Shown here: positions 1 through 44,478 of the stretch, one piece after another | Layout of the letters: every line of letters starts with the position of its first letter | How positions within the stretch are numbered: the stretch's first letter is position 1 | Virus record (IMG/VR): IMGVR_UViG_3300035698_028007 | Coordinates: 1 to 44,478 of that record | Strand: one strand, 5' to 3' | DNA length: 44,478 nt | Source of the DNA: a virus | The notes under the pieces: generated by a model | Databases searched by the model: none | What the model saw: only the letters and a program-made list of their open reading frames with translations | Told to the model about the DNA's origin: nothing | Made by a program: the position numbers and the translations under genes

Positions 1-8
1 ATAGAGAG

Positions 9-101
9 ATGAAAAAGTTAGGTGATTATAAATGGAAGTTTTGTAAAAAATGTGGTAAGAAATATATTGGGAATAATCATGTTTGTAAAATGATTAAATA
101 A
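9..101 (+). CDS. small zinc-finger-like protein (30 aa)
   Basis: This 30-codon frame starts ATG at 9 and stops TAA at 99-101. It encodes a very basic peptide with the spacing C-x2-C-x8-H-x-C at residues 12-26, which resembles a minimal zinc knuckle or ribbon. No family was recognised. A second very short start follows at 119 behind a similar leader (both starts are preceded by atagagag-like sequence), but it gives only seven codons. The gene may belong to a longer run beginning left of the window. The metal-ligand pattern argues for a real product, but the short length keeps confidence modest. A nucleic-acid-binding role would be inference only. Confidence 0.45.
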   Translation: MKKLGDYKWKFCKKCGKKYIGNNHVCKMIK

Positions 102-150
102 TTTAAACAATAGAGAGAATGAAAAAATCAATTTACTTTTAACTTAAATA

Positions 151-158
151 TAAATTTG
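151..158 (+). promoter_or_regulatory. TAnnTTTG box immediately before lipoprotein gene
   Basis: TAAATTTG matches the Bacteroidota -7 consensus TAnnTTTG and ends 1 nt before the ATG at 160. If used, it would give an almost leaderless or internally started message. No clear TTTG -33 element was found, so it could be a chance match. Confidence 0.25.
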
Positions 159-159
159 T

Positions 160-555
160 ATGAAAAAACTTTTTATCCTGGCAATGATAGTAATTGCCTT
201 ATGTAATTGCTCAACAAAGAGCAAAGATCCAGTTGTAATATATTCCGTTGATAGTCTATCAAATGATCCTATCAGACTTATATCTGGTGAAGATGAATTA
301 GAACTAACCGGAAAGGTATCTATTCTCAGGCCCATGACAGATACTATAATTGCTTATGCAGAATATAATGATAGTATTATTAAATGTATTCTCGTTGCGA
401 GGGCAGATCAGCTTATTTTGCGTAATCCAGACAGCACTTATAATAAAGTTACCCGGGCAGATCTTCAACCGAGATATTATCCCTGGCTATTTTTTACAAT
501 GGATAGCGCAAGGATCCCTACTGATAGTATTAAATTTCTAAGAGCAGTTAAATAA
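160..555 (+). CDS. putative lipoprotein, function unknown
   Basis: A 131-residue protein. Residues 2-14 form a lysine-led hydrophobic signal segment, followed by Cys15 and Cys17 (LCNCST). This fits a loose Bacteroidota-type lipobox, with lipidation at one of the two cysteines. The mature part is short, rich in Asp, Ser and Thr, and apparently a beta-rich soluble domain. No enzymatic motif was seen. The protein probably sits on the periplasmic or outer face of the envelope. A phage lipoprotein could serve in superinfection exclusion or lysis, but nothing in the sequence shows which. It is followed 2 nt later by a small membrane protein gene and then two more genes, all read through to the terminator at 1100. 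Confidence 0.6.
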   Translation: MKKLFILAMIVIALCNCSTKSKDPVVIYSVDSLSNDPIRLISGEDELELTGKVSILRPMTDTIIAYAEYNDSIIKCILVARADQLILRNPDSTYNKVTRADLQPRYYPWLFFTMDSARIPTDSIKFLRAVK

Positions 556-557
556 GT

Positions 558-716
558 ATGGTTGATTTATACGCATTAGTAATATTTGTAGGGATAGTCA
601 TGGCAATAATTGTTCCTCCTGTATTATGGGCAGGATTTAAAGCTAAAAACAGAATTTATAAACTTGGAAAGACTAATTATATCTCAGCCAGAAAAAGGGA
701 AAGGGAATTTGAATGA
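558..716 (+). CDS. small single-span membrane protein (52 aa)
   Basis: This frame runs from ATG 558 to TGA 714-716. Residues 4-26 are strongly hydrophobic (LYALVIFVGIVMAIIVPPVLW), forming one membrane span. A highly basic tail follows, ending KREREFE, so the C-terminus is probably cytoplasmic. It begins 2 nt after the lipoprotein stop and overlaps the next start by ATGA, so it is translationally coupled at both ends. No family was recognised. Small phage proteins of this shape can be holin- or spanin-like accessories, but a single span with a basic tail is not diagnostic. Confidence 0.5.
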   Translation: MVDLYALVIFVGIVMAIIVPPVLWAGFKAKNRIYKLGKTNYISARKREREFE

Positions 717-1015
717 TTACAGAAGATCAAATAAAAAAGCTTAAACCAGGTACTAAGTTGATATTTTTCAAAGATGGTGGAGTTATCTCTGCTAAAAAGG
801 AATATGTTTTTACATTTGCTAACTGGCATGGTAGAAAAAATGAAGTTTCCCGATGGTGGCAATCTAAGGAGGCTTTGGAAGCAGGAAACTCTGAACATAG
901 TTTTGATATATTTGATGTTGAGTTATTCGATGAAAAAAAACATAAAAGCTTTATTATTGTTGATTATAAACGAGTAATGAGTGATATAACAAATTTTATA
1001 AATGGTATAGGATAA
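713..1015 (+). CDS. hypothetical protein (100 aa)
   Basis: A 100-residue soluble protein. The N-terminal half (EDQIKKLKPGTKLIFFKDG) looks like a small beta-barrel opening. It is followed by an aromatic stretch (FANWHGRK near residues 35-42, then RWW) and an acidic, hydrophobic C-terminal segment. No known domain was recognised. The start overlaps the preceding stop (ATGA), and a 21-codon frame starts on its stop codon (TAATG). It is the last sizeable gene before the terminator at 1100-1127. Confidence 0.6.
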   Translation: MITEDQIKKLKPGTKLIFFKDGGVISAKKEYVFTFANWHGRKNEVSRWWQSKEALEAGNSEHSFDIFDVELFDEKKHKSFIIVDYKRVMSDITNFINGIG

Positions 1016-1080
1016 TGAAAAAAGGAAAGGTTATTTATCACAACTGTAAAACCACGCAGGAGAGAGTCCTGCTTGTTTGA
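1015..1080 (+). CDS. possible 21-aa peptide overlapping a hairpin
   Basis: ATG at 1015 overlaps the preceding TAA (TAATG) and gives 21 codons ending TGA at 1078-1080. The peptide is basic and hydrophobic. The frame covers a perfect hairpin (GCAGGA 1056-1061, loop GAGAG, TCCTGC 1067-1072). It may be a coupled micro-peptide, or the hairpin may be the functional element in the 3' untranslated region. Confidence 0.2.
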   Translation: MKKGKVIYHNCKTTQERVLLV

Positions 1081-1099
1081 TTTTATGAAAAGTTTAATT

Positions 1100-1127
1100 G
1101 AGGATCCTTCCCGGATCCTCTTTTTTT
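1100..1127 (+). terminator. factor-independent terminator
   Basis: Perfect 8-bp stem (GAGGATCC 1100-1107 with GGATCCTC 1113-1120), 5-nt loop TTCCC, then seven T. It closes the first small-gene run. The stem consists of two copies of GGATCC, a word unusually common in this window. Confidence 0.9.
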
Positions 1128-1143
1128 ATTGTAAGATTACAAT
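1128..1143. promoter_or_regulatory. operator-like palindrome, copy 1
   Basis: ATTGTAA-ga-TTACAAT, 7-bp perfect arms with a 2-nt spacer, directly after the terminator T-run. A near-identical copy lies 66 bp downstream at 1194-1209, and similarity continues rightward (TACTCTC versus TACTTTC). Duplication of a palindrome ahead of a gene run that encodes a ribbon-helix-helix protein suggests an operator. Confidence 0.55.
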
Positions 1144-1193
1144 ACTCTCAAATAACCTGAGTGGTGCATAAACATTAGATAATTAACAAGTCT

Positions 1194-1209
1194 ATTGTAA
1201 GTTTACAGT
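1194..1209. promoter_or_regulatory. operator-like palindrome, copy 2
   Basis: ATTGTAA-gt-TTACAGT is the second copy of the 1128-1143 palindrome, with one arm mismatch. It is immediately followed by an 8-bp inverted repeat (TACTTTCG 1209-1216 and CGAAAGTA 1227-1234) and a 5-bp one (TGTAG 1235-1239, CTACA 1243-1247). Confidence 0.5.
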
Positions 1210-1234
1210 ACTTTCGCACACTTTTACGAAAGTA
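1209..1234. repeat. 8-bp perfect inverted repeat
   Basis: TACTTTCG and CGAAAGTA are separated by 10 nt (CACACTTTTA). No T-run follows, so it is not a usual terminator. It could be a protein-binding site or a cruciform or RNA hairpin in the upstream control region of the 1370 gene run. Confidence 0.5.
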
Positions 1235-1295
1235 TGTAGTCACTACACCAACCTACTACATATTATATTGACAAAGTATTGTTATTGTAGATAAA

Positions 1296-1320
1296 TATAT
1301 TTGCATTGTATATACAAATA
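1296..1320 (+). promoter_or_regulatory. putative promoter with adjoining palindrome
   Basis: TATATTTG at 1296-1303 matches TAnnTTTG. TTG at 1268-1270 (in ATTGACA) is a possible -33 box, though the spacing is slightly long. Directly downstream lies a perfect 12-bp palindrome, TTGTATATACAA (1306-1317). Its ATTGTA/TACAA half-sites resemble those at 1128 and 1194 with spacing 2 nt shorter. A repressor bound there would cover the start of transcription. Confidence 0.5.
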
Positions 1321-1369
1321 TTGTATTATTGTGTATGAAAATGAAATATTAATTAATACTACGGACAAA

Positions 1370-1954
1370 ATGAAGATTGAAAAGATCAACAAACACAAGT
1401 TAAGCCTACTGGTAAGGGACATGAAGATACACCTTATTAAAGAAACTCTGTATTCTGAACATCATTTTAATACTAAGTATTCAACCGGGAAACTGGAAGA
1501 ATCAGTTAACTTCAGTAATAAAATATCTGAATTATTTGTTGGGATAAGAAGTCATCCTGAATTAGTCAAAGAAAAACACCTAATGGATTTCATAGGATAT
1601 TTGTATCGTATATGGACCACTAAGGATTTTCTAAACAGAGAGGAAGTTTCAATAAGCTTTTTACATGACTTCTCAGGTTTATTAACTAAACAGGCATTTG
1701 GTTGGAGTCCAAGGACCGAAGGACATGCTCAATTTATTCCAGAGAAGCCTAAAATTATAAAGCTTGAAGAATTTGATGCTTATGTAAGATGGGATGGAAT
1801 AAAATTAACAAAATACCCAATATTGAAAGATGGTAGTATGGGGAAGAAAGGTGTTGGTATTTTTGGAGCAGAGACACAGAAGTTCTTGGATGCTATAAAT
1901 AGAAAATTTGGCACAAAATTAAAGCTTGATCAAATTAATGGAAGAAAATCATGA
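1370..1954 (+). CDS. hypothetical protein (194 aa), first gene of second run
   Basis: The reading frame is open from TTG at 1301, but that lies inside the putative promoter, so ATG at 1370 (MKIEKINKHKLS) is preferred. The product is 194 residues, helical at the N-terminus. Its C-terminal part (about residues 120-190) is rich in Gly, Lys and aromatic residues (DAYVRWDGIKLTKYPILKDG). No family was recognised. The next gene starts inside its stop codon (ATGA), so the two are coupled. It lies directly behind the palindrome-rich promoter region and ahead of a ribbon-helix-helix gene. It may be part of an early regulatory or host-takeover run, but that is inference. Confidence 0.6.
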   Translation: MKIEKINKHKLSLLVRDMKIHLIKETLYSEHHFNTKYSTGKLEESVNFSNKISELFVGIRSHPELVKEKHLMDFIGYLYRIWTTKDFLNREEVSISFLHDFSGLLTKQAFGWSPRTEGHAQFIPEKPKIIKLEEFDAYVRWDGIKLTKYPILKDGSMGKKGVGIFGAETQKFLDAINRKFGTKLKLDQINGRKS

Positions 1955-2142
1955 AACTAAGATTTAATATTAACAATCTTCTCCCAGGTGGAGAAATGTA
2001 TGATATCATTGGTGATAAAATTATATATTATCATAAGGGTATGGATGGATCTATTGTTAAGGTTGAGACACAAACTGTTGAACAGGCTCAAAAGATTATT
2101 AATATTTATGATCTCACATTGGCATTAGATAAACTAAATTAA
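1951..2142 (+). CDS. hypothetical protein (63 aa)
   Basis: The start overlaps the preceding stop by ATGA. The 63-residue product appears to be a short beta segment (YDIIGDKIIYYHKGMDGSIVKVET) followed by an amphipathic helix. No family was recognised. It ends one base before the strong ribosome binding site of the next gene. Confidence 0.55.
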   Translation: MKLRFNINNLLPGGEMYDIIGDKIIYYHKGMDGSIVKVETQTVEQAQKIINIYDLTLALDKLN

Positions 2143-2148
2143 GGAGGA
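2141..2148 (+). promoter_or_regulatory. strong Shine-Dalgarno site (AAGGAGGA)
   Basis: AAGGAGGA lies 5 nt before ATG 2154. Ideal sites of this kind are rare in this window; the others noted precede the 34348 gene (AAAGGAG) and the overlapping frame at 15961. It fixes the start of the ribbon-helix-helix gene. Confidence 0.7.
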
Positions 2149-2153
2149 ATTAT

Positions 2154-2330
2154 ATGGCAAGAGCAAAATCAAATAAGATCCCCTGGAGTGGGAGAATTGA
2201 CAAGGAACTACTGGCAAGAGCCGGGAAATTAGCACACAAAGACAGGAGATCTGTTACTGGAGTAATTGAAATGGCATTAGAAGCATATTTGTACGAGAAA
2301 GATTTTATGGAAATAGTGACAGAAGGATAA
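2154..2330 (+). CDS. ribbon-helix-helix (Arc/MetJ-type) DNA-binding protein, 58 aa
   Basis: ATG 2154 to TAA 2328-2330. The product begins with a basic strand (KIPWSGRIDKELL, residues 8-20). It continues with helix one (RAGKLAHKD, 22-30) and a turn into helix two (SVTGVIEMALEAYLYEKD, 33-50). This is the layout of a ribbon-helix-helix dimer that reads the major groove with its strand pair. Length and charge fit small phage repressors and antitoxin-like regulators. A perfect Shine-Dalgarno site precedes it. It lies about 850 bp downstream of three ATTGTA-type palindromes and is a natural candidate to bind them and autoregulate the run. That link is inference. Confidence 0.7.
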   Translation: MARAKSNKIPWSGRIDKELLARAGKLAHKDRRSVTGVIEMALEAYLYEKDFMEIVTEG

Positions 2331-2352
2331 TGAATAACTAAAAATAAAATTT

Positions 2353-2661
2353 ATGGGACAAAATGAAGATAACATAAAAAAACTTGGAGTATTTAATAAA
2401 AGCTTATCCGATTCAGGGATATTAAGCTTTGAATTTCCTGATAAGAAACTTGGTCCAGAAGTAACAACAGCAGAAAAGATCACTAAAATACAAGGGAATT
2501 GGATTACATTACAGTCTGACGTATGTGATGGTGAAGTTATTGACACCAGAGTATATTTAGGCCAAGAACATGCCAGAATATATATTTGCACAATAGCAGG
2601 AACTACTATTGATGAATTTCTAAAGGATCTTAATTCTTTAATTATAAAGTTCAGGATATGA
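2353..2661 (+). CDS. hypothetical protein (102 aa)
   Basis: A 102-residue acidic protein with alternating predicted strands (ILSFEFPDKK, NWITLQSDV, DTRVYLGQEHARIYICTIAGT) and a C-terminal helix (TTIDEFLKDLNSLIIKF). This gives a compact alpha-beta appearance. No family was recognised. Its stop overlaps the next start (ATGA), making it part of the coupled chain that ends with the formyltransferase. Confidence 0.55.
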   Translation: MGQNEDNIKKLGVFNKSLSDSGILSFEFPDKKLGPEVTTAEKITKIQGNWITLQSDVCDGEVIDTRVYLGQEHARIYICTIAGTTIDEFLKDLNSLIIKFRI

Positions 2662-2870
2662 AAAAGAAAACAGAGATAGATATATTGGAAACTACACCAA
2701 AAGGATTAGGCCCAAACTTTCAGGATCAATGGTATGATGAACCAAACAAAAAAACAGAACAGAAGTTTGAAGATGGTTGTAGGAGGGTTGTTATTCTGGC
2801 CTTTTGCTGTATTATAGGAATTGTTCTTATAATGGTTTATGTTAATAGTAGAGGTGGGGGGAACTTATGA
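2658..2870 (+). CDS. small C-terminally anchored membrane protein (70 aa)
   Basis: Residues 1-42 are polar and charged. Residues about 43-62 (VVILAFCCIIGIVLIMVYV) form one transmembrane helix, followed by a short glycine-rich tail. The arrangement suggests a tail-anchored protein with a cytoplasmic N-terminus. Both ends overlap neighbours by ATGA, so it is coupled to the upstream hypothetical gene and the downstream formyltransferase. No family was recognised. Confidence 0.55.
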   Translation: MKKKTEIDILETTPKGLGPNFQDQWYDEPNKKTEQKFEDGCRRVVILAFCCIIGIVLIMVYVNSRGGGNL

Positions 2871-3592
2871 AAGAACCCAAAACAATCGCAGTTATAACTT
2901 ACGACTCCCCTCACAGAAAGACTCAGGATATCATTTTAAGGCTTATAATGGATGGATATAATGATATTGTGGTCTATGCTCTCCCCTGGATCAAAAGAAA
3001 GCCATTTTACCCTTTATATTATCACAGACCGGGTAATGCTATCCCTGTTTATCTTTATGATTATTGTCATAATCTTCCGGGAATACATTTAATCAGAGTT
3101 GATATGGATCTATTGGCAGAGGAATTGGAACGGAGAACCTTTAAGCATATTATAATTGGTGGTGCAGGGATCCTTCCGAAAGAAGTTGTTAAAGACAATA
3201 GATTTGCGAACCATAGAAAGATTATTAATTCGCATCCCGGTTATCTTCCTGATATCAGAGGTCTGGACTCTTATAAATGGGCAATATTAAAAGGAGGACC
3301 AATAGGTGTAACAGTTCACTACATTGATAGGGAAATAGACAGAGGAATGTTAATTGCCAGGGAGATTGTTCCTGTATATTTTGAAGATACTTTCCATAGT
3401 GTTGCCCAGAGGTTATATAACTTAGAAATTAATTTGCTTGTTAAATCTCTTAAAGGACTAAGTGATAAATTTAATTTTATGAATTTGTATAGTAAAAATG
3501 AAATTAATCGTAGGATGCCTCATTACTTGGAAATTCAAATGATAGAGAGGTTTGAGGGTATTAGAAAAAGATCACCTTCAATCAGATCATAA
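2867..3592 (+). CDS. formyltransferase-family protein (N10-formyl-THF type)
   Basis: A 241-residue protein with the hallmarks of the formyltransferase fold shared by PurN, Fmt and sugar N-formyltransferases. It has a beta-alpha N-terminus, then GGAGILP (98-104), INSHPGYLP (120-128) and GVTVHYIDREIDRG (147-160). The invariant catalytic Asn-x-His and downstream Asp are seen as N121, H123 and D158, with spacing as in PurN. Family members transfer formyl from N10-formyl-tetrahydrofolate to an amine. There is no Fmt C-terminal tRNA-binding domain, so methionyl-tRNA is unlikely. Glycinamide ribonucleotide or an amino-sugar nucleotide are the better guesses. The phage encodes amino-sugar enzymes further right, which makes the sugar option attractive but unproven. 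It is the last gene of its run. Confidence 0.75.
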   Translation: MKEPKTIAVITYDSPHRKTQDIILRLIMDGYNDIVVYALPWIKRKPFYPLYYHRPGNAIPVYLYDYCHNLPGIHLIRVDMDLLAEELERRTFKHIIIGGAGILPKEVVKDNRFANHRKIINSHPGYLPDIRGLDSYKWAILKGGPIGVTVHYIDREIDRGMLIAREIVPVYFEDTFHSVAQRLYNLEINLLVKSLKGLSDKFNFMNLYSKNEINRRMPHYLEIQMIERFEGIRKRSPSIRS

Positions 3593-3620
3593 ACTATAAA
3601 ACAGCTAATATGTTAACAAC

Positions 3621-3705
3621 TTTGTCCACTTTGTCCACGAAAATTGAAATATCTGAACTAAAAAACAGTTATTTAATTAGTTATGTTAGTAAAAGTGTGG
3701 ACAAA
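3621..3705. repeat. tandem 9-mers plus inverted copy (TTTGTCCAC)
   Basis: TTTGTCCAC occurs twice head to tail at 3621-3629 and 3630-3638. Its reverse complement GTGGACAAA lies at 3697-3705, with AT-rich DNA between. The stretch holds no credible gene. Such iteron-like repeats occur at operators and replication origins; which applies is not visible here. Confidence 0.5.
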
Positions 3706-3780
3706 CTTTTGTTCATTTTCCCGGGTATTGGAGGTTCATTTGCTCTCAGATAATCCCGGAAATCATCTTATATGAAGTTG

Positions 3781-3815
3781 AAAACCCTGAAATTGCTGAT
3801 ATTTTGGGGTTTTTT
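3781..3815 (+). terminator. terminator of the 1370-3592 run
   Basis: A 13-bp stem with two G-T wobbles (3781-3793 pairs with 3801-3813), 7-nt loop TGCTGAT, and a T-run ending at 3815. It lies about 190 bp after the formyltransferase stop. Confidence 0.65.
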
Positions 3816-3942
3816 GATGGTGTGCCGACTTTAAGGCGATTTAAGGACAACTTGATAAATAAGAATAATTTGTTTATAATTGTGATAGAAAGGAATCTTT
3901 ATTTTATATTTTATTCATTCATTCGTATCTATCAATCACACC

Positions 3943-3987
3943 AAAAAAGGCCAGTAACTCCCCCCGTAGTTCTGGCCTTTTGTTTTA
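3943..3987. terminator. bidirectional terminator
   Basis: Ten-bp stem AAAAGGCCAG (3945-3954) with CTGGCCTTTT (3972-3981), extended inside by AACT/AGTT. T-rich sequence follows on both strands, strongest on the minus strand (CTGGCCTTTTTT). It most likely ends the minus-strand tail-protein transcript coming from 7314. Confidence 0.8.
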
Positions 3988-3999
3988 TAAAAGATTTTG

Positions 4000-4007
4000 T
4001 ATATTTG
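4000..4007 (+). promoter_or_regulatory. TAnnTTTG box with no obvious downstream gene
   Basis: TATATTTG lies 19 nt after a terminator, with TTTG at 3979-3982 as a possible -33 box (spacing about 17 nt, slightly short). Transcription would start near 4013 and run antisense into the end of the tail-protein gene. Confidence 0.35.
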
Positions 4008-4012
4008 TATCA

Positions 4013-4072
4013 CCCTGTTAAAGTCCGGGAAAAGTAATGAGACCGGTAATCCTGTTATACACAGGAGCAGGG
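4013..4072 (+). ncRNA. candidate compact three-way-junction RNA
   Basis: Three stems can be drawn. P1 is CCCTG (4013-4017) with CAGGG (4068-4072). P2 is CCGG (4025-4028) with CCGG (4043-4046). P3 is CCTGT (4051-4055) with ACAGG (4061-4065), loop TATAC. A promoter-like box ends 5 nt upstream. The same DNA is also the 3' untranslated region of the minus-strand transcript, and a 40-codon frame starts at 4037, so the strand and nature are uncertain. No known RNA family was recognised. Confidence 0.3.
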
Positions 4073-4079
4073 CAAATGA

Positions 4080-6710
4080 TTATCTCAGTTTTCTTATATG
4101 CCTATAATCAAATAACACTTCCAGAAAGTTTATTGTTGAATAGCGCAGATTACCAATAAACACAGGGATAAAATACTTCATTCCTACAATTCCCCGGCCA
4201 AGCATAAGATTATTACTTATATCTTCATCTGACATTGTTGCCTGAATAACGTGCCAATGTTCACCATCCTGGGATCCAAACAGTACTAAGGAGGGAAAAG
4301 TATCATCCCCTTTTTCTAAATGACATAATAAATTCATTTGCTTAACCTTTTTAAGTCCCCAGGAACCAAGTTTAATAGGTCTGGTTTGAATAAGTACATC
4401 TTTGTAGGTGGATTTGTCCTCTGTGGTTATATCGTACAAATATTCGCCTATTTGACCTATCATAATGGGATAATTATCGATGAAAGAATTAAACACTTCG
4501 GTAATTTTGTGCCAAGTCTTAGATTTTATATTGAATATATAGGAAAAATTATAATCTGGTGAGGAGTTAGATCCTACTGATCCATCACATATAATCAATT
4601 CCTGTTCTACATGATCATAAGCAATAATAGCATTGGATAGGAAAGTCTTAAAATCAGCAGAAGATAAGTAATCAAGTAGGTCCACAGTATTATAATTATT
4701 TAATAATTCCATGAAATCGTCATTATCTCTAAGGTAGATATCCGGAATTCCCTCAACCGGTTGGCTTATTTCTTCTATTTTCCTTCCTGAGAGAACCTTT
4801 AAACCATCAGCAGTAGCAAAGACTACACCTATTCCAATCTCAGTAATACTATCAGGATTATTACATGCATCCCGGGATAAAGGAACCAATGTTGAATATA
4901 AAATAGATCCTGTTCCCTGGTTAAGTAACCATATACCTTTATTTGTGAATATAACAATAGGGAATTGTCCGAATTGTCCCTCTGATAGTGGCTCTCCTTG
5001 TGTTGCAAACCTCATTACTTCATTTCCCCGGCCAATATTATATGAGTGTTCAGCCATGTTAACAAATGGGTTATTCATTTCTGATACCTGAATTCTGTCT
5101 TTATCGATTAGGTACTTACTTACACTTGGAGGAACATCTGGGCCTCCATAAGCAACCTCAACTTTAATAGGAATAAGATCATAACTTTCAGCAGTAGCAA
5201 CATAATTCTGGTAATAAGAAAAGTTAAGAAAGGCATGTTTTGTGAGTTTCCATGTTTCTGCAAGATGATAGTTACCTCCATTAAAGAAATACAATTCCAT
5301 TTTGTAGGCTCTTGCATCTGGGTAAATGATTACTGGATGAAGAAATATAACATCAGGATTAGCGATCCAATCAAAAACATCACAATCATATTGTTTCATT
5401 ACTACTTTAGTTCCCTTCTCCGTTGCCAGATATACAAAGAAAAACCCTTCTTCATTGGTCAGTTTGTCATTATAACTCTTATGAAACCTATAAACCATTA
5501 AAAGATTTCCGGAAAACAGATCCAACTTAATACCATCACCAAGAATGTTTGTAATATTACCCAGGTGAAGTCTTGAATTGTAACTATAAGCTGTTTCTCC
5601 TGTTATCTGGTGCGCTGTAAAATTATCAACCGGCAAAGTTTCCTGAGTTTCGATAGTATCAACATTGGTAAATGATATAAATGTAGGACTATTAGCAAGT
5701 GTTTCAACAATAGTATCATGATCTATCTCAAATAACTTGTAATAATTAATCCCTTCAATCATCTTTTCTACCTCTGGATTAACCGGTGGCTTATTACCAA
5801 CATAATTACTATTATCTTCTCCTATTTGAAAATGCGTGATAGGTGAAGTAATAAATACGCAGAGTGAAGTAATTATGCCTTTCCATTTTTCAAGTAAGGC
5901 TCCCTGGGATGCTGAAAGCTTATATTGATATTGAGGGGAATAAGTGGTAATATCTTTGAATTGAAAGAGTCCTGCATCATAATACATTTCTCTTACCATG
6001 GATACAAGAGGATCCTCTTCAAAACCCATTGCACAGGTTATTGGATGGGAATAGGTAATATAGGATCCATCAAAGAGTTTCCATGCTACTCTTGTTAGGA
6101 AATGCCCTTCTATTTCTCCATCCTTTTGTTTCAATGCCAGATATTCAAGCAAATTGGCCTTTGCACTTGCAAAGTCTGTCCCAACATCAGCATCACCTTT
6201 TGTATGAGTTGCATCATCTTCACCACGCATAGCGAACCTGGGTGGTGGAAGATCTTCAGGAGAAAGATTAAGATAATCCCCTGTATCTTCATCATAAAGT
6301 AAATAGTATTTCATTACATCAGTACAAATAATCATCGAATTACCAATAAACTCAATAGCTTTAAGCATTTCAGTTCCCGGAGTATCAAAGGTTAGAACAA
6401 GAGTATTGTTCCCGGTAATATCAATCAGATCAATAACACCGGTTGAAAAGATATAACCAATATACTCAGCATCCGGGAGTACTGGATGTTTATATATTTT
6501 ATCATAATCATCAAACAGTAATGGATTACCAGTTATTTCCTGATGGACTTCTTTTGATCCAACCGGCTCCCAGGATCCATCTCTATTGCGCAGATTAATT
6601 ATTTCTTCGCAGGATCCATCCTTTACTCTATGTAAAGATAAATTCCTTTCGATACCTGATAACTCAATGTTAGTTCTCTGGTTCTTGTGGGGTTCCTTCT
6701 TTGTTTCCAT
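4080..6710 (-). CDS. P22 gp10-like tail / head-closure protein
   Basis: About 876 residues from ATG 6710 (METKKEP). The frame is open to ATG 6791, but that start would overlap the upstream gene by 122 nt. The N-terminal part has a conserved-looking block (GIERNLSLHRVKDGSCEEIINLR). The C-terminal half has beta-propeller style repeats, including FPIVIFTNKGIWLL and DSITEIGIGVVFATADGLKVLSG. It ends with VLFGSQDGEHWHVI and SINFLEVLFDYRHIRKLR-like segments. I recognise this as the pattern of stabilization proteins in P22-like and Bacteroidota podoviruses, which close the portal after DNA packaging. It is the distal gene of a two-gene minus-strand unit, overlapping its neighbour by 41 nt and ending before the bidirectional terminator at 3943-3987. 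Confidence 0.6.
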   Translation of the reverse strand: METKKEPHKNQRTNIELSGIERNLSLHRVKDGSCEEIINLRNRDGSWEPVGSKEVHQEITGNPLLFDDYDKIYKHPVLPDAEYIGYIFSTGVIDLIDITGNNTLVLTFDTPGTEMLKAIEFIGNSMIICTDVMKYYLLYDEDTGDYLNLSPEDLPPPRFAMRGEDDATHTKGDADVGTDFASAKANLLEYLALKQKDGEIEGHFLTRVAWKLFDGSYITYSHPITCAMGFEEDPLVSMVREMYYDAGLFQFKDITTYSPQYQYKLSASQGALLEKWKGIITSLCVFITSPITHFQIGEDNSNYVGNKPPVNPEVEKMIEGINYYKLFEIDHDTIVETLANSPTFISFTNVDTIETQETLPVDNFTAHQITGETAYSYNSRLHLGNITNILGDGIKLDLFSGNLLMVYRFHKSYNDKLTNEEGFFFVYLATEKGTKVVMKQYDCDVFDWIANPDVIFLHPVIIYPDARAYKMELYFFNGGNYHLAETWKLTKHAFLNFSYYQNYVATAESYDLIPIKVEVAYGGPDVPPSVSKYLIDKDRIQVSEMNNPFVNMAEHSYNIGRGNEVMRFATQGEPLSEGQFGQFPIVIFTNKGIWLLNQGTGSILYSTLVPLSRDACNNPDSITEIGIGVVFATADGLKVLSGRKIEEISQPVEGIPDIYLRDNDDFMELLNNYNTVDLLDYLSSADFKTFLSNAIIAYDHVEQELIICDGSVGSNSSPDYNFSYIFNIKSKTWHKITEVFNSFIDNYPIMIGQIGEYLYDITTEDKSTYKDVLIQTRPIKLGSWGLKKVKQMNLLCHLEKGDDTFPSLVLFGSQDGEHWHVIQATMSDEDISNNLMLGRGIVGMKYFIPVFIGNLRYSTINFLEVLFDYRHIRKLR

Positions 6711-7314
6711 TTCGTATAGGATTAAAGTGTACGTTATATTGTTTGAATATTTGTAATATTCCTCTCCTGTGGGGATTACCTTCAAATTCATCTATTCCGG
6801 TATCACCTTTCTTATTTCCAATTTTCTCTAATTCTTGATTTACCATACTAAGTAGTTTAGTAATCTTATCCAGATCTGTTGTGTACTTAGCAACATTCCA
6901 AGCCTGTTGTAAAGCAAACTGTCTAAGCTTTAAGTGTCCATAATCACTATCACCATTATAAACAGGTACATTAATATCATATAAAGATATTACAGCTTCC
7001 TTTTGTTCTGAAGATAGATTGGTTAAATCTCTGAGAGTATTAGAAGTATTTACTATTTCCTCTGGAATAAGAGATAGATCCCCTTTTTTACCATTTGTTT
7101 CCTTCTCTGGTTTCTTCTTAGGTGTTACACTAACTAACTTTAAAGGATCTGCTCTTTGCCTCCATTTGTATAACAACTGTTTATCAATGCCTGTTTCTTT
7201 TGCAGTTTTATTGAAATCATTATTGTTTTTGTTGAGGATTTTTAAGGCCTTTGTTCTTTCTGTTACCTTATACCTTTTTATTCTCCCTCCTGGTCCCTTC
7301 TCCTTTTTTGCCAT
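6670..7314 (-). CDS. helix-turn-helix protein, candidate small terminase subunit
   Basis: A 214-residue protein. Residues 18-53 form a homeodomain-like helix-turn-helix (TERTKALKILNKN, then FNKTAKETGIDKQLLYKWRQRAD). This type is common in transposase N-termini and in phage small terminases. A Lys/Pro/Glu-rich linker follows, then a helical domain (about 80-170) suited to oligomerisation. The C-terminus is proline-rich. It is the promoter-proximal gene of the minus-strand unit with the gp10-like gene and lies next to a divergent control region. A small terminase, a late-gene activator or another DNA-binding role all fit. The large terminase lies 32 kb away next to a second small basic protein, which is the competing candidate. 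Confidence 0.5.
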   Translation of the reverse strand: MAKKEKGPGGRIKRYKVTERTKALKILNKNNNDFNKTAKETGIDKQLLYKWRQRADPLKLVSVTPKKKPEKETNGKKGDLSLIPEEIVNTSNTLRDLTNLSSEQKEAVISLYDINVPVYNGDSDYGHLKLRQFALQQAWNVAKYTTDLDKITKLLSMVNQELEKIGNKKGDTGIDEFEGNPHRRGILQIFKQYNVHFNPIRNGNKEGTPQEPEN

Positions 7315-7342
7315 AATAATCGGGTTTTAATAATAACTGATC

Positions 7343-7350
7343 CAAAAATA
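7343..7350 (-). promoter_or_regulatory. minus-strand TAnnTTTG box for the 7314 gene
   Basis: CAAAAATA on the plus strand reads TATTTTTG on the minus strand, a match to TAnnTTTG, 28 nt before the start codon. TTTG at 7375-7378 (minus) is a possible -33 box at slightly long spacing. Confidence 0.4.
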
Positions 7351-7376
7351 GAGTAAGAAATTTACCTTTTCATACA

Positions 7377-7400
7377 AAATATCTGATTTTTCCGACATTT
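7377..7400. promoter_or_regulatory. shared 24-nt control element, copy A
   Basis: AAATATC, then 4 variable nt around one G, then TTTTCCGACATTT. Identical at 21 of 24 positions to 41352-41375. Both copies lie in divergent intergenic regions, left of plus-strand virion genes and right of minus-strand packaging or tail genes. Confidence 0.6.
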
Positions 7401-7473
7401 AATCCTTTTTTATAATTAAGAAGTTGTTAATTGCCTCATGGATTTATAAATATTTAACTAAAACATATTTGTC

Positions 7474-8106
7474 ATGGCAGTATCTAATAGTGCAACAGCA
7501 GATCCAAAGAATCCTTTAAACTTTAAAGATAGTAGGAATTGGGGATCATACGGAGCAATGATAGGGGGAATGGGTGCAGGAGCAATCGGTAGTGGTGCAG
7601 GAGCAATGATTGGTAATTATATGGGAAGTATGGCAGGATCCCAAAAAGAAAATAGAAGGAATGAGGAATTAACGGAAAAACGATTAGGTGATGTTACAAC
7701 CTTATTTAAAACAAAATACTATCAGGACTTCATGGATACTGCATCTGCAAAGTCAGCAATAGAACAGCTTAGAGGTAATTTGTTAGAAGCAATTAAAACA
7801 GGCCAAAGTCAGGCAATGGGGACCGGAGGAACAGCAGAAGCAAGTATCGCAAGTAAAACAGGCGCACAAGGTAATTTTGCAAATGCAGTTTCTCAACTTG
7901 CAGGATATGGCACTCAACATAAAGAAAATGCCCTGGGTAATCTTCAGAGGTTAATTCAAATGGCTACTGAATCACAATCAGGAAGTATTAGAGATCAAGC
8001 TATGAATCATGCTATGAACGCAAATAATATAGCTGATGTTGGTGGTAGAATCATGTCATCCGGTATGGAATTAGGCATAAAAGGTGCAACCGGTGGAATA
8101 GGTTAA
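7474..8106 (+). CDS. glycine-zipper virion protein, probable DNA-ejection component
   Basis: A 210-residue protein. Residues about 23-55 form a glycine-zipper segment (GAMIGGMGAGAIGSGAGAMIG) able to pack helices in a membrane. A long Ala/Gln/Asn-rich helical region with few aromatics follows, and the C-terminus is glycine-rich. Ejection proteins such as T7 gp14 and related podovirus proteins share this size, composition and position before larger internal virion proteins. It starts the plus-strand block behind the divergent control region, with the next gene 26 nt downstream. A CATATTTG sequence 2 nt before the ATG is a poor -7 match. The role is inferred from composition and context, not from a recognised family. 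Confidence 0.5.
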   Translation: MAVSNSATADPKNPLNFKDSRNWGSYGAMIGGMGAGAIGSGAGAMIGNYMGSMAGSQKENRRNEELTEKRLGDVTTLFKTKYYQDFMDTASAKSAIEQLRGNLLEAIKTGQSQAMGTGGTAEASIASKTGAQGNFANAVSQLAGYGTQHKENALGNLQRLIQMATESQSGSIRDQAMNHAMNANNIADVGGRIMSSGMELGIKGATGGIG

Positions 8107-8131
8107 TTGTTAAACATAAATATCTTCTGTC

Positions 8132-9622
8132 ATGAGTAAAAAGAAAACTTTACGATCAGGTGTTAAGCCAATACCTAAGCCAAAATTAACTGGATCAGTT
8201 AAAGGCACTAATAATAGACTGTCTGAACTCGTTGGTATTAGAAATAAGGGTAGAGATAAAAACCCTAAACCTACAAGAACTATCTCAGGTACATCTGCGC
8301 CTTTAGATGTTTCATCTATCAAGAAGGATCCAGTTAAGGCTGTTCAAAACCTTGGAGAAAGATTAACTTCTCCCGATAAAATAAAACCCAGATCACCACA
8401 AAATATTCCAACAGAGAAAACAACTCAAAAGGTCGATAAGTCTGGTGGTAAAACAACTCTAAAAAGAGAGTCAAGACCAATACCAGATACATTACCAGAT
8501 ACATCTGCTACCCTGGCAAGTAACCTTAATATGGGAATGACACAGGAACCAGAGGTATATGAAAGTCTAAATGAAAAAGTTTATGATCCTAAGAAATATT
8601 TTCAGGACTCAGGTGGATTAAACCCATTGGCCGGAATGTTTAATATGACACAGCAAGACAATAAAGCATTCAGGGATAGATCAAGCAAAATAGCTTTATT
8701 CAATTCCATAGGACAAGGATTAAGAACTATTGTCGATTCTCAGTTTCCCGGTGCAACAAAAACTCCTTATAATAGTGATTATTGGGATAAGTATATGAAA
8801 GATCTGGATAAAGCAGATACCAGGGACTATAATCTCAATCAACAAATGTTACAGGAAGCTATTCGTAAAATTGGCAGAGGTGAAACTTGGAATAGGGAGG
8901 ATGCTGTACGTGCTGAAGGTAGAGAGTTCTCCAGAGAAATGGCAGGAGATCAAAGGGAGTTTACCAAAGAAATGAAAACAGATACTCAGGATTTTTCCAA
9001 AGAAATGGCCGGAGATCAGAGAAAATTTACTGAAGGACAAACTGATAAGGCCCAGGTCTTTCAAACAGGCAGAGATAAACTTCAGGCAAAAGGAGCAATG
9101 GATAGATTAAGAGAAGGATCTAAGCTTAGTAAAGCAGAATGGGAAGCAAGATATGACAGAATGGAAGGTCTGGAGAGAGTTAAGAATACTTATGATATAA
9201 GAAAAGATCTCAATAAACCGGTCCTTACTCTTTATGAACCTGATTCAAAAGGAGGAATGAAGCCGGTTGCTGATCTGACTGAGAGCCAAGTTGAGAGAGT
9301 TATGGGTTGGATTCTTAATGCACCAGAAGCAAAAGATGATATAGAATTAATGAGGCCTACATTAGGAGATCCTATGAGTAAGGCTACAAAACGCTTATTA
9401 GTAGAAAAACATTGGCATCTTGTAAGGGATAAAATATTTGGATCTAATGAGGGATCACAACAATCAGGATCATCCAATCCTTATGCTTATACAGGATCAT
9501 CAGGTCAAAGACCTAATCCAAATAAGGCAGTATTGGAGAGTGTCTTTCAACAAATAATGAATGATAATTCATTATCAGAGGGAGAGAAACAAAATAAAAT
9601 TAATGATCTGTCCAGTAGATAA
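8132..9622 (+). CDS. internal virion protein with 11-residue repeats
   Basis: A 496-residue protein. Residues 1-150 are a basic, Pro/Lys/Thr-rich disordered tail. A helical segment follows, then about residues 265-320 carry five 11-residue repeats (EFSREMAGDQR, EFTKEMKTDTQ, DFSKEMAGDQR, KFTEGQTDKAQ, VFQTGRDKLQ). Hendecad spacing predicts a right-handed coiled coil. The C-terminus is Ser/Gly/Asn-rich with a short final helix. It lies between the glycine-zipper gene and the giant gene, where podoviruses encode the second of three ejection proteins. The function is inferred from that position. No enzymatic motif was seen. Confidence 0.5.
   Translation: MSKKKTLRSGVKPIPKPKLTGSVKGTNNRLSELVGIRNKGRDKNPKPTRTISGTSAPLDVSSIKKDPVKAVQNLGERLTSPDKIKPRSPQNIPTEKTTQKVDKSGGKTTLKRESRPIPDTLPDTSATLASNLNMGMTQEPEVYESLNEKVYDPKKYFQDSGGLNPLAGMFNMTQQDNKAFRDRSSKIALFNSIGQGLRTIVDSQFPGATKTPYNSDYWDKYMKDLDKADTRDYNLNQQMLQEAIRKIGRGETWNREDAVRAEGREFSREMAGDQREFTKEMKTDTQDFSKEMAGDQRKFTEGQTDKAQVFQTGRDKLQAKGAMDRLREGSKLSKAEWEARYDRMEGLERVKNTYDIRKDLNKPVLTLYEPDSKGGMKPVADLTESQVERVMGWILNAPEAKDDIELMRPTLGDPMSKATKRLLVEKHWHLVRDKIFGSNEGSQQSGSSNPYAYTGSSGQRPNPNKAVLESVFQQIMNDNSLSEGEKQNKINDLSSR
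8926..9090 (+). repeat. hendecad-coding repeat tract
   Basis: Five imperfect 33-bp units encode the E/D-F-S/T-x-E-M repeats of the 8132 gene. The repeat is clearer in protein than in DNA, so selection appears to act on the coiled coil. Confidence 0.55.
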
Positions 9623-9665
9623 TATTTTATATATATATATTCTCTTTACTAATTAGTTTTTTACC

Positions 9666-12600
9666 ATGGGACTCAAACAGGGCATTAAGAAAGGTATAGA
9701 TCGAGATGCATTACAGAAAATGAGAGATAAGGGATTAGTCAGTCCTAATTTTCTTTCACCTATCAGACCTAAAAATATGGATCCATTACCAGAGGATCCC
9801 TTAAAGAAGTATTTTGACAATCTTCCTCCTGATCTGAAATCTCAGTATGATGATACACAGAAACCACAAGAACCCGGGGAAGATCCATTACAGAAATACT
9901 TTGATAATGTTCCAAAAGAATTATATCCTACTCAACCTGGTACAACCGGACAAACAACTCAAAAGGATCCAGAACTTGAAACTTCATTTATAAAAGGTGC
10001 AGAAGGAACAATTAAAAAAATAAAAGGTGATGTAAGATATGTATATGGAGGTGTATTAGAAGAAATATCCGGGGAAAGAAAGAAAGAAAATCTCTATGCC
10101 AGGCATCAAGCCGGTGAGCCAATTTTTGCCGGGAAGGATATCAAAGATTATGATAGTAATATATCTATTATTCAAAAAGATATCAATGATTTGGATAAAG
10201 CAAACAAGCACCTTACAAAACAATTCAGTCAATTAACTAAGCCAAAAACACATGAATTTTCTCCTGGTGGATCAGTAGGCCTCTCGAAAAGAATTGATAA
10301 GAATATTCAAGATTGGGAACAGAAGCCAGAATATGATGAATATACTGCTAATAAGCAGAATTTATTAGATGAACTGAATGATTATAAAAGAGCCAGAAAG
10401 TTATTTAAAAAGACAGGATCAGCAGAAGAAGCAATAGAAATAGTAAAAAGGGCAGAGCAAACTCAATCCTATGCAGAGGAACAAATGAGAAAAGGCCGGG
10501 AACTTGCTGAATCTGCTCCCCAGGGAGAAGGATTTTGGTTTAAGGCCGGTGCAATGGCTCCACAAATCATTGGATCTGGTCTTGCTATTGCTGTTGCTCC
10601 AATTACTGCCGGAACTTCATTAAGTGCTATTCCTGGTATTATTGCAGGAACTAATATTGCCGGGTTATCAGTATCGGCTGTTGGTTCTGCTTTGATGGAG
10701 ACTGATAGATATTCAGAAGAAACAGGAATTGAAGTTGATAATAAGGTACGTTGGGGAGTTTCCATATATTCCGGTGCATTGGAATATGTTGCAGAGAGAA
10801 TGAGGCTCGGTAGATATCTTCCTAAAGGAATGACTTCAAAGTTAATATCCAAGTCTTTATTAAAGGATGGTCAGCATATAGGATTAAAGGTATTACAGGA
10901 CTTTTCAAAACAATCTCCTAAAGTATTTAATAAAATAGTAAAACTTGCAGGATCAACCAATGAAGAAGGTTTTGAAGAAGCTATTACTGAAGCAGGACAA
11001 TTATTAGGTGAACGTATCTATAAGGATCCAGAGCATTGGACCAGAGGAAAAGATTTTGTAAAACAAGTTGGTGAGGCTTATGTAGCCGGTGCATTGATGG
11101 GAACAGCGTTAGGAGGTCTTAATATGTGGGCCACTAATAAAATAACCAATGACAGGAGAAAAAAATCTGGCCATGTTGTATTGGCCCAGGATGATTCAAA
11201 CGGAAAAGTCATTGAGGTTATTCAGCAAGATAAAGATGGTGATGTTTCAGGATTTACTGCAAAGGGTAAATCATATACCATTAAAAAAGATAATCTTGGT
11301 GAGAGTGCAAGTATGACAACAGATCAGTTTAATGATTATATGGGCGCTAAGAAAGATAATAAGGACATTAAACAGCAAGTCGAGAAAGATGTAAAAAAAG
11401 CCCAAGAAGAAAATCAGGTTAATGAAATAATAAAAGACTTCTCCCATTCAAACGGAAAAGACGTTATCCGGGTAATGGATGATGAAAATAATGTTTGGTA
11501 TGTTACCGATGGAGAGTTAGATCAGGCTGATGTTAATATTAAAACTCCCATATCAGTAATTAGTCCTACCCGGGAAACTCAAAGCTTAGATCCTTCTAAG
11601 ATCAGAGAAAGAGAAGTTATACCGGTAGAACAGTATAGGGCAACTGTTATCTCTGAATTAGAATTAGATCTTGAACAGGCCGAGGTAGAGAAGGAGGCAG
11701 TTAAGGATTCATCACTTGAAGGAGTGCCAGAGGAGTTAATGATGGGCGCAGAAATAATCTTTAATGGTGAACCTGGGCAGATTGTTGACATGGAGGATCC
11801 AACCGAGGGAATTGGTATTCGCATAACAGATGCAGAGGGTAATGAATCAACCAGAGTAGTTTCCCCAGAGGAATACGGATTGTTAGAAACAAAGCAACCA
11901 GAAGGATCGGAGATACCAGAACAGCCGGAAGATACAGGTTTGGATAAAACTCTAAATGTAAAAGTAGGTGGAAGGGAATACGATGTAAAATTAATAGGTA
12001 ATGAGGATGGTAGTTATACTATTGATAATACCTACTCAGATGAAGGATCAGCCAAGAGAATGAAAACTTCCATTAAAAAACTTTATGGAGGATTAAATGT
12101 AGATATTGAAAATATTACCGATAAGACAGATCCATTTGCTAAAAATCAGTTTATTATAAAAGTTAATGAGAAAACCGAGGAAGAAACTAAGAATGAAAAG
12201 AAAACTGCTACAACCGGTGAACCATTATTAAAGGAAACTCCAGTAGAATTATCCCAGGAAGAAAGAGCAAAGAAGATTAAAGATAGTTGGAAAACTGCCG
12301 AGAGTGCCGAGAAAGACCGGATGGATGATATAATGGGAGTAAAACCAGAAGATGTAAAGGCTCCTGTTCAGGAAGAAGTTAGAGATGAGAAACAAATTAA
12401 AAAGTATGAAGAAGAAAAAAGTATAAAAAGAAATATTGCAGGAGCAGTTTCACAAAAATTAAATAAAACTATAAATGTTGAAAAAGCAGAAGAAACAGTT
12501 GATTCTAATGAGCATTATATTGTAAAAGACGGAGATGGTAATATAATTGCCGAAATAAAAGGGAGTAGAACTAATAGAGGTATTCAGGTAAGGGGAATTG

Positions 12601-15600
12601 AAGTAAATGAAGAATATAGGAGGCAAGGAATAGCCGGATCAATATATGAGATAATGGGAAGAACCTTATTATCGCAAGGGAAAGGAACTTTATACTCTAA
12701 AAGTTCCCAACATCAATTTACTGCAAAGGATGAAAAAGGAAGAAGTATTTCTCCTGCTAATAAACTTTGGGAAAATTTAGTATCAGAAGAAAAAGCTAAA
12801 AGAACCCCCGAAGGCCAGATCTATTTATACGAGATTATAGATAAGAAAGGGACACAAACCCAGGCGAAAGTTGAGGATACCCAAGGTGAAAGTGCAAAAT
12901 CTATTAATGAACTTGAAACCTTTGAAGGTCCTGCATATAGATTTAATACTCAGTTTGGACAGGAAAAGGGAACCAAAGGAGCAGATATAGTAAGGTTTGA
13001 AAGGGATGAATTAGGTAATGAAGATGATATCTCCGATGAAGTATTAGCTGAATTAGAAGATATTCCGGCTGAAAATGTTATTTGGGTGACAAGGGATAAA
13101 AAAGAGGCCGGTAGATATGCCCTTCCTTCTTCTGAGCATGAAAGAACTAATGAAATGTCAGATGAAGAACTGGATGAACTTGGTGTAGAAGATTATGCTG
13201 ATATTGTTCAGGGAGGAAAAATTATTACAGACCTTGGAGCAGAGGGAACACTTGTTTTACTGCCAGGTAAAAAAGATAAGGCCGGAACAGTCATTGATGA
13301 AAAACCTCCAATAGAACCAAAACCTGATGTAGTTTCCGATGTTGTTCCCGAACCGGAAACCCCGGAGGAAACAAGAGAATTAAAAAACCCTGAAGATATT
13401 GAAGAATATAATTTAGAGGAAATTAAGTTAGTTGAGGAAAGATTAAAGGATGAAACCGATGAGGAAGCAAGAGAAGATTGGAAAAGAGAGATAGAAGAAC
13501 TAAAAAATGATCCTGCTGAATATTGGGAGGAATTTCCTGTTAATGAAGATGAAATCGAAGATAGAGACAGGGAAGTAATGGCAGTTAGGAAATATTATGA
13601 TGATAAAGTCAAAGATGAAGTAATTGGAGATCCCCTCAATTCTATTGAAAATACAAAAAGAACATTTGTTAAATATCATAAAACAAAAGCATACCAGGAT
13701 GGATATAAATATGGATCCAGAGAGTTTGATAGGCAAATAAAACCTATGTTGGAGAATTATGATAATGAAAATTGGGAAATATTGGCCGATAATTCATCGA
13801 TAAATAGGGCAAAAAATAATGAATTTTCTTCTAAATCATTTGAGGAATATACAGGCTTTAAACTTCCATCGGAAGCAGTAACTAAAAAAGATAAAGCCAA
13901 ATTAATAGCTGATCTTAAAAAACATAAAGCGCAATCTGTTAAATCAGAATCTAAGAAGGAACCTTGGGAAATGACACCAGAGGAATATACTCAGGCCATA
14001 TATGACAGAAAGTTAGATTTTGATAGATTAGGTGCAGATGGTGGCAAAATCAGTTCTCAGGTTAAAGGTTACCATGATACAGCAGATCCACAAAATAAAC
14101 AAATTGCAAAAGAGTGGATTGATAAGCAGATGGAAGGTCGGCATAGTGGTATTGTTCTTAAAGCATTAAGGGATGGAAAAAAGGTTCCTGATGAAATATT
14201 AAAACATTATCCTAAATATCAGGATTACGCAGATAAACAATCTGGAAAAACCCAACCAATACCCAAAGATACCCAGGTGAAATCTGATGATGATGATGGT
14301 TGGAGAAATACAAGAATCCAGGCAAAGAATATCTTCCGAATGTTGAAGGAAAAACATAATAATAGTATTCCTGACATGAGAAAAGACTTTGAGGATATTA
14401 TTAAACGGAATAATATAAAGCCAGACCAGGAAGCCGTAGAATGGGAAGAATTTAATAAATACTTTAAAGTTGATAAAGAGAAAAAAACACAATCATCCGG
14501 GGGATTAAAAAGTATTAGGGACCAACAATTAGAACATGCAGAAATAACCGGTGTTGATTTTACAAAGTCTGAAACTAAGATACCTGGGGATCTGTTAAAA
14601 AAGGAACCCTGGGAGATACCAATAGAGGATTATTTAAGGGGAGTTACAGATGTTGATGAAATAGCTGTAAGAAAATCTGCACATGCAAACCATGTTAAAC
14701 AGGCAGTACAGGAAGGTAAAGGTGTTCCCATGGTCGTATTAATTGATTATGAAAATAACCAATGGGCCAAAGACATATTAGATCCTCCCGGGAAATCTTC
14801 TGCTCCTTCCCAAAAATCAGATAACAAACTTGTTACCGATGAACAATACGAGGAATTAAAAAAGAAAATGAAAGGATTACTTGGAGGTCAACTTCATTCC
14901 GGTTTTAATCCTGAAATACTCTCCGTAGGTACTCAAATGGCAATATATCATATTGAGAAAGGAACCAGAAAGTTCGCAGACTTTTCAAGGAAAATGATAG
15001 CTGACCTGGGGGATGGTGTAAAAAGTTATTTAAAATCCTTTTATGAAGGAGCAAGGAGAGTTCCCGGTATTGATACTAAGGGAATGGATAATACTGAATA
15101 TGTTGATAACTATGATTTAGATAGCTTAACCAAAATTCAACCAAAAGAAGAAAAAGAGGTTAACCAGGTGGATAACCAAAAACAAGACTTTGATATTTCA
15201 ACAGATGCTTTTACGGATGCCACAGATGAAAAACTTCTAAGCTTAATTAGCAGATATAATACATTACGTTATAGTAATAAGGCCGAGCAGAAGGAAAAGG
15301 GGAAATTGATGAATAAGATCATCAAAGGAGCAAAACAGCTTGACATAGATCTGGAAGGAATAAAGAATTACTATTCTAAAATAATCCCTTTTCGGAACGG
15401 AAAAAGGGTAAAAGCCAAAAGGGCAAATACACCCACAAGTAAGGTTGATAATTATGTCCCATTATCCAAAAGATCACAAGAAACCAAAGATTTATTTGAT
15501 TTAATAGATAAAGCTTTAAAAAAGAATCCTGGTGTATTAAATTCTATGAGGGTAGGAGTTGAAAGGAAGGATATCAAAGGAGCAGTAAAAGATATTCTTT

Positions 15601-18600
15601 CTGATACAAATAGTCGAAGGGCGCAAGATTTCCTTGGTGCTATTGACTTTGCGCTAAAAGATGATTACTTTAGCGTATTCGAGAGGGTAGGCTATCAAAC
15701 AAGAGATGAACAATATCCTTTAGATGAATTTAAAACTTTTTTAAATGAAATCATAGACAGGGAAGAAATAGAGCCAGAGGGCGATATCTCACCGGAGTTG
15801 GTAAGAAAACTTGATGAAAATTTTATTGTATTAAAAAACATTGATCAGGAAAAAGGAGGAAAAACTTTAACACCTGATGAATTTAAACAGGCAAAAGAAT
15901 ATCTGGAAGATCAAGAGAAGTTGCTAATATTCAGGCCAAAAACTGAGGAGGAAACAAATTATGATGAACGTGGACCAGACAATATTGAACAAGATAGGCA
16001 AGGAGAGGAACCTGAAATTTTGGCTGATGAGGGAAGTGTTCCTGGCTCCGGAGGAATTAGTAGCAGACCTGGAGAACGAGAAGGTCTTACTGATAGAAAA
16101 ACAACTAAAAAACTTGCAGGTGAAGAATCCGGAAAGAGTAGCGATAGCGACTTGGGAAGTCCTTCCATTACTACTGGAAAACCAAGCGATAAGGAAGTAT
16201 ATCCAAAGACACCGGGATCTCTCATTACACCTGACATTTCCGGAAGTGGAAAATCTGGAACAAGCGATGCAGATAGTAAAAAAGGACCGACCTTACCTCA
16301 CCCAGGAGGATTATTATTCGATCCAGAGGACATTGGGGGGACTACAATCCAACCTGAAACAGATCAAGCGAAAAAGCAAAAAGAAGTAAATTCCAAAAAG
16401 GTTGAAACCAAAATTGGTGACCTTGAAAATATTCAAGAAACTTTACCGGCATTATATCCAGATCAACAAACTGATGTTCAAAAAGCAGAGAATCGTTTCT
16501 TTGTTAAAGATGGAAAGGGATATCTATTTACTAATGCAACAGGGACCGGCAAAACCTTTACCGGCCTTGGAATAGTTAAGAGATTTATTAACCAGGAGAA
16601 AAATGATATTCTTATTGTTGTTCCTTCAGATGTTAAAGCAAAAGATTGGATAAGAGATGGAAAAATATTAGATCTTTCCATGACTCAGTTAAAAGACACA
16701 AAAGATGGTGGAAAAGGTATTAATACTACTACATACTCAAATTTCTTTCAGAATCCAGAATTAGAACACAGAGAATTTGACTTAATCATATTTGATGAAT
16801 CCCACAATATAATGGGTAATCAGAAAGGAGAGAACAATAAAAGGACTATTTCTCATTTCAGAAATTCTAATAGGTATGATCATTCATTACAAAAATTAAA
16901 GGATCAGCATAAACTTTGGCAGAAGGAAACTGAGTTAGTTGGCGAGATAATGGTGGTAAGGAATGAACAGAATGAATTAGAAACAGAACAAAGGGAAAAA
17001 AGACTAAATAATTTTGTTTCCGAGGCAGATGAAGAAAAATATAAAAATCAAATAGACAAGTTTGATAATAAAATATCTGTTATTCAGGAGAAACTTGCGC
17101 CAGTTAGGGAAAAACAAAAGGAAGAATTGCCGAAATTAGAAGAAAAGGCCAATGAATTAGCAAATAAAACAAAAGTAGTATTTCTATCTGCAACACCTTT
17201 TAAAACCCACAAAACCCTTAGATATGCTGATGGTTTTATATTTGACATGGGTGGAGGTTCCAGAATGGGCCAGTCATATAATGAAGGATCCGGAGAAGAT
17301 CAGTTCTTTATAGCCAATCTGGGTTATAGAATGAGAACCAATAAGCTTACAGAGCCAGATGCAGAAACAGATGTTCCATTATTAGAAAGACAATTCATTG
17401 ACAGACTTGTTAAAGAGGGAGCAATGAGTGGCAGAATGTTAATGATAGATCAGGATTATTCAAGAGAATTTCCAGTAATATCAAAAAATGATATTGATAT
17501 TCTCGATACCGGTATGAAGGAGGTAATGGATAATGCTGATAGAGATAAATACCCGAATCTTAGTAAGTATGCTAATTTTAAGTATAGAAATCATTTAAAA
17601 TCTAATCAGTTATTTGAAGCATTAAAGGCTCATTATGCTAAAGAAAGAATTGATAAACACCTTGCACTTGGAAGAAAAGTCGTTGTTTTCCATAAAAGAG
17701 TGACCGGTGTATCACAGCATCCATTTAATTTTAATAATGCTTATTATGAATATAGAGATTGGAGAAATAAACAAGTAGTAAGAGTAAGTATTAAAAATGA
17801 TAAGAAAGCCTTAGAAGAATTAAAAGTATTTGAGAGTGAAAACAGAAATTTACTCGCATTGGAGTTTGATCTTCGCAATCCTATTGACCAGTTACAAGAA
17901 TATTATGGTGATAGACTAACACAATTCAATGGTACTATTACTAATAAGAAGATAAGAAGAAATAATATAAAGACATTTAATGACTCTAATTCTGGAGTAG
18001 ATATTATTCTTGTTCAGGAACAGGCAGGAAGGGAAGGAATAGACCTACATGATAATACCAATGGTAAACAAAGAGTATTAATCAACCTGGCATTACCTTT
18101 TGATCCTATCACAGCTTTACAGAGTGAAGGTAGAATTAATCGTATAGGACAAACCTCAGATGCTATAATTGAATATCCTATACTTGGGTTAGACATTGAG
18201 AGGTGGCAATTCGGATCCAGAATAAATAAAAGGGTAGGAACAACAGAGAATTTGGCACTTGGTAGTATGGCCCGGGATTTAAGAAGAAGTTTTAAAGATG
18301 GATATCTTAATAGTTCAATCAATGATCCAGGAGCAGATCAGGGAAAAGGAGGAAAGAATTTTGATAGATCAACACAAGAGGACTCTAAATTTGATCAGGC
18401 CAGAGCATTTTACTTTACAAATAAGAAGAAAACGAGCAGGGATAAGTCAAGAGAGGGGATTGATTACTTTGCTACTCCAGAACCATTAGGTTTTAAAATG
18501 ATGGAGTGGTTGGATATTAAGCCAGGGGAAGAAATATTAGAACCGAGTGCAGGACATGGAGCCATTGCAAGGTTTTCTCCTGAATCATCAAAGCTTACAG

Positions 18601-21600
18601 CTATTGAACCTTCATTCAACTTATTCTCTAAATTATCTGTTAATGCAACCGGTGATCTCCAGAATACAACATTTGAAGATCATAACATAATAAACAAGTA
18701 TGAAGGTATAGCAATGAATCCTCCGTTTGGATCTGGAGGGAAAACTGCTATTGAGCATATCGAAAAAGCATTTGGGCATCTTAGGAATGGAGGAAGAATT
18801 ATTGCTATTGTTCCTAATGGTCCGGCTATGCAGAAAAGATTAGATAAGTTTCTATATGGTAAAAATGAAAAGGATAAAGACCTTAATCCTTCTGCTTATT
18901 TAGTAGGTGAAATAATATTGCCTGGTGTAACATTTGAAAGGGCCGGTACTAAAGTAAACGCAAAAGTTGTTATTATTGATAAGATATCAGACTCAGAAAA
19001 GCTTGGAGTGCCACAAATGGGTAATATCGATTTATCCAGTACAACAACAGTAAAAGACTTCTTCAATAAAATTGAGAATATTGATCTTCCACCAAGGGTA
19101 ATTATTCCTGAAGAAATAAATAAACCAGAAGTATCACCTTTGGTAACTGGAGGAAGGGGATCCACAATTCCTATGAAGGGATCCTTTGCTAATCAAAATG
19201 ATGAAATAGTAACAATCTTATCACAGAAAAACACCAAGACCGGTGCTGATATGATTGTTGTTAATATTAATGATCGTCAGGACAGAGATACTTTTAATGA
19301 TTTTAAGAGGATAGCTAAAAGAATTGATCGATCAAGTTATTATAGCAGATATTCAAATAGGTTAAATAATATTAAACCTGGATTTATATTTACCTCAGAA
19401 CAAGATGCAAGAGATTTTCAAAAGGAAGTAAATAAAAAATATGGTGACGATGGGGAAGATCATGGCCTTGCTGATTATACAAATTTAAGATTAAGAAAAA
19501 AAGGTTCTAAGCCTGATAGTAGAATTGATCAGGTAAATAATAGACTTAATAAATTAGCATCTGAAAAGAAAAAGCTAAAAGCTAAGTTGGAAGGTAGAAA
19601 AACAGAACAGGGCAGTTTTTTTCCAGGGGATCTTATTAAACCATCTGGAGGGGATCTATTTGATGTTCCATTACAATTTGACGAAAAAACTGTTAAATCA
19701 GCCTTGCAGGATATTGAGGGAGAAATGAGAGTTTTGCAGGAAGAAGCTTTAATTCTTAATAAAAAGAAAATTTCTGGAGAACCTGGAGATCAAAGTTTGT
19801 TATTTAGAGTAAAACCTATTGACCGAAGCTTTCAATCTAACACAGAAAGAGCATTAGATAAGATATCTCAGAAAAAAGCCACAGCAGAACAATGGAGGGC
19901 CATGTTAAAAAAGAATGGCGCAAAACAGGCTGAAATGGATTGGATGGATATGGATTATTTATTTGACTTGAGTCCTAATCCAACAAAGGAGCAACTATTT
20001 TATTATATGAGAAATAATAAAGTAGAACTTTCGGAAACTGTATTAGTTGAACCAAACTTTGAAAATCAGACTGAGGTAACAGAGGTAATGAGTCCTATGG
20101 GTGAGCATGTAGGTTATGCTCTAATATGGAAAGATGGAAGTGGTAGAGTAAATGAAGATCTTTTCGATTCCGAAGAAGATCTCCATGAGTTTTATGATAA
20201 TATGGATATGACTGATGAAGAGCGTAAAGGTACTGATGAAGTAAAATATAAAAAATGGACACTCCCGGGATCCAAGAACAATAGAGAAATATTAATTCAT
20301 TTAGGAAATTCAAAACAAGCAGAGAAAGATTTACCTAAACCTGAGAAAATCAAACCAAGTGAATCTGATATGTATGAGGGATACCCAGATAAACCTGATA
20401 CCGATAATGATCCTGGTGGTTATGCAATCGATTATGTACTTAAATATTCTGATAGTGGGTTAGAGGTAGGACACCAGGTAAATGGTTATTATCATTATTA
20501 TTTAGGTAATAACTCAATGTCTAATGTTACTCTTGATCAGGCTGAATCTGAATTAACAGCATATTGGAAAATAAAATATCAAGACTCAGATAAGTTTTAT
20601 TCTTCCCATTGGGATAATAGACCTAATATTATTGCACATGCGAGAGTATCTGATAGCGCAGATGGTAAAACTCTTATTATTGAGGAAATACAATCTGATT
20701 GGGGACAAAAGGGGAAAAAACAAGGTTTTCATGGAGATCAAAGAGAATTGAAAATGTTAAGTGATGTTGAATTAACATTAGGTCAAAATAAAAATTTTAT
20801 ATATTTTCTTGATACAAATAATAGGGAAGTAGATTGGGGAGGTTTTCGTGGAGATTATGTGAACCGATCAGGAAAGGAAACAATAAAGGCAAGTAAAACT
20901 CAGAAAAATGCAATACTAAGTTATGTTGATGCTAAAAATCTTGGTGATGACAATAAAGTTCCAGACATGCCATTTAAAAAGACTGATCAATGGATTGGAC
21001 TTACTTTTAAAAGAGTATTGCAACATGCAGTAGAGGAAGGTTATGAAAATGTTGCCTGGACTACCGGAGAAATACAGGCCGAGAGATATGATCTAAGTAA
21101 ACAAGTTGATGCAATACGTGTTACAAATTCCTCAGATGGTTATAATATTTCTGCTGATGGTACTGTTATTGCATCCGGGGTTAAAAAAGAAAAGTTAGAG
21201 GATTATGTAGGTAAAGATCTTGCATTGAAAATTATTGAGGATAGTTCTACAACTAATCTTCCGGAGTTGAAAAAGAAAATGAAGGCTGATAAAGAACTGC
21301 AAAAATTAAGGGATAAGGCCAGTAAAGCAAATGAAGAAATTATAGCCGGTAATTTTGAGAGATCAATTTCCTCAGACACATATCAACAATTACAAACTGC
21401 TCAAATGAGAAGGGATCTGCTTGAACAGGCTGTTGATGATTATGTAAAACAAGAATATGCTCCATTAAAATATCTGGATAAAAGATACTTTGGTGATGAT
21501 CTGAAGGTCGGTGGTGAAGGAATGAAGGTATTTTATGATAAGATGCTTACCGGTTGGGTTAATAAATTCGTTAAGAAGTTTGATGCAAAGGTTAGTAGTG

Positions 21601-24600
21601 ATGATATACGTGGAGGGAATGAGGTTAAACCGGCTGAAATTAAATGGGGTGAAGCAAGTACTATGCCTCATAGAATGGACACCGGTGCGCCAAAATCAAT
21701 ACCAGATGTAAATTATATTTATGGAATACACCCGGAAACAAGGAATCCTAAGTATAGAATAGAAATTGATAATAGGGATGGTAATGATTATGTTTATTTG
21801 AAAGAAATGGATGGTGATGGTTATTGGGGAGAGGATCTTCATAATGTTGCACAGGCAAAAGAATTTGTTAGAGAATTGGAAGAAACAGAGGCAAGTAAAA
21901 AATCAACTAATAAACCTCTCCATTCAATTCCTATTACTCCAAAAATGAAGGAAGCAGTTGAATCTAAGCTACCATTGTTCAAAAAGGAGAAAAAGAAATT
22001 CCCTGGGGACTTAGTTTCCAAAGAGGCAAAAGAAGATATCAAAGAGATAAATGAACAGTTCAGTAATGCTACCAGAGAAATAGTTGATAATTATGAGAAT
22101 CTTTTAGGTGTAAAAATTAATTTGGTCGAAAAGGCAGAGGATCTTCCAAAGGAAATGATCTTAAAACTTAATAGACTTGGCCCAGGTGTATTAAATCTTA
22201 CTAAAGGAGTCTTTGATCGAAGTGATAATTCTGTTTGGGTTGTATCAAATCAGCATACTCAATTAAATGAGATAGGTAAAACTATTTTGCATGAAACTGT
22301 TGGTCATAAAGGATTAAGAGAAATGCTTGGTTGGAAATTGGATGATGTGACAAGCCAGGTATATGATTCAATGAAAATAGAGGATATTAAAGAAATAGCT
22401 ACTGATTATGCCTTTAGAGTCGATAAAAACACAGATCAACATAATTTTGAGGATAGATTAGTTATTGCAGAAGAATATTTATCTAATATGGCAATGGATC
22501 AGGTTAAACCTTCATTTGTAAAAAGGTGGTATGCTTATGTTAGAAAATTATTAAGGAGAAATTTCCCTGAAATCAAATGGACAGATAATGACATATATTC
22601 ACTATTGGCAGAAAGTAAAAAATATATACAGAATAAATATAAGGGCAAAAAAGAAAATAATCGTAGCTTTGATGAAAACACAGTTAATGAGGATGAAGAA
22701 ATATACACCACAAAGGATGAAGAAAAAATATCCTATAAAAAAGCCACAAATATTATTGATGCGCCCGGATCAGATGCATTACAACGGAAGAAAGATAACC
22801 TTAGAGGTAAAAATCCTGCATTAAGGAACCTTAAAAAAGGTGAGTTTTCTCTTGTTGAGAGAAAATATACCTCTGATAAGAATTATTCTTTTGTTGGAAA
22901 TAATAAGATTGAAAGCTATGGTGATATTGCATATATCTTTAAAAATCTTGAAACTGCTTCAGTAGAAAATGTTTTTGCAGTATATGTTACTGAAGGTAAA
23001 AAACCTATTATTCAACATATATCCATGGGACACCCCAACGCTTCAATAATGTATCTTGGAGCCATTAGGGATGCAGTTACTCGGTTTAATCCTGATAATT
23101 TTTTCTTTGTTCATAATCACCCATCTGGGAACCTTAATCCGAGTAATTCAGATAAAAATATATATAAAAAATTAAAATCTGCATTTGGCAATAAAGTAAA
23201 TCAAGGAGTTATTATAAATATTGATTCTGGAAACTATTCATTGTTTGATGATGATTATGGTAAAACAATTCATAAAAGGCCTACAAAGTCTAAAGATGAA
23301 TTTCAACATAAAGTATTAAAATTTGACAAACAGGTATTCAGGAAAGATGTAAATTATAAAAAGGAGATTATTACTGAATCAAAAGCAGTAGCAGAATTTG
23401 TCTCAGCACAAAGACTCTCAAATGGGAATAAAATATCCATATTAGTTTTAAACAGGGGAAATGAGATAATTGGAAATATTAAACTTCCTTATAGTAGATT
23501 GAATGGCTCAGATTTAGTTAATGATATTAGTTCTTATGTAATTCGTTTTGGAGGTACAAGTGCTATCATTTATGGTCGAATAAATGAAAAGGACTGGAAT
23601 AGTAATCTTAGAAAAATAAAAGAAAATCTTCTTCTTAGTGATGTTACTCTGCTTGATGTTGTTGATATAGGTGGTAATCCTAATATTGATCTTAAATATG
23701 ATTATACAAGCTATGCAGATGAAGGACTTTTGGAACCGGGGAAAAAATATAAATTTCCAGGATCCTTTTTTAAGAAAAAGGATAAAGTTTCTAAGCAGAA
23801 AAGCGAAACACCGAAAGGAGAAGGATTAAGTCTGAGTGTAAAAGGTGAAAAAGGTGAACCTAAAAAAACAAATAATTTTGCCGGGGATCTAATTACAATA
23901 AAAGAATCCGGGAAGGTTGAGGAAGAAAAAACTGAAAAACTCAGGAAGATACTTGATACCAGAGGTGAGAAGTATAGGGAGTTTGTTCAGGATAAAATGT
24001 TATCGATCCGGAAAATCCAAAGGATTGTAAAAAATCGTGATGGAGTAGTTGATAAGTTTTCTAATCCTTATATGATGGAAAACCTCTCACAGAGTAAATC
24101 TGATGTAGAAATTGAGAACTATACCAGAAACCAATGGAACCCATTACAGAAGATTATAACTGATATTATTCAAGAGGATAATGTTACTTATGATGAATTA
24201 AGCGAATATCTCTGGATTAAGCACGTTCCAGAAAGAAATGATCAGCTTAAAAAGAACCTTAAAGTTTCTGAAGGTGGAGGAATGCCCACAATAGAGGCAG
24301 AAGAACTTATTAAGAAATGGGAGCAAAAAATAGGATTAGATAATGTTAATGAATTGTGGAGAAGGATAAACTCTGCAACAAATTTCACTATAAAAAGATG
24401 GCTCGATGATGGGTTTATCTCTAATGAAGAATATAATGCATACAAGCAAGGTTATAAATACTATGTTCCTCTGAGAGGTTGGGCCGGTGAAACAGCAGAT
24501 GATGTATTTGATTATCTTGATAATGACATTGGTGGTGCATTTAATCCTAATATCAAAGCATGGGGAAGATCCTCAAAGCCTGATGATCCAATACCTTATA

Positions 24601-26747
24601 TTCGATCCATGGCAGAAACAGCAGTTGTAGCCGGTAATAAGAATAAGGTTAAAAAGCAAATGTTGAACCTGGTGAGAAATAACTCACAAATGAAAGATCT
24701 ATTTTCCTTTAAGAAGTATTGGTTAGTTCAAAATACTGAAGGGGAATGGACTGAAACTCTTTCAAAGCCTGATCAAAAGTTATTTGATGATGGTAGAGTT
24801 GTAACTAAAATGAATAATGCCCATGAAAAAAGGAATACTACTTTAAATGCAGAACAGCATTTAGTTAATGTATATGAACTTGGTGAAAAATATCAGATAG
24901 TAATGAATGATCCTTCAGTAGGAAGGGCAATAAATAATCTTAATGTATGGGAACAGGATCTTACCCGGGTACTTCAAAACTCAATAGGTAGAGGAACCAG
25001 GTATTTGAGTAAAGTATTTACCTCAAAGAACCCTGCATTTATTCTAGTTAACTGGATCCGAGATATTGCCTACGCATCCATGAGCCAACAGATCAGGGAA
25101 GATGGAAATGTAAAGAAATTTATATCCAATGTTCCTATTTCTGCAAAAGCTATTCATCGACACCTTTCAGGAAAAGCAAGACTTTCTCCTAATGAAATTG
25201 ATGTTATGTTTGCTGAATGGAGAGGAAACGGAGGGGAAACTGGCTATGTTCACTTAAATAAAATAGATAAATTTAAGAGAGAACTAACCAGGGATCTCCG
25301 AAGAATGAAAGGTGAACAGAGTTGGACCGACAAAGTAGGACAATCAGCTATAATAAAGAAATCCGGTCAGATGCTTGACTATATGGCCTTAATGTCTGAG
25401 AATATGGCAAGGTTTTCAGTTTATCTAACTGCCCTTGAAAGTGGAAAGAGTAAAGCAGAATCAGCTTATGCGAGTAAAAATGCTACTGTAAACTTTAATC
25501 GTAAGGGTAGAGTATCAGGATTGGCCGGTAGTTTATATGCTTTCTTTAATGCCCAGGTACAGGGTGCGCAGAATATTTTAGGATTAGCAAAGAACAATCC
25601 TAAACCATTTATCAAAGCAGGAGCTACTTTTGTTGTTTTTGGTGCAGTTGTAGCAGAAATGGCAAGAGCATTATCACCTCCAGACGAAGAAGGCAAAAAT
25701 GCCTATGATAAGCTTCCTGATTACATAAAACATAATTTTCTTGTAATTCCAAATTTCTTTTCAAATACAAGTGATAAATTTCTCACTATTCCCCTTCCCC
25801 ATGGATTTAGAGCATTGTATGGGTTAGGCGTAACAATAACAGATGTTCTACATAAGAAGAAATCATTAGATGGTGCAATGTTTAGTATTGCTTCTGATGT
25901 GATCGATGCAGTTTCTCCCTGGCAATTTCCTGCAACAGCGATAAGGTCAGAAGAAATTAGTACAATAAAAGCATTAAGACCGGCAATACCTTCGGCAATA
26001 GTTCCATGGTATGATATCTGGATTAATGAAAACTTTGCAGGAAGAAAAATATATAAAGAATCATTCACAAAAGATCTTGAAAGATGGACTCCACGTTCAG
26101 AACAAGGTTTATATAATGTAAATGATGCATTAAGAGTCGCTACCAAAACATTAAATAAAATTGGTGGAGGTGATCAGGTAAGACCGGCTAACATTGTTTT
26201 GGATCCTGAAACAGGAAATATAAAAACAGTAGCTTGGAAAAGAGCAATATTCGACCACAACCCTTCTAAGGTTGAGCATGTCATTGAATACTATTTAGGA
26301 GGATTAGGTAAATTTTGGAACAATGTTTATAAAACAAGTAAATCTACTGCTAAAATTGCATTGGGAGATGATGAAGAAAAAATCTCATCATACAATATCC
26401 CGGTTGCAAGAAGATTTGTTGCATCTCCATATAAGAGAAATATATACGGAGAATACTATAACATATTAAGGCAAGTAAAAGATTTTAAACATTATGAATC
26501 AGCGTTTCGAGGTGATAATGATATTGAAATGATAAGAAACATGGGCCAAAATCGATATATGCAAGAATTAAAAGTTGTAACTACTGCATATAAAGGTATG
26601 ATGGACATTATATCAGATGCTATTGATATGACAACAGATGATAATAGAGTATCAAAACTAAAGGCCAGGCGTAACGATATGATGAAGGATCTTATCAATA
26701 AATCAAATGATTTAAAAATTAAATACTCGCAAGATGAAACAAAATAA
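9666..26747 (+). CDS. giant polyvalent virion protein (5693 aa): helicase, N6-adenine methylase, GNAT-like, HExxH and RadC/JAMM motifs
   Basis: One uninterrupted frame of 17 kb. Residues 44-52 and 73-81 repeat DPLxKYFDN, and about 300-343 form a hydrophobic Gly/Ala segment. About 925-1060 is GNAT-like (EYRRQGIAGSIYE). KEPWE units lie near 1430 and 1644, and a VTDEQYEELKKK block near 1723-1795. About 2285-2830 is an SF2 helicase: GTGKT near 2290, DESH 2376, SATP 2508, EGRINRIGQ 2820. About 2955-3090 is an N6-adenine methylase (LEPSAGHGA, NPPFGSGG). About 3394-3950 contains EEIQSDWGQKG and GGEGMKVFYDK. HETVGH lies near 4209, and a RadC-like JAMM motif (HNHPSG...SD) at 4483-4496. About 4980-5500 has an NFNRKG...FFNAQVQG tail resembling LPD38 of polyvalent proteins. 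Such proteins are thought to be injected with phage DNA and to counter restriction. The gene overlaps portal by 14 nt. Confidence 0.8.
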   Translation: MGLKQGIKKGIDRDALQKMRDKGLVSPNFLSPIRPKNMDPLPEDPLKKYFDNLPPDLKSQYDDTQKPQEPGEDPLQKYFDNVPKELYPTQPGTTGQTTQKDPELETSFIKGAEGTIKKIKGDVRYVYGGVLEEISGERKKENLYARHQAGEPIFAGKDIKDYDSNISIIQKDINDLDKANKHLTKQFSQLTKPKTHEFSPGGSVGLSKRIDKNIQDWEQKPEYDEYTANKQNLLDELNDYKRARKLFKKTGSAEEAIEIVKRAEQTQSYAEEQMRKGRELAESAPQGEGFWFKAGAMAPQIIGSGLAIAVAPITAGTSLSAIPGIIAGTNIAGLSVSAVGSALMETDRYSEETGIEVDNKVRWGVSIYSGALEYVAERMRLGRYLPKGMTSKLISKSLLKDGQHIGLKVLQDFSKQSPKVFNKIVKLAGSTNEEGFEEAITEAGQLLGERIYKDPEHWTRGKDFVKQVGEAYVAGALMGTALGGLNMWATNKITNDRRKKSGHVVLAQDDSNGKVIEVIQQDKDGDVSGFTAKGKSYTIKKDNLGESASMTTDQFNDYMGAKKDNKDIKQQVEKDVKKAQEENQVNEIIKDFSHSNGKDVIRVMDDENNVWYVTDGELDQADVNIKTPISVISPTRETQSLDPSKIREREVIPVEQYRATVISELELDLEQAEVEKEAVKDSSLEGVPEELMMGAEIIFNGEPGQIVDMEDPTEGIGIRITDAEGNESTRVVSPEEYGLLETKQPEGSEIPEQPEDTGLDKTLNVKVGGREYDVKLIGNEDGSYTIDNTYSDEGSAKRMKTSIKKLYGGLNVDIENITDKTDPFAKNQFIIKVNEKTEEETKNEKKTATTGEPLLKETPVELSQEERAKKIKDSWKTAESAEKDRMDDIMGVKPEDVKAPVQEEVRDEKQIKKYEEEKSIKRNIAGAVSQKLNKTINVEKAEETVDSNEHYIVKDGDGNIIAEIKGSRTNRGIQVRGIEVNEEYRRQGIAGSIYEIMGRTLLSQGKGTLYSKSSQHQFTAKDEKGRSISPANKLWENLVSEEKAKRTPEGQIYLYEIIDKKGTQTQAKVEDTQGESAKSINELETFEGPAYRFNTQFGQEKGTKGADIVRFERDELGNEDDISDEVLAELEDIPAENVIWVTRDKKEAGRYALPSSEHERTNEMSDEELDELGVEDYADIVQGGKIITDLGAEGTLVLLPGKKDKAGTVIDEKPPIEPKPDVVSDVVPEPETPEETRELKNPEDIEEYNLEEIKLVEERLKDETDEEAREDWKREIEELKNDPAEYWEEFPVNEDEIEDRDREVMAVRKYYDDKVKDEVIGDPLNSIENTKRTFVKYHKTKAYQDGYKYGSREFDRQIKPMLENYDNENWEILADNSSINRAKNNEFSSKSFEEYTGFKLPSEAVTKKDKAKLIADLKKHKAQSVKSESKKEPWEMTPEEYTQAIYDRKLDFDRLGADGGKISSQVKGYHDTADPQNKQIAKEWIDKQMEGRHSGIVLKALRDGKKVPDEILKHYPKYQDYADKQSGKTQPIPKDTQVKSDDDDGWRNTRIQAKNIFRMLKEKHNNSIPDMRKDFEDIIKRNNIKPDQEAVEWEEFNKYFKVDKEKKTQSSGGLKSIRDQQLEHAEITGVDFTKSETKIPGDLLKKEPWEIPIEDYLRGVTDVDEIAVRKSAHANHVKQAVQEGKGVPMVVLIDYENNQWAKDILDPPGKSSAPSQKSDNKLVTDEQYEELKKKMKGLLGGQLHSGFNPEILSVGTQMAIYHIEKGTRKFADFSRKMIADLGDGVKSYLKSFYEGARRVPGIDTKGMDNTEYVDNYDLDSLTKIQPKEEKEVNQVDNQKQDFDISTDAFTDATDEKLLSLISRYNTLRYSNKAEQKEKGKLMNKIIKGAKQLDIDLEGIKNYYSKIIPFRNGKRVKAKRANTPTSKVDNYVPLSKRSQETKDLFDLIDKALKKNPGVLNSMRVGVERKDIKGAVKDILSDTNSRRAQDFLGAIDFALKDDYFSVFERVGYQTRDEQYPLDEFKTFLNEIIDREEIEPEGDISPELVRKLDENFIVLKNIDQEKGGKTLTPDEFKQAKEYLEDQEKLLIFRPKTEEETNYDERGPDNIEQDRQGEEPEILADEGSVPGSGGISSRPGEREGLTDRKTTKKLAGEESGKSSDSDLGSPSITTGKPSDKEVYPKTPGSLITPDISGSGKSGTSDADSKKGPTLPHPGGLLFDPEDIGGTTIQPETDQAKKQKEVNSKKVETKIGDLENIQETLPALYPDQQTDVQKAENRFFVKDGKGYLFTNATGTGKTFTGLGIVKRFINQEKNDILIVVPSDVKAKDWIRDGKILDLSMTQLKDTKDGGKGINTTTYSNFFQNPELEHREFDLIIFDESHNIMGNQKGENNKRTISHFRNSNRYDHSLQKLKDQHKLWQKETELVGEIMVVRNEQNELETEQREKRLNNFVSEADEEKYKNQIDKFDNKISVIQEKLAPVREKQKEELPKLEEKANELANKTKVVFLSATPFKTHKTLRYADGFIFDMGGGSRMGQSYNEGSGEDQFFIANLGYRMRTNKLTEPDAETDVPLLERQFIDRLVKEGAMSGRMLMIDQDYSREFPVISKNDIDILDTGMKEVMDNADRDKYPNLSKYANFKYRNHLKSNQLFEALKAHYAKERIDKHLALGRKVVVFHKRVTGVSQHPFNFNNAYYEYRDWRNKQVVRVSIKNDKKALEELKVFESENRNLLALEFDLRNPIDQLQEYYGDRLTQFNGTITNKKIRRNNIKTFNDSNSGVDIILVQEQAGREGIDLHDNTNGKQRVLINLALPFDPITALQSEGRINRIGQTSDAIIEYPILGLDIERWQFGSRINKRVGTTENLALGSMARDLRRSFKDGYLNSSINDPGADQGKGGKNFDRSTQEDSKFDQARAFYFTNKKKTSRDKSREGIDYFATPEPLGFKMMEWLDIKPGEEILEPSAGHGAIARFSPESSKLTAIEPSFNLFSKLSVNATGDLQNTTFEDHNIINKYEGIAMNPPFGSGGKTAIEHIEKAFGHLRNGGRIIAIVPNGPAMQKRLDKFLYGKNEKDKDLNPSAYLVGEIILPGVTFERAGTKVNAKVVIIDKISDSEKLGVPQMGNIDLSSTTTVKDFFNKIENIDLPPRVIIPEEINKPEVSPLVTGGRGSTIPMKGSFANQNDEIVTILSQKNTKTGADMIVVNINDRQDRDTFNDFKRIAKRIDRSSYYSRYSNRLNNIKPGFIFTSEQDARDFQKEVNKKYGDDGEDHGLADYTNLRLRKKGSKPDSRIDQVNNRLNKLASEKKKLKAKLEGRKTEQGSFFPGDLIKPSGGDLFDVPLQFDEKTVKSALQDIEGEMRVLQEEALILNKKKISGEPGDQSLLFRVKPIDRSFQSNTERALDKISQKKATAEQWRAMLKKNGAKQAEMDWMDMDYLFDLSPNPTKEQLFYYMRNNKVELSETVLVEPNFENQTEVTEVMSPMGEHVGYALIWKDGSGRVNEDLFDSEEDLHEFYDNMDMTDEERKGTDEVKYKKWTLPGSKNNREILIHLGNSKQAEKDLPKPEKIKPSESDMYEGYPDKPDTDNDPGGYAIDYVLKYSDSGLEVGHQVNGYYHYYLGNNSMSNVTLDQAESELTAYWKIKYQDSDKFYSSHWDNRPNIIAHARVSDSADGKTLIIEEIQSDWGQKGKKQGFHGDQRELKMLSDVELTLGQNKNFIYFLDTNNREVDWGGFRGDYVNRSGKETIKASKTQKNAILSYVDAKNLGDDNKVPDMPFKKTDQWIGLTFKRVLQHAVEEGYENVAWTTGEIQAERYDLSKQVDAIRVTNSSDGYNISADGTVIASGVKKEKLEDYVGKDLALKIIEDSSTTNLPELKKKMKADKELQKLRDKASKANEEIIAGNFERSISSDTYQQLQTAQMRRDLLEQAVDDYVKQEYAPLKYLDKRYFGDDLKVGGEGMKVFYDKMLTGWVNKFVKKFDAKVSSDDIRGGNEVKPAEIKWGEASTMPHRMDTGAPKSIPDVNYIYGIHPETRNPKYRIEIDNRDGNDYVYLKEMDGDGYWGEDLHNVAQAKEFVRELEETEASKKSTNKPLHSIPITPKMKEAVESKLPLFKKEKKKFPGDLVSKEAKEDIKEINEQFSNATREIVDNYENLLGVKINLVEKAEDLPKEMILKLNRLGPGVLNLTKGVFDRSDNSVWVVSNQHTQLNEIGKTILHETVGHKGLREMLGWKLDDVTSQVYDSMKIEDIKEIATDYAFRVDKNTDQHNFEDRLVIAEEYLSNMAMDQVKPSFVKRWYAYVRKLLRRNFPEIKWTDNDIYSLLAESKKYIQNKYKGKKENNRSFDENTVNEDEEIYTTKDEEKISYKKATNIIDAPGSDALQRKKDNLRGKNPALRNLKKGEFSLVERKYTSDKNYSFVGNNKIESYGDIAYIFKNLETASVENVFAVYVTEGKKPIIQHISMGHPNASIMYLGAIRDAVTRFNPDNFFFVHNHPSGNLNPSNSDKNIYKKLKSAFGNKVNQGVIINIDSGNYSLFDDDYGKTIHKRPTKSKDEFQHKVLKFDKQVFRKDVNYKKEIITESKAVAEFVSAQRLSNGNKISILVLNRGNEIIGNIKLPYSRLNGSDLVNDISSYVIRFGGTSAIIYGRINEKDWNSNLRKIKENLLLSDVTLLDVVDIGGNPNIDLKYDYTSYADEGLLEPGKKYKFPGSFFKKKDKVSKQKSETPKGEGLSLSVKGEKGEPKKTNNFAGDLITIKESGKVEEEKTEKLRKILDTRGEKYREFVQDKMLSIRKIQRIVKNRDGVVDKFSNPYMMENLSQSKSDVEIENYTRNQWNPLQKIITDIIQEDNVTYDELSEYLWIKHVPERNDQLKKNLKVSEGGGMPTIEAEELIKKWEQKIGLDNVNELWRRINSATNFTIKRWLDDGFISNEEYNAYKQGYKYYVPLRGWAGETADDVFDYLDNDIGGAFNPNIKAWGRSSKPDDPIPYIRSMAETAVVAGNKNKVKKQMLNLVRNNSQMKDLFSFKKYWLVQNTEGEWTETLSKPDQKLFDDGRVVTKMNNAHEKRNTTLNAEQHLVNVYELGEKYQIVMNDPSVGRAINNLNVWEQDLTRVLQNSIGRGTRYLSKVFTSKNPAFILVNWIRDIAYASMSQQIREDGNVKKFISNVPISAKAIHRHLSGKARLSPNEIDVMFAEWRGNGGETGYVHLNKIDKFKRELTRDLRRMKGEQSWTDKVGQSAIIKKSGQMLDYMALMSENMARFSVYLTALESGKSKAESAYASKNATVNFNRKGRVSGLAGSLYAFFNAQVQGAQNILGLAKNNPKPFIKAGATFVVFGAVVAEMARALSPPDEEGKNAYDKLPDYIKHNFLVIPNFFSNTSDKFLTIPLPHGFRALYGLGVTITDVLHKKKSLDGAMFSIASDVIDAVSPWQFPATAIRSEEISTIKALRPAIPSAIVPWYDIWINENFAGRKIYKESFTKDLERWTPRSEQGLYNVNDALRVATKTLNKIGGGDQVRPANIVLDPETGNIKTVAWKRAIFDHNPSKVEHVIEYYLGGLGKFWNNVYKTSKSTAKIALGDDEEKISSYNIPVARRFVASPYKRNIYGEYYNILRQVKDFKHYESAFRGDNDIEMIRNMGQNRYMQELKVVTTAYKGMMDIISDAIDMTTDDNRVSKLKARRNDMMKDLINKSNDLKIKYSQDETK
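15961..16389 (+). CDS. possible overprinted gene inside the giant gene (142 aa)
   Basis: A +1-frame ORF opens with ATGATG at 15961. It is preceded at 15945-15953 by GAGGAGGAA, a textbook Shine-Dalgarno site 7 nt upstream. It encodes 142 leucine-, glutamate- and lysine-rich residues with a helical, soluble look and a very basic end (KRKSKKK). In the main frame the same DNA encodes a low-complexity Gly/Ser/Asp/Pro linker between the N-terminal half and the helicase, where overlap would be tolerated. The minus strand is also open here for 92 codons, so local composition may explain the open frame. No family was recognised. The ribosome site raises it above a shadow, but it remains unproven. Confidence 0.3.
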   Translation: MMNVDQTILNKIGKERNLKFWLMREVFLAPEELVADLENEKVLLIEKQLKNLQVKNPERVAIATWEVLPLLLENQAIRKYIQRHRDLSLHLTFPEVENLEQAMQIVKKDRPYLTQEDYYSIQRTLGGLQSNLKQIKRKSKKK

Positions 26748-28698
26748 AAAGCAAAAGAAATCGCATCTTAAAGATACTCCTGAAATTGTTCAACAGAACA
26801 TGCAGGAACTTCATACCTACCGAGAATATTATGATAGCTGTCTTAATTTTAGGGAAAGAAGGATTAAGAACCGGAAATACTACCGGGGTGATCAATGGCA
26901 TGAATTGATTAATAACCCTGATGTTGCCGGTGAAGTAATTACTGAAGAAGATTATATTAAGGATAGAGGTAAGATCCCCTTTAAACAGAATATAATTCGT
27001 CAGTTAGTTAAAAATGTTCTTGGTCAGTTCCGGGTAAATCCTAATAAAAGTATGGTTGTTGCCAGAGATAGGGATGAACAGAAAACTTCTGAGATGATGA
27101 ATTGCGCCCTGGAAGCTGTAAACGACATGAATCGATCAGTAGCTATAAATACCAGAAACTATGAGGAGTTTTTAATCTCAGGTATGTGTATGGGAAAAGT
27201 AAGTTATGATTGGATCCGGGAAAGAAACATTGAAGATGTAAGGAAAAAGAATGTACCAGTAGCAAGAATATTTTATAACTCAGATGTTCAAGATGTTCGT
27301 TTGTTAGATATTCGGCTTGTTGGTGAATTACATGATTTAACACTTGATGAAATTACTATGAACTTTGCCCATACCAGAGCAGAAGAAGAAATAATTAAGG
27401 AATGGTATGGTATGAGAGGCGATAAGGAAGATAGTAACTTTCAGATAACAGCAAATGAAGGACTATCAGCAGATCAATTTGATCATATAGACTTCTTTAT
27501 TCCCCTGGATGAACATAAATGTAGAGTAATTGAGGCATGGAGTTTAAAATCTTCATGGAAAACCTATGTTCATGATTATATGGATGGGAGTTATAAGATA
27601 TCCAATGTTTCATTAAAGGAGATTGAAAAGCTTAATGCAGAAAGGATCGAGATAGGATTAGCCAATGGAGAATTGAAAGAAGATATTAAACTCTTAGATG
27701 CACAGGAAAAAAGAGTGCAAACATGGCATGTTAAGTATTATACTCCTAATGGGCAAACATTATTTGAATCTGAATCACCTTATTACCATGGGGAGCATCC
27801 TTACGCAATGTTATTATATCCATTACTTGATGGTGAAGTATGGGGATTGGTTGAGGATATCATAGATCAGCAAAGATATATTAACCGGTTGATATCATTA
27901 CTTGACTTTATTATTGGTGCAAGTGCAAAGGGAGTATTACTATTTCCTGAAACTGCAAAGCCTGATGATATGACTATGGATGATATTGCAGACGAATGGA
28001 CCAGATATGATGGTATAATAAAATATAAACCTAAACCAGGCATAGAAGTACCTCAACAGATATCTTCCAATTCAACAAACATAGGTGCGCATGAGTTATT
28101 AGCAGTACAGCTAAAATTTATGCAGGAGATCTCTGGTGTATCACCGGCAATACAAGGTCAAAATCCAAGTGCCGGTACTCCTTCCTCTTTATATGCGCAG
28201 GAGGCTCAAAATGCTACTATCAATATAAAAGATTATATGGATAGCTTTATGGAGTTTCAGCGTGTTATGGACCAGAAAACATTACAGCTTATACAACAGT
28301 ATTACAAAAACCCGAGATATCTTGCTATATCTGGTAAGGATTATAGTGAAGAAATAAGGTCATTTAATCCTGAAAAGGTTAAAAATCTGTTATATGATGT
28401 TAATGTTGTTCAGGGAGTCGATGCTCCAGTATATCGTCAAATGATGGAAGAAACATTAACCAAGCTTCTTGATGGTGGATATATCGATATAACAATGTTC
28501 TTAGGAAATTCTTCAGTCCCATTTGCTGATAAATTACTCGATCAGATTAATCTGAGAAATGAGAAAATGGCAAACGGTGAGGATCCCGGCAATATTCCTG
28601 CTGAATTACTTAACCAAGTACAAGGAGGCGCAGAGGCCGGTTTGAATCCTAATTCACAAAAAATCGTTAGCCACTTGACAAGACCACAACAAAATTAG
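26734..28698 (+). CDS. portal protein
   Basis: A 654-residue protein beginning inside the end of the giant gene. Portal features include a helical N-terminus with YYRGDQWHE (49-57) and KQNIIRQLVKNVLGQFRVNP, the crown-wing start typical of P22-like portals. A central domain follows with YYHGEHPYAMLLYPLLDGEVWGLVEDI. The stem and crown region contains QEISGVSPAIQGQ, then a long helix through YAQEAQNATINIKDYMDSFMEFQRVMDQKTL. The dodecameric portal would form the packaging channel and dock the terminase. The C-terminal 40 residues are Gln/Asn/Gly-rich and look disordered. It is the last plus-strand gene of the block. Terminase lies on the other strand 10 kb away, an unusual separation for these partners. 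Confidence 0.8.
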   Translation: MKQNKKQKKSHLKDTPEIVQQNMQELHTYREYYDSCLNFRERRIKNRKYYRGDQWHELINNPDVAGEVITEEDYIKDRGKIPFKQNIIRQLVKNVLGQFRVNPNKSMVVARDRDEQKTSEMMNCALEAVNDMNRSVAINTRNYEEFLISGMCMGKVSYDWIRERNIEDVRKKNVPVARIFYNSDVQDVRLLDIRLVGELHDLTLDEITMNFAHTRAEEEIIKEWYGMRGDKEDSNFQITANEGLSADQFDHIDFFIPLDEHKCRVIEAWSLKSSWKTYVHDYMDGSYKISNVSLKEIEKLNAERIEIGLANGELKEDIKLLDAQEKRVQTWHVKYYTPNGQTLFESESPYYHGEHPYAMLLYPLLDGEVWGLVEDIIDQQRYINRLISLLDFIIGASAKGVLLFPETAKPDDMTMDDIADEWTRYDGIIKYKPKPGIEVPQQISSNSTNIGAHELLAVQLKFMQEISGVSPAIQGQNPSAGTPSSLYAQEAQNATINIKDYMDSFMEFQRVMDQKTLQLIQQYYKNPRYLAISGKDYSEEIRSFNPEKVKNLLYDVNVVQGVDAPVYRQMMEETLTKLLDGGYIDITMFLGNSSVPFADKLLDQINLRNEKMANGEDPGNIPAELLNQVQGGAEAGLNPNSQKIVSHLTRPQQN

Positions 28699-28740
28699 TT
28701 TTTAGGTTAATTTGAGTAATTGTTTGTTTTAGGTTTGAAT
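28699..28740. repeat. TTTTTAGGTTAA element after portal
   Basis: TTTTTAGGTTAA (28699-28710) starts right at the portal stop, and a variant TTTTAGGTTTGAAT follows at 28727-28740. Exact copies of the 12-mer occur at 32921-32932 and 33168-33179, where its complement lies in the leaders of minus-strand genes. Confidence 0.45.
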
Positions 28741-28741
28741 A

Positions 28742-28767
28742 GAAAAGGCTCCGGGAGGAGCCTTTTC
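28742..28767. terminator. bidirectional terminator between portal and WlbA-like gene
   Basis: Perfect 11-bp stem GAAAAGGCTCC with GGAGCCTTTTC around the loop GGGA, giving T-runs on both strands. It separates two convergent transcripts. A further inverted repeat (TTGTTGA 28848-28854, TCAACAA 28865-28871) touches the end of the minus-strand gene and may help end that transcript. Confidence 0.85.
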
Positions 28768-28871
28768 TTAATGAAAATAAAATAAGTTGTAACCTGGACT
28801 ATTTGAACTACAAATATACTATGTATTTTCCTTTATTAATATTTTAGTTGTTGACAGGATGTTATCAACAA

Positions 28872-29747
28872 TTATCTTAGACTTTCTACTATTTTAATGC
28901 TTGGCCTGGCATCTTTAATTCCAAAACCATTACCGGCAAGGATCTCCTGATATGATGTTGTATGAAGGTCTGTGAACCCGGTTGAAAACTCAATTTCATC
29001 ACTATTAATTATTAATCTTCTATAAGTTCTTATCCCTAAATTTGAGATATTATAAGGTAGAGAATCCTTATTAATACTTAAATTCCAATCAACTTTAGCA
29101 TTTTTTAGCTCTAAATTTCCACTAATAGAATCCTTTTTTTGATTAACATCAGACCAAATTTCCTTTACCTCCCCAAATAACCATATTAACATATCAAAGA
29201 AATGAATACCAATGTTTGTAGCAATACCTCCAGACTTCGCAATATCAGCTTTCCAAGAGTTATGATACCAATTTCCTCTTGATGTAATATATTCGAGTTT
29301 AACGATATTATTACTATATGTGTTTTGTTTCAACTTTATTATATCTGGATGCAACCTTGTTTGAAGAATTGTATAAACTTTTTTACCTGTTTCTTTCTCC
29401 AATTCGATAAGTCCGGGAAGGTTCCGGGAATTTAACACCAGAGGTTTTTCACATATTGCATTGGCTCCTGATCGGAGAGCAAACCTGATATGTGAGTCAT
29501 GAAGATAGTTTGGAGAGCAAATACTGACATAATCAATACTGGTCCCTGATCTTCTTAATTTATCAATATGCCGATCAAAGCGTTCAAATTCTGTGAAGAA
29601 TTGACATTCCGGAAAGAAGCTATCGAGGATCCCAACCGAATCATTAGAATCCAGGGCGCATAATAAATTACCTCCAACATCCTTTATGGCTTTGAGATGT
29701 CGAGGGGCTATATACCCCCCAACACCAATTATTGCAAAGTTTTTCAT
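28872..29747 (-). CDS. Gfo/Idh/MocA oxidoreductase, WlbA/WbpB-like UDP-amino-uronate 3-dehydrogenase
   Basis: A 291-residue protein with an N-terminal NAD-binding segment IIGVGGYIAPRHLKAIKD (6-23). It has the family lysine in CEKPL (K101) and SGGIATNIGIHFFDMLIWLFG (172-192). GYIAPRHLKAIKD, SVGILDSFFPECQFFTEFERFDRH and YVSICSPNYLHDSHIRFAL match my recollection of WlbA/WbpB rather than general oxidoreductases. Those enzymes oxidise C3 of UDP-N-acetylglucosaminuronate on the way to diacetylated amino-uronates used in lipopolysaccharide. Length is slightly below the usual 310-350 residues, mainly at the C-terminus. It is the last gene of the terminase-led minus-strand run and starts inside the preceding stop. 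The run also has a UDP-sugar 2-epimerase and a nucleotide-sugar dehydrogenase-like gene, but no aminotransferase or acetyltransferase. Confidence 0.8.
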   Translation of the reverse strand: MKNFAIIGVGGYIAPRHLKAIKDVGGNLLCALDSNDSVGILDSFFPECQFFTEFERFDRHIDKLRRSGTSIDYVSICSPNYLHDSHIRFALRSGANAICEKPLVLNSRNLPGLIELEKETGKKVYTILQTRLHPDIIKLKQNTYSNNIVKLEYITSRGNWYHNSWKADIAKSGGIATNIGIHFFDMLIWLFGEVKEIWSDVNQKKDSISGNLELKNAKVDWNLSINKDSLPYNISNLGIRTYRRLIINSDEIEFSTGFTDLHTTSYQEILAGNGFGIKDARPSIKIVESLR

Positions 29748-30145
29748 ATTAAATCAATTGTTATTTTATTAAGTTCTTTGAAGTTTAATCCAGATATAGC
29801 GTCCAATAAAATATTTTTCTGAACTCCTATTTCATTCCATTCTACATATTTTGATAAACTTAGAGATATTTCATCATTTCTTGTGTATTCCCATTCCATT
29901 GGCTCTGAATTATTATCCCTTCTGCAGCTATTTTTAAGTTCTATTGATAATTTTATTTGAAACTGAGGTTCCATGTGAGGAACTACTTTCAATATTTCAT
30001 TATATTCCTCTATCCACTCAACAGGAATTTTTTCCCCTGCCTGGTATTTTCTAGCAATAGCCTCACATATTTCAATATACCTTTCTTCATCTCTTACAAA
30101 CTTTGGAACTAAACCCAAAGCAGGTCTTGTATTTTTATTATCCAT
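29744..30145 (-). CDS. conserved-type phage hypothetical protein (133 aa)
   Basis: The frame opens upstream at a TTG (30169), but ATG 30145 (MDNKNTRPALGLVPKF) is the natural start. RPALGLVPKFVRDEERYIEICEAIARKY followed by IPVEWIEEYNEI is a pattern I associate with hypothetical proteins of Bacteroidota phages, with no known function. The C-terminal half is helical. The stop overlaps the next start (ATGA). It sits between the DHH phosphoesterase and the WlbA-like gene. Confidence 0.6.
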   Translation of the reverse strand: MDNKNTRPALGLVPKFVRDEERYIEICEAIARKYQAGEKIPVEWIEEYNEILKVVPHMEPQFQIKLSIELKNSCRRDNNSEPMEWEYTRNDEISLSLSKYVEWNEIGVQKNILLDAISGLNFKELNKITIDLI

Positions 30146-30169
30146 GTTATAAGTTTTTATGATATTCAA

Positions 30170-31111
30170 TTAATTTATTACTGCTAAAGATCCAGCACAA
30201 CTAATATAAACATCAATATTTGTAGTTGTAAATCCAGAGGCTCCTTTATGGCCTCCACCTCCACGTATTTTACAAATTTCTGAGCAATCAACCTCTCCAT
30301 TGTCATTATAAAGAGAAAATTCCCAAAGGCCATCTTTTCTTAACCAAAAACAACCTGCGCCATCATAACCTTCCTTATGATAATCAATCTGATAGTTTAT
30401 TGGATTAAATCTCTCCTTATTACAAACAATAAATTTATGTTTACCAAAGAATAGTTCAAAACCTTTATCATAGGTTTGTTTGGCCTCAACACAGAGATAT
30501 TGATAAATTTGCCTCCCGGTAGTTATAAGATCCTTTATGTGTTCATGATTTCCCTCTGCTTCCTGTTCTAAGTGATATCGCAGATGTTTATAACAACTCT
30601 CTGGATCTGTTATAATTCCTCTTGATGCATATTGAAACATTAGAACCTTCTGGCTTTCTCCCAAGGATAGTGTTTTATGACGGAAACAATCATATAACCC
30701 AAGCATTTCAACCATCATAGGCATAGGATCCTTTGGAAATAAATGTTTCCAGGTAAGTTCACAGGCTGAAAAGTTTTCACCCTCTTTTGGGAAAATTGCC
30801 AAATAAGGAACTTCACTATTTTTAAATCTCTCATTATATTCTTTTATTGCTGAAGAATGATGATCAATCCATGTGAAGTGTTGTCTTGAATAAGCTGATA
30901 TTTTTATCATTTCATCAGTTGGAAATGCAACATCAACCATTATTACCTCACAATCTTTTTCAATTTCAGGAAGTGGCATACCATAATCCCAACCAATAAG
31001 TTCAAGTGTTGCCTCTGGGTATTTTTCTTCAACCCACAATTTAACTATTGATGCTGAACACCAACCATCAAGATCTCTTACGTGATAAATACAAATTACT
31101 TTCTCCCTCAT
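30170..31111 (-). CDS. DHH-family phosphoesterase
   Basis: A 313-residue protein with DHH-superfamily motifs in order: H10, D13 and D15 in YHVRDLDGWCSAS; D60 in MVDVAFP; and the signature WIDHHSS (81-87). The C-terminal DHHA1-type glycine loop GGGGHKGASGF lies near residues 284-294. The two-metal active site is complete. Family members hydrolyse nanoRNA, pAp or cyclic dinucleotides such as c-di-AMP, and some are exonucleases. No extra domain indicates the substrate. A phage could use it for nucleotide recycling or to degrade signalling nucleotides. The Tad2-like gene six genes upstream in the same run makes the second idea worth testing, but it is inference. Its leader resembles the TTTAACCTAAAA leaders of two other genes in the run. 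Confidence 0.8.
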   Translation of the reverse strand: MREKVICIYHVRDLDGWCSASIVKLWVEEKYPEATLELIGWDYGMPLPEIEKDCEVIMVDVAFPTDEMIKISAYSRQHFTWIDHHSSAIKEYNERFKNSEVPYLAIFPKEGENFSACELTWKHLFPKDPMPMMVEMLGLYDCFRHKTLSLGESQKVLMFQYASRGIITDPESCYKHLRYHLEQEAEGNHEHIKDLITTGRQIYQYLCVEAKQTYDKGFELFFGKHKFIVCNKERFNPINYQIDYHKEGYDGAGCFWLRKDGLWEFSLYNDNGEVDCSEICKIRGGGGHKGASGFTTTNIDVYISCAGSLAVIN

Positions 31112-31119
31112 AATATATT

Positions 31120-31419
31120 TTAGTTTAAATTAAAATTAGCACCATTTATAGTTATTCCTTTATAAGTTGGATCTGCAAATCCTTTTGTTATATGTTTAAT
31201 ACAATCTTTCAAAGAATCCTGAGATGGTTTTTCTCCATTACTCTCAGCACAATGAATTAATGTGCATATAGCTTCACATAATGCTGTCATTAACTCAATA
31301 GTACTATGATTATTATAGTCAGCAATAAGTTCATCATATCCCTGTGCGCTAACTTTCTGAATTTTTATTTGTGATCCTTCTCTATTAGAATCAACATCAA
31401 CCACTATTGCTATTTTCAT
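31120..31419 (-). CDS. hypothetical protein (99 aa)
   Basis: A 99-residue small alpha-beta protein. It begins MKIAIVVDVDSNREG and has a helical centre (ELMTALCEAICTLIHCAES) with two cysteines. No family was recognised. The start overlaps the end of the epimerase gene by ATGA, and it lies 8 nt before the DHH gene, so it is expressed with both. Confidence 0.5.
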   Translation of the reverse strand: MKIAIVVDVDSNREGSQIKIQKVSAQGYDELIADYNNHSTIELMTALCEAICTLIHCAESNGEKPSQDSLKDCIKHITKGFADPTYKGITINGANFNLN

Positions 31420-32627
31420 GTTTCTTTATTTTTTTTTTCATACCATTCTTTTAATATTTCAATAATCTTCCCGGATGCTTTACCATCACCAAAAGGTTCA
31501 TGATCTATTTTTCTGGCTTGTGGTATTATTTTATTTGCATTAATAATTCTATCAGTATCCTGGCCAGTAATTATATTCCAATTACCTACTAAAGTTTCTG
31601 GCCACTCAGTTTCGGTCCTTAATGTGATACATTGCCTATCCAAAAAATATGCTTCTTTTTGCAGTCCTCCAGAATCGGTAAATACCTTTTTACAACGAAC
31701 AATCAAATAAATCATATTAGTATAGCTAACAGGATCTATAATTATCACGTTGGAGGGTACACGTATTTTCTTCAGAAGCTTTTTAACTCTTGGATGAACA
31801 GGCCAAAGGAATTTATCTTTTATGGCCTCTAATCCTTTAAAAATGCTTTCCAATGATTTTATATTTGTACTTTCTGCTCTATGAATTGTAAGGAGGTTAT
31901 ATTTTTTCCCTTTAAGAGTATTGACTAAATCTTCTGCAAATTTTATATTAGCCTTACCCATAGCCTTCTCTTTGTAATAAAGAATTGAATCAAACATTAT
32001 ATCACCAACCAGGTGAACATTTGTAGATATATCTTCCCAATCTAAAGAACCATCATATATTAAAATCCCTTCATGATCTTGCCATTGTCTAATAAAATCC
32101 TCTTTTTGGTTTTGATCTATCCCTTTATACTCAGGTATAAATTTTGGACCTCTTGTGTAAGGAAGGTTTAATAGAGCATTTCTTGTAGGACAAAAATTTA
32201 TATCAGCAATACTATCAACAATTATTCTGTTGATTTCTTCCGGCATTTTTCTATTACCACTTCTTATACCGGCTTCAATGTGCGCAACCGGTATATGTTC
32301 TTTTACTGCATATAAGGCTCCTGCCATAGTAGAATTAGTATCTCCATAAACTAAAACAATATCAGGCTTGATTATTGGTATAGTCATTTCAAGCATTTCA
32401 AGCATTTGTGAAAGTTGCATAGCATGAGATTTTACCCGGATATGTAAATTATAATCCGGCTTTGGGATCCTTAACTCCTGATAGAAGATTTCTGAAAGGT
32501 TTTTGTCATAATGTTGACCTGTATCAACAATGAAATGAACTATGCCCGGGTGTTTTTTAAACTCCCGGGACATAGTTGCAACCTTTATCATCTGTGGCCT
32601 TGTGCCAATAATAGATAAAACTTTCAC
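31416..32627 (-). CDS. UDP-N-acetylglucosamine 2-epimerase family protein (WecB/WbpI-like)
   Basis: A 403-residue protein with a GTG start (VKVLSIIGTRPQMIK). Family motifs are IIGTRPQ (6-12), DTGQHYDKNLS (35-45), VYGDTNSTMAGALYA (93-107), AHIEAGIRS (115-123), MPEEINR (128-134), LLTIHRAES (245-253), DSGGLQKEA and TEWPETL. The acidic and histidine catalytic positions D96, E118, E131 and H249 are present. These enzymes invert C2 of UDP-GlcNAc or of UDP-2,3-diacetamido-glucuronate (WbpI/WlbD). About 35 extra residues near 158-203 separate the two Rossmann halves compared with the usual family spacing. With the WlbA-like gene it suggests a mannuronate-type diamino sugar product. Stop and next start overlap (ATGA). 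Confidence 0.85.
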   Translation of the reverse strand: MKVLSIIGTRPQMIKVATMSREFKKHPGIVHFIVDTGQHYDKNLSEIFYQELRIPKPDYNLHIRVKSHAMQLSQMLEMLEMTIPIIKPDIVLVYGDTNSTMAGALYAVKEHIPVAHIEAGIRSGNRKMPEEINRIIVDSIADINFCPTRNALLNLPYTRGPKFIPEYKGIDQNQKEDFIRQWQDHEGILIYDGSLDWEDISTNVHLVGDIMFDSILYYKEKAMGKANIKFAEDLVNTLKGKKYNLLTIHRAESTNIKSLESIFKGLEAIKDKFLWPVHPRVKKLLKKIRVPSNVIIIDPVSYTNMIYLIVRCKKVFTDSGGLQKEAYFLDRQCITLRTETEWPETLVGNWNIITGQDTDRIINANKIIPQARKIDHEPFGDGKASGKIIEILKEWYEKKNKET

Positions 32628-32630
32628 AAA

Positions 32631-32909
32631 TTAAAAGTTATTAGTTCTATCTATTTGAGCATGGATCATTTTTCCCATTTTTTCAATTTTATTTACTATA
32701 TGATCCAATTTTTCAGCATAGCCATCAGGTTCCTTCTTTTCAGTAACATCCGTCTTTGGCTCTGGTTCCGTCTTTGGCGATCCTACTAATCTATCACTAT
32801 GATTACTTAATCTACTTTTAGCCTCAGATACGCAATCATAAATTCCATCCAATCTTGCTAATGAATTATCAATACCATTGATACTTTTAGCCTCTCCACT
32901 TCCACTCAT
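32631..32909 (-). CDS. hypothetical coiled-coil protein (92 aa)
   Basis: A 92-residue polar protein. The N-terminal half contains SINGIDNSLARLDGIYDCVSEAKSRLS, a helix with hydrophobic spacing. A charged Pro/Glu/Lys linker follows, then a second heptad-like helix (LDHIVNKIEKMGKMIHAQI). No family was recognised, but two helices joined by a disordered linker are typical of small structural phage proteins. A TTAACCTAAAAA leader lies 12-23 nt before the start. It precedes the epimerase gene by only 3 nt. Confidence 0.5.
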   Translation of the reverse strand: MSGSGEAKSINGIDNSLARLDGIYDCVSEAKSRLSNHSDRLVGSPKTEPEPKTDVTEKKEPDGYAEKLDHIVNKIEKMGKMIHAQIDRTNNF

Positions 32910-32920
32910 AATAATCTTCT

Positions 32921-32932
32921 TTTTTAGGTTAA
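32921..32932 (-). promoter_or_regulatory. leader element TTAACCTAAAAA (copy before 32909 gene)
   Basis: An exact 12-mer in the 5' leader of the coiled-coil gene, 11 nt from its ATG, also found before the Tad2-like gene and after portal. It may be a translation enhancer, a transcription signal or a scar of cassette insertion. Confidence 0.35.
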
Positions 32933-32945
32933 ATTAAATTAAAAA

Positions 32946-33158
32946 TTAATCAACTACTTCCCACTCCTCAGAAAATAGTTCAATATTTGTTTCTTTCCAG
33001 GGGACTTTTCCAAAACGACTTTCGACATATAAATATGGCGCAGTCATTTTACTATTCTCGTCAGGATATTGAGCCTTGATTTTTACCTCTGGACTCCATG
33101 CAGGTAATCTCATTGATTTACCTTTTTTTACTTGTTCAAATGCTTCTCCGAAATTCAT
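32946..33158 (-). CDS. tad2: DUF2829 / Tad2-like anti-Thoeris protein
   Basis: A 70-residue protein with the DUF2829 pattern from end to end. It opens MNFGEAFEQVKKGKSMRLPAW (FGEA...L/VKKGK...R..W). The middle has PYLYVESRFGKVPW, and it closes ELFSEEWEVVD, corresponding to the D-x-L-A-x-D-W-x-V ending. DUF2829 proteins include Tad2, which forms oligomers and sequesters the cyclic ADP-ribose-type signal of Thoeris defence. Length is on the short side, with a compact central loop. The gene lies within the late-looking terminase and glycosylation run. That is an odd place for an early counter-defence function unless the run has internal promoters. The symbol is by family resemblance only; binding-site residues were not checked. 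Confidence 0.7.
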   Translation of the reverse strand: MNFGEAFEQVKKGKSMRLPAWSPEVKIKAQYPDENSKMTAPYLYVESRFGKVPWKETNIELFSEEWEVVD

Positions 33159-33167
33159 AATAAATTG

Positions 33168-33179
33168 TTTTTAGGTTAA
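33168..33179 (-). promoter_or_regulatory. leader element TTAACCTAAAAA (copy before Tad2-like gene)
   Basis: An exact copy 9 nt upstream of the Tad2-like start, overlapping the stop codon of the preceding glycosyltransferase gene. Confidence 0.35.
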
Positions 33180-33901
33180 AATAAATCTTTAATTATAGCT
33201 TGTAAATATCTGTTCAGTCCCCTATCTTCATAATTAAGGAACATTTTTCCTTTTAGTTTTTCCCTTATCCTGGTAGAATTATAACTCTGTACTATACTTG
33301 CTTTTCTGTGAGGAAGGTTTGTGAGTAATGCTTCTGGCTTGGGATAATAGTTATTAAAGTATAATGTAGCAAATAGTAGAGGTCTGGTCCTTAAATTATA
33401 TTTATTAATAATTTCCAATACTCTTTTTTTATTAAGCATCCTGGGAAGGTGTGTTTCATAAGAATATGTTGGTAATCCTTCATTTTGCAGTTCAATAAGT
33501 GTTTTGTAATGCTGTCCTTTCCACCTTTGGGATGCCATAATACTTCTTCCGGCCTCTTTTAATGGTGATTTTACATGATGATTGGCTACTATCTGGGTGA
33601 GGTAAGATTTTTTAACCGGCCTGAGAAATATGATATCATCATACATATACACAAAATCCTCATTAATATCTGGTCTTGCGCATATATCTAATAGTTTTTG
33701 GGTAGCATCAAAGCTTTTAGCAAACTTATGTCCCTTAATTCTTTCTGATGTTACCCAATGGGATCCTTTAAGTTTGGGATTATCACCAACAACATAGATC
33801 TTAAATTTTTCCTGATAGTATTTCTTCACACTCTTGCAGGAATACTCTATTTCCTTCCAAATAGCGTAACTATCCAAATAAACGTAAACAAAATGTGTCA
33901 T
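33176..33901 (-). CDS. glycosyltransferase-like protein (GT-A / Stealth-like)
   Basis: A 241-residue protein. The N-terminus FVYVYLDSYAIWKEIEYSCKSVKKYYQEKFKIYVVGD resembles the nucleotide-binding start of hexosyltransferases that act on capsule-like polymers. ARPDINEDFVYMYDDIIFLRPV holds a metal-binding Asp-Asp motif (YDD) typical of GT-A folds and of Stealth-family phosphotransferases. YETHLPRMLNKKRVLEII resembles the downstream His-containing block of the same group. Donor and acceptor are unknown. It starts inside the stop of the preceding gene (ATGA) and is one of three glycosyltransferase genes in this run. Confidence 0.6.
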   Translation of the reverse strand: MTHFVYVYLDSYAIWKEIEYSCKSVKKYYQEKFKIYVVGDNPKLKGSHWVTSERIKGHKFAKSFDATQKLLDICARPDINEDFVYMYDDIIFLRPVKKSYLTQIVANHHVKSPLKEAGRSIMASQRWKGQHYKTLIELQNEGLPTYSYETHLPRMLNKKRVLEIINKYNLRTRPLLFATLYFNNYYPKPEALLTNLPHRKASIVQSYNSTRIREKLKGKMFLNYEDRGLNRYLQAIIKDLF

Positions 33902-34089
33902 GTTTTTTCAATTTTACAAGATCCTATCCTTACTGATTTTTGACCATTATAAACAAATGATGTTTGTCCCGGAACTACTTCGGCTTCAAATTGTAATTCT
34001 TTTTCATTCCATACCATAACAACCTCAATTTCTAATAGCATATTTCTGATATCACCTTCTGTTATGGGAGGCTCTTTTATATTACACAT
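33898..34089 (-). CDS. hypothetical protein (63 aa)
   Basis: A 63-residue protein. A short helical N-terminus with ITEGDIRNMLLEIEVVM is followed by a strand-rich part (LQFEAEVVPGQTSFVYNGQKSVRIGSCKIE). No family was recognised. The stop overlaps the next start (ATGA), so it is coupled to the glycosyltransferase. Confidence 0.5.
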   Translation of the reverse strand: MCNIKEPPITEGDIRNMLLEIEVVMVWNEKELQFEAEVVPGQTSFVYNGQKSVRIGSCKIEKT

Positions 34090-34099
34090 AATTTATATA

Positions 34100-34348
34100 T
34101 TAAAGCAGGGTAAAATTTCCTTGAAGTAATACATATCTACCAAAGATATTCTCAATCTTCTGGTTGAGAAGATTAATTTTCTGGTTGAGAAGAATAATCT
34201 GGTCCTCCAATTTCTTTATATCGGTTGAAGGTTCAGGATCCTTCATAGGCTGTATATCCCATGTAATTTTAGGATTATTTTCTTTCAGTTCTGTGAGGAT
34301 TGATGCTATTGCACCTACATCAGTAGGTTTTAAGTTTGTTATTTGCAT
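34100..34348 (-). CDS. hypothetical coiled-coil protein (82 aa)
   Basis: An 82-residue protein. Residues about 44-68 carry heptads (LEDQIILLNQKINLLNQKI) encoded by two copies of a 21-bp DNA repeat (34158-34178 and 34179-34199). A short coiled-coil oligomer is likely. The N-terminal TNLKPTDVGAIASILTELKENNP looks like a helical cap. A strong Shine-Dalgarno site (AAAGGAG) precedes ATG 34348, and the start overlaps the preceding glycosyltransferase gene by 10 nt. No family was recognised; a small structural or scaffold role is possible. Confidence 0.5.
   Translation of the reverse strand: MQITNLKPTDVGAIASILTELKENNPKITWDIQPMKDPEPSTDIKKLEDQIILLNQKINLLNQKIENIFGRYVLLQGNFTLL
34158..34199. repeat. 21-bp tandem repeat, two copies
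   Basis: Two copies of TTCTGGTTGAGAAGAWTAAT plus one base, encoding the heptad LLNQKI(N/E) of the 34348 gene. Nearly perfect in DNA, so it is a recent duplication that could vary in copy number. Confidence 0.65.
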
Positions 34349-35355
34349 AATATCTCCTTTAATCGATTAATACTATTTATCTGGTTATAAAATTCAGCCT
34401 TTTTAATTAGATCTCTTGATATTCTTTGCTTAAAATCTCTGTTTTGTAGTTTTCGTACCAGATTAACCAAAGTTGTAATATGGTTTCTGTTTTCAAAGTC
34501 TGCCATGGATCCAGAGTTAAGAAACAATTCATATTTTTTGCCTAATAGTTCTACCCTGGCTTCTGCTTTTTGACATATAACCGGCACACCACAGGCAACC
34601 GGTTCCAACATTTTAAGATTACCACAAAATTCCCACTCTGGACCACGTTGGGAAACTACAATACAATCACAAGCATTTATAGCATAAGGCATGTCCTTAT
34701 GAGGAAACTTAATAAGTTTAATTACATCAGTTTCTTTTATCCCATGATTCACACCATTTACACCAAATATAACTTTTAGTTCCGGGATATACTTTTTTAT
34801 AAATGGAATTGCATTTAATAATAATTGAGGATGATTAGATTTTGCTATCCTGCCAAAACAACCAATAACAAATTTTCCTCCCATTTTCTGCCTTATTTCA
34901 AGAGTTTTACTTGCATCCTTTAATGGTTTAAAAGATGGATCCACACTTTGAAAGAAAGGAACAGCATTAGGCCATTTTCTTCCTCCTGGGTTTAACGGAC
35001 CTAAGTCTTTTCCTGCTTTGAGATAGTTTGCCCAGGTTCTACTCATACAACCAATATAATTTGCCTGATCAAATCCTACCTTAGAGAATGGTGTGCTTAT
35101 CCAGATCCTCTTACCAACACATTGACGAAATACTCTTTCATTAGCACGTATAATGCTCCAATCTGCCGGAACTATTTTTATCGGTCCTGGATAGTTTATT
35201 AATCCATATTTGGGCGCATTAGGCTTAAATAGCTGTCCTGCATAGTAAACTTCTGCAAACTGGCTTAAAAGCTTTAAAAGATTAATTTCATTAATACGAT
35301 CACCGGAAACAGGATCCAGAGTTTTAATTGTGCTGTATTGATAAAATATTTTCAT
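34339..35355 (-). CDS. GT4-type (GT-B fold) glycosyltransferase
   Basis: A 338-residue protein. The donor-binding half has GCFGRIAKSNHPQLLLNAI (about 165-183) and LKVIFGVNG. It also has EWEFCGNLKMLEPVACGVPVIC (about 250-272), the E-x7-E-type block of GT-B retaining enzymes, where acidic residues hold the sugar nucleotide. The N-terminal acceptor half (MKIFYQYSTIKTLDPVSGDRINEINLLKLL) is short. The acceptor is unknown; it may be a phage structural protein, DNA or a host glycan. The start overlaps the previous ORF (ATGA). Confidence 0.75.
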   Translation of the reverse strand: MKIFYQYSTIKTLDPVSGDRINEINLLKLLSQFAEVYYAGQLFKPNAPKYGLINYPGPIKIVPADWSIIRANERVFRQCVGKRIWISTPFSKVGFDQANYIGCMSRTWANYLKAGKDLGPLNPGGRKWPNAVPFFQSVDPSFKPLKDASKTLEIRQKMGGKFVIGCFGRIAKSNHPQLLLNAIPFIKKYIPELKVIFGVNGVNHGIKETDVIKLIKFPHKDMPYAINACDCIVVSQRGPEWEFCGNLKMLEPVACGVPVICQKAEARVELLGKKYELFLNSGSMADFENRNHITTLVNLVRKLQNRDFKQRISRDLIKKAEFYNQINSINRLKEILCK

Positions 35356-35594
35356 AGTATGAATTTGTTGAATATGTTCAGCATTTTGTTGAGGACTAAT
35401 AATAATTTCTCTAACCGGAATCCCTGAAATATCCGAGAATTATAATGTGCCTTCATTATTTTCAAAGCCTTTCTCCACACATTGAAGTATTGAGTATCTT
35501 CAAGAGCCAGAGCATAGGTAGTATTATTTTTGATATGTTTTGCATATTGCTGATCATACCAATCTTTACTAAAATCTACTTTATTAGTTTCCAT
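35352..35594 (-). CDS. hypothetical protein, possibly a truncated methyltransferase N-terminus
   Basis: An 80-residue protein. VDFSKDWYDQQYAKHIKNNTTYALALEDTQYFNVWRKALKIMK resembles the cap that precedes the SAM-binding glycine loop in some class I methyltransferases. However, the expected glycine-rich ILEIGCG segment is absent. The sequence runs instead into a basic, hydrophobic tail (LEKLLLVLNKMLNIFNKFIL). No frame continuing the methyltransferase was found nearby. It may be a remnant, or an unrelated small protein. It overlaps the GT4 gene start by ATGA. Confidence 0.35.
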   Translation of the reverse strand: METNKVDFSKDWYDQQYAKHIKNNTTYALALEDTQYFNVWRKALKIMKAHYNSRIFQGFRLEKLLLVLNKMLNIFNKFIL

Positions 35595-35599
35595 AATAT

Positions 35600-37174
35600 C
35601 TATTTTTGGTGACTGTTTATCATTTTATTTAATAATTGTCGATATATCTCTTTTTCTTTTGGATTACTTTGTCTTAATACATGCTTTGAATTAGGACTTA
35701 CCCTGTAAAACCAATCATATTCAGGATTAAGACAGAATACATCTCCCTCTCCTTCAAATATTCTTAACCAGAGATCCCAATAGGCAAAATTTCCCCATAC
35801 TGCATTAAAAGGGCCATATTTCTTTAATAATTGGCTATCCATTACAGCACAATCATTAACAAAATTACCTTTTAAATGTTTTTCATAATTATACTCAGCA
35901 GGAAAATTAGTCTTTGATATTACTGCCAGGTTATCATTTGTCCTGTAAAAATTAGAATAACAGACCTTTTTTCCATTATCAACACAAGCTTTTATCTCAT
36001 GGTAGAGTTTTCTGTTTTTTGCAACATCATTTCCAGAGGCATAAGCAAACCAAGGGTATTTAATTAACTGGAGTGCATTATTAAGCTGTTTGAATATGCC
36101 TGGCTTCTGAGTGAAGATGCAATCAAGTTTAAGTTTTTCTGCTAATTGTACGGAGGGATCCCCTGCAATAGTTGATATTATAATTTGAATATTGACTCCC
36201 TTTTGTTTTATGTAACTATCAACTGCCTTTCTAAGGATCCCCGGATCCTCTCTAACAGTATTTATAATAATAGAAACATTATATTTATCTGTAATCATCG
36301 GCTCAACATTTTTAATTTTCTTTATTCTTTTTGGAATACGTGGAGGAAAATCATTCTCTAAAATAGCATATTTGTCTGGAATGGTTGATACATACTTATT
36401 ATTATTATAATATTTAGTATCGAGCCAATCATTAGGAATATCAAGATATTTCTTTGTTGCATTGGAAACTCGCTTATTTATTGTCCCTGGCTTATTACTA
36501 TAAAGTTCCTTTTTAAATATTCTAATGATATCATAGAAAGTATTATAATTAAGGGTATTGGGAAGATTGTTATTTGATATAACTTTTCTTCCCATAAGAC
36601 CAAGTTCAATAGCTGTATTGGGTAATCCATCATGAACAGTAAATCTTAGGCCCAAAAAACAGCGTTTGTATATAGTAACAATATTCTCCCTATTGTAAGA
36701 GTTTTTGTGACACATGTGAAATTTTACCTTTGGAAACATTTTTTTAAGTCGATCAGCATATTGTTTTCCATAAAAGCCAGGCTTTGCCTCACCATAATAG
36801 AAATAAACATCTTTTCCCAATGGTTCCGGTTCTATATCGCTATTTATCCATGGTACAATAGGAACAGAGTGAAAAGGTAAATTTACCTTTTTTAGATCAT
36901 TCTCAATAAACTTACTGATAGCAATATGTTTAATATCAGTTCTCTTTTTTAATTGTTTGACAAAAGGATCCTTTTTATCCAATCCCATTGCATCTGATCC
37001 ACCCCATACCACAACAGCGAGTGACTTATGAAATAGCAATCTTTTTCTTTGGCTCCTATATACTCCAAAGAATATTGCCGGTTCATCCGATCTTTGATAT
37101 CCCTGAAGATCATATTTCTCAAAAAAAGCTTTCTTAAAAAATGGGATCCCGATCATGCATTGTTTTATTCTCAT
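35600..37174 (-). CDS. two-domain glycosyltransferase (GT-B-like plus GT2)
   Basis: A 524-residue fusion. Residues 1-270 look like a GT-B enzyme: VWGGSDAM (about 56-63), VYFYYGEAKPGFYG, and GLRFTVHDGLPNTAIELGLMGRKVISNNNLPN (about 178-209), a donor-site loop with the family Glu. Residues about 300-515 are a GT2 (GT-A) domain: NVSIIINTVREDPGILRKAVDSYIKQ opens it. WFAYASGNDVAKNRKLYHEI holds a D-x-x motif-like GND, and GNFAYWDLWLRIFEGEG matches the GT2 E/D-D-W-L-W/R region. Two catalytic modules in one chain suggest two successive sugar additions. It overlaps the preceding gene by 4 nt. Confidence 0.65.
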   Translation of the reverse strand: MRIKQCMIGIPFFKKAFFEKYDLQGYQRSDEPAIFFGVYRSQRKRLLFHKSLAVVVWGGSDAMGLDKKDPFVKQLKKRTDIKHIAISKFIENDLKKVNLPFHSVPIVPWINSDIEPEPLGKDVYFYYGEAKPGFYGKQYADRLKKMFPKVKFHMCHKNSYNRENIVTIYKRCFLGLRFTVHDGLPNTAIELGLMGRKVISNNNLPNTLNYNTFYDIIRIFKKELYSNKPGTINKRVSNATKKYLDIPNDWLDTKYYNNNKYVSTIPDKYAILENDFPPRIPKRIKKIKNVEPMITDKYNVSIIINTVREDPGILRKAVDSYIKQKGVNIQIIISTIAGDPSVQLAEKLKLDCIFTQKPGIFKQLNNALQLIKYPWFAYASGNDVAKNRKLYHEIKACVDNGKKVCYSNFYRTNDNLAVISKTNFPAEYNYEKHLKGNFVNDCAVMDSQLLKKYGPFNAVWGNFAYWDLWLRIFEGEGDVFCLNPEYDWFYRVSPNSKHVLRQSNPKEKEIYRQLLNKMINSHQK

Positions 37175-37917
37175 GGCTTTGTAATTTCTATTAGTTTGAG
37201 ATCCATACTTGCAGGAATTGAGGGACCATCACCCCTTGAACTTTCCCTCATAATAATAGATACTCTGAGATAAAATTCTATTTCCGGGACAGTTAATTTA
37301 AGTTTATGAAATTTATACCAACTCTTTTTACCTTCTTCCCTTCCCCACCAAGTAATACCTTTAATAGTTACCTGCATTTTGTATTCCATCCACCTTTGGG
37401 GATTTATTGTCATGCTATATCTGGGATAAGCCTTTTTATCTGGATGATTATAACCAAATAATTCCTGATCCTCTTGATCAAAAACTATTCTGGCATTATC
37501 AGGAAGATCATGCGCTGTAAAGACTACATAATCCCTACTACCTTCAACTAAATCATATTCTTTCACTCTCCTTCCACCCATGTCATTAACTGGATGTATC
37601 CATGCAGGGCAATATAAAGCAAATTCGGCAGGACTCCACCGGCAAATAGTTGATACAGTAAATGGAGGTTTAAATGTTGTGCAGTCTTTTGTTCCCAGAA
37701 TAACACCCCAATTTTTTGTTGCATTAAGATTAATAAAGTCATTACCCGGGATTATCATTTTAAATCCTTCAGGATAAGAACAAATACTATCATAAGGTCT
37801 TTCATGGGCAACCGGTCTATCAAAGCTGTTTTTTAATAAGTTGAAATTATTAACACTATTACTACCTCTGAAATCAGTCTTAAATATTTTTATCTTTTTC
37901 GGCTTTTTAAAACACAT
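37171..37917 (-). CDS. hypothetical beta-rich protein (248 aa)
   Basis: A 248-residue protein rich in Trp, Tyr and Pro with short alternating strands (NWGVILGTKDCTTF, TICRWSPAEFALYCPAW, KMQVTIKGITWWGR, KLKLTVPEIEFYLRVSIIM). It looks like a beta-sandwich such as a carbohydrate-binding, lectin or glycoside hydrolase-16-like fold. No catalytic E-x-D-x-E motif was found, so binding or structural work is more likely than hydrolysis. It lies among glycosyltransferases and starts 6 nt after the preceding gene. A sugar-bearing virion decoration protein is possible, but that is speculation. Confidence 0.45.
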   Translation of the reverse strand: MCFKKPKKIKIFKTDFRGSNSVNNFNLLKNSFDRPVAHERPYDSICSYPEGFKMIIPGNDFINLNATKNWGVILGTKDCTTFKPPFTVSTICRWSPAEFALYCPAWIHPVNDMGGRRVKEYDLVEGSRDYVVFTAHDLPDNARIVFDQEDQELFGYNHPDKKAYPRYSMTINPQRWMEYKMQVTIKGITWWGREEGKKSWYKFHKLKLTVPEIEFYLRVSIIMRESSRGDGPSIPASMDLKLIEITKP

Positions 37918-37923
37918 AATTAA

Positions 37924-38298
37924 TTATTTTGTAATAAAACTACTTACCTCTAACAGATCTCTAATATTAACATTACTCCGGAACACTCCCTTTTTCTTTA
38001 ATACCTGAAACTCTAAAGTATTAAAAACAGTAAATTTCCCATTTGCACCCTCCACAACATAATACCTTTTGTTTCTGGCAATAGACTTCTTCACAGCAAG
38101 TATCTTTGCTCTTTTAAAATTTTTAGCAATTCTCTTTTCCCTCCTGATCTCTACCTTATGAGAATTATTTATTTTATAGGCAGATATCCTCCTCTGGAAC
38201 CATGAGGATTTTTTCAGGTTATGATAGATCCAGGCAAAACCCAACACAAGGGCCACCGGTCCCCAAATAATATCTATTCCACAATTATTTACTTCCAT
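37924..38298 (-). CDS. small basic membrane protein (124 aa)
   Basis: A 124-residue protein. Residues 8-26 (IIWGPVALVLGFAWIYHNL) form one membrane span. A very basic helix (RREKRIAKNFKRAKILAVKKSIARNKR) follows, then a small strand-rich end (YYVVEGANGKFTVFNTLEFQVLKKKG). No family was recognised. It overlaps the end of the dehydrogenase-like gene by 14 nt. Confidence 0.5.
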   Translation of the reverse strand: MEVNNCGIDIIWGPVALVLGFAWIYHNLKKSSWFQRRISAYKINNSHKVEIRREKRIAKNFKRAKILAVKKSIARNKRYYVVEGANGKFTVFNTLEFQVLKKKGVFRSNVNIRDLLEVSSFITK

Positions 38299-39112
38299 CT
38301 TCTTTTTCTCCTGAATATTTTAATATTAAATCAATGGCCGGGTTATCCGGGAATATATCTTTTAATATTTTAGCATTAGGAATTATACAATGTCCTCCTA
38401 TCTTATCATCATTCCAAAATAGGTTAGGTCTGGCTACATTGGCCTTTCCAAGCTTTGTATAACCTTTATTATAGTAATCTGTCCATATTTCTACCAGGGA
38501 GAAGTCAACACCTGATTGATCACACATTTTTTTCATTTCTGCATGATAGGCAATACACACCCCATAATAAGATGTTGACATAAGTTTAAGTAATGCAGAA
38601 GCCTTGGCAGGAATTTGAAATGTTTTTATTCCAAGCATATTCAAATGTAAGCTAACTGTATTAGCATCTTTGGTATAATCAGATCCTACAAACATTGGAA
38701 AGGTAAGGATCCCCTCTGCAAGATTAGGATGAACACCTATTACCGGACAATGTGCTATTGCAATTTCCCTTTTTGCTTTATGTATTTGATTAAGGACATT
38801 AACCTGGGCCTTTATATATCCTAATGTATTCACTTTTATTGTGGAGTGAATAATAAGAATTTTTAGAAATGGCATTTTTTCCATTTGCTCACAAACAGTA
38901 TTAACAAATATCTCTGGAGCATAAGGAATACACACATGCAAAACCTCACAGTTAGTTATATCTGTCCCTGCAAACTTATTAGCTGTAATCATTTCTTTAA
39001 GATCCTTAACATATGAAAATCTTGTTACTCCGTTTGAATATTTCCGGTAATATACTTGCTGTATTGAATTACCTATTTCTCCTAATCCTAATATTCCTAC
39101 TTTTTTTTTCAT
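38285..39112 (-). CDS. short nucleotide-sugar dehydrogenase-like protein
   Basis: From ATG 39112 (MKKKVGILGLGEIG); ATG codons at 39121 and 39130 are alternatives. About 275 residues. VGILGLGEIGNSI is a Rossmann NAD site. IAHCPVIGVHPNLAEGILTFPMFVGSD resembles the central block of UDP-glucose/UDP-HexNAc 6-dehydrogenases. IGGHCIIPNAKIL near residue 240 matches their GGHCIPVDP catalytic-cysteine motif. Full-length family members have 400-450 residues with a C-terminal UDP-binding domain, which is missing here. It is either a reduced form or a different dehydrogenase built on the same fold. If active on UDP-GlcNAc it would supply the uronic substrate of the WlbA-like enzyme. It starts about 25 nt after terminase. 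Confidence 0.6.
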   Translation of the reverse strand: MKKKVGILGLGEIGNSIQQVYYRKYSNGVTRFSYVKDLKEMITANKFAGTDITNCEVLHVCIPYAPEIFVNTVCEQMEKMPFLKILIIHSTIKVNTLGYIKAQVNVLNQIHKAKREIAIAHCPVIGVHPNLAEGILTFPMFVGSDYTKDANTVSLHLNMLGIKTFQIPAKASALLKLMSTSYYGVCIAYHAEMKKMCDQSGVDFSLVEIWTDYYNKGYTKLGKANVARPNLFWNDDKIGGHCIIPNAKILKDIFPDNPAIDLILKYSGEKEDGSK

Positions 39113-39136
39113 AATTATCATATAATTCATAAATAT

Positions 39137-41116
39137 TTAAAAGTTTGCCATTCCTCCACCTTTGCCTTTTTTTACTGTTACTATTGGCTCTATTAACACA
39201 GGGTTATCCATTTGATCACTTAACCAATTTGAACCGGCAGAGACTATTACATTATCATCTTTACATTTCCCTTGCGCACCATAAGTACCATCTTCTTTTA
39301 CTTCATAAGTATCCATTTCATCACAAGCCTCACTATCAGTTTCGATATATCCTTCTTCTCTAAGTTTAGCATTAAGATTATCTATAAGTAAAACTTTTGT
39401 TTTTTTATTGGTATGAAATCCCCATTTTGCAGGAACTCCGGACTTAACATCTTCCGGACTTGTCCTGGTATAAAGGTTATCGTAAAAATCAACTATTTCA
39501 TCTAAAACAGTAAGAAAGTGATCCCCTTCCGATTTTTCCGTATCTAAAGAGTTTGTTTCAACTCCGAGATAACCATTATTATACCATTTACATAGTTGTA
39601 CTGCTTTCCATGCTACAATATCCTGATCTAAATGTCCTTTCCATGATGCACAAACCTCTGGCACTCCTCCTTCAGTAATAAAATATCTATCTAATCCTTT
39701 TATCATAGAGAAGTCAGCATCCTTTGTCCTTCCTCCAATATCACAGAAAAACACATATCTATTAGAATAATTAACTTTTCTATCCGGGAAGGACCATATT
39801 TTTAAATGTCCTTCAGGAGATTTACTAAACTTGATGTTTTTTAGTGCTTCTGGCCCTTTAAGTGCATTACCATATAATTCTCCTATTGCTTCAGGAGGTC
39901 TATTATTTATTCTGGCCCTTAATACATACTCAGGTCTGAATACTCTATGCCCGGTACTTTGAAAAGCTTCATCAGCAGTTGAAGGAAATTCCTCCATCAT
40001 TCTCCAATCACTATAATTCTCTGATTTTTTATGATTCCTATACCAATTTATTCCTTCTAAGTTTGCGCCTAACTCCCACAATAACCAATCATACTCAGTC
40101 ATTCCCTCAACAAACTTGGTATAATCACTTATATCTTCCTGATATATTTCAATTTCAAACCAAGAAACAAATACACCTTTATATCCTGATACACCATTTT
40201 TAGCATTTAACCATTCTTCATGAAAGAAATTTCCAATACCTTTTGCTGTACTCTCCAGTACAATCAATGAGTAAGCAGTTCTGGCAATTCCCCCTCTTAA
40301 TGCCTGGGCCATATCTTCAGGGGACCGGCCTTCTGTTTTTTTCCAAGAGGCAACCTCTGTCCAATGTGTCATAGCAAAGTCAAATGTTCTTAAACTCTCA
40401 GGTTTTTGCATGGATCCAATTCCAACAATATTACCTCTACCTTTAAAAACCTTTGTTTTAGAATCCCCCTCATAAGGAGTTAATTCAACATCCATTATTT
40501 TTTTAGGATGATATAATGCCATTCGGTTATACATTCCCCTGCAATGCTTGGCCTGTGCCTCAACATCTGCACATATAGCAGAGTGCCAATTTTCTTTATG
40601 GAATAGTTGGATCCAAGCCATGTATAGTTGAACAAGAGTAGATCCTCCCCATTGTCGAGCCTTTAATAGAATAATTCTTATAGGGATCCCTGCTAACCTC
40701 ATTTCTTCCATTTCCTTTAATAGCTTTCTTTGAGGTTGCCTTAGAATACATTGGACAAGCTGTTTGCTTATTTTATCCCAGAGTGTAACACAGAGAACAC
40801 ACCAAAATTCAAAATCAACCTTTATTCTGAGAGTTAATATTGAATTAATCCATATATCCCTAATTTGATCATTCCATTCAGGACAACCAGAATCGAGCAT
40901 AAATTGTTCTACCGATCCGGCCTTTACTATATCCTCAAAATCTTCATCCATCATTTCATTAGGGAGAAAATATTCTAATGTTTGTTTTTTATCTATATAT
41001 ATATGAAATCTGGGAATAGGGGAACCTATTCCTAATACAGGATCATAAGGAGAAAATAATTTAGCTACTCTCTTTTTGTTTTCCTTCGCAATCTGACTGT
41101 ACTTCTTCTTCTTCAT
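39137..41116 (-). CDS. terminase large subunit
   Basis: About 659 residues from ATG 41116. The ATPase P-loop is RIILLKARQWGGSTLVQ, a classic terminase form (K/R-A-R-Q-x-G-x-S-T). Walker B and the catalytic carboxylate fit FDFAMTHWTEVASW, and LESTAKGIGNFFHEEW matches the coupling motif. The C-terminal RNase H-like nuclease shows VFFCDIGGRTKDADFSMI and GVETNSLDTE, supplying metal-binding aspartates and glutamate. The enzyme translocates and cuts genomic DNA at the portal. It overlaps the upstream small gene by 56 nt and leads the 17-gene minus-strand run. The C-terminus is Gly/Lys-rich. Confidence 0.9.
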   Translation of the reverse strand: MKKKKYSQIAKENKKRVAKLFSPYDPVLGIGSPIPRFHIYIDKKQTLEYFLPNEMMDEDFEDIVKAGSVEQFMLDSGCPEWNDQIRDIWINSILTLRIKVDFEFWCVLCVTLWDKISKQLVQCILRQPQRKLLKEMEEMRLAGIPIRIILLKARQWGGSTLVQLYMAWIQLFHKENWHSAICADVEAQAKHCRGMYNRMALYHPKKIMDVELTPYEGDSKTKVFKGRGNIVGIGSMQKPESLRTFDFAMTHWTEVASWKKTEGRSPEDMAQALRGGIARTAYSLIVLESTAKGIGNFFHEEWLNAKNGVSGYKGVFVSWFEIEIYQEDISDYTKFVEGMTEYDWLLWELGANLEGINWYRNHKKSENYSDWRMMEEFPSTADEAFQSTGHRVFRPEYVLRARINNRPPEAIGELYGNALKGPEALKNIKFSKSPEGHLKIWSFPDRKVNYSNRYVFFCDIGGRTKDADFSMIKGLDRYFITEGGVPEVCASWKGHLDQDIVAWKAVQLCKWYNNGYLGVETNSLDTEKSEGDHFLTVLDEIVDFYDNLYTRTSPEDVKSGVPAKWGFHTNKKTKVLLIDNLNAKLREEGYIETDSEACDEMDTYEVKEDGTYGAQGKCKDDNVIVSAGSNWLSDQMDNPVLIEPIVTVKKGKGGGMANF

Positions 41117-41318
41117 ATTGAGGCACACCGTTCTTTAACATATTCTTAATAAGCCTTGCTGAATACTCAGCATTATATTCAAATTTTTTACCGGCCAGGG
41201 CGTATAAATGTTCTTTGGACATAAATTTAGCATCCTCACCTTTAACAAATAAAATTCTTCGATATTCTTGGAATAAGCGTCTATGTCTGAATATAGTGCT
41301 TTTTTTAGGTTTTCCCAT
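41061..41318 (-). CDS. small basic protein upstream of terminase; alternative small-terminase candidate
   Basis: 85 residues from ATG 41318 (MGKPKKSTIFRHRRLF). A longer frame from TTG 41381 would run through the shared control element and is rejected. The basic N-terminus and helices (LFQEYRRILFVKG, MSKEHLYALAGKKF, SARLIKNMLKNG) look like a small helix-turn-helix DNA-binding unit. The C-terminus is acidic. Position directly before the large subunit with a 56-nt overlap is typical of a small terminase, although it is shorter than most. An operator-like palindrome (AATGTT-gtg-AACATT) lies 7 nt upstream. Confidence 0.5.
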   Translation of the reverse strand: MGKPKKSTIFRHRRLFQEYRRILFVKGEDAKFMSKEHLYALAGKKFEYNAEYSARLIKNMLKNGVPQYEEEEVQSDCEGKQKESS

Positions 41319-41324
41319 ACAATG

Positions 41325-41339
41325 AATGTTGTGAACATT
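41325..41339. promoter_or_regulatory. operator-like palindrome before small terminase-region gene
   Basis: AATGTT-gtg-AACATT has perfect 6-bp arms. It lies just upstream of the minus-strand start codon at 41318, in the divergent control region. Confidence 0.35.
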
Positions 41340-41351
41340 TTTGAATACTGG

Positions 41352-41375
41352 AAATATCGGTATTTTCCGACATTT
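41352..41375. promoter_or_regulatory. shared 24-nt control element, copy B
   Basis: Same element as 7377-7400 (21 of 24 identical), including the uninterrupted TTTTCCGACATTT (41363-41375). It lies 34 nt from the minus-strand start and 87 nt from the plus-strand start. Here it also overlaps a short inverted repeat (GGAAATA / TATTTTCC around TCGG). Confidence 0.6.
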
Positions 41376-41462
41376 TAGCAAACATTACTGTTAAAACAAA
41401 TCTTCAATTATTAACAAATCACTTTATTTGCCCTATAATCTATAATTAATAATAAAAATATT

Positions 41463-42572
41463 ATGGCAGAGAAAGAGAAAGTAACCGATAGTGTAGTTGA
41501 GGAGAAGGTGAACGTAGGTGAAAGTGCTGAAGAAATTAAGCCAGAAGTCAAAGAAGAAAAGACTCCGGAGGAAGTTTTAGAGGAACCGGTCCTGGAATCC
41601 GATGAAATAACATTCATTGAGCAAGAGGCCAGACCTCAAAATGCTTTTGATGAAAACCCAATAGTAGAAGAATTGGAACCAGAGAAGGAGAAAATTGAAC
41701 CGGGAAAGGAAAAGATCGAGCCAGAGAAGGAGAAAATCGAGCCAGAAAAGGAAAAGGTTGAACCGGAGAAGGAAGTAATTGATCCAACAAAAGAAAAAAT
41801 TGAACCGGAAAAGGAAAAGGTTGAACCGGCTGGAGATCTTAAAGCCTATGAGCCATTTGTCGAAACTCTGAAAGAGATTGTCCCAGAGGGTAAATATTCT
41901 ACCCAGGAGGAAATAATTGAATCTGCAACGGAAATTATAAAAGGTCTTAATGACTATAAAAAAGAAGAAGTCGAGCATAACCAAGTGTTATATGATATTT
42001 TAGAGAAACAACCTCAACTTGTAAATATTATTAAGGACATGGGAAATGATGTGTCCTGGAGGATAGCGCTATTAAGACATATCGATCTTAAAGAACTTAT
42101 GTTAGAGGAAGGTGATGAGGGATATGATGAGCAAATTGAAGCTATTGGGGAATTTGATAAGAAACAGCAAACAAATCTGGATCTTAAAAAGAAAACTGAG
42201 AGAAATATTGGATCCTCAACCAACATAATGACAAAGTTTGTCGCTGATAAAGAAATGGGTGAACAGCAAAAGGCTCAATTTAGTGATATTCTGGATGAAA
42301 GTTTCAGCAATATAATGAATGGTGTCATTACTCCTGAGTTTCTGGAACTTATGTATGCCGGTGTTAATGCTGAAAAAACCATTGCAAAAGTTAAGAAGGA
42401 AACAAAAACTCAGGTAAAAAATGAGAAAATAGATATTCTTAAAGAGGAAAAAAATGAAGGAGATGGACTTCCTAAACCTATAACATCAGGAGATCCAGTA
42501 AAAACTCCTAAAGTACCAAAGAAGAAAATTCCTTTCCTTACTGAATTAGAAGAACGTGAGGAAAGATTTTAA
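41463..42572 (+). CDS. scaffold-like acidic protein with heptad EPEKEKI repeats
   Basis: A 369-residue, very acidic protein directly before the major capsid gene, where phages encode the scaffold. Residues 72-120 hold seven 7-residue repeats of the form E-P-E-K-E-K-I/V. A helical core (about 125-330) without cysteines follows, with predicted coiled-coil stretches. The C-terminus is basic (KTPKVPKKKIPFLTELEEREERF), as in scaffolds that bind the coat protein electrostatically. No protease domain was seen. It is the first gene of the right-hand plus-strand block, behind the divergent control region. Family identity was not recognised; the call rests on position, charge and architecture. Confidence 0.6.
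   Translation: MAEKEKVTDSVVEEKVNVGESAEEIKPEVKEEKTPEEVLEEPVLESDEITFIEQEARPQNAFDENPIVEELEPEKEKIEPGKEKIEPEKEKIEPEKEKVEPEKEVIDPTKEKIEPEKEKVEPAGDLKAYEPFVETLKEIVPEGKYSTQEEIIESATEIIKGLNDYKKEEVEHNQVLYDILEKQPQLVNIIKDMGNDVSWRIALLRHIDLKELMLEEGDEGYDEQIEAIGEFDKKQQTNLDLKKKTERNIGSSTNIMTKFVADKEMGEQQKAQFSDILDESFSNIMNGVITPEFLELMYAGVNAEKTIAKVKKETKTQVKNEKIDILKEEKNEGDGLPKPITSGDPVKTPKVPKKKIPFLTELEEREERF
41676..41822 (+). repeat. seven 21-bp repeats encoding E-P-E-K-E-K-I/V
   Basis: Seven in-frame 21-bp units with wobble-position differences. Purine-rich on this strand, which also explains a long spurious antisense frame. Confidence 0.7.
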
Positions 42573-42587
42573 ATAAAAGAAAATTAT

Positions 42588-44006
42588 ATGTTAAACCAAA
42601 TTTATGTAAAAATGAAAACGCAAAAACTTTTATCGTATGCAAGAAGTTTTATTATGTTCTCTATATTGACTCTTATAGGGCTTATGGCCTTTGAAGTGGT
42701 TAGTGCAAATGACATAGTAGAATTTATTACCCCTGCTGGTGTAGGTGTTGCTATGGCTGTGGCATCTGCCCAGGCTGTTGAAGGTGCGCCTATAACTACT
42801 ACGGCTACTAATGCCGGTGCTTCTGAATTACTTGATCATGAGATATCGAAGCGAATAACAAAAATGAAACCTTCGCAAAACCCTCTTGATACTCTATTGA
42901 GAAATGTCGGCAAGTCTATTACTGCTAAGAGTTGGAAATATGAGTTTTATAAGACTGATATGCGAGGTGTTGAGGATGAAATTGCAAGTGCATTTGATAC
43001 AAGTGCAAGTGAAACCTTTGAATCTACTGGATCTGTTCATACTATTTCTATCACTTATCCTCATATATGGAGTGTAGATGATAACATCTTAGTACAAGGT
43101 ATAGATGGTGGTGATGATGATGATCTTGTATTGCACATTGTAGCTAAAAATGCGAGTGCATCTACTCTTGATGTAGTACCGGTCAATGGTGTTGGTGTTG
43201 ATGAAGATGAAATTCCTGATTTAGCAGAAGGAACCAAGCTGACAAGAATTGGTAATGCTAAGTCTGAACTGGATGCTCAAACTTCCCCTTACCAGATTAT
43301 TCCTGTAAAAGCCTATAACTACAACCAGATCCACATGGCCCAGGTTGAAGAATCAATCTATCAGGCATTACATAAGAAAGAAGTACCTCTTAACTTTAGT
43401 GATCACAAACTTGCCGGATTATATGATTATAGAAGGTCTTGTGAATTTACTTCATGGTTTGGAGCCAGAGGATTAGTAAATGATCCAGTTGGTGAAGATG
43501 AAAAATATATGTCCGGTGGAATAACCAGATATATTACTAAGGCTGACTCTTATGTTTCTGGTGCTATTACCAATGCTGTATGGAATGGTTGGATGAAAAC
43601 TATATTCACCGGTAATGCCGGATCAGATCGTAGATATATGTTTGTTGGTAAAAACTTGATGGAAGAATTGAATAATGTTGATACAGTAGTTAAACAGTTA
43701 GGTGCAATGAAAACCGAAACTGTTTATGGTGTAACTTTCAGAAAGATTGAATCTAACTTTGGTACTCTCCTGGTGAAGATGCATAACTTATTTGAATACT
43801 CAGGTTGGAGTGCAAAGGCATGTGTATTGGACATGAATAATGTTGAAATGTTCCGTTTTAGGCCAATGTCAACAAGAACCTTAGAACTTAAAAAGTCAGG
43901 ACAAAGAAATGTAAACGCACAGCTAATTGAAGAAGCTTTTGGTGTTGCATTAAGATATCCTGATACTCATTGTATTATTGGGCCAACTTCTGCTTCCGGT
44001 TCCTAA
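42588..44006 (+). CDS. major capsid protein with signal-peptide-like N-terminus
   Basis: A 472-residue protein following the scaffold gene. ASELLDHEISKRITKMKPSQNPLDTLLR, then KSWKYEFYKTDMRGVEDEI and a C-terminal FRFRPMSTRTLELKKSGQRNVNAQLIEEAFGVALRYPDTHCII, resemble SU10-type (DUF5309-like) HK97-fold coat proteins. The striking part is residues 9-40: MKTQKLLSYARSF plus hydrophobic IMFSILTLIGLMAFEVVSA, then ND. This is basic, hydrophobic and small-residue, as in a Sec signal peptide with an A-x-A-like site. The start may be 42588 or 42612. The coat lattice should not need export, so the segment may be a cleaved propeptide or a membrane tether during assembly. A strong hairpin follows the stop. 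Confidence 0.7.
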   Translation: MLNQIYVKMKTQKLLSYARSFIMFSILTLIGLMAFEVVSANDIVEFITPAGVGVAMAVASAQAVEGAPITTTATNAGASELLDHEISKRITKMKPSQNPLDTLLRNVGKSITAKSWKYEFYKTDMRGVEDEIASAFDTSASETFESTGSVHTISITYPHIWSVDDNILVQGIDGGDDDDLVLHIVAKNASASTLDVVPVNGVGVDEDEIPDLAEGTKLTRIGNAKSELDAQTSPYQIIPVKAYNYNQIHMAQVEESIYQALHKKEVPLNFSDHKLAGLYDYRRSCEFTSWFGARGLVNDPVGEDEKYMSGGITRYITKADSYVSGAITNAVWNGWMKTIFTGNAGSDRRYMFVGKNLMEELNNVDTVVKQLGAMKTETVYGVTFRKIESNFGTLLVKMHNLFEYSGWSAKACVLDMNNVEMFRFRPMSTRTLELKKSGQRNVNAQLIEEAFGVALRYPDTHCIIGPTSASGS

Positions 44007-44026
44007 TAAATGTTTGTTGTGAAAAG

Positions 44027-44058
44027 ATGTGTAGGCTTGGGGAACCAAGCTTACACAT
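44027..44058 (+). terminator. 14-bp hairpin after the capsid gene
   Basis: Stem ATGTGTAGGCTTGG with CCAAGCTTACACAT (one G-T wobble) around the loop GGAA, 20 nt after the capsid stop. Only a weak T-rich run follows (TTCTTGTATCTT). It may be a partial terminator or an mRNA-stabilising structure that gives capsid more product than downstream genes. Confidence 0.6.
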
Positions 44059-44114
44059 TCTTGTATCTTATCATTGAAAATTTTAATAATTAATTAATAT
44101 ATAAATCATTAAGA

Positions 44115-44478
44115 ATGGAAAAGGAAAAAAAGCAAGTAGTGAAGGTGAGGAAAGAATATATCTGTAAAAAATACATGCAGTATGTTCATAGAACAATTAG
44201 GGATGGGAAATTATATGCTTTTGAATTTAAAGGTGGTGTATTATGGCCCAGAAAGAAAATGGGAACTTATGCAACATCTAATCCTGATTTGCAAAAAATA
44301 CTGGAAGGTGAAGCAGAATTTAAAAAAGTTTATAAACTGCACAGGGCAATTAAATTGACTGAAAATATTGAGGTGGATCCTGAATCAATAACAACTATTG
44401 AAAAGCTGAAGGAGAAAGATCAAGATGAAACTGATGTTATTAAAATTGTTGGAGGCGAAACTGGTAATTCTGAAGTTG
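44115..44478 (+). CDS. hypothetical protein, cut by the window end
   Basis: ATG 44115 opens a frame that continues to the last base (121 codons visible). The N-terminus is basic (MEKEKKQVVKVRKEYICKKYMQYVHRTI). A strand pair (KLYAFEFKGGVLWPRKKMGTYAT) and an acidic helical part follow. No family was recognised. Its place after the capsid gene suggests a head-completion, decoration or small structural protein. The C-terminus lies outside the window. Confidence 0.55.
   Translation, partial: MEKEKKQVVKVRKEYICKKYMQYVHRTIRDGKLYAFEFKGGVLWPRKKMGTYATSNPDLQKILEGEAEFKKVYKLHRAIKLTENIEVDPESITTIEKLKEKDQDETDVIKIVGGETGNSEV

Follow-up and report, generated by a model that had tools for sequence, protein, structure and literature searches.

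A putative DarB-like polyvalent protein of an uncultured phage carrying a tandem of complete and degenerate RadC domains

The locus examined here raises the question of what kind of protein a phage encodes in a single frame of about 17 kb placed next to its portal gene, and what that protein might do on entry into the host cell. The window, that is, the whole stretch of DNA that was analyzed, is the 44,478-base IMG/VR virus record IMGVR_UViG_3300035698_028007 of an uncultured phage. Polyvalent proteins, a kind described in 2017, are already known to travel in phage particles (Iyer et al. 2017, PMC5512222).

The giant frame and its gene neighborhood

The frame starts with ATG and has zero internal stops, and the initial annotation was right that one intact frame of this size joins several modules. 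The features of the giant (residue numbers in aa) and of the two genes beside it are as follows.

8132..9622, +: 496-aa gene preceding the giant, at a position typical of ejection-type proteins
9666..26747, +: giant, putative polyvalent virion protein; single open frame of 5,693 aa, 647 kDa
10473..11225, +: N-terminal module, aa 270–520, with a hydrophobic Gly/Ala-rich stretch at aa 301–326 (homology; hydropathy peak)
12438..12890, +: GNAT-like block, aa 925–1075 (Acetyltransf_1/_7/_10, below Pfam cut-offs)
14580..14597, +: IPGDLL, a linker motif with four similar copies further on (nt 19620, 21999, 23754, and 23877)
14778..15185, +: small conserved domain of DarB-like phage giants, aa 1705–1840 (identity in relatives)
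16383..18440, +: predicted SNF2-type ATPase/translocase module, aa 2240–2925 (ResIII, Helicase_C; motifs invariant; PDB 1z63)
18438..19145, +: predicted gamma-class N6-adenine methylase, aa 2925–3160 (ATPEP, LEPSAGHGAI, NPPF; PHROG DNA methyltransferases)
20253..21980, +: EIQSDW module, aa 3530–4105, tentatively GNAT-like (conservation; AlphaFold model against GNAT structures)
22017..22670, +: predicted zincin-like metallopeptidase, aa 4118–4335, HETVGH and an AEE helix (HExxxH; predicted helices and strands)
22857..23246, +: RadC1, complete JAMM site E4434, H4483, H4485, S4493, and D4496 (alignment; 2qlc match)
23313..23669, +: RadC2, degenerate RadC-like domain lacking the metal ligands (profile match to solo RadC)
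23913..26585, +: C-terminal LPD38 module, aa 4750–5640 (Pfam LPD38, 1.5e-28, at aa 5345–5580)
26734..28698, +: portal protein gene (PHROG 156 portal, E 1.7e-64), overlapping the stop codon of the giant

The motifs on which the initial annotation relied lie at aa 2293 (GTGKT), 2377 (DESH), 2508 (SATP), 2821 (EGRINRIGQ), 2958 (LEPSAGHGA), 3018 (NPPF), 4209 (HETVGH), and 4483 (HNHPSG). Matches to Pfam and PHROG profiles, together with the invariance of the core SF2 and methylase motifs in a six-protein alignment, show that the named motifs are not chance occurrences. The Pfam search of the giant returned ResIII (4.5e-11), Helicase_C (1.4e-4), RadC (4.2e-11), and LPD38; profile searches supported the ATPase, methylase, RadC, and LPD38-like tail that had been proposed, and left the GNAT block weak. 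The giant, a single large chain encoded beside a phage portal gene, thus combines domains as disparate as ATPase, methylase, RadC, and LPD38; this is the composition of a polyvalent protein, and by homology it is assigned to the DarB-like polyvalent phage proteins, an already known kind. What is new in it, as predicted from the sequence, is a phage-borne tandem of active and inactive RadC domains in a DarB-like chain that has the reversed order of ATPase and methylase.

The length, which had been regarded as deserving attention, proved unremarkable. In a survey of 125 complete relatives (median 3,792 aa), three reached at least 5,693 aa, so the size of the giant is not exceptional; a plasmid polyvalent protein of 12,242 aa has been described (PMC5512222). 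An assembly artefact was considered as the source of the length and rejected, relatives of 5.3–6.1 thousand residues being common.

The giant frame and the portal start overlap by 14 nt, and beyond the portal the PHROG search found the large subunit of the terminase as well as a match to a head protein. Among 76 distinct loci having both the LPD38 module and a portal like that of the record, the portal start lay between −200 and +600 nt from the stop of the giant on the same strand in 73, which bears out the noted position directly before the portal. The giants of the Bacteroides phage isolates BKO1-TP3 (5,553 aa) and BS-TP4 (5,391 aa) also stand directly before the portal with the terminase beyond, and the gene order, as in the record, is small gene(s), giant, portal, and then minus-strand genes. 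The BKO1-TP3 gene annotated as tail spike has a terminase as its structural match according to the note field of its record. The 496-aa gene gave no PHROG match, and its placement resembles that of the genes ahead of these two giants. Both share with the giant aa 1711–1823 (45–48% identity), the HExxxH peptidase (25–26%), and LPD38 (24–27%), and have no alignable ATPase–methylase of its type and no JAMM motif; in BS-TP4, unlike in the giant, NPPF precedes DESH. The host is likely one of the Bacteroidota, because long matches to the RadC pair in genome contigs were mostly in Bacteroidales records.

Other genes of the window were also noted. About 10 kb of minus-strand genes (28872–39130) separate the portal from the terminase; in BKO1-TP3 and BS-TP4 this interval contains no more than two small genes. 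Several of the translations from the record, as read, have the look of sugar and cell-surface metabolism: a UDP-GlcNAc 2-epimerase-like protein (31416–32627), glycosyltransferase-like proteins (34339–35355 and 35600–37174), an oxidoreductase-like protein (28872–29747), and a DHH phosphoesterase-like protein (30170–31111). Outside the structural block, a formyltransferase-like protein of 242 aa is encoded at 2867–3592 (+). Ahead of the ejection-type genes, a 903-aa protein (4080–6791, −) matches PHROG 32516 (unknown function) at 9e-50 and is possibly a tail or receptor-binding component.

Modules shared with known polyvalent proteins

The ATPase and methylase of the giant together match PHROG 10691 at 2e-242. 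The alignment, which comprises the giant and five homologues, retains the core SF2 motifs and shows the methylase motifs (ATPEP, LEPSAGxGAI, and NPPF) to be near-invariant. The initial annotation of motif-complete SF2 helicase and N6-adenine methylase modules therefore stands as to the motifs, but the unwinding that it suggested is less likely, the ATPase being of the SNF2/Rad54 type. Because the best PDB relative of the ATPase, 1z63, belongs to the snf2/rad54 family, a duplex translocase fits better than a strand-separating helicase, and movement along duplex DNA is the more likely activity of the module. A gamma-class adenine methylase fused to a SWI2/SNF2 ATPase constitutes a DarB-type dyad, and the giant has this combination. 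The usual order of the dyad is LPD36, methylase, and ATPase, whereas in the giant the ATPase precedes the methylase. This order is common: relatives of the ATPase-then-methylase type are encoded at 340 loci in viral contigs, which were found with an alignment as the query, whereas a single-protein query of this part found nothing in the viral contigs.

P1 DarB is virion-borne and ejected, contains a SWI2/SNF2 ATPase and an adenine methylase, and acts against restriction in cis (PMC5512222, PMC12810830); the giant is predicted to work in the same way. P1 DarB differs in having the methylase before the ATPase (PMC5512222) and in its length of ~2,000 aa. The ATPase-then-methylase module, at 38–46% identity, also occurs in the giants of Ruegeria phage 45A6, Pseudomonas phage Skulduggery, Klebsiella phage vB_KpnP_ZX1, and a Comamonas plasmid (3,695–3,912 aa), and in a solo protein of 853 aa on an Aquimarina plasmid; none of these chains has the RadC pair. 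On the Aquimarina plasmid (15920–19260 of locus L009), the solo gene (43.5% identical) is followed ~320 nt downstream by a separate JAB-domain gene, the two activities of the giant being present there as separate genes.

As to the remaining shared modules, the LPD38 C-terminus is the most widely distributed, with at least 588 viral loci. The N-terminal module is common to ~10 giants at 23–37% identity. The small domain is 45–48% identical in BS-TP4 and BKO1-TP3 and 41% in gp69 of Burkholderia phage JC1. Just upstream (14202–14783, +; aa 1513–1706), two similar stretches start with KKEPWE(M/I). Residues 1620–1706 share 41% identity with a giant (3,002 aa) of the Methanosarcina virus MetMV; that giant, which also has an LPD38-type C-terminus, is a polyvalent protein from an archaeal virus.

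JC1 gp69 (4,515 aa) is a member of the DarB-like giants of the Bcep22 group. Mass spectrometry of virions purified on CsCl detected it by 51 unique peptides (PMC9144972). It has just two modules in common with the giant, namely the C-terminal one (profile E 3.6e-127) and aa 1706–1811 (41%); the ATPase–methylase type and the RadC pair of the giant gave no match in it. Since JC1 gp69 was found in virions and the synteny with the portal is conserved, packaging and injection of the giant, as its position had suggested, are well supported by homology and considered probable.

The closest relative of the giant, a 6,069-aa protein on IMG/VR contig 3300031111_000407 (L012), resembles it in the ATPase (53%), methylase (59%), RadC1 (51%), RadC2 (40%), and LPD38 (38%), and also has the N-terminal module, EIQSDW, and the peptidase. 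Its order is permuted: methylase, RadC pair, EIQSDW, and peptidase, whereas the RadC pair of the giant sits between the peptidase and LPD38. The same module set in a permuted order suggests that the giants may evolve by moving whole modules.

The RadC1–RadC2 tandem

The RadC/JAMM motif that had been noticed proved to be a complete RadC1 site adjoined by an additional, degenerate partner, RadC2. RadC1 has the JAB fold with the E and HxH-x7-S-x2-D residues of RadC, and every one of the 90 domains that were aligned keeps this site unchanged (some of the loci overlap). The AlphaFold model of RadC1 superimposes on the RadC structure 2qlc with a Z score of 14.6 (rmsd 2.6, 120 aligned). HxH-x7-S-x2-D is absent from RadC2 in the aligned members.

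It is quite unlikely that RadC2 is merely a linker domain of other origin, in which case the tandem would not be an active–inactive pair. The Pfam search did not recognize RadC2, and RadC1 and RadC2 of the giant compared alone gave just 50–58% probability, as would suit such a linker; against a profile of 70 solo RadCs, however, RadC2 reached a probability of 96.4% (E 1.3e-9), collinear over 117 columns, whereas 27 unrelated slices of the same giants reached at most 5.9%. The order of helices and strands in RadC2 is also that of RadC1.

The RadC-pair block recurs in dozens of uncultured phages. Its relatives are encoded at 284 loci in viral contigs, and both domains were present in all 74 distinct viral-contig frames examined (at least 2,000 aa in 69; none a small complete protein), where the query profile spanned both domains, so that recovery favors pairs, and the same query also recovered solo RadCs in genomes. 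In genome contigs, 8 pair-bearing frames (6 of them >2,900 aa) were found versus 73 solo frames with a median of 237 aa. In the tree, 78 of 78 giant RadC1 domains fell on one side of a split with a support of 0.965; the only solo-labeled frames on that side, L257 and L258, both match the pair query. The tandem is, on this sequence evidence, a giant-protein module of single origin. Isolates carrying the pair are lacking, because sequenced phage isolates gave zero matches and plasmids gave only weak ones, one of which spans both domains at 23.6%.

According to the published partition, RadC occurs only in conjugative elements and LPD38 only in phages (Iyer et al. 2017, PMC5512222). RadC and LPD38 occur together in the giant and in 26 of the 74 RadC-bearing viral-contig frames, and the partition therefore no longer holds; this counts against the partition, not against the phage membership of the giant. 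An earlier joint alignment of LPD38 and RadC was set aside, as its RadC rows aligned badly. No description of the tandem was found in the literature searched, whose coverage was partial. The tandem thus corrects the published statement on where RadC occurs, supplies for biochemical assays a monophyletic family whose active site is intact, and opens a way to approach what RadC does.

GNAT-like modules, peptidase, and proposed mechanism

The GNAT-like block that had been proposed is a tentative assignment. Three overlapping GNAT models match aa 925–1075 with E values of 1.3e-3 to 2.7e-3, all below the curated cut-offs, and blastp found no homologue of the block among the fetched giants. Eighteen other frames share the conserved EIQSDW module, and the 24 members that were aligned gave no relevant match in a 2025 Pfam copy; it is a conserved domain for which that copy has no family. 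In the AlphaFold model covering EIQSDW and the peptidase (mean pLDDT 69.9), the peptidase part is confident, with the expected helices around HETVGH. The EIQSDW part matches GNAT structures with borderline Z scores of 7.5–8.8: GCN5 (Z 8.8, rmsd 2.9, 106 aligned), ICL2 (8.6, 3.7, 119), NAT9 (7.8, 3.5, 125), and FemX (7.6, 9.7, 147). A Foldseek search of the PDB with the EIQSDW–peptidase model gave no significant match, and families other than those listed may apply; EIQSDW is tentatively regarded as GNAT-like.

The explanation that we consider best, and hold with good confidence, is that the giant, encoded by a tailed phage, is of the DarB-like polyvalent kind and would be packaged and ejected, protect the DNA, and deliver its modules. 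Computation establishes the intact frame, the complete motifs, the synteny, and the single origin of the RadC1–RadC2 tandem. To judge from its homologues, the giant is probably loaded in the head near the portal by means of LPD38 at its C-terminus and leaves together with the DNA. Once inside the cell, the ATPase would follow the incoming duplex while the adenine methylase attached to it modifies or occludes the DNA. By analogy with P1 DarB, the entering DNA would be protected in cis from type I-like restriction. The HExxxH peptidase may cut the chain at the linkers and free the other modules, the GNAT-like blocks may modify host proteins, and RadC1, held by the inactive RadC2, may act as a metal-dependent hydrolase on some substrate. 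The evidence against this explanation is that only two modules are shared with JC1 gp69, that the order of ATPase and methylase is opposite to that of P1 DarB, that the GNAT-like assignments are borderline, and that no general excess of linker motifs was found around the peptidase domains.

The giant might instead be mainly a structural head protein or ejection conduit, its enzyme modules being passengers with little activity. The wide sharing of the uncharacterized LPD38 C-terminus, the great differences in enzyme modules among relatives, and the hydrophobic N-terminal stretch agree with this, but the active-site motifs of the ATPase, methylase, and RadC1 are kept in divergent relatives, unlike those of decaying passengers, and we regard this as improbable. 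Still harder to accept is that the giant is made after infection as an intracellular polyprotein for replication or modification and is never packaged: the same ATPase–methylase does occur as a solo gene on the Aquimarina plasmid, but the conserved place directly before the portal and the presence of the homologous JC1 gp69 in virions (PMC9144972) speak against it. Beyond the preferred DarB-like explanation, a bolder proposal, drawn by analogy and rather doubtful, is that the tandem would constitute a distinct virion-delivered phage RadC machine, in which a catalytic JAMM domain, always joined in cis to a catalytically dead RadC-like partner as in MPN+/MPN− pairs, would act on a host target on entry (e.g. 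a ubiquitin-like conjugate or DNA intermediates); the giants that house it would have EIQSDW as a further, unrecognized GNAT-like effector.

As to the peptidase, HETVGH had been read as HExxH, which is incorrect: three residues lie between E and H, making it HExxxH, and HExxH occurs nowhere in the giant. Iyer et al. (2017, PMC5512222) describe the HExxxH variant among the zincin-like peptidases that polyvalent proteins contain. A zincin-like peptidase with HExxH or HExxxH is a common, not obligatory, trait of such proteins, and the giant has one, its fold being predicted; related domains were found in 95 frames. The peptidase could attack host proteins with no processing of the polyprotein, a serious possibility although not the favored one, which Iyer et al. 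list as an alternative (PMC5512222). A test of motif pairs around 93 peptidase domains gave p up to 0.05 in 7.5%, which is no excess overall, so that this test gave self-cleavage sites no support. In favor of processing, the pattern [FIYVW][PA]G[DSE][LFIM][ILVMF], picked after inspection, has five copies in the giant versus 0.05 expected, and these PGDL-like copies fall between modules, one immediately ahead of the peptidase. In an unbiased search for repeated words, PGDL did not stand out, and shuffled maxima were equally high. Cleavage at the linker motifs is hence put forward as a hypothesis only, because the patterns were chosen post hoc and the general test failed. In the giant of Bacteroides phage BF1-TP2 (7622–18523 of locus L006), a different pattern, likewise picked after inspection, [IV]RFR, has four copies (0.1 expected) at aa 1547, 1753, 2258, and 2479, two of which flank the peptidase domain.
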